Positions 1 to 45,930 of a DNA stretch of 45,930 nucleotides are shown here, piece after piece (the first letter of the stretch is position 1; every line of letters starts with the position of its first letter). This DNA comes from an uncultured Bacillota bacterium. GTDB taxonomy: Bacteria > Bacillota > Clostridia > Oscillospirales > Oscillospiraceae. Location: NCBI GenBank assembly GCA_947172355.1, contig CAMWBA010000005.1, forward strand, positions 1-45,930, given 5' to 3'. The notes below the pieces were generated by a model. That model saw nothing but the letters and a program-made list of their open reading frames with translations, was not told the DNA's origin and ran no database searches. The position numbers and the translations under genes are program-made.

Positions 1-856
1 CGGGGTGCTTCTTCTTCACGTAGCCCACAAAGCCCGGGCAGCAGGAGGAGGTGAGAACCCCCTTCTCCACCAGCTCCTCCGACTCCCGGTCGGCCACCAT
101 GTCCGCCCCCAGGGCCACCTCGGCCACCCCGGAGAAGCCCAGCATCTTCAGCCCGGCCACCACCTGTCCATAGCTGGCGGGAGCAAACTGGCCGGCAATA
201 GAGGGGGCAACGACGGCATAGGTCTTGTAGCCCCAGTGGGCGCCGCCCTGGATCATCTGGATAGCATCCACAATCCAGGACTTGTCCTGAATGGCCCCGA
301 AGGGGCACTGATACACGCAGTTGCCGCAGGAGATACACTCGTTGATGTCGATGGAGGCTTTCTTGTCCGGGCCCATGGAGATGGCCTTGGCGGGGCAGCC
401 CTTCTCGCAGGGGCGCTGGTTCTTTACAATGGCGCTGTACTGGCAGGCGCTGACGCACTTGCCGCAGGTGATACACTTGCTGTGGTCGATGCTGGCCCGG
501 TGGTTGACGATCTTAATGGCGTCCTTGGGGCAGGCGTGGACGCAGCGGGTGGCCAGACAGCCCCGGCAGGAGGCGCTGACCGTCATCTCGGTCACCGGAC
601 ACTCGTCGCAGGCGATGGGCAGAACCTCCACCACGCTGGGGTTGCTCTTGTCGCCCCCCATGGCCATCTTTACACGGCTGCTGATGATGGCACGCTCCTT
701 ATAGATACAGCAGCGCAGGCTGGCCTCGGGGCCGGGGATAATCCTCTCAGGCACGTCCAGGATGCCAGTCTGAAGCCGGTCCTCCCAAGTCAAACGGGCC
801 ACTTCCGTGAGTACAGAGGTCTTCAGCTCCTGGATTTTCGTCTCAAAAGTGTGCAT
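1..856 (-). CDS. [FeFe] hydrogenase, group B-like monomeric type (C-terminal part outside window)
   Basis: The first 285 codons are visible; the gene runs off the left edge. The product carries several 4Fe-4S ferredoxin-type cysteine clusters (CxxCxxC...C patterns around residues 85-105, 120-140 and 165-180) followed by TSCCPGF near the window edge, which matches the first H-cluster signature of [FeFe] hydrogenases. The arrangement, with no N-terminal 2Fe-2S ferredoxin domain, resembles the short clostridial group B enzymes, so it probably exchanges electrons between ferredoxin and protons in the cytosol. The ATG at 856 follows GGAGAG at a normal distance, and a consensus promoter lies at 964-992. 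The other two H-cluster motifs lie beyond the edge, so a divergent sensory homologue cannot be excluded. Confidence 0.8.
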   Translation of the reverse strand, partial: MHTFETKIQELKTSVLTEVARLTWEDRLQTGILDVPERIIPGPEASLRCCIYKERAIISSRVKMAMGGDKSNPSVVEVLPIACDECPVTEMTVSASCRGCLATRCVHACPKDAIKIVNHRASIDHSKCITCGKCVSACQYSAIVKNQRPCEKGCPAKAISMGPDKKASIDINECISCGNCVYQCPFGAIQDKSWIVDAIQMIQGGAHWGYKTYAVVAPSIAGQFAPASYGQVVAGLKMLGFSGVAEVALGADMVADRESEELVEKGVLTSSCCPGFVGYVKKKHP

Positions 857-963
857 ATGTTCTCTCCTTCCCTTTTTTCCTGTCCGGGGACAGTCCGTAT
901 GTGACTTCTGCAATTTTCAAACAATTTTTTAGAGTTTTGCAGGATTTCTTTCATTGCGCACCC

Positions 964-992
964 ATTCTACTTGAGCGCTCCGAAATTGTCAA
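964..992 (-). promoter_or_regulatory. Sigma-A promoter of the hydrogenase, overlapped by a palindrome
   Basis: On the minus strand TTGACA (992-987), a 17-base spacer and TAGAAT (969-964) form a near-consensus promoter about 110 bases ahead of the hydrogenase start. The palindrome TGTCA-AG-TGACA (987-998) covers the -35 box, so a dimeric regulator could compete with RNA polymerase there. The regulator is unknown. Confidence 0.7.
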
Positions 993-1122
993 GTGACATT
1001 TTACACCATTCCAGCGGGGTTCACCAGCCCCTTTTATCACTTTTTACAGGAGAAATCCGCCCCACATCCCTTCCGGCAAAAAGTGCTCCCGAACCGGCCG
1101 CCGCCGGCCCTGCCCTCTGCCT

Positions 1123-1878
1123 CTATTGATAAAAATACCGCCAGCCAGCTTCCGTCTCCACTCTGCCCAGGCTGACCCCCATAACCGGTTCCAGGGCGCG
1201 GCTTTCATAGAGCTCCTCCGGGGTGCCGGTCCGCTCCAGCCGGCCTGCACAAAACAGGGCCGCCCGGTGGGCATACCGCAGGGCCAGGGTCAGGTCGTGG
1301 AGGACCATCACCACCGCCCGCCCCTCCTCGGCTAAGCGGCGGGCCAGCGCCATCACCTCCAGCTGGCAGCTCACGTCCAAATAGGTGGTGGGCTCGTCCA
1401 TCAAAACCGTCTCGGTATCCTGGGCCAAGGCCATGGCAAGATAGACCTTCTGCCGCTGGCCTCCGGACAGCTCTGCCAACGTCCGGTCCGCCAGCTCCGA
1501 TGCCCCTACCCAGTCCAGGGCACGCCGGACCATCGCATGGTCCTCCGCCCGATAGCGCCGGGGGTAGGACAGATAGGGAAAGCGGCCATGGAGGACCATT
1601 CGGCCGGCCGTTATGCTGGGCACCATCCGGGACTGGGGCAGATAGGCAATCTTTTGGGCAACCTCTTTCGCCGACATTTTCGTAATGGAACGGCCGTCCA
1701 CCAGGATTTCTCCCTCCAGCTTGGGCAGCAGACCGTTGGCAGTGCGCAGAAGGGTGCTTTTGCCGCAGCCATTTGGCCCCAATATCGCCAGCACCTCTCC
1801 AGGACGGAAGTCCAGACTGACATCCTCCAGCACCAGCCGTCCGGGGTATCCCACCCGCAGCTGCCTCAATGCAATCAT
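1123..1878 (-). CDS. ABC transporter ATP-binding protein (iron-siderophore/cobalamin type)
   Basis: This 251-residue ATPase would energise the permease encoded just upstream. Walker A GPNGCGKST is at residues 34-42, the Q-loop Gln at 82, signature LSGGQ at 137-141, Walker B VLMDEP at 158-163 and the switch His at 194. Length and motifs fit the FecE/FepC/BtuD family. The ATG at 1878 overlaps the permease stop codon as ATGA, indicating translational coupling, so upstream codons open in this frame were ignored. It is the last gene of the operon (binding protein, permease, ATPase). The substrate (ferric siderophore, heme or corrinoid) cannot be decided from sequence. Confidence 0.92.
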   Translation of the reverse strand: MIALRQLRVGYPGRLVLEDVSLDFRPGEVLAILGPNGCGKSTLLRTANGLLPKLEGEILVDGRSITKMSAKEVAQKIAYLPQSRMVPSITAGRMVLHGRFPYLSYPRRYRAEDHAMVRRALDWVGASELADRTLAELSGGQRQKVYLAMALAQDTETVLMDEPTTYLDVSCQLEVMALARRLAEEGRAVVMVLHDLTLALRYAHRAALFCAGRLERTGTPEELYESRALEPVMGVSLGRVETEAGWRYFYQ

Positions 1879-2894
1879 AGACCGCCGCCCCCTCTCCGCT
1901 GCTTCAGCAGCAGCCAGATGAAGAAGGGACCGCCGGTCAGAGACAGCACCACTCCCAGAGGCAGCTCGAAGGGGGCAAAGATGATCCGGGAGGCCAGATC
2001 GCACGCCGTCAGCAGCAGCCCGCCCCCCAGCGCAGAGGAGAGCAGGAGGGGAAAGCTCTCCTCCCCCACCACCCGGCGCATGATATGGGGGGTCAGCAGC
2101 CCTACAAAGCCCAGCAATCCCACAAAGCTCACCGCCGCCCCCGCCAGAGCCGCAGCCAGCATAAGCAGAAACAGCCGCAGCCATTTGGCGGGGAGCCCTA
2201 GGCTCTGGGCCGTCTCCCGGCCCAGCAAAAGCAGATCCAGCTCGTTGGACAGGGACAGGGCAATGAGCAGGGCGATTACAATGACCCAGAACGCAGGGAG
2301 CAGCCGGGCCATGGACAGGTTTTTTACTCCGCCAATGCGAAAGTCGGTGTATCCGCTGAGGGCATCCGGAAAAAAGGTGACTAGTGCGTCGATGCCCGCG
2401 CTGAAGACGCTGGATATGGCCACCCCCGCCAGCACCAGGGTGATCCGGGCCGCTCCAGCCCGCTCTGAGATGAGCAGCACCAGCATCACCCCCGCCAGCG
2501 CCCCCAGGAAAGCGGCGATAGGGGTGATCCGGACTGCCCCAGGGGCAACAGCGCAGCACAGCGCGGTGGCCAGGCCCGCCCCGGAGTTGACGCCGATCAC
2601 ATTGGGCGCGGCCAGGGGGTTGTTCAGCACCCCCTGTATGATAACGCCGGAGCAGGCCAGCGCCGCCCCCGCCAGCAGGCAGCCGCACAGCCGGGGCAGG
2701 CGGGCGTAGAGGACAATGGCGGTTTGGGTACTCTCCCCCCGGCCCAGCAGGGCGGCCGCCACCTCCCTCACCGGGATGGGCACCGCTCCAAAGGCCAGGT
2801 TGGCCACACTGGACAGCAGAACCAGTCCCGCCAGGGCGGCAATCAGCCCATAGCGTCCCTTATTCCCCACACAGGATGTCCGCCAGCTTTTCAT
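1875..2894 (-). CDS. ABC transporter permease, FecCD/BtuC family
   Basis: A membrane permease of about 340 residues with roughly ten hydrophobic segments. It has the FecCD hallmarks: an early L..R.PR motif (YARLPRLCGCLLAGAALACSG) and a late GLLTPHIMR motif that contacts the ATPase. It would form the dimeric channel for a ferric-siderophore or cobalamin-like substrate. The gene overlaps the end of the binding-protein gene by about 35 bases. Possible starts are ATG at 2900, ATG at 2894 (preceded by GGGGGAAT) and GTG at 2870; 2894 is used here but the choice is uncertain. Its stop overlaps the ATPase start. Confidence 0.9.
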   Translation of the reverse strand: MKSWRTSCVGNKGRYGLIAALAGLVLLSSVANLAFGAVPIPVREVAAALLGRGESTQTAIVLYARLPRLCGCLLAGAALACSGVIIQGVLNNPLAAPNVIGVNSGAGLATALCCAVAPGAVRITPIAAFLGALAGVMLVLLISERAGAARITLVLAGVAISSVFSAGIDALVTFFPDALSGYTDFRIGGVKNLSMARLLPAFWVIVIALLIALSLSNELDLLLLGRETAQSLGLPAKWLRLFLLMLAAALAGAAVSFVGLLGFVGLLTPHIMRRVVGEESFPLLLSSALGGGLLLTACDLASRIIFAPFELPLGVVLSLTGGPFFIWLLLKQRRGGGGL

Positions 2895-3834
2895 AGGCAT
2901 TCCCCCACAGGGCGTTGGGCTTTAAGCTGTACATTCTCCGCTCCAGGATGTGGAAGCGCTCCCCCTGCACCGCGCTGAGGGAGGCCCAGGCGGGGTTGGA
3001 CAGCAGGGCGGCCTCCAGATTGGCCTGGGCACTGGCCTCGTCGGTGCCGTGGTAGACGGCAAAGATATAGTCCGGATCGGCCTGGAGAATGGCCTCCAGG
3101 TTCAGCTCCTCCAGCAGAGCGCCGTCCTGGTCAGCAATGTTGATGCAGCCCAGTTCCTTCAGCATGGGGCCCAGCACGTTGTCCTCGCTGTTTTTCACCT
3201 TGACGCTGCTGCCCGACACCTGGATGGTCAGTACCGAAGGGGCGAAGCTATAGACAGCCCTGCGCAGTACGGCTCCGTGCGCCTGTTCCTGGACGGCGGT
3301 GCCGTAGGTCTCATAATTCTCCGGGTGTCCGGTAAGCCGGGTGAACAGCTCCAGCAGGTCCAGGTAGTCCTGGAAGGAGGATACGTCGAAATAGGCGGTG
3401 GGGATACCCGCCCGGTCGAAGGTCTCCTTCATCTCCAGGTTGGAGGGGGACAGGCTGCTGGCAAGAATCAGGTCGGGCTCCGCCCCCAGCACCAGCTCGG
3501 CGCTGGGCTTCATGGCCGAGCCAATACTGGTCACCTCTTCCCCCAAGTCCAGGCCGTAGGACTCCCAGGCGTCGTTGGCGGTGGCAACAAGGGTATCCTC
3601 TCCCCCGGCTAACACCCACACATCGGCAAAGCTGCCAATCATCACCACCACCCGCTCCGGCTTCTCAATGGAGAACGCCTGGCCCAAGGCGTCGGTGAAG
3701 GTGATTTTCCCTGGTTCTGAGGATGCGTCAGCAGCCTGGGATTGGTTCCCAGGTCCGGTTTCGCAGACCACCCCGCAAGAGGCACTCATCAAAAGCGCAA
3801 AAAGCAGCAGCAGTCCAACAATACGTCGTTTCAT
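2860..3834 (-). CDS. ABC transporter substrate-binding lipoprotein (FepB/BtuF type)
   Basis: A 324-residue extracellular binding protein, first gene of the uptake operon. The N-terminus is a signal peptide (MKRR followed by a leucine-rich stretch) ending at Cys20 in SASC, a weak lipobox suggesting lipid anchoring. The mature part has the helical-backbone type III binding fold pattern: an ITFTDALGQ.F.IEKPERVVV start, an EPDLILAS segment and a long alpha linker before the C-lobe. ATG 3834 follows AAAAGGATG. I looked for a cobalamin riboswitch upstream and found no B12 box, so the substrate stays open. Confidence 0.88.
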   Translation of the reverse strand: MKRRIVGLLLLFALLMSASCGVVCETGPGNQSQAADASSEPGKITFTDALGQAFSIEKPERVVVMIGSFADVWVLAGGEDTLVATANDAWESYGLDLGEEVTSIGSAMKPSAELVLGAEPDLILASSLSPSNLEMKETFDRAGIPTAYFDVSSFQDYLDLLELFTRLTGHPENYETYGTAVQEQAHGAVLRRAVYSFAPSVLTIQVSGSSVKVKNSEDNVLGPMLKELGCINIADQDGALLEELNLEAILQADPDYIFAVYHGTDEASAQANLEAALLSNPAWASLSAVQGERFHILERRMYSLKPNALWGNAYEKLADILCGE

Positions 3835-3852
3835 TCGTGCAACATCCTTTTC

Positions 3853-4012
3853 TTAAACTACGCAGGAGTACCGTTCCGTCAGCAGCAGTCCCATAGGCCG
3901 GCCCTTGCTGTCCACCGGATAGGGCCGGCCCAGGTCTCAATAGGGCAGGCCGCCGAATTTGCTGTCGGTCAGGCCGGGGACCTTTCCCCGCAGGACCCGC
4001 AGGCGGCAGGCC
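3853..4012 (-). pseudogene. Remnant of a YwqG-like (DUF1963) gene
   Basis: In one minus-strand frame the gap encodes GLTDSKFGGLPY, a stop (TGA at 3937-3939 where the family has Trp), then DLGRPYPVDSKGRPMGLL. This matches the recognisable core of DUF1963/YwqG proteins (SKFGG.PY followed by YP.d..G.P..LL). Similarity stops after GLL and the frame closes at 3853. The start is not visible. The fragment looks like a deletion leftover between the ABC operon and the reductase gene. The match is from memory of the family, not a search. Confidence 0.5.
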
Positions 4013-4105
4013 GGAACTTTTGTCCGGACTTTTGTTCCGTCCAGCCCACATCCAATGCCCTCAGCTTTTTTCAGTCGGCCCGAACGGCATCCCCTTACAA
4101 ACGGA

Positions 4106-4127
4106 GACGGCCCCGAAGGGGGCCGTC
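4106..4127 (-). terminator. GC-rich hairpin after the reductase gene
   Basis: GACGGCCCC and GGGGCCGTC form a perfect nine-base stem with loop GAAG, 16 bases past the stop of the nitrite/sulfite reductase gene. There is only a weak T-tract downstream, so it may be a terminator or an RNA-stabilising hairpin. Confidence 0.5.
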
Positions 4128-4142
4128 CCTGCGGCGTTTCTC

Positions 4143-5690
4143 TTATGCGTATTTGGCGATGATGGCGTCTCGCTCCTCAGCGTGCTCCTGGGACCACTGC
4201 GCCCAGCTCTGGCCGGCCCCTTGGACCGCCTTGCCCAGCTCTATTAGCAGGGCGGGCAGGTCACTCTCCAGGACGGTGCCCACCTCCTGTCCAAAATCGG
4301 CCCGTCCCAGAACGTCGGTACCGCCTAGGAACATCTTGAAGGCGGGCTGGGGCTTCTTGTCCACCAGCTTCACGCCCCCCTGAAAGCCAATGGCTCCCGC
4401 CTGATGAGCGGCGCAGCTGGAGGGACAGCCGGAGATGCAGATTTTGGGCAGGGCCCCATCGGCAATCCCCGCCTCCCGGACCGCTTTCACCACCGTCTGA
4501 AGTGCGCCCTGGCTGTCTCGGACTCCCTGCTGGCAGGTAGTAGCTCCAATACAGGCCACACTGTGTTCAAATTCGGTCTCCGCGCCGTCGGCGGTAGCCT
4601 CCAGCACCTTTTCTGCCTCGGCGGCGGTGAGGTTGATCACATACAGGGTCTCGTTGGGGGCAATCCGAATTTCCGCCCCGGGGATGTCCTTCAGCAGCTC
4701 ATAGAGCCGGCGGGGCTTCTCCACGGGCAGAATACCCCCGATGGGATGGTACTTCACGGCGAACATGCCGGGCTGCTTCTGGGGAATGGCACGGGGGTGG
4801 TCCACTGTACCGCTGTTGTCTCTGGCAATATCAGCGGGGGCCTCCAGGCCGGTGATCTCCAGCCCGCCCTCCGCCTTGCGGGCGGCCACGTTCTTGAGGA
4901 ACACCTCCTTCAAGCCGTCCGGGCCCAGGGTATCCTGCATATAGCGGGTGCGAGCCTTGGCACGGTTCTCATAATTGCCATGGGCACAGAAGGTATCTAC
5001 CATGGCCCGGATATAGTAGAGAATCTCTTTGGGAGCCACCGCCTCGTCCACCAGCACGCCCATGGAGGGCCGGGCCGCCCCCAGACCGCCGGCAATGCGC
5101 AGAGCAAAGGTGCCATCCGGCTGGGCCAAAAAGCCCATGTCCCGGAATGCGCTGTGAACGCAGTCGTCCACCCCGTTGCAGAACGCCACCTTCAGCTTGC
5201 GGGGCATTTTGATGTCCCGGCAGATGGACAGCAGATACTCCGCCGCGGCCGCCGCCCAGGGGAACACGTCGAACGCCTCGCCAGGCTGCACGCCGGTGAG
5301 GGGACTGCACATCACGTTGCGGGGATTGTCCCCGCCGCCCCCCTTGGTGAGAATGGAACAGCCAATGGCCTCCTCCATCAACACCGGCACCTGGTTTGCG
5401 GACAGGTCGTGGAGCTGGATGGTCCCACAGGTGGTCATCTTCATCCGGCTCACCTTCTCCCGCTCCACCACCTCAGCTAAAAATTTCAGCCGGGGCAGGG
5501 TCAGCCGCCCCCCCGCCATGCGCAGCCGGAGCATGTGCTTGGAGGGGTCTCGCTGGGCATAGGAGCCCAGACCGCCGGAAATGCCTTTATAGGCCTTTCG
5601 GTCGATCTCCCCTTTGTCAAAGGCGCCAATGGTGTCTTTAAATGCCTCAATCTCCCCGCGAAAGGTATTGGTCCACTGCTCGTTCATCAT
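4143..5690 (-). CDS. Nitrite/sulfite reductase family protein (siroheme, 4Fe-4S)
   Basis: A 515-residue protein with the duplicated ferredoxin-like plus hemoprotein layout of NirA/Sir-type reductases. The N-half has the substrate-side pattern (KMTTCGTIQLHDL, then RNVMCSPLTG). The C-half has the siroheme/4Fe-4S ligands as CIGATTC (Cys-x5-Cys) and GCPSSCAAH (Cys-x3-Cys). It would reduce nitrite or sulfite by six electrons using ferredoxin in the cytosol. ATG 5690 is chosen because an AAAGGG element lies about ten bases upstream and the conserved sequence begins after it; a second ATG follows at once. The gene is monocistronic with its own promoter and a hairpin behind it. Whether the substrate is sulfite or nitrite cannot be told here. 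Confidence 0.85.
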   Translation of the reverse strand: MMNEQWTNTFRGEIEAFKDTIGAFDKGEIDRKAYKGISGGLGSYAQRDPSKHMLRLRMAGGRLTLPRLKFLAEVVEREKVSRMKMTTCGTIQLHDLSANQVPVLMEEAIGCSILTKGGGGDNPRNVMCSPLTGVQPGEAFDVFPWAAAAAEYLLSICRDIKMPRKLKVAFCNGVDDCVHSAFRDMGFLAQPDGTFALRIAGGLGAARPSMGVLVDEAVAPKEILYYIRAMVDTFCAHGNYENRAKARTRYMQDTLGPDGLKEVFLKNVAARKAEGGLEITGLEAPADIARDNSGTVDHPRAIPQKQPGMFAVKYHPIGGILPVEKPRRLYELLKDIPGAEIRIAPNETLYVINLTAAEAEKVLEATADGAETEFEHSVACIGATTCQQGVRDSQGALQTVVKAVREAGIADGALPKICISGCPSSCAAHQAGAIGFQGGVKLVDKKPQPAFKMFLGGTDVLGRADFGQEVGTVLESDLPALLIELGKAVQGAGQSWAQWSQEHAEERDAIIAKYA

Positions 5691-5752
5691 AATTGCTACA
5701 CCCTTTCCTTTTCTTGCCCGGAGTATCCCTGATATGTTTCCTTCTTTTCGCA

Positions 5753-5782
5753 ATTATAACACAGGGCAGCGGCCCTCTTCAA
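5753..5782 (-). promoter_or_regulatory. Promoter of the reductase gene with palindromic spacer
   Basis: Minus-strand TTGAAG (5782-5777) and TATAAT (5758-5753) are separated by 18 bases. The spacer holds the inverted repeat AGGGC-AGCG-GCCCT (5763-5776), a plausible repressor site between the two promoter boxes. Confidence 0.55.
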
Positions 5783-5869
5783 TCCCTGTTTTGCATTTTT
5801 TGCCTTCTCACCATTCGGCTCGTCCCGGCATAGACTAAGGCGTAAAATCGTTGATATGGAGGGTCGTTT

Positions 5870-6169
5870 ATGACTGCTTTGCCACATATTCAATATTTCT
5901 TAGGAGCCAATTCCCCCGCAGGGTTCTATTCCCTGTATGACCACCTCCTCCCCCCCGAGGAGGCCAGGGCAATCTATATCTTAAAAGGCGGACCCGGCTG
6001 CGGAAAATCCACCCTGATGCGCAAGGTCGGAGCTTGGGCCGAAAAGGCCGGGCTGGAAGTTGAATACATTCTGTGCTCCGGCGACCCGGACTCTCTGGAC
6101 GCCGTTGTCCTCCCTGGTAAACAAGTCGCCATTGTGGACGGCACCGCGCCCCAGGGGATTGTATCGTAA
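5870..6169 (+). pseudogene. P-loop ATPase, truncated (PRK06851-like N-terminus)
   Basis: The 99-residue frame starts MTALPHIQYFLGANSPAGF and carries a Walker A motif GGPGCGKST near residues 40-48, then CSGDPDSLDAVV and VDGTAP. This is the start of a family of about 370-residue clostridial ATPases of unknown role. The usual sequence stops after VDGTAP and the frame ends at 6169. A palindromic repeat begins about 20 bases later and the serine recombinase follows, so the gene was cut by insertion and/or deletion. No 3' remainder was found in the window. The start ATG is preceded by GGAGGG. Confidence 0.7.
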
Positions 6170-6187
6170 GTACATTACGGGGTCTTT

Positions 6188-6213
6188 GTTCCTTTTCTTG
6201 AAAGAAAAGGAAC
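6188..6213. repeat. Palindromic repeat, copy 1
   Basis: GTTCCTTTTCTT and AAGAAAAGGAAC form a perfect 12-base stem with a two-base centre, followed by CCGAAAAGAATTTTGGCAAA. The same hairpin plus tail recurs, slightly changed, at 43144-43172 and inverted at 43278-43303. It sits next to the recombinase end. Confidence 0.75.
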
Positions 6214-6259
6214 CGAAAAGAATTTTGGCAAAAAACTTCGTTTTTCTTCCAAATTAATT

Positions 6260-7816
6260 TTAAAACTTCCAGAAAACTTTGGCCTCCTGCCGGCCTGTAG
6301 CTGGATTTTTCTCTCCGATTTCAATTCGGTCAATTAGTCCAACAACCAGTTCCCGTGGGACAGTCTCCAGTTTCAAAAGCTCTTGGGCGCGCTCCAGCAG
6401 ACCAGCCTGATCCTCCAAATGTTCCCGATTTGCCAACTCCTCAGCAATTTGTTCCAGCCGCCGCTCCAGACGGCTCTTTTCTTGCAGGAAGTACTGGTTC
6501 AGCTCCACGAATTGCCCCTCGCTGACGACCCCCGCTACCCGGTCCAGGTACAGCGTTTTCAGCGCCTGGCTGTGCTTTTCCAGCTGGGCGGTCAGGTTCT
6601 TTTGCTCCTGCTCCAGCGCCTCCCGGCGGGTGTCCTTCCGGGGTTGGAGATCCGCAGGGTCCAGCCGGTAATAGGTCTGGACATAGTACCGGATGCGCTC
6701 CGAAATTAAGTCAATAAGCCGGTCCAGCCGCACCGAGTGCCGAGTACACAGCCGTTTGCTTCCGCTGTCAGCGTACAGCTTGCACCGCAAATAGGAGCGG
6801 TTTCCGTTGGAGCATTTGCTCATGGTAGAACCGCAGTCGCCGCACTTCACCAGTCCAGCCAGCAGATGTGTCTCCCCGGTGCCGTCTGTCCGGGTCCGCA
6901 GCTTCAACCCTCGCTGGACCGCTTCAAAGGTCTCCCGGTCGATGATGGCCTCATGGGTGCCCTCCACCCGATACCATTCGCTCTCCGGCGTGTCGACGAC
7001 CACCTTGGATTTGTAGCTGACCTTCCTACGCCGACCCTGAATCATCACACCGGTGTACATCTCATTGGTCAAAATCCGCCCCACTGTCACCTTGTTCCAC
7101 AGACCAAAGTTGTTCTTGATGGGGTGGTTGCAGCTCCAGCCCCGCTCCGCCTTGTAGCGGGTGGGGTTGGGGATGCCCCGCCGGTTCAGCATGTAGGCGA
7201 TGTTCTGCCGCCCGTGGCCCTCCAGCGACCACTGGTAGATCTGCCGCACCACCTCCGCCGCCTCGGGGTCGGGGATGATGTGGTTTTTGTCCGCTGGGTC
7301 CTTCCGGTAGCCGTAGATGGGAAAGCCGCCGATGTACTTGCCCTCCCGCCGCTTCAGGTCAAACACCATGCGGACGTTTTCCGACAGGTCCTCCAGATAC
7401 CACTCGTTCACCAAGCCGTTGATCTGCCGGGCCTTCTTGTTGCCCTTGATCTCGGTGTCGGCGTTGTCGGCCACCGCAATGAACCGGATGCCCCAGATGG
7501 GGAACAGGCCGTGGATGTATTTCTCCACCAGCTCCATGTCCCGGGTGAAGCGGGACTGGCTCTTGCAGAGGATGATCTGAAATTTTTTCTGCTTTGCGGC
7601 TTCAATCATGCGGTTGAAGTCCGGGCGGTCGCTGTCCACGCCGGAGAAGTCCTCATCACAGAAAATTGAGTAGATATCCCACCCGTGGTCAATAGCATAG
7701 CGGGTCAGCAGGGACTTCTGGTTCTGGATGCTCTCCGACTCGGGCTGATGCTTGTCTTCATCCTCCTTACTCAGTCGTGTATAGATCGCGCAAAGGATTT
7801 GGTACACCTCCTTCAA
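6260..7816 (-). CDS. Large serine recombinase (site-specific integrase)
   Basis: A protein of about 518 residues. The N-terminal resolvase domain begins AIYTRLSKEDED with the nucleophile Ser near residue 16 and Arg residues in CKSQSRFTRD. A recombinase domain follows (YGYRKDP, then RGIPNPT), then a zinc ribbon (KCGDCGSTMSKC...LRC...LC) and a coiled-coil region about residues 400-470. It resembles integrases of clostridial integrative elements (TndX/TnpX type). The start is odd: the only upstream start in frame is TTG at 7816, and the strong AAGGAGGTG lies inside the first codons (7813-7805), leaving no ATG at a proper distance. GTG at 7807 is another option. It appears intact but is the only recognisable mobility gene. 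Confidence 0.85.
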   Translation of the reverse strand: MKEVYQILCAIYTRLSKEDEDKHQPESESIQNQKSLLTRYAIDHGWDIYSIFCDEDFSGVDSDRPDFNRMIEAAKQKKFQIILCKSQSRFTRDMELVEKYIHGLFPIWGIRFIAVADNADTEIKGNKKARQINGLVNEWYLEDLSENVRMVFDLKRREGKYIGGFPIYGYRKDPADKNHIIPDPEAAEVVRQIYQWSLEGHGRQNIAYMLNRRGIPNPTRYKAERGWSCNHPIKNNFGLWNKVTVGRILTNEMYTGVMIQGRRRKVSYKSKVVVDTPESEWYRVEGTHEAIIDRETFEAVQRGLKLRTRTDGTGETHLLAGLVKCGDCGSTMSKCSNGNRSYLRCKLYADSGSKRLCTRHSVRLDRLIDLISERIRYYVQTYYRLDPADLQPRKDTRREALEQEQKNLTAQLEKHSQALKTLYLDRVAGVVSEGQFVELNQYFLQEKSRLERRLEQIAEELANREHLEDQAGLLERAQELLKLETVPRELVVGLIDRIEIGEKNPATGRQEAKVFWKF

Positions 7817-8105
7817 GGCACAATTGCTCGGTACTATGATACCCTATGAGCAGACGCATGGTAAGAAATCATTTTAAATGCCTTTGCCGGTAAAACAGCA
7901 AAGGCTTCATTTGTGGAGGGCTTCTGTGAGCCAGGCAATAACAGCTTGGCATCTAGGCGCTGTTTGAAAAACGGAACTATGCACAACGGCGAGGAATTTT
8001 GTCGCCAGACAAACAAAATTTTTCGCAGGAATACTGGATGTATTTCAAGAAAAATTGGGGCAGTATGGCGGCAAAAGAACCGCCGCTTGGGCGTGTTGAC
8101 ATTTT
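7817..8105. other. Gap upstream of the recombinase; no convincing gene
   Basis: AT-richer than its surroundings, like imported DNA. A possible recombinase promoter (TTACCA, 17 bases, TATCAT on the minus strand) and a hairpin with stem GCCTTTGC/GCAAAGGC (7880-7905) are visible. Frames here are open only by chance and lack ribosome binding sites. Confidence 0.4.
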
Positions 8106-8331
8106 TCAAACAAGCCCTGATATCTCAAACCACTTGGATATAGAATCAAGCATTCTATTATTCTGCCAAACCTCAGCGGGGGACAGCACATGCGGCGTTA
8201 CCTTCCTTTTCAATCCATCCTTTTCGAAGCTCTTTCGCTAGCCAAACCATAATAGTTTGAGTAATTATTGTATCATCAGATTTGAGTGGCGGCGGATGGG
8301 CTTCACTTAGAATTAAAACTGAATCTTTCAT
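8106..8331 (-). pseudogene. Small element-borne ORF, apparently frameshifted
   Basis: ATG 8331 follows AGAGGTGA and opens a 52-codon frame (MKDSVLILSEAHPPP... ...AKELRKGW) that stops at 8173. In another frame the sequence continues protein-like (KRKVTPHVLSPAEVW, then SISKWFEISGLV) to a stop at 8106. The two halves together would make a protein of about 70-75 residues, so a single frameshift around 8190-8230 is plausible. I do not recognise the family. AT-rich codon use differs from the host genes and fits the recombinase element. If not frameshifted, it is a 52-residue hypothetical protein. Confidence 0.4.
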
Positions 8332-8376
8332 CAAAATCACCTCTGATGATCGTATGCGAATTTATATCAGGCTATG

Positions 8377-8405
8377 AAAAAACAGACGCTTCAAGCATCT
8401 GTTTT
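8377..8405 (-). terminator. Intrinsic terminator (minus strand)
   Basis: Read on the minus strand, AAAACAGATGC, loop TTGAA and GCGTCTGTTTT form a stem with one mismatch, ending in a run of six T. It would stop transcripts coming from the RlaP/CCA side before the small ORF and recombinase. Confidence 0.7.
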
Positions 8406-8629
8406 CTCAGTCCCTTGTTCTATTGACCTGTTGAGCTGCAATCTGCGGAAGAAACCGTTTCTCTGCTGTTCGGAACTGATCCGTTGAATACCTATTCCAG
8501 CAACCCATTCAGCACCCGCCCACCTCCGGACCAGGTTCGACTCCTGCCGCAATCACATCCCTGCCGCTCACGGGTCTTGTTGTCTAATTTCGGCTTATGG
8601 AGCATCTGGCCGGCCAGTTTGGCGCTGAC
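8406..8629. other. Junction region between element and CCA remnant
   Basis: No gene is supported. The CCA-enzyme frame stays open here down to 8492 but no longer resembles the family, so 8629 is near a breakpoint. A T-arm-like string (GGTTCGACTCC, 8534-8544) is present without the rest of a tRNA. Confidence 0.4.
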
Positions 8630-8904
8630 GGTGGGGCCCTCGGTGCGGCAGGTGGTGATCTCGTAGGGCTCACCGTCCTCCAAAACGGTGACGGAGCTGT
8701 GTTCCAGCCCGGTCTCGACGATTCGATGGCCGTTAAAACATGCCTCCGTCTCCTCCGGACGAGCGGAGGTGCAGATATCCCAGTTGTGGGGATCCACACC
8801 CCGGAGCAGGTTCTGGACACAGCCGTCCGTCAGATAGTCCTCATAGCCAGCGTCATTGAGGGTCTGGAGATGTGCCTCGCTTCAGAAGAAATGTCAAATT
8901 TCAT
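8492..8904 (-). pseudogene. CCA-adding tRNA nucleotidyltransferase, frameshifted and truncated
   Basis: ATG 8904 opens MKFDISSEARH, then a frameshift near 8870 moves to a frame reading LQTLNDAGYEDYL...LLRGVDPHNWDICTSARPEE...TGLEHSSVTVLEDG...TTCRTEGP. This is the N-terminal nucleotidyltransferase domain of the CCA enzyme. The catalytic loop, normally LVGGCVRD, reads LTDGCVQN, so the Gly-Gly is also lost. Similarity ends near 8630, far short of the normal 400-plus residues. The start overlaps the RlaP stop by 11 bases, so the two genes were once coupled. A functional CCA enzyme must exist elsewhere if tRNA ends are not fully genome-encoded. Confidence 0.75.
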
Positions 8905-9895
8905 CCCGCACCACCCTCTCGTTGACCTCCATCTGGAACGCCTCAATTCGAGCCATGTCGGGCGCCTCCGGGAGAGATGTATGTTTTCTGGCGTAGTCCA
9001 GCCGTTTTTCCAAATCATTGAGCAGGTCATAAAAGGCGGAGTTAAAGGTATGGTCTTCCCTCTGATAGCACCCGTTCCGGATATCCATCAGCAGGTTGTG
9101 GTCTGCCGCCCGGTAGGTGATGATCTCCTCTTTCTCCAGGATATCCAAGCACATCAGGTAGAGCCGCACCAAGTGCATAGCGTGCTTATTCAGGTGGGCA
9201 TCGTCCTTTTTCTTGTTCCGGTGGTGAATCTTGTCGTAGTTCCGGGCGATCTCCACCAGCTCGCTGACCATGCCGGTGAGGGTGCGCAGAGGGACCTGCT
9301 CCATGCGGATATCCGCCACCACCTGGGGCCTGCCCTCCACATCGGCAACCGACAGTTTGATCTGCTCCAGGCTGAAGCTATGGTAACGCTCCGGGAAGGT
9401 AAAGATGGTATTTTCACAGGAGCCCATGATGTGCCGCTCCTTGACTTCGGCAGGGTAGGCATCGTGGGCCAGGGCGTTTTCCAGGCGGCGGAGTTGCTGG
9501 TTGGCGTAGCCGCCAAAGGAGACAGCCGCCCGGCATGAGAGGAACATTTTGCGCTGGGCAATGAGCTGTTTCCCCATGGGCGTCAGCACCAGATAGTGTT
9601 CCGGCTTGCAGCCCAGCAGCTCGATGGTGTTGGGGTTGCAGCTGATCAACAGGGTTAGCAGCTTGTTAAAAGCGTACACGGTGGTATCCGTCCCAGTATC
9701 CACCACCTGCTCAAAATCGCCCATGCCCAGTAGGTCTGCCTTGCTGTTCAAGGTGCAGCCCCGGATGTCGATGTCCGAGCCCTCTACATTGGTGCCGTAG
9801 GCGTAGCTGCCCCCATAAGTGAGAAACATGATATGATTCCCCAGATGGGGGTCAGTCTTTAAAAACCGGTATTCTGATCTGTCCAGCAGCTGCAA
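8894..9895 (-). CDS. RlaP-type nucleotidyltransferase (DNA polymerase beta superfamily)
   Basis: A 333-residue protein with the minimal nucleotidyltransferase signature GGSYAYGT (residues 28-35) followed by SDID (40-43), whose acidic residues bind the catalytic metals. The length and downstream helical part fit the RlaP family (PF10127), which has been linked to RNA repair; its precise reaction is not established here. The start is TTG 9895, chosen because AGGAGG lies eight bases upstream and the conserved region begins at once. The downstream CCA-enzyme remnant overlaps its stop, suggesting a former RNA-end-processing pair. Confidence 0.8.
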   Translation of the reverse strand: MQLLDRSEYRFLKTDPHLGNHIMFLTYGGSYAYGTNVEGSDIDIRGCTLNSKADLLGMGDFEQVVDTGTDTTVYAFNKLLTLLISCNPNTIELLGCKPEHYLVLTPMGKQLIAQRKMFLSCRAAVSFGGYANQQLRRLENALAHDAYPAEVKERHIMGSCENTIFTFPERYHSFSLEQIKLSVADVEGRPQVVADIRMEQVPLRTLTGMVSELVEIARNYDKIHHRNKKKDDAHLNKHAMHLVRLYLMCLDILEKEEIITYRAADHNLLMDIRNGCYQREDHTFNSAFYDLLNDLEKRLDYARKHTSLPEAPDMARIEAFQMEVNERVVRDEI

Positions 9896-10140
9896 TGTGT
9901 CCGCCTCCTGTTTGTGAGATCGTTCCGAAAAGATAGTTTATGGAATTTTCGGAAGGGCTCCAGCCTCCAATTTACTTTGTTTTCACAGCGCCTGCGCCCT
10001 TCCAGTATCCCTCTTCATTCACCGCAATTGCCTCTAAACCCGCAACATTCCTGCACTCTCCGCTGCTGTGAGGCTTCTTCTGCGGGCTTCGCTGCAAACT
10101 TCAAACAATTTCAAGTAATTCCTCGGACTAATTTAAGAGA

Positions 10141-11163
10141 TTATTTCTGCGGCTGGTCCTTCGCCCGAACTTGAATCAACTGGGCTGCAATGCTGACGGC
10201 AATCTCTGCTGGTGTCTGAGCTCCAATGTCCAGCCCGATAGGGGTGGTAATCCGCTCCAGAGCTCTGTCATCAAAACCCATCTCCCGCAGCCTTGCATTG
10301 ACAACGGCGGTCTTTTTTCGGCTTCCAATTACACCAATATACCGGGCAGAGGTTTTCAGCGCAAATGCTTCGCAGATAAGATCGTCCTTGTGTCCCCGGG
10401 TCATAATGCAAACATAGTCTTCCTTGCCGATGGACAGTCCATCCCAGTCCTCCGCTGTACGCAGCAGCAAAGTCCGCTCCACACCCGGAAACTGCGATGG
10501 ACGGCAAAAGTCCTCGCGGTCCTCCAGCACCCAGCAGCGAAAGTCCACAGCCGATAAAACCGGAACCAGCGCCTGAGCCACATGACCGCCCCCAAATATA
10601 TATACAATTCCGCCCCGCAGGAGGGGTTCAACCAAATAGCATCTTCCGCCAGCTTCTACCTGCTTAGGGGCGGTGCCTATCTGTTCCAGGACTTCGCGGG
10701 GAAGCGCTCCTTCCGCCACCCCCTGTGCTTTTCCATACAAAAACAGTCCCCCGGTTCCTCCGGGGGTAATGTCGTCGATCAGCCAGCTTTCCTCCCCCTG
10801 ACGGAATAGTTCCAGTGCGTGCTCTGCAATGGACGACAGGGTCTTATCCTTGGCCGAAAGATATTGAAAATACACGGTCACATCCCCGCCGCACACCATT
10901 CCCAAGTCCTGCACCTGGTTTTTGCGCAGCACAAACCGCTCCATTCGGGATCGCTTTGCCGCCAGCACCTCTAAAGCCAACTGTTCTGCGTAGTGCTCCA
11001 CCCCGCCGCCGCCGATGGTGCCATAGATTCTTCCAGCCCCGGTTACCAACATCCTTGCCCCTGCTCCTCTGGGGGTGGAGCCAGAACTGGCCGCCACGGT
11101 CACCAGTACCGCATCTCCCCCCTGATTCAAAACGCTTTTGAGCGCTTCAAACAGTCTTTTCAT
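10141..11163 (-). CDS. XdhC/CoxI-family molybdenum-enzyme maturation protein
   Basis: A 340-residue protein with the XdhC_CoxI domain at the N-terminus (TVAASSGSTPRGAGARM, then YGTIGGGGVEH) and the XdhC Rossmann domain at the C-terminus (IVYIFGGGHVAQALVPV, then YIGVIGSRKK). Family members bind molybdenum cofactor and help sulfurate and insert it into xanthine-dehydrogenase-type enzymes. The ATG at 11163 overlaps the stop of the mocA-like gene, so the longer open frame was rejected. It is the last gene of the molybdenum operon and probably serves the hydroxylase encoded at 29.6-33.1 kb. Confidence 0.88.
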   Translation of the reverse strand: MKRLFEALKSVLNQGGDAVLVTVAASSGSTPRGAGARMLVTGAGRIYGTIGGGGVEHYAEQLALEVLAAKRSRMERFVLRKNQVQDLGMVCGGDVTVYFQYLSAKDKTLSSIAEHALELFRQGEESWLIDDITPGGTGGLFLYGKAQGVAEGALPREVLEQIGTAPKQVEAGGRCYLVEPLLRGGIVYIFGGGHVAQALVPVLSAVDFRCWVLEDREDFCRPSQFPGVERTLLLRTAEDWDGLSIGKEDYVCIMTRGHKDDLICEAFALKTSARYIGVIGSRKKTAVVNARLREMGFDDRALERITTPIGLDIGAQTPAEIAVSIAAQLIQVRAKDQPQK

Positions 11164-11753
11164 AACCGGCTCCTTCCATATGCCAGCGTTCTTTGAAAGT
11201 CCGCCGGGGTATCGTTGTCCATTAAAATCCCTTGGTCCTCCACCGGTACGTCCCGAACCTGAAAGCTGCCGGTGCAGACAGTCCCTCTCAGTCCATCGGG
11301 GCCAGTGTAGCGCAGAACGTAAGGAATCATCCTGGCGGAGAGCACCACTGGATGGCCGGTCCGCCCGCCCCAGTATGGGCGGATGAAGTCTCCCTCCTCC
11401 GCCAGAAGGCGCTCCACCGTTTTTCTCTGCACCAGAGGAATATCCGCCGGGGAGACCAGCACTCGTCCGCATTCAGGCGGCAGCTGGGCCAAGGCCAGTT
11501 TCAGCGATTCCAGCTGTTGAGTGGACGAAGCGTCTGGGTTGTGAACAAACTTCACCCTGCTTCCGGCCAGGTGGCCCTCCAGCTCCTCACGCCGGTGGCC
11601 GGTGACTACCACAACCGGGTCAGCCCCGGTACTCTGCATCAGCTCCACCACCCGGCACACCATACTTTTTCCCTCCACCTCCAGCAAAGGCTTGAAGGCC
11701 CCCATTCGGGAGGACAATCCGGCCGCTAACACAATTCCAGCCAGCCCCTTCAT
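11160..11753 (-). CDS. MobA/MocA-like nucleotidyltransferase
   Basis: A 197-residue NTP-transferase. The N-terminal nucleotide loop is LAAGLSSRMGAFKPLLEV (Lys21 in the usual position), followed by VVVTGH near residue 50 and the metal-binding SPADIPLV near residue 101. In XDH-family clusters such proteins are usually MocA, which makes molybdopterin cytosine dinucleotide, although MobA-like GTP use is possible. It lies 9 bases after modC and is coupled to the xdhC-like gene, which favours the MocA role. Confidence 0.82.
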   Translation of the reverse strand: MKGLAGIVLAAGLSSRMGAFKPLLEVEGKSMVCRVVELMQSTGADPVVVVTGHRREELEGHLAGSRVKFVHNPDASSTQQLESLKLALAQLPPECGRVLVSPADIPLVQRKTVERLLAEEGDFIRPYWGGRTGHPVVLSARMIPYVLRYTGPDGLRGTVCTGSFQVRDVPVEDQGILMDNDTPADFQRTLAYGRSRL

Positions 11754-11762
11754 CCAATCACC

Positions 11763-12806
11763 TCACGCATACAGCAAAAGTATATCCTCCGGAGCAGCAC
11801 CCAGTTCCGCCGGAAAAGGGACCGGACGGCGATCCTTCGGTATCCGCCACCACAGGGGCGAGGCGGCGGAGGACTGCCCCCGGTAACGGAACTCCACAAT
11901 CCACTCGAATGGCTCTTCCATCTCTCCCCGGTACTCCACAGGGAAGCAGTTCTGCTCCGTTCCCGCATGGAACTGGTGTGCCCGGATCCCCACTGCCCGA
12001 ATATGCTCCCCGACCGCCTGGGCGGTTTGCAGTTTTATTCCCCAGTCCGGCACCTCCACTTCATACGCCCCAGTCTTCCTGGCCGGCGCAATATTTTTGC
12101 ACCCCGTCAGCAGACAGGCGCACACGCTGCCAGGGTCGGCAAAAAGAGCTTTTGTCTCCTTCTCCCCCGACAGGCGGCCCTGGTCCATCACAGCCAAATA
12201 GGAGCACATATGATATGCCTCGTCCCGGCTGTGGGTCACCAATATGGTATCCCGGCCAAACTGCTCCAGCAAATTTCGCAGTTCCAGCTGGAGTTTATCC
12301 CGCAGGTGGCTGTCCAGAGCGCTGAAGGGTTCGTCCAGCAGCAACAGCCGGGGCTGACTTACTAAAATACGGGCCAGCGCAGTCCGCTGTTGCTGTCCGC
12401 CGGACAACTGCCGGGGGCGCAGTCTTTCCACCTCCTCCAGCCGGCACAGACGAAGAACCCGTTTCAATTCCTCCTCCCGCCGGTTCCGGTCCCGCTCCCG
12501 CCGCATGCCGCACAGGATATTTTGTTTCACTGTCATGTTGGGGAACAGTGCGTAATTTTGAAACAGATAGCCCACCCGCCGCTTCTGAGGCGGCAGGTCA
12601 ATCTCTTTGCCGGAGTCAAAGAGGGGCACTCCGTCTAGAACAATCTTCCCTCGGTCGGGCCGCTCAATTCCGGCGATACATTTCAGCGTCAGGCTCTTGC
12701 CGCAGCCAGAGGCTCCCAGCAGTCCCAGCGTTCCGCCCTGGGTCTCAACATGCGCAGTCAGGCAGAACTCTCCCAGCCGCTTTTCGATGTCTACAAAAAG
12801 ACTCAC
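11763..12806 (-). CDS. modC: Molybdate ABC transporter ATP-binding protein
   Basis: A 347-residue ATPase. Walker A GASGCGKS is at residues 31-38, then the signature LSGGQQQR, Walker B LLLLDEPF and the D-loop SALD. The C-terminal extension of about 120 residues corresponds to the regulatory oxyanion-binding region found in ModC/CysA-type ATPases. Its start overlaps the end of modB (ATGA-type overlap at 12803-12806). With modA and modB it completes a molybdate/tungstate importer. Confidence 0.92.
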   Translation of the reverse strand: MSLFVDIEKRLGEFCLTAHVETQGGTLGLLGASGCGKSLTLKCIAGIERPDRGKIVLDGVPLFDSGKEIDLPPQKRRVGYLFQNYALFPNMTVKQNILCGMRRERDRNRREEELKRVLRLCRLEEVERLRPRQLSGGQQQRTALARILVSQPRLLLLDEPFSALDSHLRDKLQLELRNLLEQFGRDTILVTHSRDEAYHMCSYLAVMDQGRLSGEKETKALFADPGSVCACLLTGCKNIAPARKTGAYEVEVPDWGIKLQTAQAVGEHIRAVGIRAHQFHAGTEQNCFPVEYRGEMEEPFEWIVEFRYRGQSSAASPLWWRIPKDRRPVPFPAELGAAPEDILLLYA

Positions 12807-13468
12807 CGTCTCACCGCCTTCTGCCGGTCCTCCAGCAGATTTACCGCCAGCAGCACCGCTGTGCTGATGGCCAGGTTTACCAGTACCCAGCGAAGCGCCC
12901 CAACCTCATCATTGGTGCGCCACAGTTGATAGACGGTCGTGGAGATGGTGGCGGTTCTGCCAGGGGTATACCCGATGAGCATACTGGTCGCCCCATACTC
13001 CCCCAACGCCCGGGCAAAGGTCAACACGGCCCCTGCCAAAATCCCCTGCCGGCATGCGGGCATCCGGACCCGCCAAAATATATAGGGATTGGACAGGCCC
13101 AAGGTCTGGCCGGCCTGGGACAGCGTTTCGTCAAAATTCTCAAAGGCACCCCGAGCAGTCCGATACATCAGAGGAAACGCCACCACCGAGGCGGCCAAAA
13201 CACCACCATACCATGTCATAACAAACTGCACCCCAAATTTGGCTAAAAAAATCCCCAGCGGTCGTTTCACGCCAAAAATCATCAGCAGAAAATAGCCGCA
13301 CACGGTGGGTGGCAGCACCATGGGCAGGGTCAGAATCACGTCCAGCGCCCCTTTCACCCCTCGCGGAAGCCGTGCGGCGTAATAGGCGCAGAAAATGCCT
13401 AGGAAAAACACAATCACACAGCTTGCCGCCGCAATACGCAGGGAGTTGAGCAGAGGATACCATTCCAT
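12803..13468 (-). CDS. modB: Molybdate ABC transporter permease
   Basis: A 221-residue membrane protein with about five or six hydrophobic segments. The EAA loop that docks onto the ATPase reads ETLSQAGQTLGLSNPYIFWRV, and ARALGEYGATSMLIG near the C-terminus is characteristic of ModB. Length matches ModB (about 220-230). Start ATG 13468 lies 9 bases after modA. Confidence 0.93.
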   Translation of the reverse strand: MEWYPLLNSLRIAAASCVIVFFLGIFCAYYAARLPRGVKGALDVILTLPMVLPPTVCGYFLLMIFGVKRPLGIFLAKFGVQFVMTWYGGVLAASVVAFPLMYRTARGAFENFDETLSQAGQTLGLSNPYIFWRVRMPACRQGILAGAVLTFARALGEYGATSMLIGYTPGRTATISTTVYQLWRTNDEVGALRWVLVNLAISTAVLLAVNLLEDRQKAVRR

Positions 13469-13477
13469 ATGCCTCTC

Positions 13478-14257
13478 CTAACCGGCCGGGGTGAAGCCGG
13501 CCTTCTCAAACACTTCCATGGCAGCGGTGCTTTGCAGAAAATCCAGAAACGCCTGTGCAGCCTGCGAATTTTCACTCGCTCCCAGCACGGCGGCGGGGCA
13601 GATCACCTGTCCGCACATTTCAGCGGCAGCACAGTCCATCACCCTCAGCCCTGCGCTGGAGGCGTCCGTGCGATACACCACACCGCAGTCCACACTCCCC
13701 TCGGAAATTTGGGTGACAACCTCCTTCACATTGGAGCCATAGGTAATCCGCCCTGCGGCAGCCAGCGCCTCTTCCTCCAGCCCATACCAAGCCAAAATTT
13801 TTTGTGTATATTGCCCCACAGGCACATCGCTGTTCCCCATCGCCATCAGAATGTCTCCGCTTGTCAGCGCCTGAGCCAGACCGTCAAAGTCAGCAATTGC
13901 TTTTGGATTGTCCCCCGGTACACACAGCACCACCTGATTTTCCAGCAAATCCACCCGGCTGCCCTCCAGCAAAGCCCCCTCTTCCTCCAAGGCGTCCATC
14001 TGCTTCTGTGCGGCGGAGAGAAACAGGTCGCAGCCGGCCCCCTCCCGAATCTGTGTGAGCAGAGTACCAGAGGAGTCGAAATTATAGGTGATGGTCACTT
14101 CGGGGTGGTCTGCCTCATAGGTGGTTTTCAGTTCGGTCAGTGTCTCGGTGAGGGAGGCGGCGGCAAATATTGTCAGTTCCACGTCCTGGGATTTTCCTCC
14201 CCCACAGGCGGAGAGAAGCAATACCGTCAAAACCAGAACGCCTGTCAGCCGTTTCAT
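13478..14257 (-). CDS. modA: Molybdate-binding lipoprotein
   Basis: A 259-residue extracellular binding protein. The N-terminus MKRLTGVLVLTVLLLSAC is a signal peptide with a classical lipobox (LSAC), giving lipidated Cys18. The mature protein has the ModA hallmark FAAASLTETLTEL followed by YNFDSSGTLLTQI, whose Ser/Thr residues bind the oxyanion, and a late YRTDA motif. ATG 14257 follows GGAGGAAC; codons open further upstream lack a signal sequence and were rejected. It is preceded closely by the MOSC-MogA gene. Confidence 0.93.
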   Translation of the reverse strand: MKRLTGVLVLTVLLLSACGGGKSQDVELTIFAAASLTETLTELKTTYEADHPEVTITYNFDSSGTLLTQIREGAGCDLFLSAAQKQMDALEEEGALLEGSRVDLLENQVVLCVPGDNPKAIADFDGLAQALTSGDILMAMGNSDVPVGQYTQKILAWYGLEEEALAAAGRITYGSNVKEVVTQISEGSVDCGVVYRTDASSAGLRVMDCAAAEMCGQVICPAAVLGASENSQAAQAFLDFLQSTAAMEVFEKAGFTPAG

Positions 14258-14274
14258 ATCAGTTCCTCCATTTC

Positions 14275-15222
14275 TCAATCCGTTTTTTCCAGGCGGGCAC
14301 AGTCCTCCACGTTTCCGCGAAGCAGCTCCAGCCCATGGGGAATTACAGGCAAAAAGACATCCATACACTCCATACACGCCTTGGGACTGCCGGGCAGGGT
14401 TATAATCAGGGTCTTGCCTCGAATGACAGACACCCCTCTGGACAGCATGGCTCTAGGAGTAATGGAAGCAGAGGCCGTCCGGATCGCCTCAGCTATGCCG
14501 GGAGCATTCCGATGGGCCACCGCCAGGACGGCCTCAGGGGTGTTGTCCCTCGGGCCAAATCCGGTGCCCCCGGTGGTAAGAATCAGGTCCAGCTGCCGCT
14601 GGTCGGCCAGACGGATGAGATGGCGCTGCAACAGCTCCGGCTCATCGGCGATGAGAATTTGCTCCGCCACCTCCCAACCGCTGTCCTCCAGACGTTTTGC
14701 AATGGCGGGACCGCTTTTGTCTTCCCGCAGTCCTACAGCTCCCTTATCGCTGAGGGTAATCACCGCAGTCTGCCAGGGGCGGGGTATCTGTCTGGTCTCC
14801 AGTGCCATCTCGTCCCCGACCTGAATGGTTCCTTCTTCCAGAACACGGGCAAACACCCCCTCTCGGGGCATGATGCAATCCCCCATCCTTTTGAAGATCT
14901 CACAGTGACTATGGCACTCTTTTCCAATTTGGGTCAGCTCCAGCAGCACCGGTCCGCACCGCAGCAGGGTGCCTACAGGAAGCGCCGGGAAGTCGAAGCC
15001 CTCTACCACCAGATTTTCTCCAAACGCGCCAGGCATAACGTTCGCGCCCCGCCGGTTAAAGGCCGCAATGTTCTCCGCCCCCAGCAGACTTACCTGGCGG
15101 TGCCAGCTCCCGGCGTGGGCATCCCCGCAAATGCCCCAATCCCGTTGGAAATATGCCCTCTCCCGGGGCGATTTCGGCCCCCCCCGCACATCACTCACAC
15201 AGATTGCCGATACTCTTCCCAC
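14275..15222 (-). CDS. MOSC domain fused to MogA/MoaB domain
   Basis: A 315-residue two-domain protein. Residues 1 to about 150 form a MOSC domain (GDAHAG, then GAFGENLVVEG, then KECHSHCEI with a cysteine likely to carry a sulfur or cofactor). Residues from about 155 form a MogA/MoaB molybdopterin adenylyltransferase-like domain (AVITLSDKGAVG, LILTTGGTGFGPRDNTPEA, LPGSPKAC). It would act late in cofactor synthesis, combining adenylylation with sulfur or cofactor handling. GTG 15222 is preferred because GGAGGA precedes it and the MOSC similarity starts there; the longer frame reads through moaA. Confidence 0.85.
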   Translation of the reverse strand: MGRVSAICVSDVRGGPKSPRERAYFQRDWGICGDAHAGSWHRQVSLLGAENIAAFNRRGANVMPGAFGENLVVEGFDFPALPVGTLLRCGPVLLELTQIGKECHSHCEIFKRMGDCIMPREGVFARVLEEGTIQVGDEMALETRQIPRPWQTAVITLSDKGAVGLREDKSGPAIAKRLEDSGWEVAEQILIADEPELLQRHLIRLADQRQLDLILTTGGTGFGPRDNTPEAVLAVAHRNAPGIAEAIRTASASITPRAMLSRGVSVIRGKTLIITLPGSPKACMECMDVFLPVIPHGLELLRGNVEDCARLEKTD

Positions 15223-15224
15223 AG

Positions 15225-16181
15225 CTATCCTCCAATCTGACCCATACCCAGCCGCTCGGTCACTCCACCGGCCTGGGCAAAGGAATGGGCCTCCGGTTTT
15301 TTCAGAATGGCGGCACGCAGGGCGGGAAGCAGGTTTTGCGGACATTCCTGCAGCACCGCCCGCAGGTCGCTCCCCTCCCCATAGCACAAACAGGGCTTCA
15401 GCCGCCCTGTACTGGTGAGCCGCACCCGGTTGCAGCCGGCGCAGAATCTGCGGCTGACCGCAGCAATCCCGCCGATTCGGCCCGAAAGCTGCCGGCTGGC
15501 GTAGTAGCGGGCAGGGCCGTTCCCCCGGTGTTCGTCAACCGGCGTCAGGTCGGGCCACTCCCTGCGCAGAACGGCCAGCCCCTCATCCCAGCTTGGGCCG
15601 GGAAGAGCACCCCCCGCCCCGATGGGCATAACTTCGATAAACCGCACGTCGATTCCCCGCTCTGCAAACCTTGCCAGAGAGGCCAGCCGCTCCAAACATC
15701 CCGGAAGCAGGACGCAGTTCAGCTTGGTTGGAATCCCCGCCGAAACCGATGCAGAAATGCCCTCCAGTACCTGGTCCAGCTGGTCAACCCCAGTGATGGA
15801 CACAAATGTCTCCCGGTCTGCTGCGTCCAGGCTGACATTTACCCCGTCGATTCCCAGTTCGGACAGCCGGACCGCCTCCTGCGCCAGCAGTGCCCCGTTT
15901 GTGGTCAGTGTCACCGCTTCCACCCCCGGCAGCCCCTTCAGCCGGGCAAGGAAGTCCATACACCCCCGCCGCACCAGCGGTTCTCCGCCGGTCACCTTGA
16001 ATTTGCTAATGCCCAATTCCACCGCAGCCCCGGCCACCTGCAAAAGCTCCTCATAGGAGAGAATCTCCCTGTGGGGCACCAAGACAACCCCTTCCGGCAT
16101 ACAGTAGCGGCAGCGAAAATTGCACCGGTCGGTAATGGACAGGCGTATATAGTCAATCTTCCGTCCAAATCGGTCAAACAT
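15225..16181 (-). CDS. moaA: GTP 3',8-cyclase MoaA (radical SAM)
   Basis: A 318-residue protein that converts GTP to 3',8-cyclo-7,8-dihydroGTP, the first step of molybdopterin synthesis. The N-terminal radical-SAM cluster is CNFRCRYC (Cys20, 24, 27). The C-terminal substrate cluster is seen in FCAGCNRVRLT and PCLC. The protein ends in Gly-Gly, the conserved catalytic tail of MoaA. ATG 16181 overlaps the end of moaC. Upstream codons open in the frame are out of the family and were rejected. Confidence 0.95.
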   Translation of the reverse strand: MFDRFGRKIDYIRLSITDRCNFRCRYCMPEGVVLVPHREILSYEELLQVAGAAVELGISKFKVTGGEPLVRRGCMDFLARLKGLPGVEAVTLTTNGALLAQEAVRLSELGIDGVNVSLDAADRETFVSITGVDQLDQVLEGISASVSAGIPTKLNCVLLPGCLERLASLARFAERGIDVRFIEVMPIGAGGALPGPSWDEGLAVLRREWPDLTPVDEHRGNGPARYYASRQLSGRIGGIAAVSRRFCAGCNRVRLTSTGRLKPCLCYGEGSDLRAVLQECPQNLLPALRAAILKKPEAHSFAQAGGVTERLGMGQIGG

Positions 16182-16665
16182 GGTCTGCGTCCTCAAACCG
16201 AAAGGTTCCGCTTTGGCCTCCCCGTTTCTCCACAAGATGGATATCGGATATAACCATCCCCTTGTCCGCCGCTTTGCACATGTCATAGATGGTAAGCAGC
16301 GCCGCAGAAACCCCTGTGAGAGCTTCCATCTCCACACCGGTCTGTCCCTGGCACCGAACGGTACAGGAGGCGGCAATCTGATGCTTCTCCGGAAGCATGG
16401 CAAACTCCACAGAACAGTGGGTCGTCTGGACCGGGTGGCACAGTGGGATCAGTTCACTGGTACGCTTAGCCGCCATAATCCCCGCCACCTGGGCCACCCC
16501 CAGCACATCGCCCTTTTTCATCCGCCCCTGGGCAACCAGCGCAAAGCATGACCCGCTCATAGAAATGTACCCCGCCGCCACAGCCGACCGGGCGGTTATT
16601 TCCTTGCCGCTCACATCCACCATAACAGCGTTCCCCTGTTCGTCTATATGAGTTAAAGCGGACAT
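16174..16665 (-). CDS. moaC: Cyclic pyranopterin monophosphate synthase MoaC
   Basis: A 163-residue enzyme that turns the MoaA product into cyclic pyranopterin monophosphate. Diagnostic segments are MVDVSGKEITARSAVA, KRTSELIPLCHP, GVEMEALTGVSAALLTIYDMCKA (two parts) and a C-terminal LVEKRGGQSG. Length is typical. ATG 16665 lies just past the stop of the moeA-like gene, with AAGGAGTG overlapping that stop as its ribosome binding site; an earlier ATG would place the start inside the binding site. Confidence 0.95.
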   Translation of the reverse strand: MSALTHIDEQGNAVMVDVSGKEITARSAVAAGYISMSGSCFALVAQGRMKKGDVLGVAQVAGIMAAKRTSELIPLCHPVQTTHCSVEFAMLPEKHQIAASCTVRCQGQTGVEMEALTGVSAALLTIYDMCKAADKGMVISDIHLVEKRGGQSGTFRFEDADHV

Positions 16666-16669
16666 GGCA

Positions 16670-17695
16670 TTACACTCCTTTTCCAAAGCCGCAGTTGGGG
16701 AAATGGCACTCCGGACAGTTGAGGCACAATCCCCCGTGTCCCAGGCCCGCCAGCTGCTCCTCTGTTACCGGTATATCCGCCAGCAGATAGGGCAGGATCA
16801 AGTCGAAAATGGTTCGTTTGGCGTACATCACACACCCGGGCAGGCCGCAGATAGGCCGCCCATCGCTGGTATATGCCAGCAAAAACATCGCGCCCGGGAG
16901 AACCGGTGCGCCATAACTGACCACCCGAGCGCCCGTATCCCGAATAGCGAGGGGGGTGCGGTCGTCTGGATCTACGCTCATTCCACCGGTACACAACACC
17001 AGTTCGCAGCCCTCTGCCAGCATTTTCGCAATCGCGGCGGTGATTTTCTCGTGGTCGTCCCCCAAAATTTCATGGGCGATCCTCTCACAGCCGTACTCCG
17101 CCAGTTTCTCCTGGATGACGGGGGTAAATGCGTCCGGAATACGGCCGTGGAACACCTCGTTTCCGGTGGTAACCAGGCCATACCGTTTGGGCCGGATGGG
17201 AACCAGCCGCAGAAGGGGCTCCGGTCCGGCCACCCTCCGGGCCCGCTCCATCTTTTCCCGCTCTATCACCAAAGGAATCACCCGGGTTCCGCACAGCTTG
17301 TCCCCCTGTTTCACCGGAAAGCCGGAACTGCGGGTGGCAATCATCATCTCCCCCAGGCGGTTGACCGCCCGCAGACGCTCAGTATCCACCAGCAGCAGGC
17401 CATCTGTCTGGGCGGTCAGCTCAATCTTCCCCTCTTTGGGCTGCGAGGCGGACATATACTCCCCCTGGCAAATACTCCGGAGTATATCCGCCGCCTCGTC
17501 CTCATGGAGCGTATTTTCGTCCTTTTCCCACACATACAGATGCTCTTTTCCTACGCTGAGCAAAACAGGAATATCCTCAGGCCGGACCACATGTCCTTTG
17601 CGAAAGACCGCATCCTTGGCAACCCCGGGAATAATCTGAGTAATATCGTGACAAAGCACCTGGCCTACCGCATCTTCCGTTCTGATGAGCTCCAT
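16670..17695 (-). CDS. Molybdopterin-binding MoeA-like protein with Cys-rich tail
   Basis: A 341-residue protein, first gene of the molybdenum operon. The C-terminal half is a MoCF (molybdopterin-binding) domain (GLVTTGNEV, LVLCTGGMSVDPDDRTP, then GAPVLPGAMFLLAY). The first part (DAVGQVLCHDIT, then FRKGHVV) resembles MoeA domain starts, but the protein is shorter than true MoeA of about 400 residues. It ends with a C-x2-C-x2-C-x4-C motif (CLNCPECHFPNC), possibly a metal or Fe-S site. ATG 17695 follows AGGAGGCAGACA; the longer frame would begin inside the terminator upstream. It may insert molybdenum or sense the cofactor. Confidence 0.8.
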   Translation of the reverse strand: MELIRTEDAVGQVLCHDITQIIPGVAKDAVFRKGHVVRPEDIPVLLSVGKEHLYVWEKDENTLHEDEAADILRSICQGEYMSASQPKEGKIELTAQTDGLLLVDTERLRAVNRLGEMMIATRSSGFPVKQGDKLCGTRVIPLVIEREKMERARRVAGPEPLLRLVPIRPKRYGLVTTGNEVFHGRIPDAFTPVIQEKLAEYGCERIAHEILGDDHEKITAAIAKMLAEGCELVLCTGGMSVDPDDRTPLAIRDTGARVVSYGAPVLPGAMFLLAYTSDGRPICGLPGCVMYAKRTIFDLILPYLLADIPVTEEQLAGLGHGGLCLNCPECHFPNCGFGKGV

Positions 17696-17758
17696 TGTCT
17701 GCCTCCTGTCTTGACTGTCCTTCCTCCGCGTTTGTATCCGTTTGCTTCCAAATTCCTT

Positions 17759-17792
17759 AATCATTCCCGCCCCCTGGAGGGCGGGAATGATT
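17759..17792 (-). terminator. Perfect 14-base stem after the hydrogenase gene
   Basis: AATCATTCCCGCCC and its exact complement enclose loop CCTGGA, five bases past the hydrogenase stop. A weak T-rich stretch follows. It probably separates the hydrogenase operon from the molybdenum operon, although some read-through is likely because only about 60 bases remain before the next start. Confidence 0.75.
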
Positions 17793-17796
17793 AAAA

Positions 17797-19548
17797 TCAA
17801 ATGCCGTTTGCTTGATTGGGCATATCCCAAGTCCGATGATTGGTGTGTAACAGTTCCTCCGCTTTTTCGCTGAGCGGTGCGCCAAAAAACTCCTTATACA
17901 GCGTTTGCACATCCGGATTTTCGTGGGAGAACCGCATGGGGTTGGTCTTATCCAAATCATACAGCCGCTGTCCCCGGAGGGGGTAGCGCTCCTCGTCATC
18001 CACTGGGATGGGCTGTCCGCCGCCGCCTACGCAGCCGCCGGGACAGGCCATCACCTCCACAAAGTCATAGTGGGCTTTTCCGGCCTTTAACTGTTCAATG
18101 AGCTGCCGGGCGCTGCCCAGTCCGCTGACCACAGCGCACCGCACTGGGACGGCGGCGATCTCATAGGTGACTTCCCGCAGGCCGGGGCCGGTACGGACAT
18201 CTGCAAAGGTATCCGGGTCCGGATTTTCTCCGGTCAGAACGTAGGAAGCGGTACGCAGGGCGGCTTCCATCACCCCGCCGGTGGCCCCGAAGATGACCCC
18301 TGCCCCGGTGTGGGTGCCCAGAGGACTGTCCAGGGCCTCCTCGGGCATAGTGGCAGGAGAAATCTGATCCGCCCGCAGCATCCGAACCAGCTCCCGGGTG
18401 GTAAGCACCATATCCACGTCAGGGCCATGCCCGGCGGCCATGGTGGGCAGCTCGCACTCCGCTTTCTTGGCCACGCAGGGCATAATGGACACACAGCAAA
18501 TCTTCTCCGGCTCCACGCCCAGCTTTTTGGCGAACCAGTTTTTGGTCACGCTGCCGAACATCTGCTGGGGGGACTTGGAGGTGGACAGCTGGCCGGTCAG
18601 CTCCGGGTACTGTCCTTTCAAGAACCGCACCCAGCCAGGACAGCAGCTGGTGAACATGGGCCAGCGGGTCAGTCCGCCGGATTTTAGGCGGTGGAGGAAC
18701 TCGTTGCCCTCCTCCATAATGGTCAGGTCGGCGGAGAAGTTGGTGTCGAAGATATAGTCGAAGCCCAGGCGGCGCAGGCAGGCGGCCATGCGCTCCATGG
18801 TGGCCTCCTCCCGGCTGAGGCCGAAGTATTCACCCCAAGCGGTGCGGACCGCCGGGGCCACCTGAACCACGGTGATTTTCTCCGGGTCAGCCAGGGCAGC
18901 GAAGGCTCTCTGGGTATCGTCCCGCTCCCGCAGGCCGCCCACCGGACAGTGGGTGATGCACTGGCCGCACAGGGCGCAGTCCGAATCCTTGATGACCCGG
19001 TTGTTGGACACATCCACCGTAGTCCGTCCGCCGGTACCCGCCACATCCCAGATGCCCAAAGACTGGACCTTATCGCAGATTTGAACACAGCGCATACACT
19101 TGATGCACTTGTTGTAGTCGCGATACAGGGGGAAGGTGGTGGTCCAGGCCCCCCGCAGGCCCTTGGGCAGTTGAGTTTCATAGGGAACCGACAAAATCCC
19201 AAGGCCGTTGGCAATGGTCTGGAGCCGGCAGCTGCCGCTGCGCACGCAGGTGGCGCATTTGCAGTCGTGCTGGGACAAAATCAGTTCCACATTGGTTCGC
19301 CTGGTGCGCCGGGCGCGGGGGGAATTGGTGTGGACCACCATCCCCTCCCGGACCGGGCTGTTGCATGCGGTGACCATGGCCCGCTCTCCCTCCACCTCCA
19401 CGCAGCACACCCGGCAGGCAGCAATCTCGTTGATGTCCTTCAGATAGCACAGGTGGGGAATGGAGATGTCGGCGGACTGCGCCGCTTGCAGGATGGTGGT
19501 CCCCTCCGGAACCTGTACCGGTCTGTTGTCGATGGTCAGGGTTACCAT
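17797..19548 (-). CDS. [FeFe] hydrogenase, group A catalytic subunit
   Basis: A 583-residue enzyme for H2 production or uptake. Order of clusters: 2Fe-2S ferredoxin domain (Cys34, 45, 48, 62), His-Cys 4Fe-4S site (His94, Cys98, 101, 107), two 4Fe-4S motifs (Cys148-158 and Cys191-201), then the H-cluster domain with TSCCPGW (300-306), MPCVAKKAE (356-364) and the third motif around Cys502 and Cys506 (CPGGCVGGGGQ). A C-terminal small-subunit-like tail follows. All catalytic cysteines are present. Its start overlaps the end of the upstream flavoprotein gene by seven bases, so both are co-translated and probably form one complex. Confidence 0.95.
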   Translation of the reverse strand: MVTLTIDNRPVQVPEGTTILQAAQSADISIPHLCYLKDINEIAACRVCCVEVEGERAMVTACNSPVREGMVVHTNSPRARRTRRTNVELILSQHDCKCATCVRSGSCRLQTIANGLGILSVPYETQLPKGLRGAWTTTFPLYRDYNKCIKCMRCVQICDKVQSLGIWDVAGTGGRTTVDVSNNRVIKDSDCALCGQCITHCPVGGLRERDDTQRAFAALADPEKITVVQVAPAVRTAWGEYFGLSREEATMERMAACLRRLGFDYIFDTNFSADLTIMEEGNEFLHRLKSGGLTRWPMFTSCCPGWVRFLKGQYPELTGQLSTSKSPQQMFGSVTKNWFAKKLGVEPEKICCVSIMPCVAKKAECELPTMAAGHGPDVDMVLTTRELVRMLRADQISPATMPEEALDSPLGTHTGAGVIFGATGGVMEAALRTASYVLTGENPDPDTFADVRTGPGLREVTYEIAAVPVRCAVVSGLGSARQLIEQLKAGKAHYDFVEVMACPGGCVGGGGQPIPVDDEERYPLRGQRLYDLDKTNPMRFSHENPDVQTLYKEFFGAPLSEKAEELLHTNHRTWDMPNQANGI

Positions 19549-21377
19549 TCCGTGTTCCTCCCTCCCTTAAAGCTGCCGAAGCCGAAGTGGTCGCACCGCA
19601 GACAGCGGCTGGATTCCTGATGGGCCTCCTCCTGGGTCATCCCCTCTACCACCAGAGAGAAATCTCCCTGGCAGTCGGGGTGGGCATGGCTTTTCAAATT
19701 CACCCGGCCGCAGGGCGGGGTGTTGGTAAAGTGGGCCGGAGGAATTTCCACTTCACTGCTAATTTTGTGGTCAAAGCCCAGGTAGTTGTCAATATTGGCG
19801 GCGGCTACCTTGCCCGCAGCCACGGCACGGATGACGGTGGCAGGACCGGACACCGCGTCGCCTCCGGCGAACACGTTGTCCACCCCAGGAACCGAACTGG
19901 TGTGGTCGGCCTGGATAGCCCCCCGGCTGGTTGTGACCCCCACCTTCTCAAAGGCCTGGGCCTCGATAGCCTGGCCGATGGCTACAATTACATAGTCGCA
20001 GGGAATGCAGAATTCCTTGGCGTCCGCGTCCCCCGGCCTGGGACGTCCATCCCGGCCATAAGCGCCGATGAGCTGAGGACGGGTCCATAGAGCGGCCACC
20101 TTACCCTCCGTATCCGTCTCAATGCGGGCGGGGGCCTGGAGGGGCAGGATCTGACAACCCTCCGCCATGGCCTCCTCAATCTCCTCAGCCAAGGCCGTCA
20201 TGTCCTCCACCCGGCGGCGGTAGACGCAGGTGACGCGCTCTGCCCCCAGCCGCAGGGCGGTGCGGGTGGCGTCCATGGACACATTGCCTCCGCCGACCAC
20301 GCAAACCCGCTTTCCGGTAAAATCAGGGGCCTCTCCATCCCCTACATTCCGCAGCAGAGCCACAGCGCTGATGACATTTTGAGCGTCCTCCCCTTCCAGC
20401 CCCAGCTTTTTGTCGTTGTGGGCCCCGATGGCGATGTACACCGCGTCAAAGCTGGTCTGAATTTCATCCATCGTCAGGTCCTTCCCAATGGACACGCCGG
20501 TATGTACCTTGATCCCCGCACTCAGGATGTGGGCAATGTCCCGATCCAGCACGTCCTGGGGCAGACGGTAGTCAGGGATGCCGTAGCGCAGCATTCCGCC
20601 CAGCTTGGGCCGCTGCTCATAGACGGTGACGTCGTGTCCCATGAGGGACAGGTAGTAGGCCGCTGTCAATCCGCCCGGCCCGCCGCCAATGATTGCCACC
20701 GTCTTGCCGGTCGATTCCGCCCTCGCTGGGGCCTTCATGGGCTGGGAGTGGTCCACCGCATAGCGCTTTAGGCCGCAGATGTTCACCGCATCGTCCACCA
20801 TGCGGCGGCGGCACTGACTTTCGCAGGGGTGCTCGCAGACATAGGCGCAGGCGGAGACGAAGGGGTTGTCCTTGCGGATCAGGCGCACTGCGTCCTCGTA
20901 CCGGCCCTCGTGGACCAGAGCCACATAGCCAGGGATGTCCACATGGGCGGGACAGGTGGATACGCAGGGCACCGGGTGGCTCAAGCCGCAGATGCACCGG
21001 CCATGCAGTACATGCTCCTCATAGTCCTCCCGGAAGCCCCGGACCCCTTCGAGCACCATGTGGGCGGCCTCGTAGCCGATGGCGCAGTCGGCGGAGTCGG
21101 CAATCACCTGGGCGGTGTTCTCGATGAGGTCGATGTCCTCCAACGCAGCGGTACGGTCCAGCACCCGCTCGACAAGGACAGCCAACTGGTTCAGCCCCAC
21201 CCGGCAGGGAACGCATTTGCCGCAGGTCTGGGCGTGGCACAGCCGCAGAAAGTTCAGCGACATATCCACCGGGCAAAGCCCTGGCTGGCTGGCGTTGATC
21301 CGCCGCTCCATGTCACGGTTCAGACTGTTGAGTACCGTTTGGGCGCGGTTCGGGGGCTCAATGGATAACCGACTCAA
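19542..21377 (-). CDS. NuoF-tail/NfnB-type NAD(P)H oxidoreductase, hydrogenase partner
   Basis: A 611-residue fusion. The N-terminal 110 residues match only the C-terminal 4Fe-4S part of NuoF/HydB (CGKCVPCR, Cys52, 55, 58); the FMN and NADH-binding parts of NuoF are missing. Then comes a GltD/NfnB-like body: a cysteine-rich 4Fe-4S helical domain (CICG, CVSTCPAH, then CEHPCESQC), an FAD-binding GGGPGG loop near residue 230 and an NAD(P)-binding VVGGGNVSMDATRTALRLG. Arginines after that motif (VYRRR) favour NADPH. It likely passes NAD(P)H electrons to the hydrogenase. TTG 21377 is chosen because AGGAGGAGAT precedes it. A promoter (TTTCAA, 17 bases, TATAAT on the minus strand) lies upstream. Confidence 0.85.
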   Translation of the reverse strand: MSRLSIEPPNRAQTVLNSLNRDMERRINASQPGLCPVDMSLNFLRLCHAQTCGKCVPCRVGLNQLAVLVERVLDRTAALEDIDLIENTAQVIADSADCAIGYEAAHMVLEGVRGFREDYEEHVLHGRCICGLSHPVPCVSTCPAHVDIPGYVALVHEGRYEDAVRLIRKDNPFVSACAYVCEHPCESQCRRRMVDDAVNICGLKRYAVDHSQPMKAPARAESTGKTVAIIGGGPGGLTAAYYLSLMGHDVTVYEQRPKLGGMLRYGIPDYRLPQDVLDRDIAHILSAGIKVHTGVSIGKDLTMDEIQTSFDAVYIAIGAHNDKKLGLEGEDAQNVISAVALLRNVGDGEAPDFTGKRVCVVGGGNVSMDATRTALRLGAERVTCVYRRRVEDMTALAEEIEEAMAEGCQILPLQAPARIETDTEGKVAALWTRPQLIGAYGRDGRPRPGDADAKEFCIPCDYVIVAIGQAIEAQAFEKVGVTTSRGAIQADHTSSVPGVDNVFAGGDAVSGPATVIRAVAAGKVAAANIDNYLGFDHKISSEVEIPPAHFTNTPPCGRVNLKSHAHPDCQGDFSLVVEGMTQEEAHQESSRCLRCDHFGFGSFKGGRNTEW

Positions 21378-21506
21378 ATTATCTCCTCCTCATCCTTATT
21401 TCCTTAATTATAATATACCATTTTCCATTTTGAAACCCTTATTTTCTACATTTTTTTATTTTCAACGTATATTCCGCTCACAGACTTCCCTGCCGGTCCC
21501 CACTCT

Positions 21507-21745
21507 CTAAAACAGGAAATATGTCACAATGGCAATCAAAGGCATCGAAACCAGGGTGCGCACAAAGAACAAAACAAATAGTTTTCCCGGCCCCAACGGA
21601 ATCTCCGATTCCAGAATGGATGGAGCGCTGCCCGCCCAAGCAATAATTTGAAGCGAGGACAATACCACAACAAAAAATCTGCTGGCCATTGGAACATCCA
21701 TCCCTGTCAGCAGGGCAGATGGCATCGAGACTTCGGCGAGCCCCA
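21507..21745 (-). pseudogene. C-terminal remnant of a YjiH-type membrane protein
   Basis: One frame encodes EVSMPSALLTGMDVP, then hydrophobic segments and LVSMPLIAIVTYFLF before a stop at 21507. This looks like the last about 75 residues of YjiH/nucleoside-recognition (Gate) domain membrane proteins. There is no start. It is joined, in a different frame, to the aconitase-X-like start at about 21740, so a deletion removed everything between. Confidence 0.55.
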
Positions 21746-21936
21746 GCCTCCAAGAGCCGCCCGGAGAACCATATGTCAGCCTCCTGGGCACTGAGAGAGA
21801 CGTGGGCTTTTTGGATAGGTGCCATGCGGGGGGCCTCAAAGCATGTTCCAATCCCCACTTGAATCTGCATCGCCATCGCCTTTCCCCGGCCAAACTCCCC
21901 CCTCAGCATGGCGCGCTGTACGGCAGTCAGTTCCAT
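21740..21936 (-). pseudogene. N-terminal remnant of an aconitase X-like gene
   Basis: ATG 21936, preceded by GGAGGGG, opens MELTAVQRAMLRGEFGRGKA and continues through GIGTCFEAPRMAPIQKAHV to LLEAGAR. This fits the beginning of aconitase X (PF04412, normally about 400 residues). The match ends near 21740, where the sequence becomes the YjiH-like tail in another frame. It lies 18 bases after the hydroxyacyl-CoA dehydrogenase remnant, so the two belonged to one operon. Confidence 0.6.
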
Positions 21937-21954
21937 ACCATCCCCTCCATGCGG

Positions 21955-22387
21955 TTATTTTTGATCCACCGAGAGGTTTCCGGCCTCCGGGTCATATCCG
22001 ATATAAAAACCGCTGCCGGACTTCATCCCCAAACAGCCGGCATCAATCAATTCCTTCAGCCTGGCGGGGGGCTTATCCCGCTCGTCTCCGCTGGCTACAT
22101 AGTAGGAGTTCTCGATGTTGCAGATGGTCTCCAGGCCAATCAGGTCCATCAGCTTAAAGGGACCGATATTGGTGTTCCATTCCAGCATCCAGCCCCGGTC
22201 AAATTCCGCTGGCTCCACAAAGCCGTTGGCCCACAGATACAGACACTCCCGCTTCACCGCCCGCCATACCCGGTTGATGGAGCAGCCCTTGATCTCCCGC
22301 TCCGTCACCACAGGCTCAAATCCCAGTGTGTGATAATGGGCCAGGGCGGCCTGTTTGGTCACTTCGGAGGTACTGAGGTTCCACATC
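21955..22387 (-). pseudogene. C-terminal remnant of a 3-hydroxyacyl-CoA dehydrogenase
   Basis: About 140 residues (EREIKGCSINRVWRAVKREC, then WMLEWNTNIGPFKLMDLIGL, then GMKSGSGFY) match the C-terminal helical domain of 3-hydroxyacyl-CoA dehydrogenases. The NAD-binding N-terminal domain is missing. Upstream the reading continues in another frame as a sigma-54 activator, so this is a deletion junction near 22388. An internal ATG at 22386 could start a 143-residue product, but it would be inactive. Confidence 0.75.
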
Positions 22388-22954
22388 GCCTGTCTCGCCG
22401 GTGATGAGAACCGGCGTATGCAGGGGGGCCACCGTCTGAGCCTCCCGCACCAGCGTTTTCATGGCTTGCGATGTCCCCACCATATCCGAAAAGGTAAAAT
22501 GCGTCCCCTTTGCCATCCCGATCAATTCACTGTGCGGACCATCCTCCCTGCTGAGCAGGCGTTTGTGTTCAATGGTCTCATAGAGCAGTTCCCGCAAAAT
22601 CCCTTCGTTCCGGCTTATGGTATAGACGCCAATCACCTCGCCCTGCCGTACCACTGGATACGTGCTGTAATGAATATAAATGGGTGTTTCACTGACATAG
22701 GCGTGAGGGCGGTAGGCATTGAGGATGGGAACGCCGGAATCAAACACCTGCCGGTGCTCCGATAGTTCCCAGCTGGAGTGGGAGTAGGCGTCCCAAGATA
22801 CCTTCCCCAGCACCTCCTGTGCGCTCATCCGCTCCATCTTCTCCTTTGCAGGGTTAAATATGGTAATCTGACAGGCCTGGTCGGTCAGAATAATCCCCTC
22901 GTTCACATGGGCAACAATCTCGCGCAAGCACTGATTTTCCTCCTCCAATGTCAT
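22388..22954 (-). pseudogene. PAS/sigma-54 activator, truncated at Walker A
   Basis: The frame begins MTLEEENQCLREIVAHVNEGI and has a PAS-like domain (ILTDQACQITIFNPAKEKM) and a linker. It then enters an AAA sigma-54-interaction domain (FSDMVGTSQAMKTLVREA, then VLITGETG), breaking off inside the Walker A loop. The rest of the ATPase and the DNA-binding domain are gone; the frame runs on to 22316 through unrelated sequence. Its start overlaps the stop of the BTAD regulator as ATGA. The lost gene probably controlled the decayed operon that follows. Confidence 0.8.
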
Positions 22955-25900
22955 GGCGTCTCCTCCTCTGCCGCCCGCTGTAAAGCCTGTTCCAGCTCTC
23001 TCGTCTCAATACGGGGCTGAAGCCGGCGGAGATAGGACAGCCCCCAGGTGCAATGTTCAGTTTCGCTGTCGGGCCAAAGGGCCTCCAAACGGGGACAGCT
23101 CCACCGTTTTTCCTTCATCAAGTTCCGAATCTTCCAGGTAATATAGATGGCGACCCCCTTCCACCAGGGCGAACCGATGGTATCACACAGCTTCAGCGCA
23201 CTGGAAATCCGTTCCGCCGCTTGGTCCAGGTTTCCCTCCTGACTGTCAAAAAGAGCGGTATAGGACAGGGCTATAGGGTACTCACTGTACTCGTGAGACT
23301 CCTCATAGATGCTGATTGCATAGCGGAACAGACGTTTCGCTTCCTGGATGTTCCCGCTTTGATAGGCTGCCACTCCGTAATTCGTATAAAACAGAGCGGC
23401 GCCCGGGTAGCAGCCCCGGTTCCGGTTATAGGCGATCGCCTGGTCATAATTGGAAAAAGCCTGGTCATAGTCTCCCTCCAAGCGATAGGTCTCTGCAATA
23501 TAGTTGTATACACCGGCGATGTTGATGGCATAGCGGCCATCCATGTTGGAGTCCAGCCCTTGAAAGGTCTCAATCGACCGTTCCAAGATTATCCTGGCCG
23601 CTGGATAGCGACCGCGCATCAGTTCCAGCAGGCCGGACAGCCGGAGATAGATGCCGTAGTCGGCCGAATGTTCCATCCCCTTCAGCAGACCTCGCAAGAT
23701 GGTCAGGTGCTCGTCCATCACCTGACGGTTTCCGGTTTGGATTCCGTAATAAACCAACTGCAGGCGGCCTTGAATTTCCATATTCCGGTCCTTCATCTGG
23801 CCGCAGCAGTCCAGCAGACGGCGCAGCACCGCCAGCCCTTTCTCATAGCGCCCGTCGTGGATATAGCACCGGCTTTGTATATGGAGCAAAATCAGCTCCA
23901 GACGGTCCAACTCCCGGCTGTCCGGCGCAAATCGGCGCAGCTCCTCCAGTTCCGCCTCCATGGTCTGAAAATAGTCCACCAGACCATCCGCCCCGCCCAA
24001 ACCGGTTCTCGGATCCGCAGTCAGGGTGGGCAGCAGTTCATAACACAGCCCAGCATATGCGTTTAAGGACAGGACCTGATAGCGAAAGGACCGAAACCGG
24101 TCGCCGCCTGCCGTATAGTGGTGAATCAGCTGGTCATAGGGGGCGGCCTGCCCTGCCTCCAGCCTCTCTTCCCAGTATTTGGCCGCCCGCAGGTGCAGCA
24201 GTCTCCGTCCGGATTCCGACTGTTGCTGCAAAACGGCGCTTTTGATCCGCTCGTGGGCAAAGCAGTATTCCAGCCGCTCCCCTTTGACCCCTTCTGCCAG
24301 CAGCTTTTTCTGGGTGAGCTGATGGCATAGGTAGGTCAATTCCAGGGTTTCCTTTTGCAAAATGGCAGACAATGCTTGAAACGGTGCCCAAGAAATGAAT
24401 ACAGACACCAGTTCCAGCACCCGCCGTTCATCCTGAGACAGAGAGGCCAGGCGATAGGCGATGATATCCTCGGGGATCTGGGGCAGATCAGACAGTTCCT
24501 CCTTTTCCTTCAGCGCATCCGCCAGCTGGGCCAGCAAAAGGGCGTTGCCCCCGGTATTTCGATAGGCAAGCTCCACCAGTTCCGCATGCAGTTCCCGGTC
24601 AACACACTGGTAGAGGAACCGTTCTGTCTCCTTCAAGGTAAACCGGCGCAGAGCCTGCCGCCGAAGCACCTTATCCCGCAGGCCGTCGTCCACAAATTGC
24701 TCCATATGCGCCGGGAGGATGTCCCGTGCGGTACAGATGACCGCCACATCCTGTTTGCTCAGCCGCCGCAGAAACAGAGAGAGCAGCTCTGCGCTGCCGC
24801 GGTCCATCCAGTGGATGTCCTCAAAAATCAGAAGGACTGGGACTCTTCGAGCCACCACAGAAAAAATGGTCAACAGGCTGCGCAGGGAGGCGTAATAGTC
24901 CGATTGCAGCGGAAACCCGCAGTCCGCTCCGGTCAGCTGGGGCTCCTGCTGACCGGTCAGGCCGGGAAACAGTGCCGCAGCTGTCTGGGCATATTGTTCC
25001 GGGATGGGGATATGGCGCAGTTCCAATTCCGTAACAAGGGCCATAAGGATGGAATTCCAAACGGTCAGGGACCCGCTCTTCTCTGTCTGATAACAAAACC
25101 CCCGGCAGACCAGCCAATCTGATAGATCGTACTTGCCAAGCAAATAGTCCAGCAGATAGGTCTTGCCAATTCCCGCCTCCCCCTCCAGCAGAAGGCAGGG
25201 TTCCTGATGCACCCCAGCCGTCATACCGCACAAGGCCAGCAGCGCCCGCAGCGCCTGCTCCTTGCCCATCAGAGGTTCCTCCTCCCGCTCGTCCATCTGG
25301 GAAGCGCGGTCATTCCATTGATCGGCAATTTCATAGTAGAGGGCGGTGGTCTCCTTCAGCGGGGCAATTCCAAATTCACTGGACAACTGTTGGCATAGAT
25401 CCTGATATAGTGCAATGGCCCGCCGGAACTGCTGCTGGGCACAGCAGATCCGCATCAGCAGCATCACCGCGTTTTCCTCCACGGGATCGGTCTCCAGATA
25501 GGCCAGGCAAAGCTGCTCCGCCCGCTCCAGCTCCCCTTGGCTGTAGCACTCCTGTCCCGCCTCCAGCAACACCCGCAGATACCACGCCTGGAGCGAGGCC
25601 CGCTCCCCCATCAGCCAGCTTTCAAACGCCTCCGCTTTGGGGACAACAAACCCCTGCAGCAGCTCTCCGCTGTACAAAGAGGGTTCGCCGGTGGCCAGAA
25701 ATTCCGATACATCGCACCAGACCTCCACCTCGGGCGCAAGCTCCAGAACGGTCCTCTGTCCTCCGGAAAAGGGGTCCCAGCCCAACTCCTTTCGGATGGA
25801 ATAAATGGCGTGGCGCAGGTTTTTCAGCGCGGACTGGCTGCTGGAATCCGGCCACAGCAGACCAATCAGCTCGCTGCGTGCTGCACGGCGCTTCAATACA

Positions 25901-26004
25901 AGATAATACAGCAGGGCATCCGCCTTTTTATAGGGGAGGCTCAGCGTCCGGCCGTCCGCTGTGACCTTGGGAATCCCAAACAGCTTTGCATCCAATCGTG
26001 CCAT
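22951..26004 (-). CDS. Large BTAD-AAA-TPR transcriptional regulator (AfsR/SARP-like)
   Basis: A 1017-residue protein. Residues 1 to about 95 form an OmpR-type winged helix (ELIGLLWPDSSSQSALKNLR, typical of SARP proteins). Residues about 95-235 are a bacterial transcriptional activator domain made of TPR-like helices. Residues about 260-500 are a STAND-type ATPase (EGEAGIGKT as Walker A; LLIFEDIHWMD as Walker B). The rest is TPR-like repeats. Such proteins sense an unknown ligand through the repeats and switch on nearby operons. There is no C-terminal LuxR domain. Candidate targets are the BCCT/lyase operon and the Mo-hydroxylase operon upstream, but this is only positional inference. Confidence 0.85.
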   Translation of the reverse strand: MARLDAKLFGIPKVTADGRTLSLPYKKADALLYYLVLKRRAARSELIGLLWPDSSSQSALKNLRHAIYSIRKELGWDPFSGGQRTVLELAPEVEVWCDVSEFLATGEPSLYSGELLQGFVVPKAEAFESWLMGERASLQAWYLRVLLEAGQECYSQGELERAEQLCLAYLETDPVEENAVMLLMRICCAQQQFRRAIALYQDLCQQLSSEFGIAPLKETTALYYEIADQWNDRASQMDEREEEPLMGKEQALRALLALCGMTAGVHQEPCLLLEGEAGIGKTYLLDYLLGKYDLSDWLVCRGFCYQTEKSGSLTVWNSILMALVTELELRHIPIPEQYAQTAAALFPGLTGQQEPQLTGADCGFPLQSDYYASLRSLLTIFSVVARRVPVLLIFEDIHWMDRGSAELLSLFLRRLSKQDVAVICTARDILPAHMEQFVDDGLRDKVLRRQALRRFTLKETERFLYQCVDRELHAELVELAYRNTGGNALLLAQLADALKEKEELSDLPQIPEDIIAYRLASLSQDERRVLELVSVFISWAPFQALSAILQKETLELTYLCHQLTQKKLLAEGVKGERLEYCFAHERIKSAVLQQQSESGRRLLHLRAAKYWEERLEAGQAAPYDQLIHHYTAGGDRFRSFRYQVLSLNAYAGLCYELLPTLTADPRTGLGGADGLVDYFQTMEAELEELRRFAPDSRELDRLELILLHIQSRCYIHDGRYEKGLAVLRRLLDCCGQMKDRNMEIQGRLQLVYYGIQTGNRQVMDEHLTILRGLLKGMEHSADYGIYLRLSGLLELMRGRYPAARIILERSIETFQGLDSNMDGRYAINIAGVYNYIAETYRLEGDYDQAFSNYDQAIAYNRNRGCYPGAALFYTNYGVAAYQSGNIQEAKRLFRYAISIYEESHEYSEYPIALSYTALFDSQEGNLDQAAERISSALKLCDTIGSPWWKGVAIYITWKIRNLMKEKRWSCPRLEALWPDSETEHCTWGLSYLRRLQPRIETRELEQALQRAAEEETP

Positions 26005-26114
26005 GTTACAGCCCTCTCTCCTGCATTTCTATATTCTTGTCCAATGTGGTTACTTTATCAGAATTCCCAGCAAACCGCAACTCTTTTCCTCCATTCCGCC
26101 TTTTCCGCTTAACA

Positions 26115-26154
26115 GCACGGCGGCCGCTCTCTGAACAGAGAGCAGCCGCCGTGC
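26115..26154 (-). terminator. Long bipartite hairpin between BCCT gene and regulator
   Basis: Outer stem GCACGGCGGC/GCCGCCGTGC and inner stem GCTCTCT/AGAGAGC with loop GAAC and one internal mismatch. There is no T-run on either side. It lies 45 bases past the transporter stop and likely insulates that operon. Confidence 0.65.
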
Positions 26155-26198
26155 CGGAAAAAGAGATAAAAGAGAATGGTAGGGAAGCGTTCGCCGGA

Positions 26199-27773
26199 TT
26201 ACTCCGCCGCGTCCTCCTCTTTGGCGTAGGTGTCGGCATAGCTGCCCAGCAGCTTAAAGCAGCTGACCGCCATCGCCGCCACCACAAAGAGCAGGGGGAA
26301 CGCGCAGGTGATGGCAAGCAGTTTTGTGGCGTTAATGCCGGAGGTGTTGCCGGTGATTCCAGCCACCAGGATGTTGACAAAGGCCAGAGCTGCCATGACC
26401 ACCCCCCAGAAGATTTTGATTTTAGCGGGCGGCTCCTCCGCCGCGACATCCTCGCCGGTGAGGGTGATGGAGGCCACCGTGGTGGTCATGGATTCGCACA
26501 GGGTGACGACCGACAGGAATGCAGTAACCATAAAGATCACCGACAGGATTTTGCTCAAGGGGAGATTCTGGAAGAAGGCGAATACCGCCGCCTCGGTGCC
26601 AAGGTCGGCCATCGCCTGACGGATCCCGGCGCCGCCGGCCTCCATATAGATGGCCGCGCCGCCAAAGATGGCAAACCACAGCATACCAAACAGTCCGGGC
26701 AGAACAAAGTTGAACAGGGAGAACTCTTTCAAGGTACGGCCCTGGGCAATCTTGGCCAGGAACATACCGGTGAGGGGGGTATAGGCAATCATAAAGGACC
26801 AGTAGTTGATGGTCCACCAGGTAGGCCACATGGCGGTCTCAGCGCCGTCGGCCATTACCCCTAGATAGGTGTTCTGTACGATCCAGTTTTGGGCAAAGAA
26901 GCCCATGGACTCGGTTCCCATCGCCAGAATTTCTTTGGTCTGGGCGCAGAAGAACACATAGACCAGCAAAAGCATATAGATCTTGGCGTTCTTATCGGAC
27001 AGCCAGCGCACACCATTTCCGATGCCGCTGACACTGCCGATAATGAAAGTAATCACAATGACCACCGTGATGATAAACCAATGCTTCGCCTCCGGGGTAA
27101 AGCCGGCCAGGATGCCCAGTCCGGAACCCAACTGCATGGAGGAAACGCCCAGACTGGCGGACACACCGCCAGCGATGCCGAATACACACAGCAAATCCAC
27201 CAGATTGCCGACATTTCCGTTGATCCGGTCTCCAATCAGGGGATAGAGGCTGGAGGAGACATTATAGGGCTTGCCCAGATTGTATACGCACACCCCAATG
27301 ACAATGCCCACAGCGCAGTAGTAGGCATATAGCGGCAGCCCCCAGTGCATATAGCAGGTGCTCAGCGCATAGAGCGCGGACATGCGGCTGCCGCCCCCTT
27401 CCACCAGACCGGGAATGCCGTCTATGTAATGGGTGATGGGCTCGGCAATCCCCCAGAACACGATACCGGTGGCGATGCCGCTGCACAGGGAGATGGCGAA
27501 CCAGTTCCACTTGCTCATGGTGGGTTTGGCATTGGGACCGCCAATGCGGATGGACCCCACTTTCTTGGAGAACAGCACCCACACGCAGATTATGATAAGG
27601 ACAATGGTGACGATCTGGTACAGCCAGCCAAACCACCCGGCAGCAAAGCCCACTACGGCGTTCTGTGCCGCCGCAAAGGCCTCCGGAACAAGGATACCTA
27701 AGAGCGTGACAAGAATATAGATGGCGCACAGGGGAATAAAGACGCTTTTTCGAATTTGAAAGCCTTTTTTCAT
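26199..27773 (-). CDS. BCCT-family transporter (betaine/carnitine/choline type)
   Basis: A 524-residue protein with about twelve membrane segments. It has the family signature SGIATGIVFWGIAEPITHY (residues about 96-114) and the Trp-rich TM8 segment WWTINYWSFMIAYTPLTG that forms the cation-pi box for quaternary ammonium groups. It would import a trimethylammonium compound, driven by sodium or by exchange as in CaiT. There is no long C-terminal osmosensing tail, which favours nutrient uptake over osmoprotection. ATG 27773 follows GGAGGAAG. It lies 100 bases after the lyase gene on the same strand, so co-transcription is likely. Confidence 0.9.
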   Translation of the reverse strand: MKKGFQIRKSVFIPLCAIYILVTLLGILVPEAFAAAQNAVVGFAAGWFGWLYQIVTIVLIIICVWVLFSKKVGSIRIGGPNAKPTMSKWNWFAISLCSGIATGIVFWGIAEPITHYIDGIPGLVEGGGSRMSALYALSTCYMHWGLPLYAYYCAVGIVIGVCVYNLGKPYNVSSSLYPLIGDRINGNVGNLVDLLCVFGIAGGVSASLGVSSMQLGSGLGILAGFTPEAKHWFIITVVIVITFIIGSVSGIGNGVRWLSDKNAKIYMLLLVYVFFCAQTKEILAMGTESMGFFAQNWIVQNTYLGVMADGAETAMWPTWWTINYWSFMIAYTPLTGMFLAKIAQGRTLKEFSLFNFVLPGLFGMLWFAIFGGAAIYMEAGGAGIRQAMADLGTEAAVFAFFQNLPLSKILSVIFMVTAFLSVVTLCESMTTTVASITLTGEDVAAEEPPAKIKIFWGVVMAALAFVNILVAGITGNTSGINATKLLAITCAFPLLFVVAAMAVSCFKLLGSYADTYAKEEDAAE

Positions 27774-27804
27774 AATCTTCCTCCTTATATGCAGTACGCA
27801 TATA

Positions 27805-27818
27805 CCGGTCCGGACCGG
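27805..27818. promoter_or_regulatory. Perfect 14-base palindrome upstream of the BCCT gene
   Basis: CCGGTCCGGACCGG reads identically on both strands, 32 bases before the transporter start and 57 bases after the lyase stop. It may be an operator or an mRNA processing hairpin. No protein can be assigned. Confidence 0.4.
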
Positions 27819-27874
27819 CTCTTTTTGCGCTCACAGTGTAACACTTCGGCGTTGATACAACGTTGAATGCGCCT

Positions 27875-29392
27875 TTACTCCCGGTCTGCCGCCAGGATTG
27901 CCTGGTCCATCCGGCCCTCTTGGATCAAGCGGTATGCCGTTTCAATATCCACGCTCAGGTTCCGGTCCTGATCCAAAAAGGGAACCTCTTTGCGCAGCGC
28001 AGCGTAGACCGCTCCGGTTACCCGGCCTAAGCCGGGCTTCTTCCGCAGGTCGATGGCCTGGGCGGCGTGCATAGCCTCAATCCCCAGCATATACCGCAGA
28101 TTGTCCAAAATCCGCATCACCTTAGCGGCCGCCAGGGGCAGGTTGCTGGCATGGTCCTCAATGGAACCGGCTACCGCAATAAAGTCCATGGAACTGGGGT
28201 TGGCCAACATCCGGTTTTCCGCGTCCAACACGGTGAACACCTTTTGAATGGTACCATAAGCGATGGTCTTTACCTCCGCAGGGGTAAGGAAGCGGGTCAA
28301 TCCGGTAAACGCCGGGTCGGCTAGGTGGATCAGCCGGTAGCAGATGCACTTTGACATGTGGTTCAAGGCAGCGGCCAGCATTTCCACCCCCAGGGCCAGG
28401 GTGGTGGTTTCAAAGTTCTGGCTGACACAGGTGGTGCCGTCCTCGTAGTGAATGAACGGGTTGTCGTCGGTGGCGTTGATTTGGATCTCCATGTGGCGCT
28501 CCACAAACTCCACCGCGTCCAGCACCGCCCCGTGCACACCGCTGGCACAGCGGAAGCTGAGGGGATCCTGGAGGGCACGATTGGGATCGGGCCGCTCCAG
28601 ATAACTGCCCTCCAAATAGCGCAGGCATTGGGCGGCGCATTGGCTCTGGCCGCTGAGGCCGCGGGCATCGTTGGGCGCCTTCCCCATGGGCTGAAGGCCG
28701 CCGTTCAGCCCCTCCAAGCTCAGGCAAAACACCGCATTGGCCTCCCGCAGCAGCTGCCGTGTCTGAACGAGCATCACCGCTACAAGCGCTTCGCCCTGGG
28801 CGTTGGAAGAGACAATGGACAGCCCGTCCTTTGGCCCCAGTACCGCCGGAGCAATCCCCTCCGCAGCCAGCGCCTGGCTGGCCGGGACAATCTCCCCTTG
28901 GTACTCCACCTCGCCCTGGCCGATCATGGCTTGGCCGATAAGGGACAGGGTACTGATATCCCCCTCCCCGATGGATCCCCGCTGAAGGACCCGGGGATGG
29001 ATGCCCCGGTTCAGAAAAAGCTGATACATGGTTAAGATGTCCACCGCAATTCCAGTACGGCCGCACAGGGCTGTGTTCAGCCGGATACACAGCATAGCCC
29101 GAACCTCTTCCACCGAGCAGTAGGGCCGGATGCCCAGCGAGTGGCTGTTGATCAGGTTGCGGTTATAGGTCTCGAAAAATTCCGGGTCGAACTCTTTGTC
29201 CTTGTTCCAGCCTACTCCCCGGTTTAGACCATAGACCGGCTTACCCTCCGCCGCCATATCAAACAGGACCTGACGGGCCTGTGCGGCCCGCTCCAGCGCC
29301 TGGGGGTCCAGCTCCACCGGACGGCGGTCATACGCCACCTGACGCAGCTCCTCCAAAGTGAGTCCGCTCCCATTTAAAACGATGGGTTCCAT
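27875..29392 (-). CDS. Aromatic ammonia-lyase family protein lacking the MIO triad
   Basis: A 505-residue protein of the HAL/PAL superfamily over its full length. The segment that makes the MIO cofactor, normally GS-x-GASGDL, reads GSIGEGDI (139-146): the Ala-Ser-Gly is absent and one residue is missing, so no MIO can form. Several other active-site positions of histidine ammonia-lyase are kept: Tyr54 (YGLN), His84 (SHS), Gln275 and Arg281 (QDPLSFR), Phe327 and Glu412. The usual Tyr in QDPYSLR is Leu278. Loss of MIO fits elimination of a good leaving group such as trimethylamine (ergothionase-like chemistry) rather than ammonia. It is paired with a BCCT transporter. ATG 29392 has a GGAAT-type weak binding site. 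Confidence 0.88.
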   Translation of the reverse strand: MEPIVLNGSGLTLEELRQVAYDRRPVELDPQALERAAQARQVLFDMAAEGKPVYGLNRGVGWNKDKEFDPEFFETYNRNLINSHSLGIRPYCSVEEVRAMLCIRLNTALCGRTGIAVDILTMYQLFLNRGIHPRVLQRGSIGEGDISTLSLIGQAMIGQGEVEYQGEIVPASQALAAEGIAPAVLGPKDGLSIVSSNAQGEALVAVMLVQTRQLLREANAVFCLSLEGLNGGLQPMGKAPNDARGLSGQSQCAAQCLRYLEGSYLERPDPNRALQDPLSFRCASGVHGAVLDAVEFVERHMEIQINATDDNPFIHYEDGTTCVSQNFETTTLALGVEMLAAALNHMSKCICYRLIHLADPAFTGLTRFLTPAEVKTIAYGTIQKVFTVLDAENRMLANPSSMDFIAVAGSIEDHASNLPLAAAKVMRILDNLRYMLGIEAMHAAQAIDLRKKPGLGRVTGAVYAALRKEVPFLDQDRNLSVDIETAYRLIQEGRMDQAILAADRE

Positions 29393-29467
29393 ATAATTCC
29401 TTCTCTCCGTTTCTAGTTTGGCCCGCTTGCCTTGGGCCGTCTATAATGGTTATCATATAGAAATAGG

Positions 29468-29496
29468 GTTGAATTTTAGTCAAAAACAGATTCAAC
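29468..29496. promoter_or_regulatory. Inverted repeat in the divergent lyase/hydroxylase promoter region
   Basis: GTTGAAT (29468-29474) and ATTCAAC (29490-29496) are separated by 15 bases, in the middle of the 188-base gap between the two divergent operons. On the minus strand TTGACT (29482-29477) with TATATG about 18 bases on could be the lyase promoter; on the plus strand TATAAA near 29519 is a possible -10. A shared regulator binding here would control both operons. Confidence 0.5.
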
Positions 29497-29580
29497 GCTT
29501 TTTCAATCATCCCTGTGCTATAAATATGTTGCTTGAAATGGATAAAAAACACGATTATTTTAACGGAGGAGGCATGTCTT

Positions 29581-31836
29581 ATGCATCTGGTCGGTGTCAG
29601 CCATCCGATCCAGGACGCACGGGGCAAGGCTGCCGGTCGCACCCGCTATGCGGCGGACCTGGTGCTGCCCCGTATGGCCCATGTCGCTATGGTGTTCAGC
29701 ACAGTCCCTCATGGGTACGTCACCTCAGTGGATGCCAGCCAGGCCCTGGCGCTGGAAGGGGTCTATGGAGTATTTCACTGCTTTAACACCCCGGAGTACC
29801 GCTTCAACCGGTATCGCAGCCAATACTCGCAAACACTCATTCCGGAGGAGCCGGTTTTTGCCCGGCGGGTCCGCTTTGTGGGGGACCGGGTGGCCGCCGT
29901 AGCCGCCCGCGACCTGGAGACTGCCCGCCGTGCGGCGGCGCTGGTCCAGGTGGAGTATCAGCCGCTGCCCTGCGCCCTCACCTTTGAACAGGCACTGGAG
30001 GGAATCAACTGCCTGGAGGGGGAGTCCCCCATCCGGGACGAGTTTACCATGGAAATCGGGACGCCCCCTTCCTTGGAAGAGGGCCTGATCGCGGTCACCG
30101 CCCACACAGAGCTGGGCCGGCTGCACCATGCGGCCATGGAGCCCCACGTCTGCGTGGCCGACTATGACCCCGACCTTGACGAGCTGACCCTGCGCAGTCC
30201 CAACCAGTCTGTCCACGGCATCCGCACCGTGGTAGCCGACATGCTGGGGATGCCATACAGCCGGGTCCGCGTGGTGAAAACTACCATGGGCGGCTCCTTC
30301 GGCTCCAAGCAGGAGTGGACGGTGGAGCCGGTGGCCGCTGTGGTGGCCCGCCAGCTGAGGCGCCCCGTTAAACTGGTCTATGACCGCGCCGCTGTGATGC
30401 GCTCTATTGTATGCCGGGGACCTATGCGGGCAGAGATGACCATGCGCTTTCAGCCGGACGGCACTCTGGTCAGCCTCGACCTGGACCTGCTCAGCGACGC
30501 AGGCGGATATATTGCCAACTCTTCCGATTATGTCCACACCTTGGTGGGAAAAATGTTCCGCTGTTACCGCATCCCCTATGGCCGTACCCATGTCCGCCTG
30601 GTCTCCAGCAACACGCCGGTCTCCGGCTCCTTCCGGGGCTGGAGCAGTCCGGAGGTGGCCCTGATGCTGGAGCACACCATGGAAAAGGCCGCCAGAGTCC
30701 TGGACATGGACCCGGTCCAGCTTCGGCTGAAAAATGTCCTTCTTCCAGGGGAGCGGGACCCCAAAAGCGGCCTGCCCATGGAGGAAGTACGCACCCGGGA
30801 ATGTCTTCTTCTGGGGGCGGAACGGTTTTGCTGGACAGAGAAACGCCGGGAAGACGCTGCCTTCAACGCCGCCAGCCCCCGATTCCGCCGGGGCACTGCG
30901 GTGGCCTGCGGCGGGCACGGCAACACCTACTACCCCAGATACAACGATTTTGCGGGCGTCGAAATGCGGATGTGCGAGGATGGGAGTGTCCAAGTGGAGG
31001 TGAGTATCCACGACCACGGCTGCGGCACCGGGATGGCCTTTCAGATGATTGTGGCCGAGGCCCTGGAACTGCCCATTCAACAAATCCGTCTCAAAGAGGC
31101 GGATACCGCCCATACTCCCTTTGACTTTGGCTGTTACGCCAGCCGGGGCACCTTTGTGGTGGGGAGGGCTGCCCAGCTTTGCGCCCTGAAGCTGCGGGAT
31201 GAAATTCTCAACGTCGCCGCCCAAAAGCTGGACACCACCCCCGACCGGCTCTATTTCGACGGTCCCTCTGTCCGCAGCAAGGACAGCCCGGAGATAACTC
31301 TGAGCTACAAGGATGTGTCCTGGTACGCCCTTGGAACCCTGTGCCGGGAACTGACCGCCCAGGAAAAACATGCGGTCCGTTCCAACCCCGGCGTCACCGG
31401 CACTCACTTCGCCCATGTGGAGGTGGATACCTGGACCGGGCTGACCCGTGTGCTGGACTATTTGGCCGTCCACGACATCGGCCAGTCCATCAACCCGGAG
31501 ATGTGTGCAGCTCAAGTTCAAGGCGCCGTCCAAATGGGGTGCGGCGCCGCCTTGCGGGAGGAAATTGAAATCTCTTCCAACGGGCAGAGCACCTGCTCCC
31601 TGGCAAAATATCACCTGATGAACGCCCCCGACCTGCCGGACATCCAGGTGGAACTGATTCAGGACGGCCGTTCCCAGGAGGGTCCCTATGGGGCCAAGTC
31701 CATCGGCGAAGTCAGCTTTGTTCCGGCTGCCCCGGCGGTGGCCGCCGCTGTCAACCAGGCCCTTGGCAGCGACATGGGCCGTATCCCCATGACGCCGGAC
31801 CGAATTATGGAAACCATCGCAAAGGAGGGGCGCTGA
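29581..31836 (+). CDS. Molybdenum hydroxylase large subunit (xanthine dehydrogenase family)
   Basis: A 751-residue molybdopterin-binding subunit. It begins with the small aldehyde-oxidase N-domain (GRTRYAADLVLP, then RVRFVGDRVAAVAA) and continues with the two cofactor domains. Key segments: GGSFGSKQE (family GGGFGGK), SGSFRGWSSPE (family YRG.G.PE, keeping Arg), HDHGCGTGM near residue 480 (family GQG; Gln replaced by Cys) and GAKSIGE with the catalytic Glu710. It would hydroxylate a heteroaromatic or similar substrate with water-derived oxygen. ATG 29581 follows GGAGGAGG; the ATG at 29574 is out of frame. It heads a three-gene operon with the Fe-S and FAD subunits. The substrate is unknown. 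Confidence 0.9.
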   Translation: MHLVGVSHPIQDARGKAAGRTRYAADLVLPRMAHVAMVFSTVPHGYVTSVDASQALALEGVYGVFHCFNTPEYRFNRYRSQYSQTLIPEEPVFARRVRFVGDRVAAVAARDLETARRAAALVQVEYQPLPCALTFEQALEGINCLEGESPIRDEFTMEIGTPPSLEEGLIAVTAHTELGRLHHAAMEPHVCVADYDPDLDELTLRSPNQSVHGIRTVVADMLGMPYSRVRVVKTTMGGSFGSKQEWTVEPVAAVVARQLRRPVKLVYDRAAVMRSIVCRGPMRAEMTMRFQPDGTLVSLDLDLLSDAGGYIANSSDYVHTLVGKMFRCYRIPYGRTHVRLVSSNTPVSGSFRGWSSPEVALMLEHTMEKAARVLDMDPVQLRLKNVLLPGERDPKSGLPMEEVRTRECLLLGAERFCWTEKRREDAAFNAASPRFRRGTAVACGGHGNTYYPRYNDFAGVEMRMCEDGSVQVEVSIHDHGCGTGMAFQMIVAEALELPIQQIRLKEADTAHTPFDFGCYASRGTFVVGRAAQLCALKLRDEILNVAAQKLDTTPDRLYFDGPSVRSKDSPEITLSYKDVSWYALGTLCRELTAQEKHAVRSNPGVTGTHFAHVEVDTWTGLTRVLDYLAVHDIGQSINPEMCAAQVQGAVQMGCGAALREEIEISSNGQSTCSLAKYHLMNAPDLPDIQVELIQDGRSQEGPYGAKSIGEVSFVPAAPAVAAAVNQALGSDMGRIPMTPDRIMETIAKEGR

Positions 31837-31837
31837 G

Positions 31838-32308
31838 ATGAAATTGGATTTCTTTGTCAACGAGGAGGCTGTCACCCTGGAGACCCAGCCCCAGCGCCGC
31901 CTGCTGGACATTCTCCGTGAGGACCTGGGACTGACGGGCACCAAGGAGGGCTGTTCGGAAGGGGAGTGCGGGGCCTGCACCGTTTTGTTGGACGATTTGG
32001 CTGTTCACTCCTGCCTCACCCTGGCCGCTCAGCTTCAAGGCCGGCGCGTAACCACCATTGAGGGACTGGAGAAAAACGGGGAGTTGGATATCTTGCAGCG
32101 CTGCTTTGTGGAGGAAATCGCCATTCAGTGCGGCTTCTGCACCACAGGGATGATTATGTCCGCCAAGGCCCTTCTGCTGCAAAATCCTCACCCAACGCCG
32201 GAGGAGATACGCACCGCCCTGTCGGGCAATCTCTGCCGCTGTTCCGGTTATGTGCAGATTGTCAAAGCTGTCAGCCGTGCGGCCGACGAGATGGGAGGCC
32301 GCGTATGA
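31838..32308 (+). CDS. Molybdenum hydroxylase 2Fe-2S subunit
   Basis: A 156-residue subunit with two iron-sulfur clusters: the plant-type ferredoxin site (GCSEGECGACTVLLD, then SCL; residues about 40-60) and the C-terminal helical site (QCGFCTTGMIM and NLCRCSGY). It passes electrons from the molybdenum centre to the FAD subunit. ATG 31838 starts one base after the large-subunit stop, and the stop overlaps the FAD subunit start. Length is typical for XdhC/CoxS subunits. Confidence 0.95.
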   Translation: MKLDFFVNEEAVTLETQPQRRLLDILREDLGLTGTKEGCSEGECGACTVLLDDLAVHSCLTLAAQLQGRRVTTIEGLEKNGELDILQRCFVEEIAIQCGFCTTGMIMSAKALLLQNPHPTPEEIRTALSGNLCRCSGYVQIVKAVSRAADEMGGRV

Positions 32309-33135
32309 GCACCTGTTATATTCCAAAGACGGTGGAGGAACTGGGGGGTGCCCTGGGCCATCTCACCGAGGACAGTCTGATTTTGGCCGGCGGCACCGAC
32401 CTGGTTCTGCACCTGCGGGCAGAACACCTCCAGCCAGACGTTCTGCTGTCTCTGTGCGGCGTACCCCAGCTGCGCATCATTGAGATCACCTCAGAACAGG
32501 CTTCCATTGGGGCCATGGCCACTATGGCGGAGATTCACAAGGCTATGGACGGTCTGCCTGACCTGCAGGCGCTGGCCGACGCTGCCGGCGGCGTCGGCTC
32601 CCCTCAGATCCGCAACAAAGGCACCATCGGCGGCAATGCCGCCAACGCCTCTGCCGCCGCCGACCTGCCTCCGGTGCTGTGGCTGCTCAACGCCCAGGCG
32701 GAGATTATGGGCCCCGGCGGCGTACGCCGCACCATCTCTGTCCAGGAACTGGCCGACGGTCACCAGGGAAATACACTTGCCTTGGGCGAAGTGGTTCTCC
32801 GGTTCCTCATCGACCGCACCGCTTTTACAGGCTGGCGCTCTGCATTTGTAAAGCTGGGCCACCGCTCCCAAGTGACCATTTCCCGTATCGGTATGGCAAT
32901 GGCTCTGCTTCAAGCGGCGGACGGCACCATTCAAGACGCCCGCGTGGTGGCAGGAGCCATTAAGCCTGTCCCCTTCCCTCTCCCCGCCGCTGAAGCAATC
33001 CTCCGTGGAAAGAGGCCCGACCCAGGTCTCGCAGTTGAACTGGGGGAGACCTTTAAAGGCAATACCCGCAGAGTTTATAAGGAAAACGCCGCAAAAGGCG
33101 TATTCCAGGATACCCTGCTGCGTTTTCAACCCTAA
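32305..33135 (+). CDS. Molybdenum hydroxylase FAD subunit
   Basis: A 276-residue FAD-binding (CoxM/XdhB-type) subunit. The FAD pyrophosphate loop is AGGTDLVL near residues 29-36 and the second FAD contact is RNKGTIGGNAANASAAADLPP near residue 105. It would hand electrons to NAD or another acceptor. There is no extra 4Fe-4S insertion of the 4-hydroxybenzoyl-CoA reductase type. The start overlaps the Fe-S gene stop as ATGA, and an intrinsic terminator follows the gene. Confidence 0.93.
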   Translation: MSTCYIPKTVEELGGALGHLTEDSLILAGGTDLVLHLRAEHLQPDVLLSLCGVPQLRIIEITSEQASIGAMATMAEIHKAMDGLPDLQALADAAGGVGSPQIRNKGTIGGNAANASAAADLPPVLWLLNAQAEIMGPGGVRRTISVQELADGHQGNTLALGEVVLRFLIDRTAFTGWRSAFVKLGHRSQVTISRIGMAMALLQAADGTIQDARVVAGAIKPVPFPLPAAEAILRGKRPDPGLAVELGETFKGNTRRVYKENAAKGVFQDTLLRFQP

Positions 33136-33149
33136 ACGCTCAGCATGGA

Positions 33150-33185
33150 AAACTGCCGGTCGGAGTGTCCGACCGGCAGTTTTTC
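33150..33185 (+). terminator. Intrinsic terminator of the Mo-hydroxylase operon
   Basis: AAACTGCCGGTCGGA (33150-33164), loop GTG, and the exact complement (33168-33182) followed by T residues. It sits 14 bases past the FAD subunit stop and ends the three-gene operon; it also faces the convergent gene. Confidence 0.9.
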
Positions 33186-33203
33186 GGCTGATCCCGGCTC
33201 CGC

Positions 33204-33704
33204 TTATGTGTGTTTAAAGCCCAGTCCGTCCTGGATGGCCTGCATCGTGGCGTCGTCAAACCGGTAGCTGAAATCCCGGATGCCAATGGTAAAGCCCTTT
33301 TTGCGGTACAGCCACAGCACTGCGGAATTGCGCACCCTCTGCTTCAAGGTCCAGGCCCGGCCTGGCACTCCAGGGTGATACACCACGTCCTTCAAATTTT
33401 CATAGGACGTGCGTCTGCCGTTCAGGACCAGCCCCCGCTGGTAAAACAGCGCCCCGGTGCTCCCGGATTTTTTGGGGATTTCTACCATCAGCTCCCCAAA
33501 TTCCGGATCGGCCGCCCCCTGTGCCTTGGGACCGTTCCACTCCAAGACGGTCTGTCCCCCGTGGCGCCTGCGCTGTTCCTCTGCCTGAGCCTGACGGCTG
33601 CGCTGGCTGGCATTCCAGGCCCGCAGAAAGCTGACCATCAGGATGACAGCGCCGGCAAGGAGAATGAGGGGCAGCAAATCAATGACAAGAATCAGAAATT
33701 CCAC
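33204..33704 (-). CDS. Membrane-anchored hypothetical protein
   Basis: A 166-residue protein I do not recognise. Residues 1 to about 25 are a hydrophobic anchor (FLILVIDLLPLILLAGAVILM), followed by a charged stretch rich in Arg and Gln and a soluble domain of about 110 residues with GALFYQRGLVLNGRRTSYENL. GTG 33704 is chosen because AAAGGAGGTG lies eight bases upstream; the earlier in-frame codons have no binding site. It is convergent with the Mo-hydroxylase operon and stands alone. Confidence 0.7.
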   Translation of the reverse strand: MEFLILVIDLLPLILLAGAVILMVSFLRAWNASQRSRQAQAEEQRRRHGGQTVLEWNGPKAQGAADPEFGELMVEIPKKSGSTGALFYQRGLVLNGRRTSYENLKDVVYHPGVPGRAWTLKQRVRNSAVLWLYRKKGFTIGIRDFSYRFDDATMQAIQDGLGFKHT

Positions 33705-33873
33705 CGCTGTAACACCTCCTTTCCCCTGGATTGTGGACTCCCGGCAGTCCCGGGGAGCCCGCCCTCGGACGCCGGAGGAAAACAAAAACGCTGCGCAGGC
33801 AAGCCTGCACAGCACAAAAACATGTTCCACCACACAAAAAATGACAGCATGAACAAATACGGCAAAGGCACCC

Positions 33874-33902
33874 TTGCAAACCAGGGTGAAATGTCGTATA
33901 AT
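33874..33902 (+). promoter_or_regulatory. Strong sigma-A promoter for a candidate small RNA
   Basis: TTGCAA (33874-33879), 17-base spacer, TATAAT (33897-33902). The predicted start is about 33908-33910, exactly where a folded non-coding stretch begins and about 200 bases before the next gene. Confidence 0.75.
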
Positions 33903-33907
33903 ATCCC

Positions 33908-34002
33908 ATGCGGATACGGTCTAGGAGCCGTTGTATAGGTGGGTTCTCACCTGTGCAGGCTTGCGGGTGCGCCAACACCCGTAAGCCGCCGCATTTTTGT
34001 TT
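33908..34002 (+). ncRNA. Candidate structured small RNA, three hairpins in a closing stem
   Basis: From the predicted start, ATGCGG (33908-33913) can pair with CCGCAT (33989-33994), followed by TTTTTGTTTT as a termination tract. Inside are three hairpins: ATACGG.../CCGT..TAT (33914-33935), AGGTG/CACCT (33937-33952) and GCTTGCGGGTG/CACCCGTAAGC (33959-33986). There is no open frame with a binding site. The shape recalls a cloverleaf, but no tRNA arms, SRP, 6S or known riboswitch core could be matched by eye. It may be an independent sRNA of about 95 bases or a leader of the HAD gene. The remaining bases to 34112 show nothing else. Confidence 0.55.
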
Positions 34003-34112
34003 TCCTGTCGATTATATCACGTATTTGGGGCTAATGCAAGAGAGATTCCTGGCGCTTGACAAAATTCACCGCCGGAACCGGCCGCATCAGCCCGTCTTTG
34101 GGAGGGCTATCT

Positions 34113-34889
34113 ATGACAAAAGCCATTTTTTTCGACATCGACGGCACACTGGTCAGCTTTCAGACCCACCGTATTTCCCCCGCAGTCCTAAACGCCTTGG
34201 ACCGCCTGCGGGAGAAGGGGGTCAAGCTGTTCCTCGCCACCGGCCGGCACCGCAGCGCCATCGGCCCCGCTGCTGACGCCTTCTCCTTTGATGGATTTAT
34301 CACCATCAACGGCCAATACTGCTTTACCGAAGGACAGGTGCTGCGAAAAAGCCCCATCGCTCCAGCTGTGGTCGCCCAGCAGGTGGAACTGCTGGAGGTC
34401 ACGAAAGCCCCCTGCCTCTTTCTGAGCGAATCCGGCACCCTTTTCGTCAACCCAGACCCTCGCGCTGACGTTTTTCCCCAGCAGCTGGACCACCCGCTGC
34501 CCGACCCTGTCCCCCCCAGCCAGGTGATGGACCACGAGATTTTTCAGCTGACCGCCTTTTTCACCCGGGAAGAGGAATCTGCCGCCGGCCCCCGCTTCTT
34601 CCCCGGACTGGAGGTGATGCGTTGGCACCCCGCCTTTGTAGACGTGATCGCTCCAGGCGGAGGCAAGGACCGGGGAATGGACGCCATTCTAACCCATTTC
34701 GGCATCGCCCTGGAGGACACGATGGCCTTCGGCGACGGAGAAAACGACCTGCCCATGCTCCGCCATGCCCACATTGGCGTGGCTATGGGCAACGCAGACC
34801 GGTTTGTACAGAGTCAGGCTGACTACGTTACCCGTTCCGTGGACGAGGACGGCATTCTGACCGCCTTGGAGCACTTTGGGCTGCTGTGA
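34113..34889 (+). CDS. HAD-superfamily Cof-type phosphatase
   Basis: A 258-residue hydrolase. Motif I is DIDGTLVS (residues 8-15, nucleophile Asp8 and acid/base Asp10), followed by a TGRHRSAIGP region (motif II) and motif IV FGDGENDLPML near residue 205. The C2B cap between them is typical of Cof/YidA proteins, which dephosphorylate sugar phosphates and similar small molecules. ATG 34113 follows GGAGGG; the longer frame starts inside non-coding sequence. Confidence 0.9.
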   Translation: MTKAIFFDIDGTLVSFQTHRISPAVLNALDRLREKGVKLFLATGRHRSAIGPAADAFSFDGFITINGQYCFTEGQVLRKSPIAPAVVAQQVELLEVTKAPCLFLSESGTLFVNPDPRADVFPQQLDHPLPDPVPPSQVMDHEIFQLTAFFTREEESAAGPRFFPGLEVMRWHPAFVDVIAPGGGKDRGMDAILTHFGIALEDTMAFGDGENDLPMLRHAHIGVAMGNADRFVQSQADYVTRSVDEDGILTALEHFGLL

Positions 34890-35033
34890 CGGGCAGCGGG
34901 TGCACCGTGACACACCTGCGCCTCTGCCGCCGTCCGCTCCTTTACACATTATTCACAAATAACTATAGCTTTTTCTCCGGAAATGGTATACAATAGAGAC
35001 AAGGACTCAAATTGTACATGAAGGAGGCCCATC

Positions 35034-36629
35034 ATGAAATTGACATTTTTCGGCGCCGCCCACGCAGTCACCGGCAGCTGCCACTGTTTGGAGGTCAACG
35101 GCAAAAAAATCCTCATTGACTGCGGGTTGCAACAGGGCCGGGACGAACACGACGGCAACTCTCTGGACTTCGCCCCCAACTACATCGACTATGTTCTGGT
35201 CACCCACGCTCACATCGACCACTCCGGCCGGATCCCCCTGTTGGTAAAGGAGGGCTTCAACGGCCGCATCCTCACCACCGGCCTAACCGCCCAGCTGATG
35301 AGTGTCATGCTCCGGGACTCCGCTCATATCCAGGAGGGGGACGCCAACTGGCACAACCAAAAGGGCAAGCGGGCCGGTCTGCCGCCGGTGGAGCCGCTGT
35401 ACACCCTGATGGATGCCGAGGAGGCGATCCAGATGCTGGAAACCGTGGAGTACGGCTGGCTTTTCGACCTCTGTGAAGGGGTCAAGGTCCGTTTCCGCGA
35501 CGCAGGCCACCTGCTTGGCTCCTCTGTTCTGGAAATCTGGGCCACAGAAAATGGCATTACCAAAAAGATCGTCTTTTCCGGCGACCTGGGCAACCAGGCT
35601 CAGCCCATCATTCGCGACCCCTCCTTTGTAGACGATGCCGACTATGTGGTCATGGAATCCACCTACGGTGACCGAAATCATGAGCCTCCGGAGAGCTATA
35701 CCGGCGCCTTGGCCGCCCTCATTGACGAAGTATTCTCCAAAGGGGGCAACATTGTCATCCCCTCCTTCGCGGTGGGACGTACCCAAGAACTCCTGTATTA
35801 CCTGCGGGAAATTAAACGGGATGGATTGGTCCAGTCCCTTCCCTCCTTCAAGGTCTATGTGGACTCCCCTCTGGCCGCTGAGGCCACCAAAATATATTCC
35901 GGCAACCTCAAGGGCTACTTGGACGACGACGCCATTGCCGTCATCCAGGGGGGCGAAAACCTGTTCACCTTCCCCGGCCTCACGCTCACCCAGTCCACCG
36001 AAGAATCCCGAGCCCTCAACGACGACAAGACCCCCAAAATTATTATCTCCGCCTCCGGCATGTGCGATGCCGGCCGTATCCGCCATCATCTGAAGCATAA
36101 CCTGTGGCGGCCGGAGTGCGCCGTGGTCTTTGTGGGCTATCAGGGTGAGGGCACCCTGGGCCGCCATCTTCTGGAGGGCGCCAGGTCGGTAAAGCTCTTT
36201 GGCGAGGATATCTCGGTCCGGGCCAAAATTGTCAATTTCAAGGGGCTGTCCTCCCATGCCGACCGGGACCACCTGTTGGAGTGGGTGGAACACTTCTCCC
36301 CCAGACCCCAGCAGGTCTTTGTGGTCCACGGGGACCAGGAGGTCACCGAGCTGTTTGCCCACGACCTGAACCAACGGGGCATCCCCGCCCATGCCCCTCT
36401 ATATGAGGAGGTCTACGACCTGCTGACCAACTGTATGCTGGCCAAAGGTGTGGTACTGGAGGTCAAGAAGACGGTCGGTTCCGCTGCTGCCCCCTCTGCT
36501 GCCTATCTGCGGCTGCAAACCGCCTCTCACGACTTGGCCGATCTGGTCAGCCGCAGCCGGGGCCGCTCCAACAAAGATCTGGCCAAACTGGCCGACCAGC
36601 TCCGGCAGCTTATGGAAAAGTGGGAATAA
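35034..36629 (+). CDS. Metallo-beta-lactamase/beta-CASP RNA hydrolase-type protein
   Basis: A 531-residue protein with the metallo-beta-lactamase motif HAHIDHSG (two metals), a DAGHLLGS motif and FSGDLG. It then has the beta-CASP domain (FAVGRTQELLYYL, IIISASGMCDAGRI) and the C-terminal LSSHADRDHLLEW motif. This is the layout of the YSH1/CPSF-like bacterial ribonucleases; the exact substrate is unknown. A C-terminal extension of about 70 residues is less conserved. ATG 35034 follows AAGGAGGCCC. A TATACAAT element about 45 bases upstream could be its -10. Confidence 0.9.
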   Translation: MKLTFFGAAHAVTGSCHCLEVNGKKILIDCGLQQGRDEHDGNSLDFAPNYIDYVLVTHAHIDHSGRIPLLVKEGFNGRILTTGLTAQLMSVMLRDSAHIQEGDANWHNQKGKRAGLPPVEPLYTLMDAEEAIQMLETVEYGWLFDLCEGVKVRFRDAGHLLGSSVLEIWATENGITKKIVFSGDLGNQAQPIIRDPSFVDDADYVVMESTYGDRNHEPPESYTGALAALIDEVFSKGGNIVIPSFAVGRTQELLYYLREIKRDGLVQSLPSFKVYVDSPLAAEATKIYSGNLKGYLDDDAIAVIQGGENLFTFPGLTLTQSTEESRALNDDKTPKIIISASGMCDAGRIRHHLKHNLWRPECAVVFVGYQGEGTLGRHLLEGARSVKLFGEDISVRAKIVNFKGLSSHADRDHLLEWVEHFSPRPQQVFVVHGDQEVTELFAHDLNQRGIPAHAPLYEEVYDLLTNCMLAKGVVLEVKKTVGSAAAPSAAYLRLQTASHDLADLVSRSRGRSNKDLAKLADQLRQLMEKWE

Positions 36630-36729
36630 AAGCGCCGAACCGTTGAGAGCAGCACGGATAGACCGGAGTGAGGAGCACAGACGAAAAGCACCGGATTCCC
36701 AATATCACACACCGATTGGAGAACACTTT

Positions 36730-37638
36730 ATGGAAATCGACCGCAAGGAACTCAAACATCAGGCCAAGGAGCGCATAGCTCTCACCGACCCCAAATTTTG
36801 GGTGGTGGCTTTGACCTATATTGCCATGACCACCGGGGTGTCCTGGCTTGTCAGTTTGATTCCCCTCCCCACAGCCGGAGCCTCTTCGCTCCCCTTTCTT
36901 GACATGTTACAGTCCTTTTTACAGCTGCTGCTGCGCTTTTACACCACTGTGGTCCAGTTTGGCCTGTGCCTGTGGGCGCTGTGGACCTACCGCCAGCTGG
37001 ACCCAGGCCTCAACTCCTTAATGCAGGGGTTTTCGGTGGCCGGGCGGGTGCTGCTGATGGAACTGGGGATTTCGGTTCGCATTTTGGGGTGGTATTTCTT
37101 TATCTCCCTGGCCCTAATCCTCCCCTTTACCGCGCTGTTGATGTCTCCTGCCAATTATGCGGTGGGAATGACCTGTGCCTTTCTGATTTTTTTCATTCTA
37201 GTCATAGTGTTTATTACGCTCCTTCTTCGATATGCCCTGGCTCCCTATCTGCTGGCCGACCGCCCGGACGACGGTCCCTCCGCCCCCATCTACCGCAGCG
37301 TATCCCTGATGCGGGGCTGGAAATTTGAACTGTTTAAGCTGGAATTCTCCTTTATCGGCTATGACCTGATCAACTTCATTCTGGCGGGGCTGGTGCTGTT
37401 CTTTTTCGTGGGGCAGGCTGGACTGTTGAACGGGGCCGACCTTACAGATTTAGCGTGGTGGGACCAACTCTTTTATGTTCTTTACTCCCCGCCTGCCGTT
37501 ATCTTAAGCACCTTGGTCACCATACCGGTGAACCTGCTTCTGCTGCCTTACCGTGCCGTGGCCCGAGCCGGATTCTACGACGCCCGGATGCTGGCCGCCC
37601 AGCAGGAGATCCGCCTGCCCAATATGCCCCCGCTGTGA
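36730..37638 (+). CDS. DUF975-like integral membrane protein
   Basis: A 302-residue protein with about six hydrophobic segments. It starts MEIDRKELKHQAKERIAL, a form common in DUF975 (PF06161) proteins, and has the typical YRSVSLMRGWKFELFKLEFSFIG (two parts) in the middle. The function is unknown. ATG 36730 follows GGAGA; the longer frame overlaps the metallo-hydrolase gene out of phase. The NUDIX gene follows 14 bases later, so the two are probably co-transcribed. Confidence 0.8.
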   Translation: MEIDRKELKHQAKERIALTDPKFWVVALTYIAMTTGVSWLVSLIPLPTAGASSLPFLDMLQSFLQLLLRFYTTVVQFGLCLWALWTYRQLDPGLNSLMQGFSVAGRVLLMELGISVRILGWYFFISLALILPFTALLMSPANYAVGMTCAFLIFFILVIVFITLLLRYALAPYLLADRPDDGPSAPIYRSVSLMRGWKFELFKLEFSFIGYDLINFILAGLVLFFFVGQAGLLNGADLTDLAWWDQLFYVLYSPPAVILSTLVTIPVNLLLLPYRAVARAGFYDARMLAAQQEIRLPNMPPL

Positions 37639-37652
37639 AGAAAGGAGCGCCT

Positions 37653-38273
37653 ATGGCGGACAGAGCACAATGGATGGAATGGGCGGTGGAGTTACAGGCT
37701 TTGGCCCAAGCGGGGCTCTTCTATGGCCATGACAAGTATGATCGGGAGCGCTATGAGCGCATCCGGGAAATTGCCGCTCAAATGGCTGCACAGCAGACCG
37801 ATCTCCCGTTGGAGCGGGTAAAAGACCTGTTCTGTAACGAGACCGGTTATCAAACACCCAAGCTGGACACCCGAGCCGCCGTCTTTCAAGGAGAAAAAAT
37901 CCTTTTGGTGCAAGAAGAGGATCTACGCTGGGCTCTGCCTGGCGGATGGGTAGACGTCAATCGAACGGTGAAAGAAAATGTCGTCAAAGAGGTGTGGGAG
38001 GAGACAGGGCTGGAGGTCACCGCCGATCTGGTCATCGCCCTTCAAGACCGAAATAAAAGAAATGAACCCCCGTCCATATTTGGCATCTGCAAGGTCTTTG
38101 TCCTGTGCACCCTCTGCGGCGGCTCCTTCCGCCCCAACCTGGAGACCATAGACAGCGGCTACTTTGCTTTGAATGAACTGCCTCCCCTCTCCACCGAGAA
38201 AGTCACCCGGGAGCAAATCGCCCTGTGTTTCGACGCCTATCACGCCGGCCATTGGATTACACAAATGGACTGA
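37653..38273 (+). CDS. NUDIX hydrolase with N-terminal domain
   Basis: A 206-residue protein. The N-terminal about 65 residues (MEWAVELQALAQAGLFYG, then YERIREIAAQM) match the small helical domain preceding NUDIX in ADP-ribose pyrophosphatase-like proteins (Nudix_N). The NUDIX box is GGWVDVNRTVKENVVKEVWEETG. The usual first Glu (GE) is replaced by NR, as is common in this subfamily, while the metal-binding EVWEE is intact. Start ATG 37653 follows AAAGGAG. A strong terminator overlaps its stop. Confidence 0.88.
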   Translation: MADRAQWMEWAVELQALAQAGLFYGHDKYDRERYERIREIAAQMAAQQTDLPLERVKDLFCNETGYQTPKLDTRAAVFQGEKILLVQEEDLRWALPGGWVDVNRTVKENVVKEVWEETGLEVTADLVIALQDRNKRNEPPSIFGICKVFVLCTLCGGSFRPNLETIDSGYFALNELPPLSTEKVTREQIALCFDAYHAGHWITQMD

Positions 38274-38308
38274 GAGAGCAGGATGTCTGCAAAGGCATCC
38301 TGCTCTCT
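38273..38308 (+). terminator. Intrinsic terminator after the NUDIX gene
   Basis: AGAGAGCAGGATG and its exact complement enclose a ten-base loop, starting at the last base of the NUDIX stop codon. A short T-containing tail follows. Confidence 0.8.
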
Positions 38309-38426
38309 TACCCCTTCTCCCAACCGCTTTTCCTATCACTTTTATGTTCCCCCGCACCTATGATTCTCCCTGTAGGGGACGGGAACCCGGGAACAAATTG
38401 GGCCTTACATCTCGCCAGAAGCAATG

Positions 38427-38438
38427 GAACATTAGTTT
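38427..38438 (+). promoter_or_regulatory. SOS (LexA) box in the lexA promoter
   Basis: GAACATTAGTTT matches the Gram-positive LexA consensus GAAC-N4-GTTY and overlaps the -35 box of the lexA promoter, so LexA would repress itself. No second box was found nearby. Confidence 0.6.
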
Positions 38439-38465
38439 GACAGCATGGAATTTTTATGGTATAAT
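38437..38465 (+). promoter_or_regulatory. Consensus promoter of lexA
   Basis: TTGACA (38437-38442), 17-base spacer, TATAAT (38460-38465): both boxes are perfect consensus. The start codon is about 90 bases downstream. Confidence 0.88.
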
Positions 38466-38562
38466 ACCGTTGTACCATGCAATTCCGGCACAGGACGGTC
38501 GTCTCGCGCCTGTTTCCGCCCCGTCCCGGTGCATCCGCACATCCGCTGAAAGGAGCCGCTTT

Positions 38563-39180
38563 ATGGCCAGCCTGACCCGCAAACAGCAGCAGATTTATGA
38601 CTACATTCTTTCTTTCACCAACGAACACGGCTACCCCCCCTCGGTGCGCGAAATCGGGGCTGCGGTGGGGCTGAAGTCCCCCTCCACCGTCCATTTTCAC
38701 ATGAAGGGCTTGGAGGAGGCCGGCGCTATCATTAAGGCGGAGGGCAAAACTCGGGCTATCTCTCTGCCCAACGCCCCCTTTGGCATGGTGGCAGAGGAGG
38801 AGGACTCTCATGCCAACCAGATCCCTGTGGTGGGCAATGTGGCGGCTGGCGCCCCTATTCTGGCCCAGGAGTGCATTGAGGAATATCTCACATTTGATAC
38901 ACAAGGGCTGTCCGGCGAACACTTTGCCCTTCGGGTCCGAGGCAATTCCATGCTGGACGCCGGTATTTTGCCCGGCGATCTGGTTGTGGTCCACCGCCAG
39001 CAGGAAGCCAGAACCGGCGATATTGTGGTGGCCCTCTTTGATGATGAGGCCACTGTCAAAACCTACCGCTGCAAAGACGGCCACGTATGGCTTATGCCGG
39101 AAAACCCGGAGTACGACCCGATCGACGGCACCTATGCGGAGATTATCGGAAGGGTAGTTGCCGTGGTGCGGCGCTACTGA
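38563..39180 (+). CDS. lexA: SOS repressor LexA
   Basis: A 205-residue repressor-protease. Residues 1-65 are a winged helix (RKQQQIYDYILSFTNEHGYPPSVREIG in two parts, then SPSTVHFHMKGLE). The self-cleavage site is Ala95-Gly96 and the catalytic pair is Ser129 (RGNSM) and Lys166 (ATVKTY). When RecA is activated by DNA damage, it cuts itself and frees SOS genes. ATG 38563 follows AAAGGAG; the longer open frame crosses the upstream terminator and was rejected. Confidence 0.96.
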   Translation: MASLTRKQQQIYDYILSFTNEHGYPPSVREIGAAVGLKSPSTVHFHMKGLEEAGAIIKAEGKTRAISLPNAPFGMVAEEEDSHANQIPVVGNVAAGAPILAQECIEEYLTFDTQGLSGEHFALRVRGNSMLDAGILPGDLVVVHRQQEARTGDIVVALFDDEATVKTYRCKDGHVWLMPENPEYDPIDGTYAEIIGRVVAVVRRY

Positions 39181-39255
39181 CAAAGTGGTGCGTCATGGCA
39201 CCGCCTTAGTCCGTACCAGCATCAATCAAGTCTTTTGCGAACATCTGGAACTTAT

Positions 39256-39294
39256 CTGGAGCGGTGCAGCACAAACGGCGCCGCTCCAGTTTTT
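39256..39294 (+). terminator. Intrinsic terminator of lexA
   Basis: CTGGAGCGG (39256-39264) and CCGCTCCAG (39281-39289) form a nine-base stem followed by TTTTT, 76 bases after the lexA stop and facing the convergent cysK. Confidence 0.85.
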
Positions 39295-39351
39295 CGCAGG
39301 GCTTTCTGGTTACGCTGCGGAAGTGTTTCAGCGCCAGAGGTTCTCTGCCAT

Positions 39352-40284
39352 TCAACCGGCAAACATGGGGGTAGTCAGGTAGCGGCTGCCGGTATCGGGC
39401 AGCAGAACTACAATGGTTTTCCCCCTGTTTTCCGGCCGTCTGGCCAGCTCCATAGCTCCCCAGACCGCCGCTCCAGAGGATATCCCCACCAGCACACCCT
39501 CTGTCCGGCCCATCAGTCTGGCGGCGGCAAAGGCGTCCTCATCCTGGACCGCAATCACTTCGTCGTAAATCTGGGTATTCAGCACTTCCGGAACAAAGCC
39601 TGCACCGATTCCCTGTATCTCGTGGCTGCCGGCAGCGCCTTTGCTCAGCACAGGAGAAGATGCAGGTTCCACCGCTACGACCTGAATCGCCGGGTTCCGC
39701 TGCTTTAAGTACTCCCCTACTCCGGTGATGGTGCCTCCGGTGCCCACACCGGCCACAAAAATATCCACTGTCCCCTCTGTATCCTCCCAAATTTCAGGAC
39801 CGGTGGCCATCCTGTGCGCCTCTGGGTTGGCGGGGTTGACAAATTGTCCGGGAATTATGCTGTCAGGGATTTCATTCGCCAATTCATCCGCTTTGGCAAT
39901 CGCACCCGCCATCCCTTTGGCCCCCTCGGTGAGTACCAGTTCCGCACCATAGGCCCCCATCAGCAGGCGGCGCTCCATGCTCATCGTTTCCGGCATGACG
40001 ATGATGGTACGATAGCCTCGGACTGCGGCAACACAGGCCAAGCCAATTCCCGTATTTCCCGAAGTAGGTTCAATGATGACAGAACCCGGCTTCAGCTTCC
40101 CCTTCGCCTCCGCGTCCTCAATCATTGCCAAGGCCGCACGGTCTTTCACACTGCCAGCGGGGTTCAAAAATTCCAGCTTGGCCATAACCCGGGCCGAAAG
40201 GCCCTCCTGTCTCTCCACATGTGTCAGTTCCAACAGTGGGGTCCTTCCAATCAACTGCTCCACAGAAGTATAAATCCGGCTCAT
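39352..40284 (-). CDS. cysK: Cysteine synthase (O-acetylserine sulfhydrylase)
   Basis: A 310-residue PLP enzyme making cysteine from O-acetylserine and sulfide. The PLP lysine is Lys47 in [11 protein letters not shown], the phosphate-binding loop is TSGNTG near residue 75 and GTGGTITG near residue 175, and SSGAA near residue 260 contacts the pyridine ring. ATG 40284 follows GGAGGAGAT. It has a perfect promoter and a start-site inverted repeat, and stands alone. It could help assimilate sulfide, including any released by catabolism of thiol compounds. Confidence 0.95.
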
Positions 40285-40343
40285 TCAAATCTCCTCCTCA
40301 ACAGCATTGCCGGTTGTATAGCGGAAAACAGAGTGGCGTATCT

Positions 40344-40365
40344 CTATAACCAATCTGTTTTATAG
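40344..40365 (-). promoter_or_regulatory. Inverted-repeat operator at the cysK start site
   Basis: CTATAA and TTATAG are exact complements ten bases apart, just downstream of the -10 box and covering the likely transcription start. The size and place resemble Rrf2-family (CymR-like) sites that repress cysteine genes when cysteine is ample. The regulator gene is not in the window. Confidence 0.5.
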
Positions 40366-40373
40366 GTTTTACC

Positions 40374-40402
40374 ATTATACCCCCTTGGCATCCTGCTGTC
40401 AA
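40374..40402 (-). promoter_or_regulatory. Consensus promoter of cysK
   Basis: Minus-strand TTGACA (40402-40397), 17-base spacer, TATAAT (40379-40374): perfect sigma-A boxes about 90 bases ahead of cysK. Confidence 0.88.
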
Positions 40403-40425
40403 TTGACAATTGAACGCGGTATGCC

Positions 40426-40887
40426 TCAGTCGCGGTCCAGACTCAGCTCCTCCAGGGGCACCCCCAGCAGCAGCAGCGCCCCTGCCGCCGCCAGCGTGGA
40501 CAGCTCCTCTGCCCCTGGCGCAACCAGCAGCGGAAACTCCTGCCGCTCTACCACCTGGCCGGTCACGGTGACCACCTCCCGCTGGAGAGCGGCCCATAAG
40601 GTATTTCCCTCCCGGCTGGAGATGGTCAGGCTGTCCCGATGCGATACCCCATAGCTGACGGCACTGGCCGCTTGGGGAAGCATCCCCCCCATCCCCCCGG
40701 GCAGCAGTACTGTGCGGCACTGACGCGGCATGTCCAGCCCCCGGACCGCTGCCCGCGGTGACACCACCAGCAGGGCCGGATGGTCCTCACTGGCACACCG
40801 GCCGCGCAGGCCGCCCCGCGCAGACAACCCCCGCAAAATTGCCGCCTCAATGCCCTCTCCGGCCTCCAGAACTTGAAAACATTCCAT
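40426..40887 (-). CDS. Hypothetical protein
   Basis: A 153-residue protein that I do not recognise. It is rich in Leu, Ala and Gly and has an LLPGGMGGMLPQAASAVSYG stretch near the middle, a glycine-rich turn that may be functional, and EELSTLAAAGALLLLG near the end. No signal peptide or clear membrane helix is visible. ATG 40887 has GGGGAGAG upstream. It stops 22 bases before the cysK -35 box. Confidence 0.6.
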   Translation of the reverse strand: MECFQVLEAGEGIEAAILRGLSARGGLRGRCASEDHPALLVVSPRAAVRGLDMPRQCRTVLLPGGMGGMLPQAASAVSYGVSHRDSLTISSREGNTLWAALQREVVTVTGQVVERQEFPLLVAPGAEELSTLAAAGALLLLGVPLEELSLDRD

Positions 40888-41073
40888 ATTTCTCTCCCCT
40901 TTCCCGCCAGTTTGCGCACTTTCGCGGATTTTATGCGTTATGCTGATGCTGGAACCTGGTCGGGGCCGGCCTATGCCTGCCCCTTGGGACCGGGGTGGAC
41001 GGGCAGGCGGCCTCAGGCCGGAGAAACGCAGCGGCCGATCCTATCTGCGGACACTTCCGCAGGCCGTCCCTAC

Positions 41074-41103
41074 TTGACTTTTCCCTCCAGGTTCTGATAA
41101 TAT
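41074..41103 (+). promoter_or_regulatory. Promoter of the topoisomerase B gene
   Basis: TTGACT (41074-41079) with GATAAT/TAATAT at 16 to 18 bases (41096-41103), about 50 bases before the gene. The gap before it (40888-41073) holds GC-rich stems such as GCCTGCCC/GGGCAGGC (40975-41008) but no gene. Confidence 0.6.
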
Positions 41104-41153
41104 GTAAGCTGATAAATTGGGTTTATTTCCCCCAAAGAAAATGAGGTATCACC

Positions 41154-43142
41154 ATGGCACAGAAGAAAAACTACGGCAACGACTCCATCTCCGCTCTGAA
41201 AGGGGCCGACCGGGTCCGCAAGCGTCCGGGGGTCATCTTTGGTTCCGACGGGCTGGAGGGCTGTGAGCACGCCGTTTTTGAGATCATGTCCAACGCCATT
41301 GATGAGGCCCGGGAAGGGCACGGCCAGCTTATTGTGGTCACCCGGTTTGAGGACGGCTCCATCCAGGTGGAGGACCAGGGCCGGGGCTGCCCGCTGGACT
41401 GGAACGAGAAGGAGCAGAAGTTCAACTGGGAGTTGGTCTTCTGCGAATTATATGCCGGCGGCAAGTACGACAGCGGCAGCGGCGACAGTTATGAGTACTC
41501 CTTGGGGCTGAACGGCCTGGGCTCCTGCGCCACCCAGTATGCCAGCGAGTATATGGATGTCACGGTGTGGCGGGAGGGGATGAAGTATACCCTCCGTTTT
41601 GAGAAAGGGGAAAACGTCGGCGGGTTGAAAAGCGAACCCACCGACCGGGGCAAAAAGACAGGCACCACCATCCGCTGGAAGCCTGATTTGGAGGTATTCA
41701 CTGACATCGCCATCCCGGTGGATTACTACCTGGATGTCATGAAGCGGCAGGCGGTGGTCAACGCCGGGGTGACGTTCCGGCTGAAAAATCAGGTGGGAGG
41801 CAAATTTGAGACCACCGATTTTATGTATGAAAACGGCATTGAGGACTATGTAACCGAGCTGGTTGGAGAAGACGGCCTTACCTCCCCCGTCTTTTGGCAA
41901 ACCGAGCGGAAAGGCCGGGACCGGGCGGACAAGCCAGAGTATAAAATGAAACTGTCCGTCTCCTTTTGCTTCTCCAACCGGGTGCAGATAATCGAACACT
42001 ACCATAACTCCTCCTGGCTGGAGTACGGCGGCGCCCCGGACAAGGCGGTCCGCTCCGCCTTTGTCTCCGCGATTGACGCCTATTTGAAGCAGCAGGGGAA
42101 ATATAATAAGAACGAGTCCAAAATTTCCTTTCAAGATATCCAGGACTGCCTTGTCCTGGTGAGCAACAACTTCTCCACCGCCAACGCCACCTCCTATGAA
42201 AACCAGACCAAGAAGGCCATCAATAACAAGGGCATTCAAGAGGGTATGACCGACTTTCTCCGGGCCCAGATAGAAGTCTATTTCATTGAGACCCCCGCCG
42301 ATGCCCAGCGTATCGCCGAGCAGGTGCTCATCAACAAGCGGGCCCGGGAGAATGCGGAAAAGACCCGGCTGAACCTCAAAAAAAAGCTCACCGGCTCCAT
42401 GGATATCTCCAATCGGGTACAGAAGTTTGTCCCTTGCCGCACCCGGGATGTAAACCGCAGCGAGCTCTATATCGTGGAGGGCGACTCCGCACTGGGCAGT
42501 GTGAAACAGGCCCGGGACGGGGAGTTTCAAGCCATCATGCCCATCCGGGGCAAGATTTTGAATTGCCTCAAGGCCGACTACGGCAAAATCTTCAAGAGCG
42601 AGATCATCACCGACCTGCTGAAAGTACTGGGCTGCGGGGTGGAAGTCCAGGACAAGCGCGCCAAAGATATGGCCGCCTTTGACCTCGGCTCCCTGCGGTG
42701 GAACAAGGTGGTTATCTGTACCGATGCCGATGTGGACGGATTCCAGATCCGCACCCTGGTGCTTACCATGCTTTACCGCCTTACTCCCACGCTGATCCAG
42801 GAGGGATATGTCTATATTGCGGAGTCTCCCCTGTTCGAGATCACCTTTAAGGATAAAACCTGGTTTGCTTACTCCAACAAGGAGAAGGATGACATTGTGG
42901 CCCAACTCCAGGGAAAAAAGTACGATGTTCAGCGCTCCAAGGGCCTGGGCGAGAACGAGCCGGAAATGATGTGGCTGACCACTATGTCCCCTGACACCCG
43001 TCGTCTTATTAAAGTCATGCCCGAAGATGTGGAGCGCACCGCCCAGATGTTTGATCTCCTCCTCGGGGACGACCTCACCGGCCGTAAAACTCATATCGCT
43101 GACCACGGACACGAGTTTTTGGAGCTGGCGGATATTTCGTGA
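41154..43142 (+). CDS. Type II DNA topoisomerase B subunit, divergent
   Basis: A 662-residue ATPase subunit of gyrase/topoisomerase IV. The GHKL ATPase domain comes first (EIMSNAIDEA, DQGRGCPLD, GLNGLGS), then the transducer and the TOPRIM domain (LYIVEGDSALGS; CTDADVDGFQIRTL). The usual EGDSAGGSA is changed to EGDSALGSV and TDADVDGAH to TDADVDGFQ, so it is a diverged paralogue. With the A subunit at 44877 it should form one enzyme that changes DNA linking. ATG 41154 lies downstream of a weak binding site. sdaAB-sdaAA separate it from its partner. Confidence 0.88.
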   Translation: MAQKKNYGNDSISALKGADRVRKRPGVIFGSDGLEGCEHAVFEIMSNAIDEAREGHGQLIVVTRFEDGSIQVEDQGRGCPLDWNEKEQKFNWELVFCELYAGGKYDSGSGDSYEYSLGLNGLGSCATQYASEYMDVTVWREGMKYTLRFEKGENVGGLKSEPTDRGKKTGTTIRWKPDLEVFTDIAIPVDYYLDVMKRQAVVNAGVTFRLKNQVGGKFETTDFMYENGIEDYVTELVGEDGLTSPVFWQTERKGRDRADKPEYKMKLSVSFCFSNRVQIIEHYHNSSWLEYGGAPDKAVRSAFVSAIDAYLKQQGKYNKNESKISFQDIQDCLVLVSNNFSTANATSYENQTKKAINNKGIQEGMTDFLRAQIEVYFIETPADAQRIAEQVLINKRARENAEKTRLNLKKKLTGSMDISNRVQKFVPCRTRDVNRSELYIVEGDSALGSVKQARDGEFQAIMPIRGKILNCLKADYGKIFKSEIITDLLKVLGCGVEVQDKRAKDMAAFDLGSLRWNKVVICTDADVDGFQIRTLVLTMLYRLTPTLIQEGYVYIAESPLFEITFKDKTWFAYSNKEKDDIVAQLQGKKYDVQRSKGLGENEPEMMWLTTMSPDTRRLIKVMPEDVERTAQMFDLLLGDDLTGRKTHIADHGHEFLELADIS

Positions 43143-43143
43143 T

Positions 43144-43303
43144 GGTTCTTTCTTTTGGAAAAAGAAAGAACCAAAGAAAAACCTCCCGAAAAACTGCATT
43201 TTTCTCTTTCTGACACCAAAATCCGTCTCTTAGAACATAAGCAAGCAAAACTAGGTTTTGCGAAAAAGTTCTTTTCGGTTCCGTTTCTTTCAGGAAAAGG
43301 AAC
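43144..43303. repeat. Small inverted-repeat-bounded element (copies 2 and 3)
   Basis: The left end is the perfect palindrome GGTTCTTTCTTTT-GGA-AAAAGAAAGAACC (43144-43172). The right end (43278-43303) is a related hairpin in reverse orientation. In between is 105 bases of AT-rich non-coding sequence. Read on the minus strand, the right end continues CCGAAAAGAACTTTTTCGC, like copy 1 at 6214 onward. It resembles a miniature element or REP pair and fills the gap between the topoisomerase B and sdaAB genes. Confidence 0.65.
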
Positions 43304-43320
43304 AAACAAGGAGGATAATT

Positions 43321-43995
43321 ATGAACCTGTTCGACATTCTGGGCCCCGTGATGGTGGGGCCCTCCAGCTCCCACACGGCGGGAGCGGTACGCATTGGGCG
43401 AATGGCCCGGGCTCTGCTGGGGCAGGAGCCCGGAAAGGCTCAGCTGCTGCTTCACGGCTCGTTTGCTTCCACCGGCGAGGGCCACGGCACCCACCAGGCT
43501 CTCATCGCCGGTCTGCTGGGCCTGGCCCCCGACGACAGCCGGGTGCCAGACAGCTTTTCTCTGGCAAAGGAGCGGGGGCTGGAGTTTACATTCGGGACCT
43601 GTGAGCTGCGGGACGTCCACCCCAACAGCGTCCTCATCAAACTGGAAGGGACCCAGGGCGGAACGCTGGAGGTGGGGGCCTCCTCTCCTGGGGGCGGACG
43701 AATCAAGGTGTTCCGGGTAGACGGTCTGGACACCTCCTTCTCCGGCGAACTGCCCACCCTGGTGGTCCACAACTCGGACAAGCCCGGCTGTGTCAGCCAG
43801 GTCACCGGGGCGTTGGCCGCCCAGGGGCTGAATGTGGCCACCCTCCAGCTCAACCGGGGTGGGCGGGGCGGCAGCGCCGTGATGGTTATTGAGTGCGACC
43901 AGCCGGTCAGCGAGGCCACTGCCCAGTGGCTGCGCAGTCTGCCCGGCATCCTGCGGGTCAACCGCTATACCCCCAACGAGGAGGAACCAGTATGA
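43321..43995 (+). CDS. sdaAB: L-serine dehydratase, iron-sulfur-dependent, beta subunit
   Basis: A 224-residue subunit. The N-terminal part (DILGPVMVGPSSSHTAGAVRIG in parts, then GSFASTGEGHGTHQAL) forms the substrate-side domain, and the C-terminal part is an ACT domain (LPTLVVHNSDKPGCVSQV) that may bind serine. Together with the alpha subunit it deaminates L-serine to pyruvate. ATG 43321 follows AAGGAGGAT. The stop overlaps the alpha start as ATGA. Confidence 0.95.
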   Translation: MNLFDILGPVMVGPSSSHTAGAVRIGRMARALLGQEPGKAQLLLHGSFASTGEGHGTHQALIAGLLGLAPDDSRVPDSFSLAKERGLEFTFGTCELRDVHPNSVLIKLEGTQGGTLEVGASSPGGGRIKVFRVDGLDTSFSGELPTLVVHNSDKPGCVSQVTGALAAQGLNVATLQLNRGGRGGSAVMVIECDQPVSEATAQWLRSLPGILRVNRYTPNEEEPV

Positions 43996-44861
43996 TCGAC
44001 TTTACTTCTATTCAGCAGATGCTGGACGACAGCTGTCAGGCCGGCCTGCCCCTGTGGAACAACATCCAGCTGTCCGACTGCCAGCAACAGAACATCGCTC
44101 CGGAGGCCTCATGGGCCAGGATGGCCGCCATGCTGGAGGCCATGACCCAGGCGGACCAGAGCTATCAGGCTGAGGACCGCTCCCACAGCGGCCTGGTGGG
44201 AGGCGACGGCGGTAAGATGGCCGACTACGGCCAGGGGGAGCCCCTGTGCGGCCCACTACTCACCGATGTGATGGCCGGAGCCCTGCGCATGGGGGAGTGC
44301 AACGCCTGTATGAAGCGTATCGTGGCCGCCCCCACCGCCGGGGCCTGCGGTGTACTGCCCGCAGTACTCCTGCCCTACCGGCGGCACTTCGGCTGTGGAG
44401 AGAACGCCTTGATTCAAGCCCTGTATGTGGCGTCCGGCTTCGGTATGGTCATTGCTGCCCGTGCCTCCATCTCCGGGGCTGAGGGGGGCTGTCAGGCGGA
44501 GATTGGCTCCGCCGCCGCTATGGCCGCGCCGGCGCTGGTCCACCTCCAGGGGGGAACTCCGGAACAGATGGCAAACGCCTGTGCTATGGCGGTAAAGAAC
44601 CTGCTGGGTCTGGTGTGCGATCCCGTGGGCGGACTGGTGGAGGTCCCCTGCGTGAAACGCAACGTCATCGGCGCCATGGATGCCTTCTCTGCCGCTCAGA
44701 TGGCCCTGGCCGGCATCCAGAGCCAGGTGCCCCCGGACCAAGTGTTGGACGCTATGGCCGAGGTGGGCCGCTCCCTGCCCCACACCCTCCGTGAGACCGG
44801 GAAGGGCGGTCTTGCCGCCACCCCCTTTGGGCTGGAATATGCGCCGAACGACATATCGTGA
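43992..44861 (+). CDS. sdaAA: L-serine dehydratase, iron-sulfur-dependent, alpha subunit
   Basis: A 289-residue catalytic subunit that carries the oxygen-labile 4Fe-4S cluster; candidate ligand cysteines are in PTAGACG, GGCQAEIG and VCDPVGGLVEVPC. HSGLVGGDG near residue 65 is also family-typical. It starts inside the beta stop codon and ends 15 bases before the topoisomerase A gene, suggesting co-transcription. Confidence 0.95.
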   Translation: MIDFTSIQQMLDDSCQAGLPLWNNIQLSDCQQQNIAPEASWARMAAMLEAMTQADQSYQAEDRSHSGLVGGDGGKMADYGQGEPLCGPLLTDVMAGALRMGECNACMKRIVAAPTAGACGVLPAVLLPYRRHFGCGENALIQALYVASGFGMVIAARASISGAEGGCQAEIGSAAAMAAPALVHLQGGTPEQMANACAMAVKNLLGLVCDPVGGLVEVPCVKRNVIGAMDAFSAAQMALAGIQSQVPPDQVLDAMAEVGRSLPHTLRETGKGGLAATPFGLEYAPNDIS

Positions 44862-44876
44862 TAAGGACGGAAATAA

Positions 44877-45930
44877 ATGGCTAAGAAAAAAACGCCGAAC
44901 GAAGATAAAAAGCGCTCTGTCGACCCAAACGTGATGGGTTTGCGGGCGGAGGTGCTGGAGCAGCCCATCACCCAGACCCTAGAGATCAACTACATGCCCT
45001 ACGCCATGTCGGTCATCATCTCCCGGGCCATCCCGGAGATCGACGGCTTCAAGCCCTCCCACCGCAAGCTGCTGTACACCATGTACCAGATGAAGCTGCT
45101 GGGGGGCGGGCGGACCAAGTCGGCCAACATCGTGGGCCAGACCATGAAGCTCAACCCCCACGGCGACGGCCCCATTTATGACACCATGGTCCGTCTCAGC
45201 CGGGGCTACGGGGCCCTGCTCCACCCCCTGGTGGACAGCAAGGGCAACTTCGGTAAGGTCTACTCCCGGGACATGGCCTACGCCGCCAGCCGGTACACCG
45301 AGGCCCGCCTGGACCCCATCTGTAATGAGCTGTTCCGGGACATCGACCAGGACACCGTAGATTTCGTGGACAACTACGACGGCAAGATGAAAGAGCCCAC
45401 CCTCCTGCCCACCACCTTTCCCAACGTGCTGGTCAGCGCCAATAAGGGAATCGCCGTAGGTATGGCTAGCGACCTGTGCGGCTTTAACTTGGCAGAGGTG
45501 TGTGACACCACCATCGCCCTGATGAAGAATCCGGAACATGATATTATGTCCACTTTGAAAGCCCCCGACCTGCCCACCGGCGGCGAGCTGCTCTATGACG
45601 CTGCCGCCCTGGCAGACATCTACCGCACAGGACGGGGGTCGTTCAAGGTGCGCGCCCGGTGGCGCTACATCAAGCCGGAGAATCTGATTGAAGTCTATGA
45701 GATCCCCTACTCCACCACTTCGGAAGCCATTCTGGACAAGGTGACCGAGCTGCTCAAAACGGGAAAGCTGAAAGAGATTGCCGACATGCGGGATGAGACC
45801 GACCTGTCCGGCTTAAAGCTGACCATCGACCTGAAGCGGGGCGCCGACCCGGACAAGCTGATGGCCAAGCTCTTTAAAATGACCCCCCTGATGGACAGCC
45901 AGTCCTGCAACTTCAACATCCTCATCGCCG
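44877..45930 (+). CDS. Type II DNA topoisomerase A subunit (3' end outside window)
   Basis: The first 351 codons are present. The breakage-reunion domain starts with YAMSVIISRAIPEIDGFKP and has the catalytic Tyr140 in SRYTEARL. The usual GNFGS.DGD.AAAMRYTE is altered to GNFGKVYSRDMAYAASRYTE, a divergence shared in spirit with its partner at 41154. ATG 44877 follows ACGGAAATAA, a modest binding site. Expected total length is about 700-800 residues. Confidence 0.88.
   Translation, partial: MAKKKTPNEDKKRSVDPNVMGLRAEVLEQPITQTLEINYMPYAMSVIISRAIPEIDGFKPSHRKLLYTMYQMKLLGGGRTKSANIVGQTMKLNPHGDGPIYDTMVRLSRGYGALLHPLVDSKGNFGKVYSRDMAYAASRYTEARLDPICNELFRDIDQDTVDFVDNYDGKMKEPTLLPTTFPNVLVSANKGIAVGMASDLCGFNLAEVCDTTIALMKNPEHDIMSTLKAPDLPTGGELLYDAAALADIYRTGRGSFKVRARWRYIKPENLIEVYEIPYSTTSEAILDKVTELLKTGKLKEIADMRDETDLSGLKLTIDLKRGADPDKLMAKLFKMTPLMDSQSCNFNILIA

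Follow-up and report, generated by a model that had tools for sequence, protein, structure and literature searches.

The window, that is, the whole stretch of 45,930 nucleotides analyzed here, carries a probable ergothioneine-utilization block at positions 26199-33135, in which a BCCT transporter and a MIO-less lyase are found together with a three-subunit molybdenum (Mo) enzyme of the xanthine oxidase family. An ORF check recovered the ORFs of the block at the coordinates given in an earlier, sequence-only reading, whose arrangement of a BCCT gene adjoining a MIO-free lyase, both divergent from a complete Mo enzyme, was borne out by ORF coordinates, strands and Pfam matches. The genes of the block, together with a regulator gene, are the following:

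22951-26004, minus strand: BTAD/AAA/TPR (SARP/AfsR-like) regulator, proposed operator binder (Pfam BTAD, AAA_16, TPR)
26199-27773, minus strand: BCCT-family transporter, proposed ergothioneine importer (Pfam BCCT, 404 bits; locus linkage)
27875-29392, minus strand: predicted ergothionase, a MIO-less ergothioneine trimethylamine-lyase (homology to 6s7j, active-site blocks, ASG triad absent)
29581-31836, plus strand: XdhA-type Mo-binding subunit, proposed reductive thiourocanate desulfhydrase (Pfam, motif comparison, tree)
31838-32308, plus strand: 2Fe-2S subunit of the Mo enzyme (Pfam Fer2_2 and Fer2)
32308-33135, plus strand: FAD subunit of the Mo enzyme (Pfam FAD_binding_5 and CO_deh_flav_C)

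The xdhA gene, which ends at 31836, starts at TTG 29533 or, more likely, at ATG 29581. A PALP-family gene lies at 39352-40284, about 6 kb outside the block, in agreement with the earlier remark that cysK is not linked. The idea of a carnitine locus was dropped, the 3-hydroxyacyl-CoA dehydrogenase remnant at 21955-22386 being part of a decayed neighboring cluster.

The lyase ORF matched Pfam Lyase_aromatic with 431 bits. Its top match among solved structures was the T. denticola ergothionase 6s7j (640 bits; 286 of 490 aligned residues identical), followed by a histidine ammonia-lyase (236 bits). In the alignment, from which duplicate and partial lyase loci were left out, the protein carries GSIGEGDIS where GSxGxSGDL is expected, and the Ala-Ser-Gly MIO triad of histidine ammonia-lyases is replaced. 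As proposed earlier, the lyase is thus MIO-free, and an ordinary histidine ammonia-lyase was dropped. Its active-site blocks are identical or nearly so to those of the T. denticola enzyme, while the canonical histidine ammonia-lyases in the same alignment differ. An ergothionase with the same active-site blocks as closest solved relative supports the suggested elimination of trimethylamine, and the assignment of the substrate to the histidine-betaine class is probably right. A second lyase, located elsewhere in the genome (L003), has a Ser-Ser-Gly triad.

The true substrate could instead be another aromatic betaine, for example hercynine, in which case no sulfur chemistry would take place. Hercynine differs from ergothioneine by the sulfur only, and some MIO-less paralogs with altered active-site residues have BCCT genes or other genes of catabolism as neighbors, implying that the lyase family probably spans several substrates. 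However, the blocks of the window lyase match the T. denticola enzyme and not these paralogs, and hercynine would leave a desulfurizing Mo enzyme without a purpose. We consequently consider this explanation very unlikely, and retain ergothioneine as the substrate.

The Mo, 2Fe-2S and FAD subunits are all present, with domain matches above the Pfam cut-offs. The large subunit scored 507 bits on the curated XdhA model, under its cut-off of 780, and carries GGSFG (Ser239) and GCG (Cys481) instead of GGGFG and GQG; on these grounds an ordinary xanthine dehydrogenase was dropped. GGGFG and GQG are found in all five solved relatives compared (CoxL, 4-hydroxybenzoyl-CoA reductase and three xanthine oxidase/dehydrogenase chains). 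Among 38 distinct XdhA rows, 23 carry GGSFG and GCG together, a pair absent from the other 15; in the invariant-column test, L078 was counted neither as group nor as outgroup. In the 38-row tree, from which L035 was omitted as a duplicate of L034, the 23 rows form two clades on the same side of a 100/99 branch, a placement that is tentative, since branches are long, the root was set at the midpoint and the outgroups are sparse. With the same reserve, an independent recruitment of two Mo-enzyme types was not upheld. The motif around Glu710, which we take to be the catalytic glutamate, is kept in all XdhA rows compared.

For comparison, 19 named loci were picked by lyase similarity alone. All 19 have a xanthine-oxidase-family large subunit within 4.1 kb of the lyase, the enzyme of L050 belonging to another subfamily and that of L042 being fragmentary. 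The distance is at most 0.72 kb in 15 loci and 1.4 to 4.1 kb in the remaining four, where regulator, transporter or Mo genes lie between the two. A BCCT gene is present in 18 of the 19. The genes of the block are thus co-conserved in the named loci, which speaks for the grouping first proposed from the letters, though patchily among the nearest relatives of the window. These loci come from Oscillospiraceae, Peptoniphilus, Anaerosphaera, Acidaminococcus, Sedimentibacter, Schnuerera and a record named Fusobacterium naviforme. Because of this range of genera, our comparison suggests that predicted ergothionases are more widespread in anaerobes than the few genera to which the enzyme was held to be restricted in a 2026 paper that searched with the Burkholderia enzyme (excerpts of PMC13405746).

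The pairing of the Ser/Cys signature with the lyase has counterexamples. The lyase of P. catoniae (L050) has as its neighbor a Mo enzyme with GGAFG and GQG, without the signature. In G035, a GQG-type Mo enzyme accompanies the lyase nearest to that of the window (63-64%), the GCG-type lying beside more distant lyases. Two of 59 relatives (G008 and G014) have a window-type Mo enzyme, yet the best lyase match in either genome is merely 31-32%. In G014 this enzyme occurs with a DASS/CitMHS-like anion transporter, without an adjacent lyase, and adjoins a homolog (59%) of the window regulator.

The sequence-only reading took the Mo-enzyme reaction to be an oxidation. The enzyme would then hydroxylate thiourocanate or urocanate rather than remove sulfur reductively. 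The retained Glu710 motif fits this view, as do the GQG-type enzymes beside such lyases in P. catoniae and G035, and the GQG-type XdhA of G016 (C28:4415-6613), which is near a lyase (C28:2194-3789) whose triad reads Ala-Cys-Gly. Moreover, most members of the xanthine oxidase family catalyze oxidative reactions, as stated in excerpts of a 2025 PNAS article (PMC12771579). However, the same excerpts report, after Feng et al., that a gut homolog acting in this pathway, ergothioneine catabolism, cleaves the C-S bond reductively, and the Ser and Cys of the window enzyme are clade-specific. Oxidation is therefore unlikely, and the earlier proposal was probably wrong in direction. We infer that the window Mo enzyme belongs with the published C-S-cleaving homolog, and that thiourocanate most likely becomes urocanate and sulfide.

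We also found a repeat, TTCAA-N6-TTCAA, with a period of 11 bases, ahead of xdhA, the lyase and the BCCT gene:

27852-27867, minus strand: putative operator before BCCT (TTCAACGTTGTATCAA), 3 mismatches, 11 bases ahead of a TACACT -10-like box
29458-29473, minus strand: putative operator facing the lyase (TTCAACCCTATTTCTA), 3 mismatches
29491-29506, plus strand: putative operator before xdhA (TTCAACGCTTTTTCAA), 0 mismatches, with TATAAA 12 bases on

When up to 3 mismatches were allowed, TTCAACGCTTTTTCAA matched only these three sites in the window, against 0.26 expected by chance, and none of 100 shuffles reached 3. In the whole 3.1 Mb assembly, with up to 2 mismatches, the xdhA site was the single match and a reversed control pattern also gave 1. 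Thus, the operator-like repeat noticed earlier is present before each of the three units, although across the genome its count does not by itself exceed that of the control. At up to 3 mismatches, the repeat precedes xdhA or its operon in all nine window-type loci scanned. Lyase-facing copies occur also in L039 and L040 and were found in none of L033, L038 and L055, and copies before BCCT occur also in L033, L039 and L055 and not in L038 or L040. The operator was found at none of five Peptoniphilus-type Mo-enzyme loci scanned (L041, L042, L045, L047, L056); a sixth, L053, has one unplaced match. Four operator-like matches lie away from any placeable block-gene start (L033:232, L039:9479, L053:274, L055:14792). 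A promoter scan gave 4 hits where 2.9 were expected (sd 1.7), which is nothing above chance.

SARP/BTAD regulators bind direct repeats of about 11-base period ahead of their promoters. Direct repeats with a period of 11 bases precede the three units, and their link to the window regulator, whose BTAD domain scored 44 bits (cut-off 22.1), is putative. A homolog of the regulator is present in 7 of the 19 named loci.

BetP is the top solved relative of the window BCCT (214 bits), aligned over nearly the whole length. The protein matched five NCBIfam BCCT models, each with a score under the cut-off of the model (344/650, 306/407.55, 230/695, 181/541 and 153/647 bits), and so reached no curated NCBIfam cut-off for the glycine betaine, carnitine or choline subfamilies. 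The BCCT genes near the lyases fall into two kinds with only about 31% identity between them; the changed box residues of the window protein recur only in part in the other kind. In G020, a 56% BCCT lies beside a different MIO-less lyase. Conceivably, the window BCCT carries an osmolyte, carnitine or choline and is no more than a neighbor of the lyase, and ergothioneine enters otherwise, for example through EgtUV. This would agree with the fact that the solved relatives and the named models of the family mostly concern such substrates, and with the second BCCT kind, in which a Trp is retained at the position of a Met in the window protein. In contrast, the recurrence of BCCT at 18 of 19 loci supports the partnership with the lyase put forward earlier; the operator common to BCCT, lyase and xdhA in the window, with its BCCT copies at three of the other loci named above, points the same way, as does the replacement of four BetP Trp positions by Tyr, Phe, Met and Tyr. 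In C. glutamicum, a betP deletion marginally raised ergothioneine production, and its authors suggest that BetP itself may import ergothioneine (excerpts of PMC12689799). Our literature search on ergothioneine and BCCT, with most subscription journals outside its coverage, found no link of a BCCT to an ergothionase locus. We regard the mere-neighbor explanation as rather unlikely and keep the BCCT as the candidate importer.

Aerobic soil bacteria hydrate thiourocanate with a hydratase that resembles urocanase. If this also happened here, the Mo enzyme would act later. Of 18 lyase-bearing genomes covered (the window's own, G007, G035 and 15 from the named set of 19, L042, L045, L048 and L050 being left out), 17 have a urocanase, and 4 of 14 control genomes were over the cut-off in the same search. 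It was also found in 17 of 36 congeners, so the urocanase-lyase link is weak. In the own assembly, which is 77% complete, there is a single urocanase, and its score is that of an ordinary one. None of seven urocanases scanned reached the 930-bit cut-off of the thiourocanate hydratase model NF058530, the own scoring 303 bits and the six others, scanned as tblastn-aligned stretches with ends missing, 307-549. What favors hydration is a second, lower-scoring urocanase-like gene in 5 of the 18 genomes (G064, G067-G070), as the copies scanned from three of these genomes scored 587-597 bits with the model for S-methyl thiourocanate hydratase (cut-off 880) and slightly less, 580-586 bits, with that for urocanase. 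Since no scanned urocanase meets the model cut-off, this route was dropped as most improbable, and we return to reductive desulfurization.

Ergothioneine is a dietary antioxidant found in mushrooms. Our model, which we consider likely, is that the locus serves ergothioneine utilization in an anaerobe, which to judge by the nearest named records is probably Oscillospiraceae-like. The BCCT transporter would import ergothioneine, and the MIO-less lyase, by homology to the solved ergothionase, would eliminate trimethylamine to give thiourocanate. The three-subunit Mo enzyme, with electrons from reduced carriers, would then cut the C2-S bond, releasing urocanate and hydrogen sulfide, and urocanate would pass to urocanase or to a CoA-dependent reduction encoded elsewhere in the genome. 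The BTAD/AAA/TPR regulator would switch on xdhA, the lyase and BCCT through the TTCAA direct repeats. Judging from their families, surrounding genes may supply molybdate and the Mo cofactor:

10141-11472, minus strand: XdhC/CoxI-type Mo-enzyme maturation factor (Pfam XdhC_C, XdhC_CoxI)
11160-11753, minus strand: MobA/MocA-like nucleotidyltransferase (Pfam NTP_transf_3), overlapping the neighboring ORF, start uncertain
11763-14377, minus strand: ABC transporter, proposed for molybdate because of the neighboring genes (Pfam ABC_tran, BPD_transp_1, SBP_bac_11; ATPase 11763-12806, permease 12803-13468, binding protein 13478-14377)
14275-17830, minus strand: Mo-cofactor biosynthesis proteins of MOSC/MoCF, MoaA-type, MoaC and MoCF-domain kinds (Pfam)

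The chemistry itself is already published for gut bacteria. PMC13405746 cites two papers of 2025 that reportedly bear on gut ergothioneine catabolism, one by Feng et al. (JACS, 10.1021/jacs.4c09350) and one by Zhou et al.; its excerpts also describe a thiourocanate desulfhydrase that releases H2S. The earlier statement that no pathway with this gene set is described in gut Clostridia hence looks outdated, leaving aside the match to the exact gene set including BCCT. What we add is the importer link, the operator sites, the Ser and Cys motif changes and the anion-transporter form without an adjacent lyase. The operator, the GGSFG/GCG motif and the BCCT pairing offer simple markers in the search for species with a possible conversion of ergothioneine to trimethylamine and sulfide.

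We tentatively extend the model, in a form that we think possible but would not bet on. The Mo enzymes of these loci would make up a separate branch of the xanthine oxidase family that cleaves C-S bonds reductively and has Ser in the GGGFG loop and Cys for the GQG glutamine. This Cys would help to abstract the sulfur, for instance by forming a transient persulfide. The BCCT would be a dedicated ergothioneine importer, and the G014 form would be a thiourocanate scavenger that feeds on the ergothioneine breakdown of another species.

In aerobes, ergothioneine catabolism uses ergothionase first and thiourocanate hydratase next; a five-step aerobic route is associated with Beliaeva (2021) and Burkholderia HME13. 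The window pathway would likewise start with ergothionase, but none of the seven scanned urocanases reaches the model cut-off for that hydratase. With the T. denticola ergothionase (PDB 6s7j, 6s7q) the window lyase shares 58% identity, the MIO-less motif and the active-site blocks. BetP and other BCCT transporters are of the same family as the window protein, which differs at the four BetP Trp positions. 4-Hydroxybenzoyl-CoA reductase (1rm6), which among solved structures is the one that the large subunit matches best (233 bits), and the urolithin C dehydroxylase Ucdh are also reductive members of the xanthine oxidase family (excerpts of PMC12771579); both remove oxygen, whereas the proposed window enzyme would remove sulfur, and 1rm6 has GGGFG and GQG. 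In the gut bacterial pathway of Feng et al., as in our model, a xanthine-oxidase homolog cuts the C-S bond and thiourocanate yields H2S (excerpts of PMC12771579 and PMC13405746).

The block at 26199-33135 is real and conserved, and it most likely constitutes an ergothioneine-utilisation locus. It lies on a complete contig (C5) of a 3.1 Mb assembly that is 77% complete, in the following setting:

10141-17830, minus strand: ABC transporter, Mo-cofactor synthesis and XdhC maturation genes
within 17797-21377, minus strand: NAD(P)-binding oxidoreductase (NuoF/GltD-like) and group A [FeFe] hydrogenase
22951-26004, minus strand: BTAD/AAA/TPR regulator
within 26199-33135, minus strand: BCCT transporter and lyase
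within 26199-33135, plus strand: three-subunit Mo enzyme

The large subunit of the Mo enzyme (XdhA) most likely starts at ATG 29581, with a GGAGG site upstream.

Among solved proteins, the lyase matches T. denticola ergothionase best (6s7j, 640 bits; the next solved match reaches 236 bits), with 286 of 490 aligned residues identical. The lyase lacks the MIO triad, and its blocks YGLNRGVGWNKDK, SNAQGEA, QDPLSFRCA, GTIQK and IEDHASNLP are the same or nearly the same in the T. denticola enzyme; canonical HALs of the same alignment diverge in these blocks. Judged by this match and these blocks, it is most probably an ergothionase.

When the species-genome collection was scanned once with the lyase as sole query, by short peptide seeds that reach close relatives only, 19 named loci were obtained; their taxa include Oscillibacter, Peptoniphilus, Anaerosphaera, Sedimentibacter, Schnuerera and Acidaminococcus, besides one record labelled Fusobacterium naviforme. 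In all 19, the lyase has a large subunit of the xanthine-oxidase family nearby, within 0.72 kb in 15 and at 1.4 to 4.1 kb in L040, L045, L054 and L055. Eighteen carry a BCCT gene, which in one case is incomplete and sits at the end of its contig; the contig of the remaining locus is 6 kb long. Seven have a BTAD-type regulator. The gene block recognised in the sequence-only reading is borne out, and its conservation extends to several taxa, but the full set is patchy among 59 near relatives (60 genomes including its own). Here the lyase occurs at 60% identity or more in two (G007, G035), the Mo enzyme at 56% or more in four (G007, G035, G008, G014) and the BCCT at 50% or more in two (G007, G020), so a genome can have the Mo enzyme while lacking a close lyase.

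The Mo enzymes are distinguished by two motif positions, which we take to lie at the Mo site. GGSFG with GCG is found in 23 of the 38 distinct large subunits compared, comprising the window type and the Peptoniphilus type; the other 15 carry GGGFG or GGAFG with GQG or GTG. GGGFG and GQG are the motifs of five solved relatives (CoxL, 4-hydroxybenzoyl-CoA reductase and three xanthine oxidase/dehydrogenase chains). In a tree with long branches and few outgroups, all 23 fall on one side of a 100/99 branch, as two clades. The Cys of GCG could plausibly handle sulfur. The oxidation by the Mo enzyme proposed in the sequence-only reading is not favoured: PMC12771579 reports that a gut homolog of xanthine oxidase breaks the C-S bond reductively in ergothioneine catabolism, PMC13405746 describes H2S release by a thiourocanate desulfhydrase, as well as thiourocanate cross-feeding of B. 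xylanisolvens, and the motif is an independent hint that the window enzyme is a candidate for this desulfhydrase. There are two counterexamples. In P. catoniae (L050), lyase and BCCT adjoin a different, GQG-type Mo enzyme; in G035, a 63-64% identical lyase adjoins a GQG-type enzyme and the GCG-type enzyme adjoins 49-50% lyases. Either these Mo enzymes have another role or genes have been shuffled.

A 16-base element, TTCAACGCTTTTTCAA, a TTCAA direct repeat with an 11-base period, occurs three times in the window at up to three mismatches, before xdhA, the lyase and the BCCT gene (0.26 expected; three copies reached in 0 of 100 shuffles). At up to two mismatches the whole assembly holds one match, and likewise one match to the reversed control pattern. 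Across 18 loci scanned at up to three mismatches, the element precedes xdhA or its operon at all nine window-type loci (window, L033, L034, L038, L039, L040, L055, L073, L074). Six of these hold a BCCT gene, which the element precedes in four (window, L033, L039, L055); lyase-facing copies are present at three (window, L039, L040). At the same threshold it is absent from five of six Peptoniphilus-type Mo enzyme loci (L041, L042, L045, L047, L056) and from L070-L072; the sixth, L053, has one unplaced match, and L033, L039 and L055 account for three more. In G014 (L073), elements lie between a 59% regulator homolog and an operon encoding a flavin reductase, a DASS/CitMHS-like transporter and a window-type Mo enzyme, with no lyase adjacent (L073:896-10015, G014:C11). 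This form looks like a thiourocanate scavenger.

The window BCCT scores under the cut-offs of all five NCBIfam BCCT models matched. At the four aligned Trp positions of BetP, presumably its binding box, it has Tyr, Phe, Met and Tyr, and Peptoniphilus-type BCCTs have only part of these replacements. According to PMC12689799, betP deletion marginally raised ergothioneine production. We suggest ergothioneine import by a BCCT only tentatively.

The ABC transporter encoded within 10141-17830 probably carries molybdate. Since its own assembly (77% complete) has no second XdhA match at E <= 1e-60, the transporter, Mo-cofactor and XdhC genes may be dedicated to the block's one Mo enzyme. Between them and the regulator lie the A6-like hydrogenase (755 bits, narrowly below the 765 cut-off of the NADH-dependent A6 model) and the NuoF/GltD-like oxidoreductase; this pair could feed or drain electrons. 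The stretch 21478-22954 is a decayed remnant, in which the start of a sigma-54-activator-like gene (recognised by similarity to L034/L036, with no Pfam match) continues directly as the last part of a 3-hydroxyacyl-CoA dehydrogenase gene and a truncated aconitase X gene. Both enzyme genes are intact in G007 (L036), where they neighbour the activator and a MIO-less lyase paralog that is itself split in two frames.

Other MIO-less lyases were also observed. A second clade (GSVGYLSPEAH or close, triad deleted) has a BCCT gene of its own immediately next to it in the window's genome (G000:C13:28503-31649; L004, L071) and in nine relatives (G001, G003, G007, G014, G016, G020, G022, G031, G034); further loci are L072, L075, L076, L098-L102 and L031. 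At five loci (L043, L044, L053, L054, L056) it also lies no more than about 6 kb from an ergothionase gene, and another quaternary-amine betaine is an obvious guess for its substrate. Paralogs with GSVGEADITT, in which the GTIQK lysine is Asn or Asp (L034, G035:C138:8808-11879; L036, G007:C1:3361601-3363102, linked with aconitase X and 3-hydroxyacyl-CoA dehydrogenase), probably act on a substrate other than that of ergothionase. A third type, GSVGMSDLGN (L037, G000:C8:10215-11690), is 40% identical to the window lyase; beside it are a sodium:solute symporter and a gene of M20 peptidase type. Mo enzymes also pair with lyases other than ergothionase: at G016:C28:2194-6613 a GQG-type Mo enzyme adjoins an aromatic amino acid lyase whose triad is Ala-Cys-Gly.

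Of 18 lyase-bearing genomes searched for urocanase (the window's own, G007, G035 and 15 of the 19 named), 17 have it, the sole miss being G035 (72% complete); so do 4 of 14 control genomes. As 17 of the 59 relatives, all among 36 congeners, also exceed the cut-off, its presence is consistent with the ergothioneine pathway but does not decide the matter. Seven urocanases were scanned with the thiourocanate hydratase model, and all scored below its cut-off. In the window's genome (L070:1812-13395, G000:C13), urocanase shares one strand with a family III CoA-transferase, a HadB/HadC-type dehydratase, an acryloyl-CoA-reductase-like dehydrogenase, EtfBA and a BTAD regulator; such a set was absent beside the urocanases of five other 17-20 kb loci (L077, L093, L095-L097). 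These genes suggest CoA-dependent urocanate reduction, perhaps towards imidazole propionate, a route that we take to differ from UrdA. The ergothioneine breakdown pathway itself appears to be already in print, and the useful additions here are the operator element, the link to an importer, the motif signature and what may be a scavenger form.
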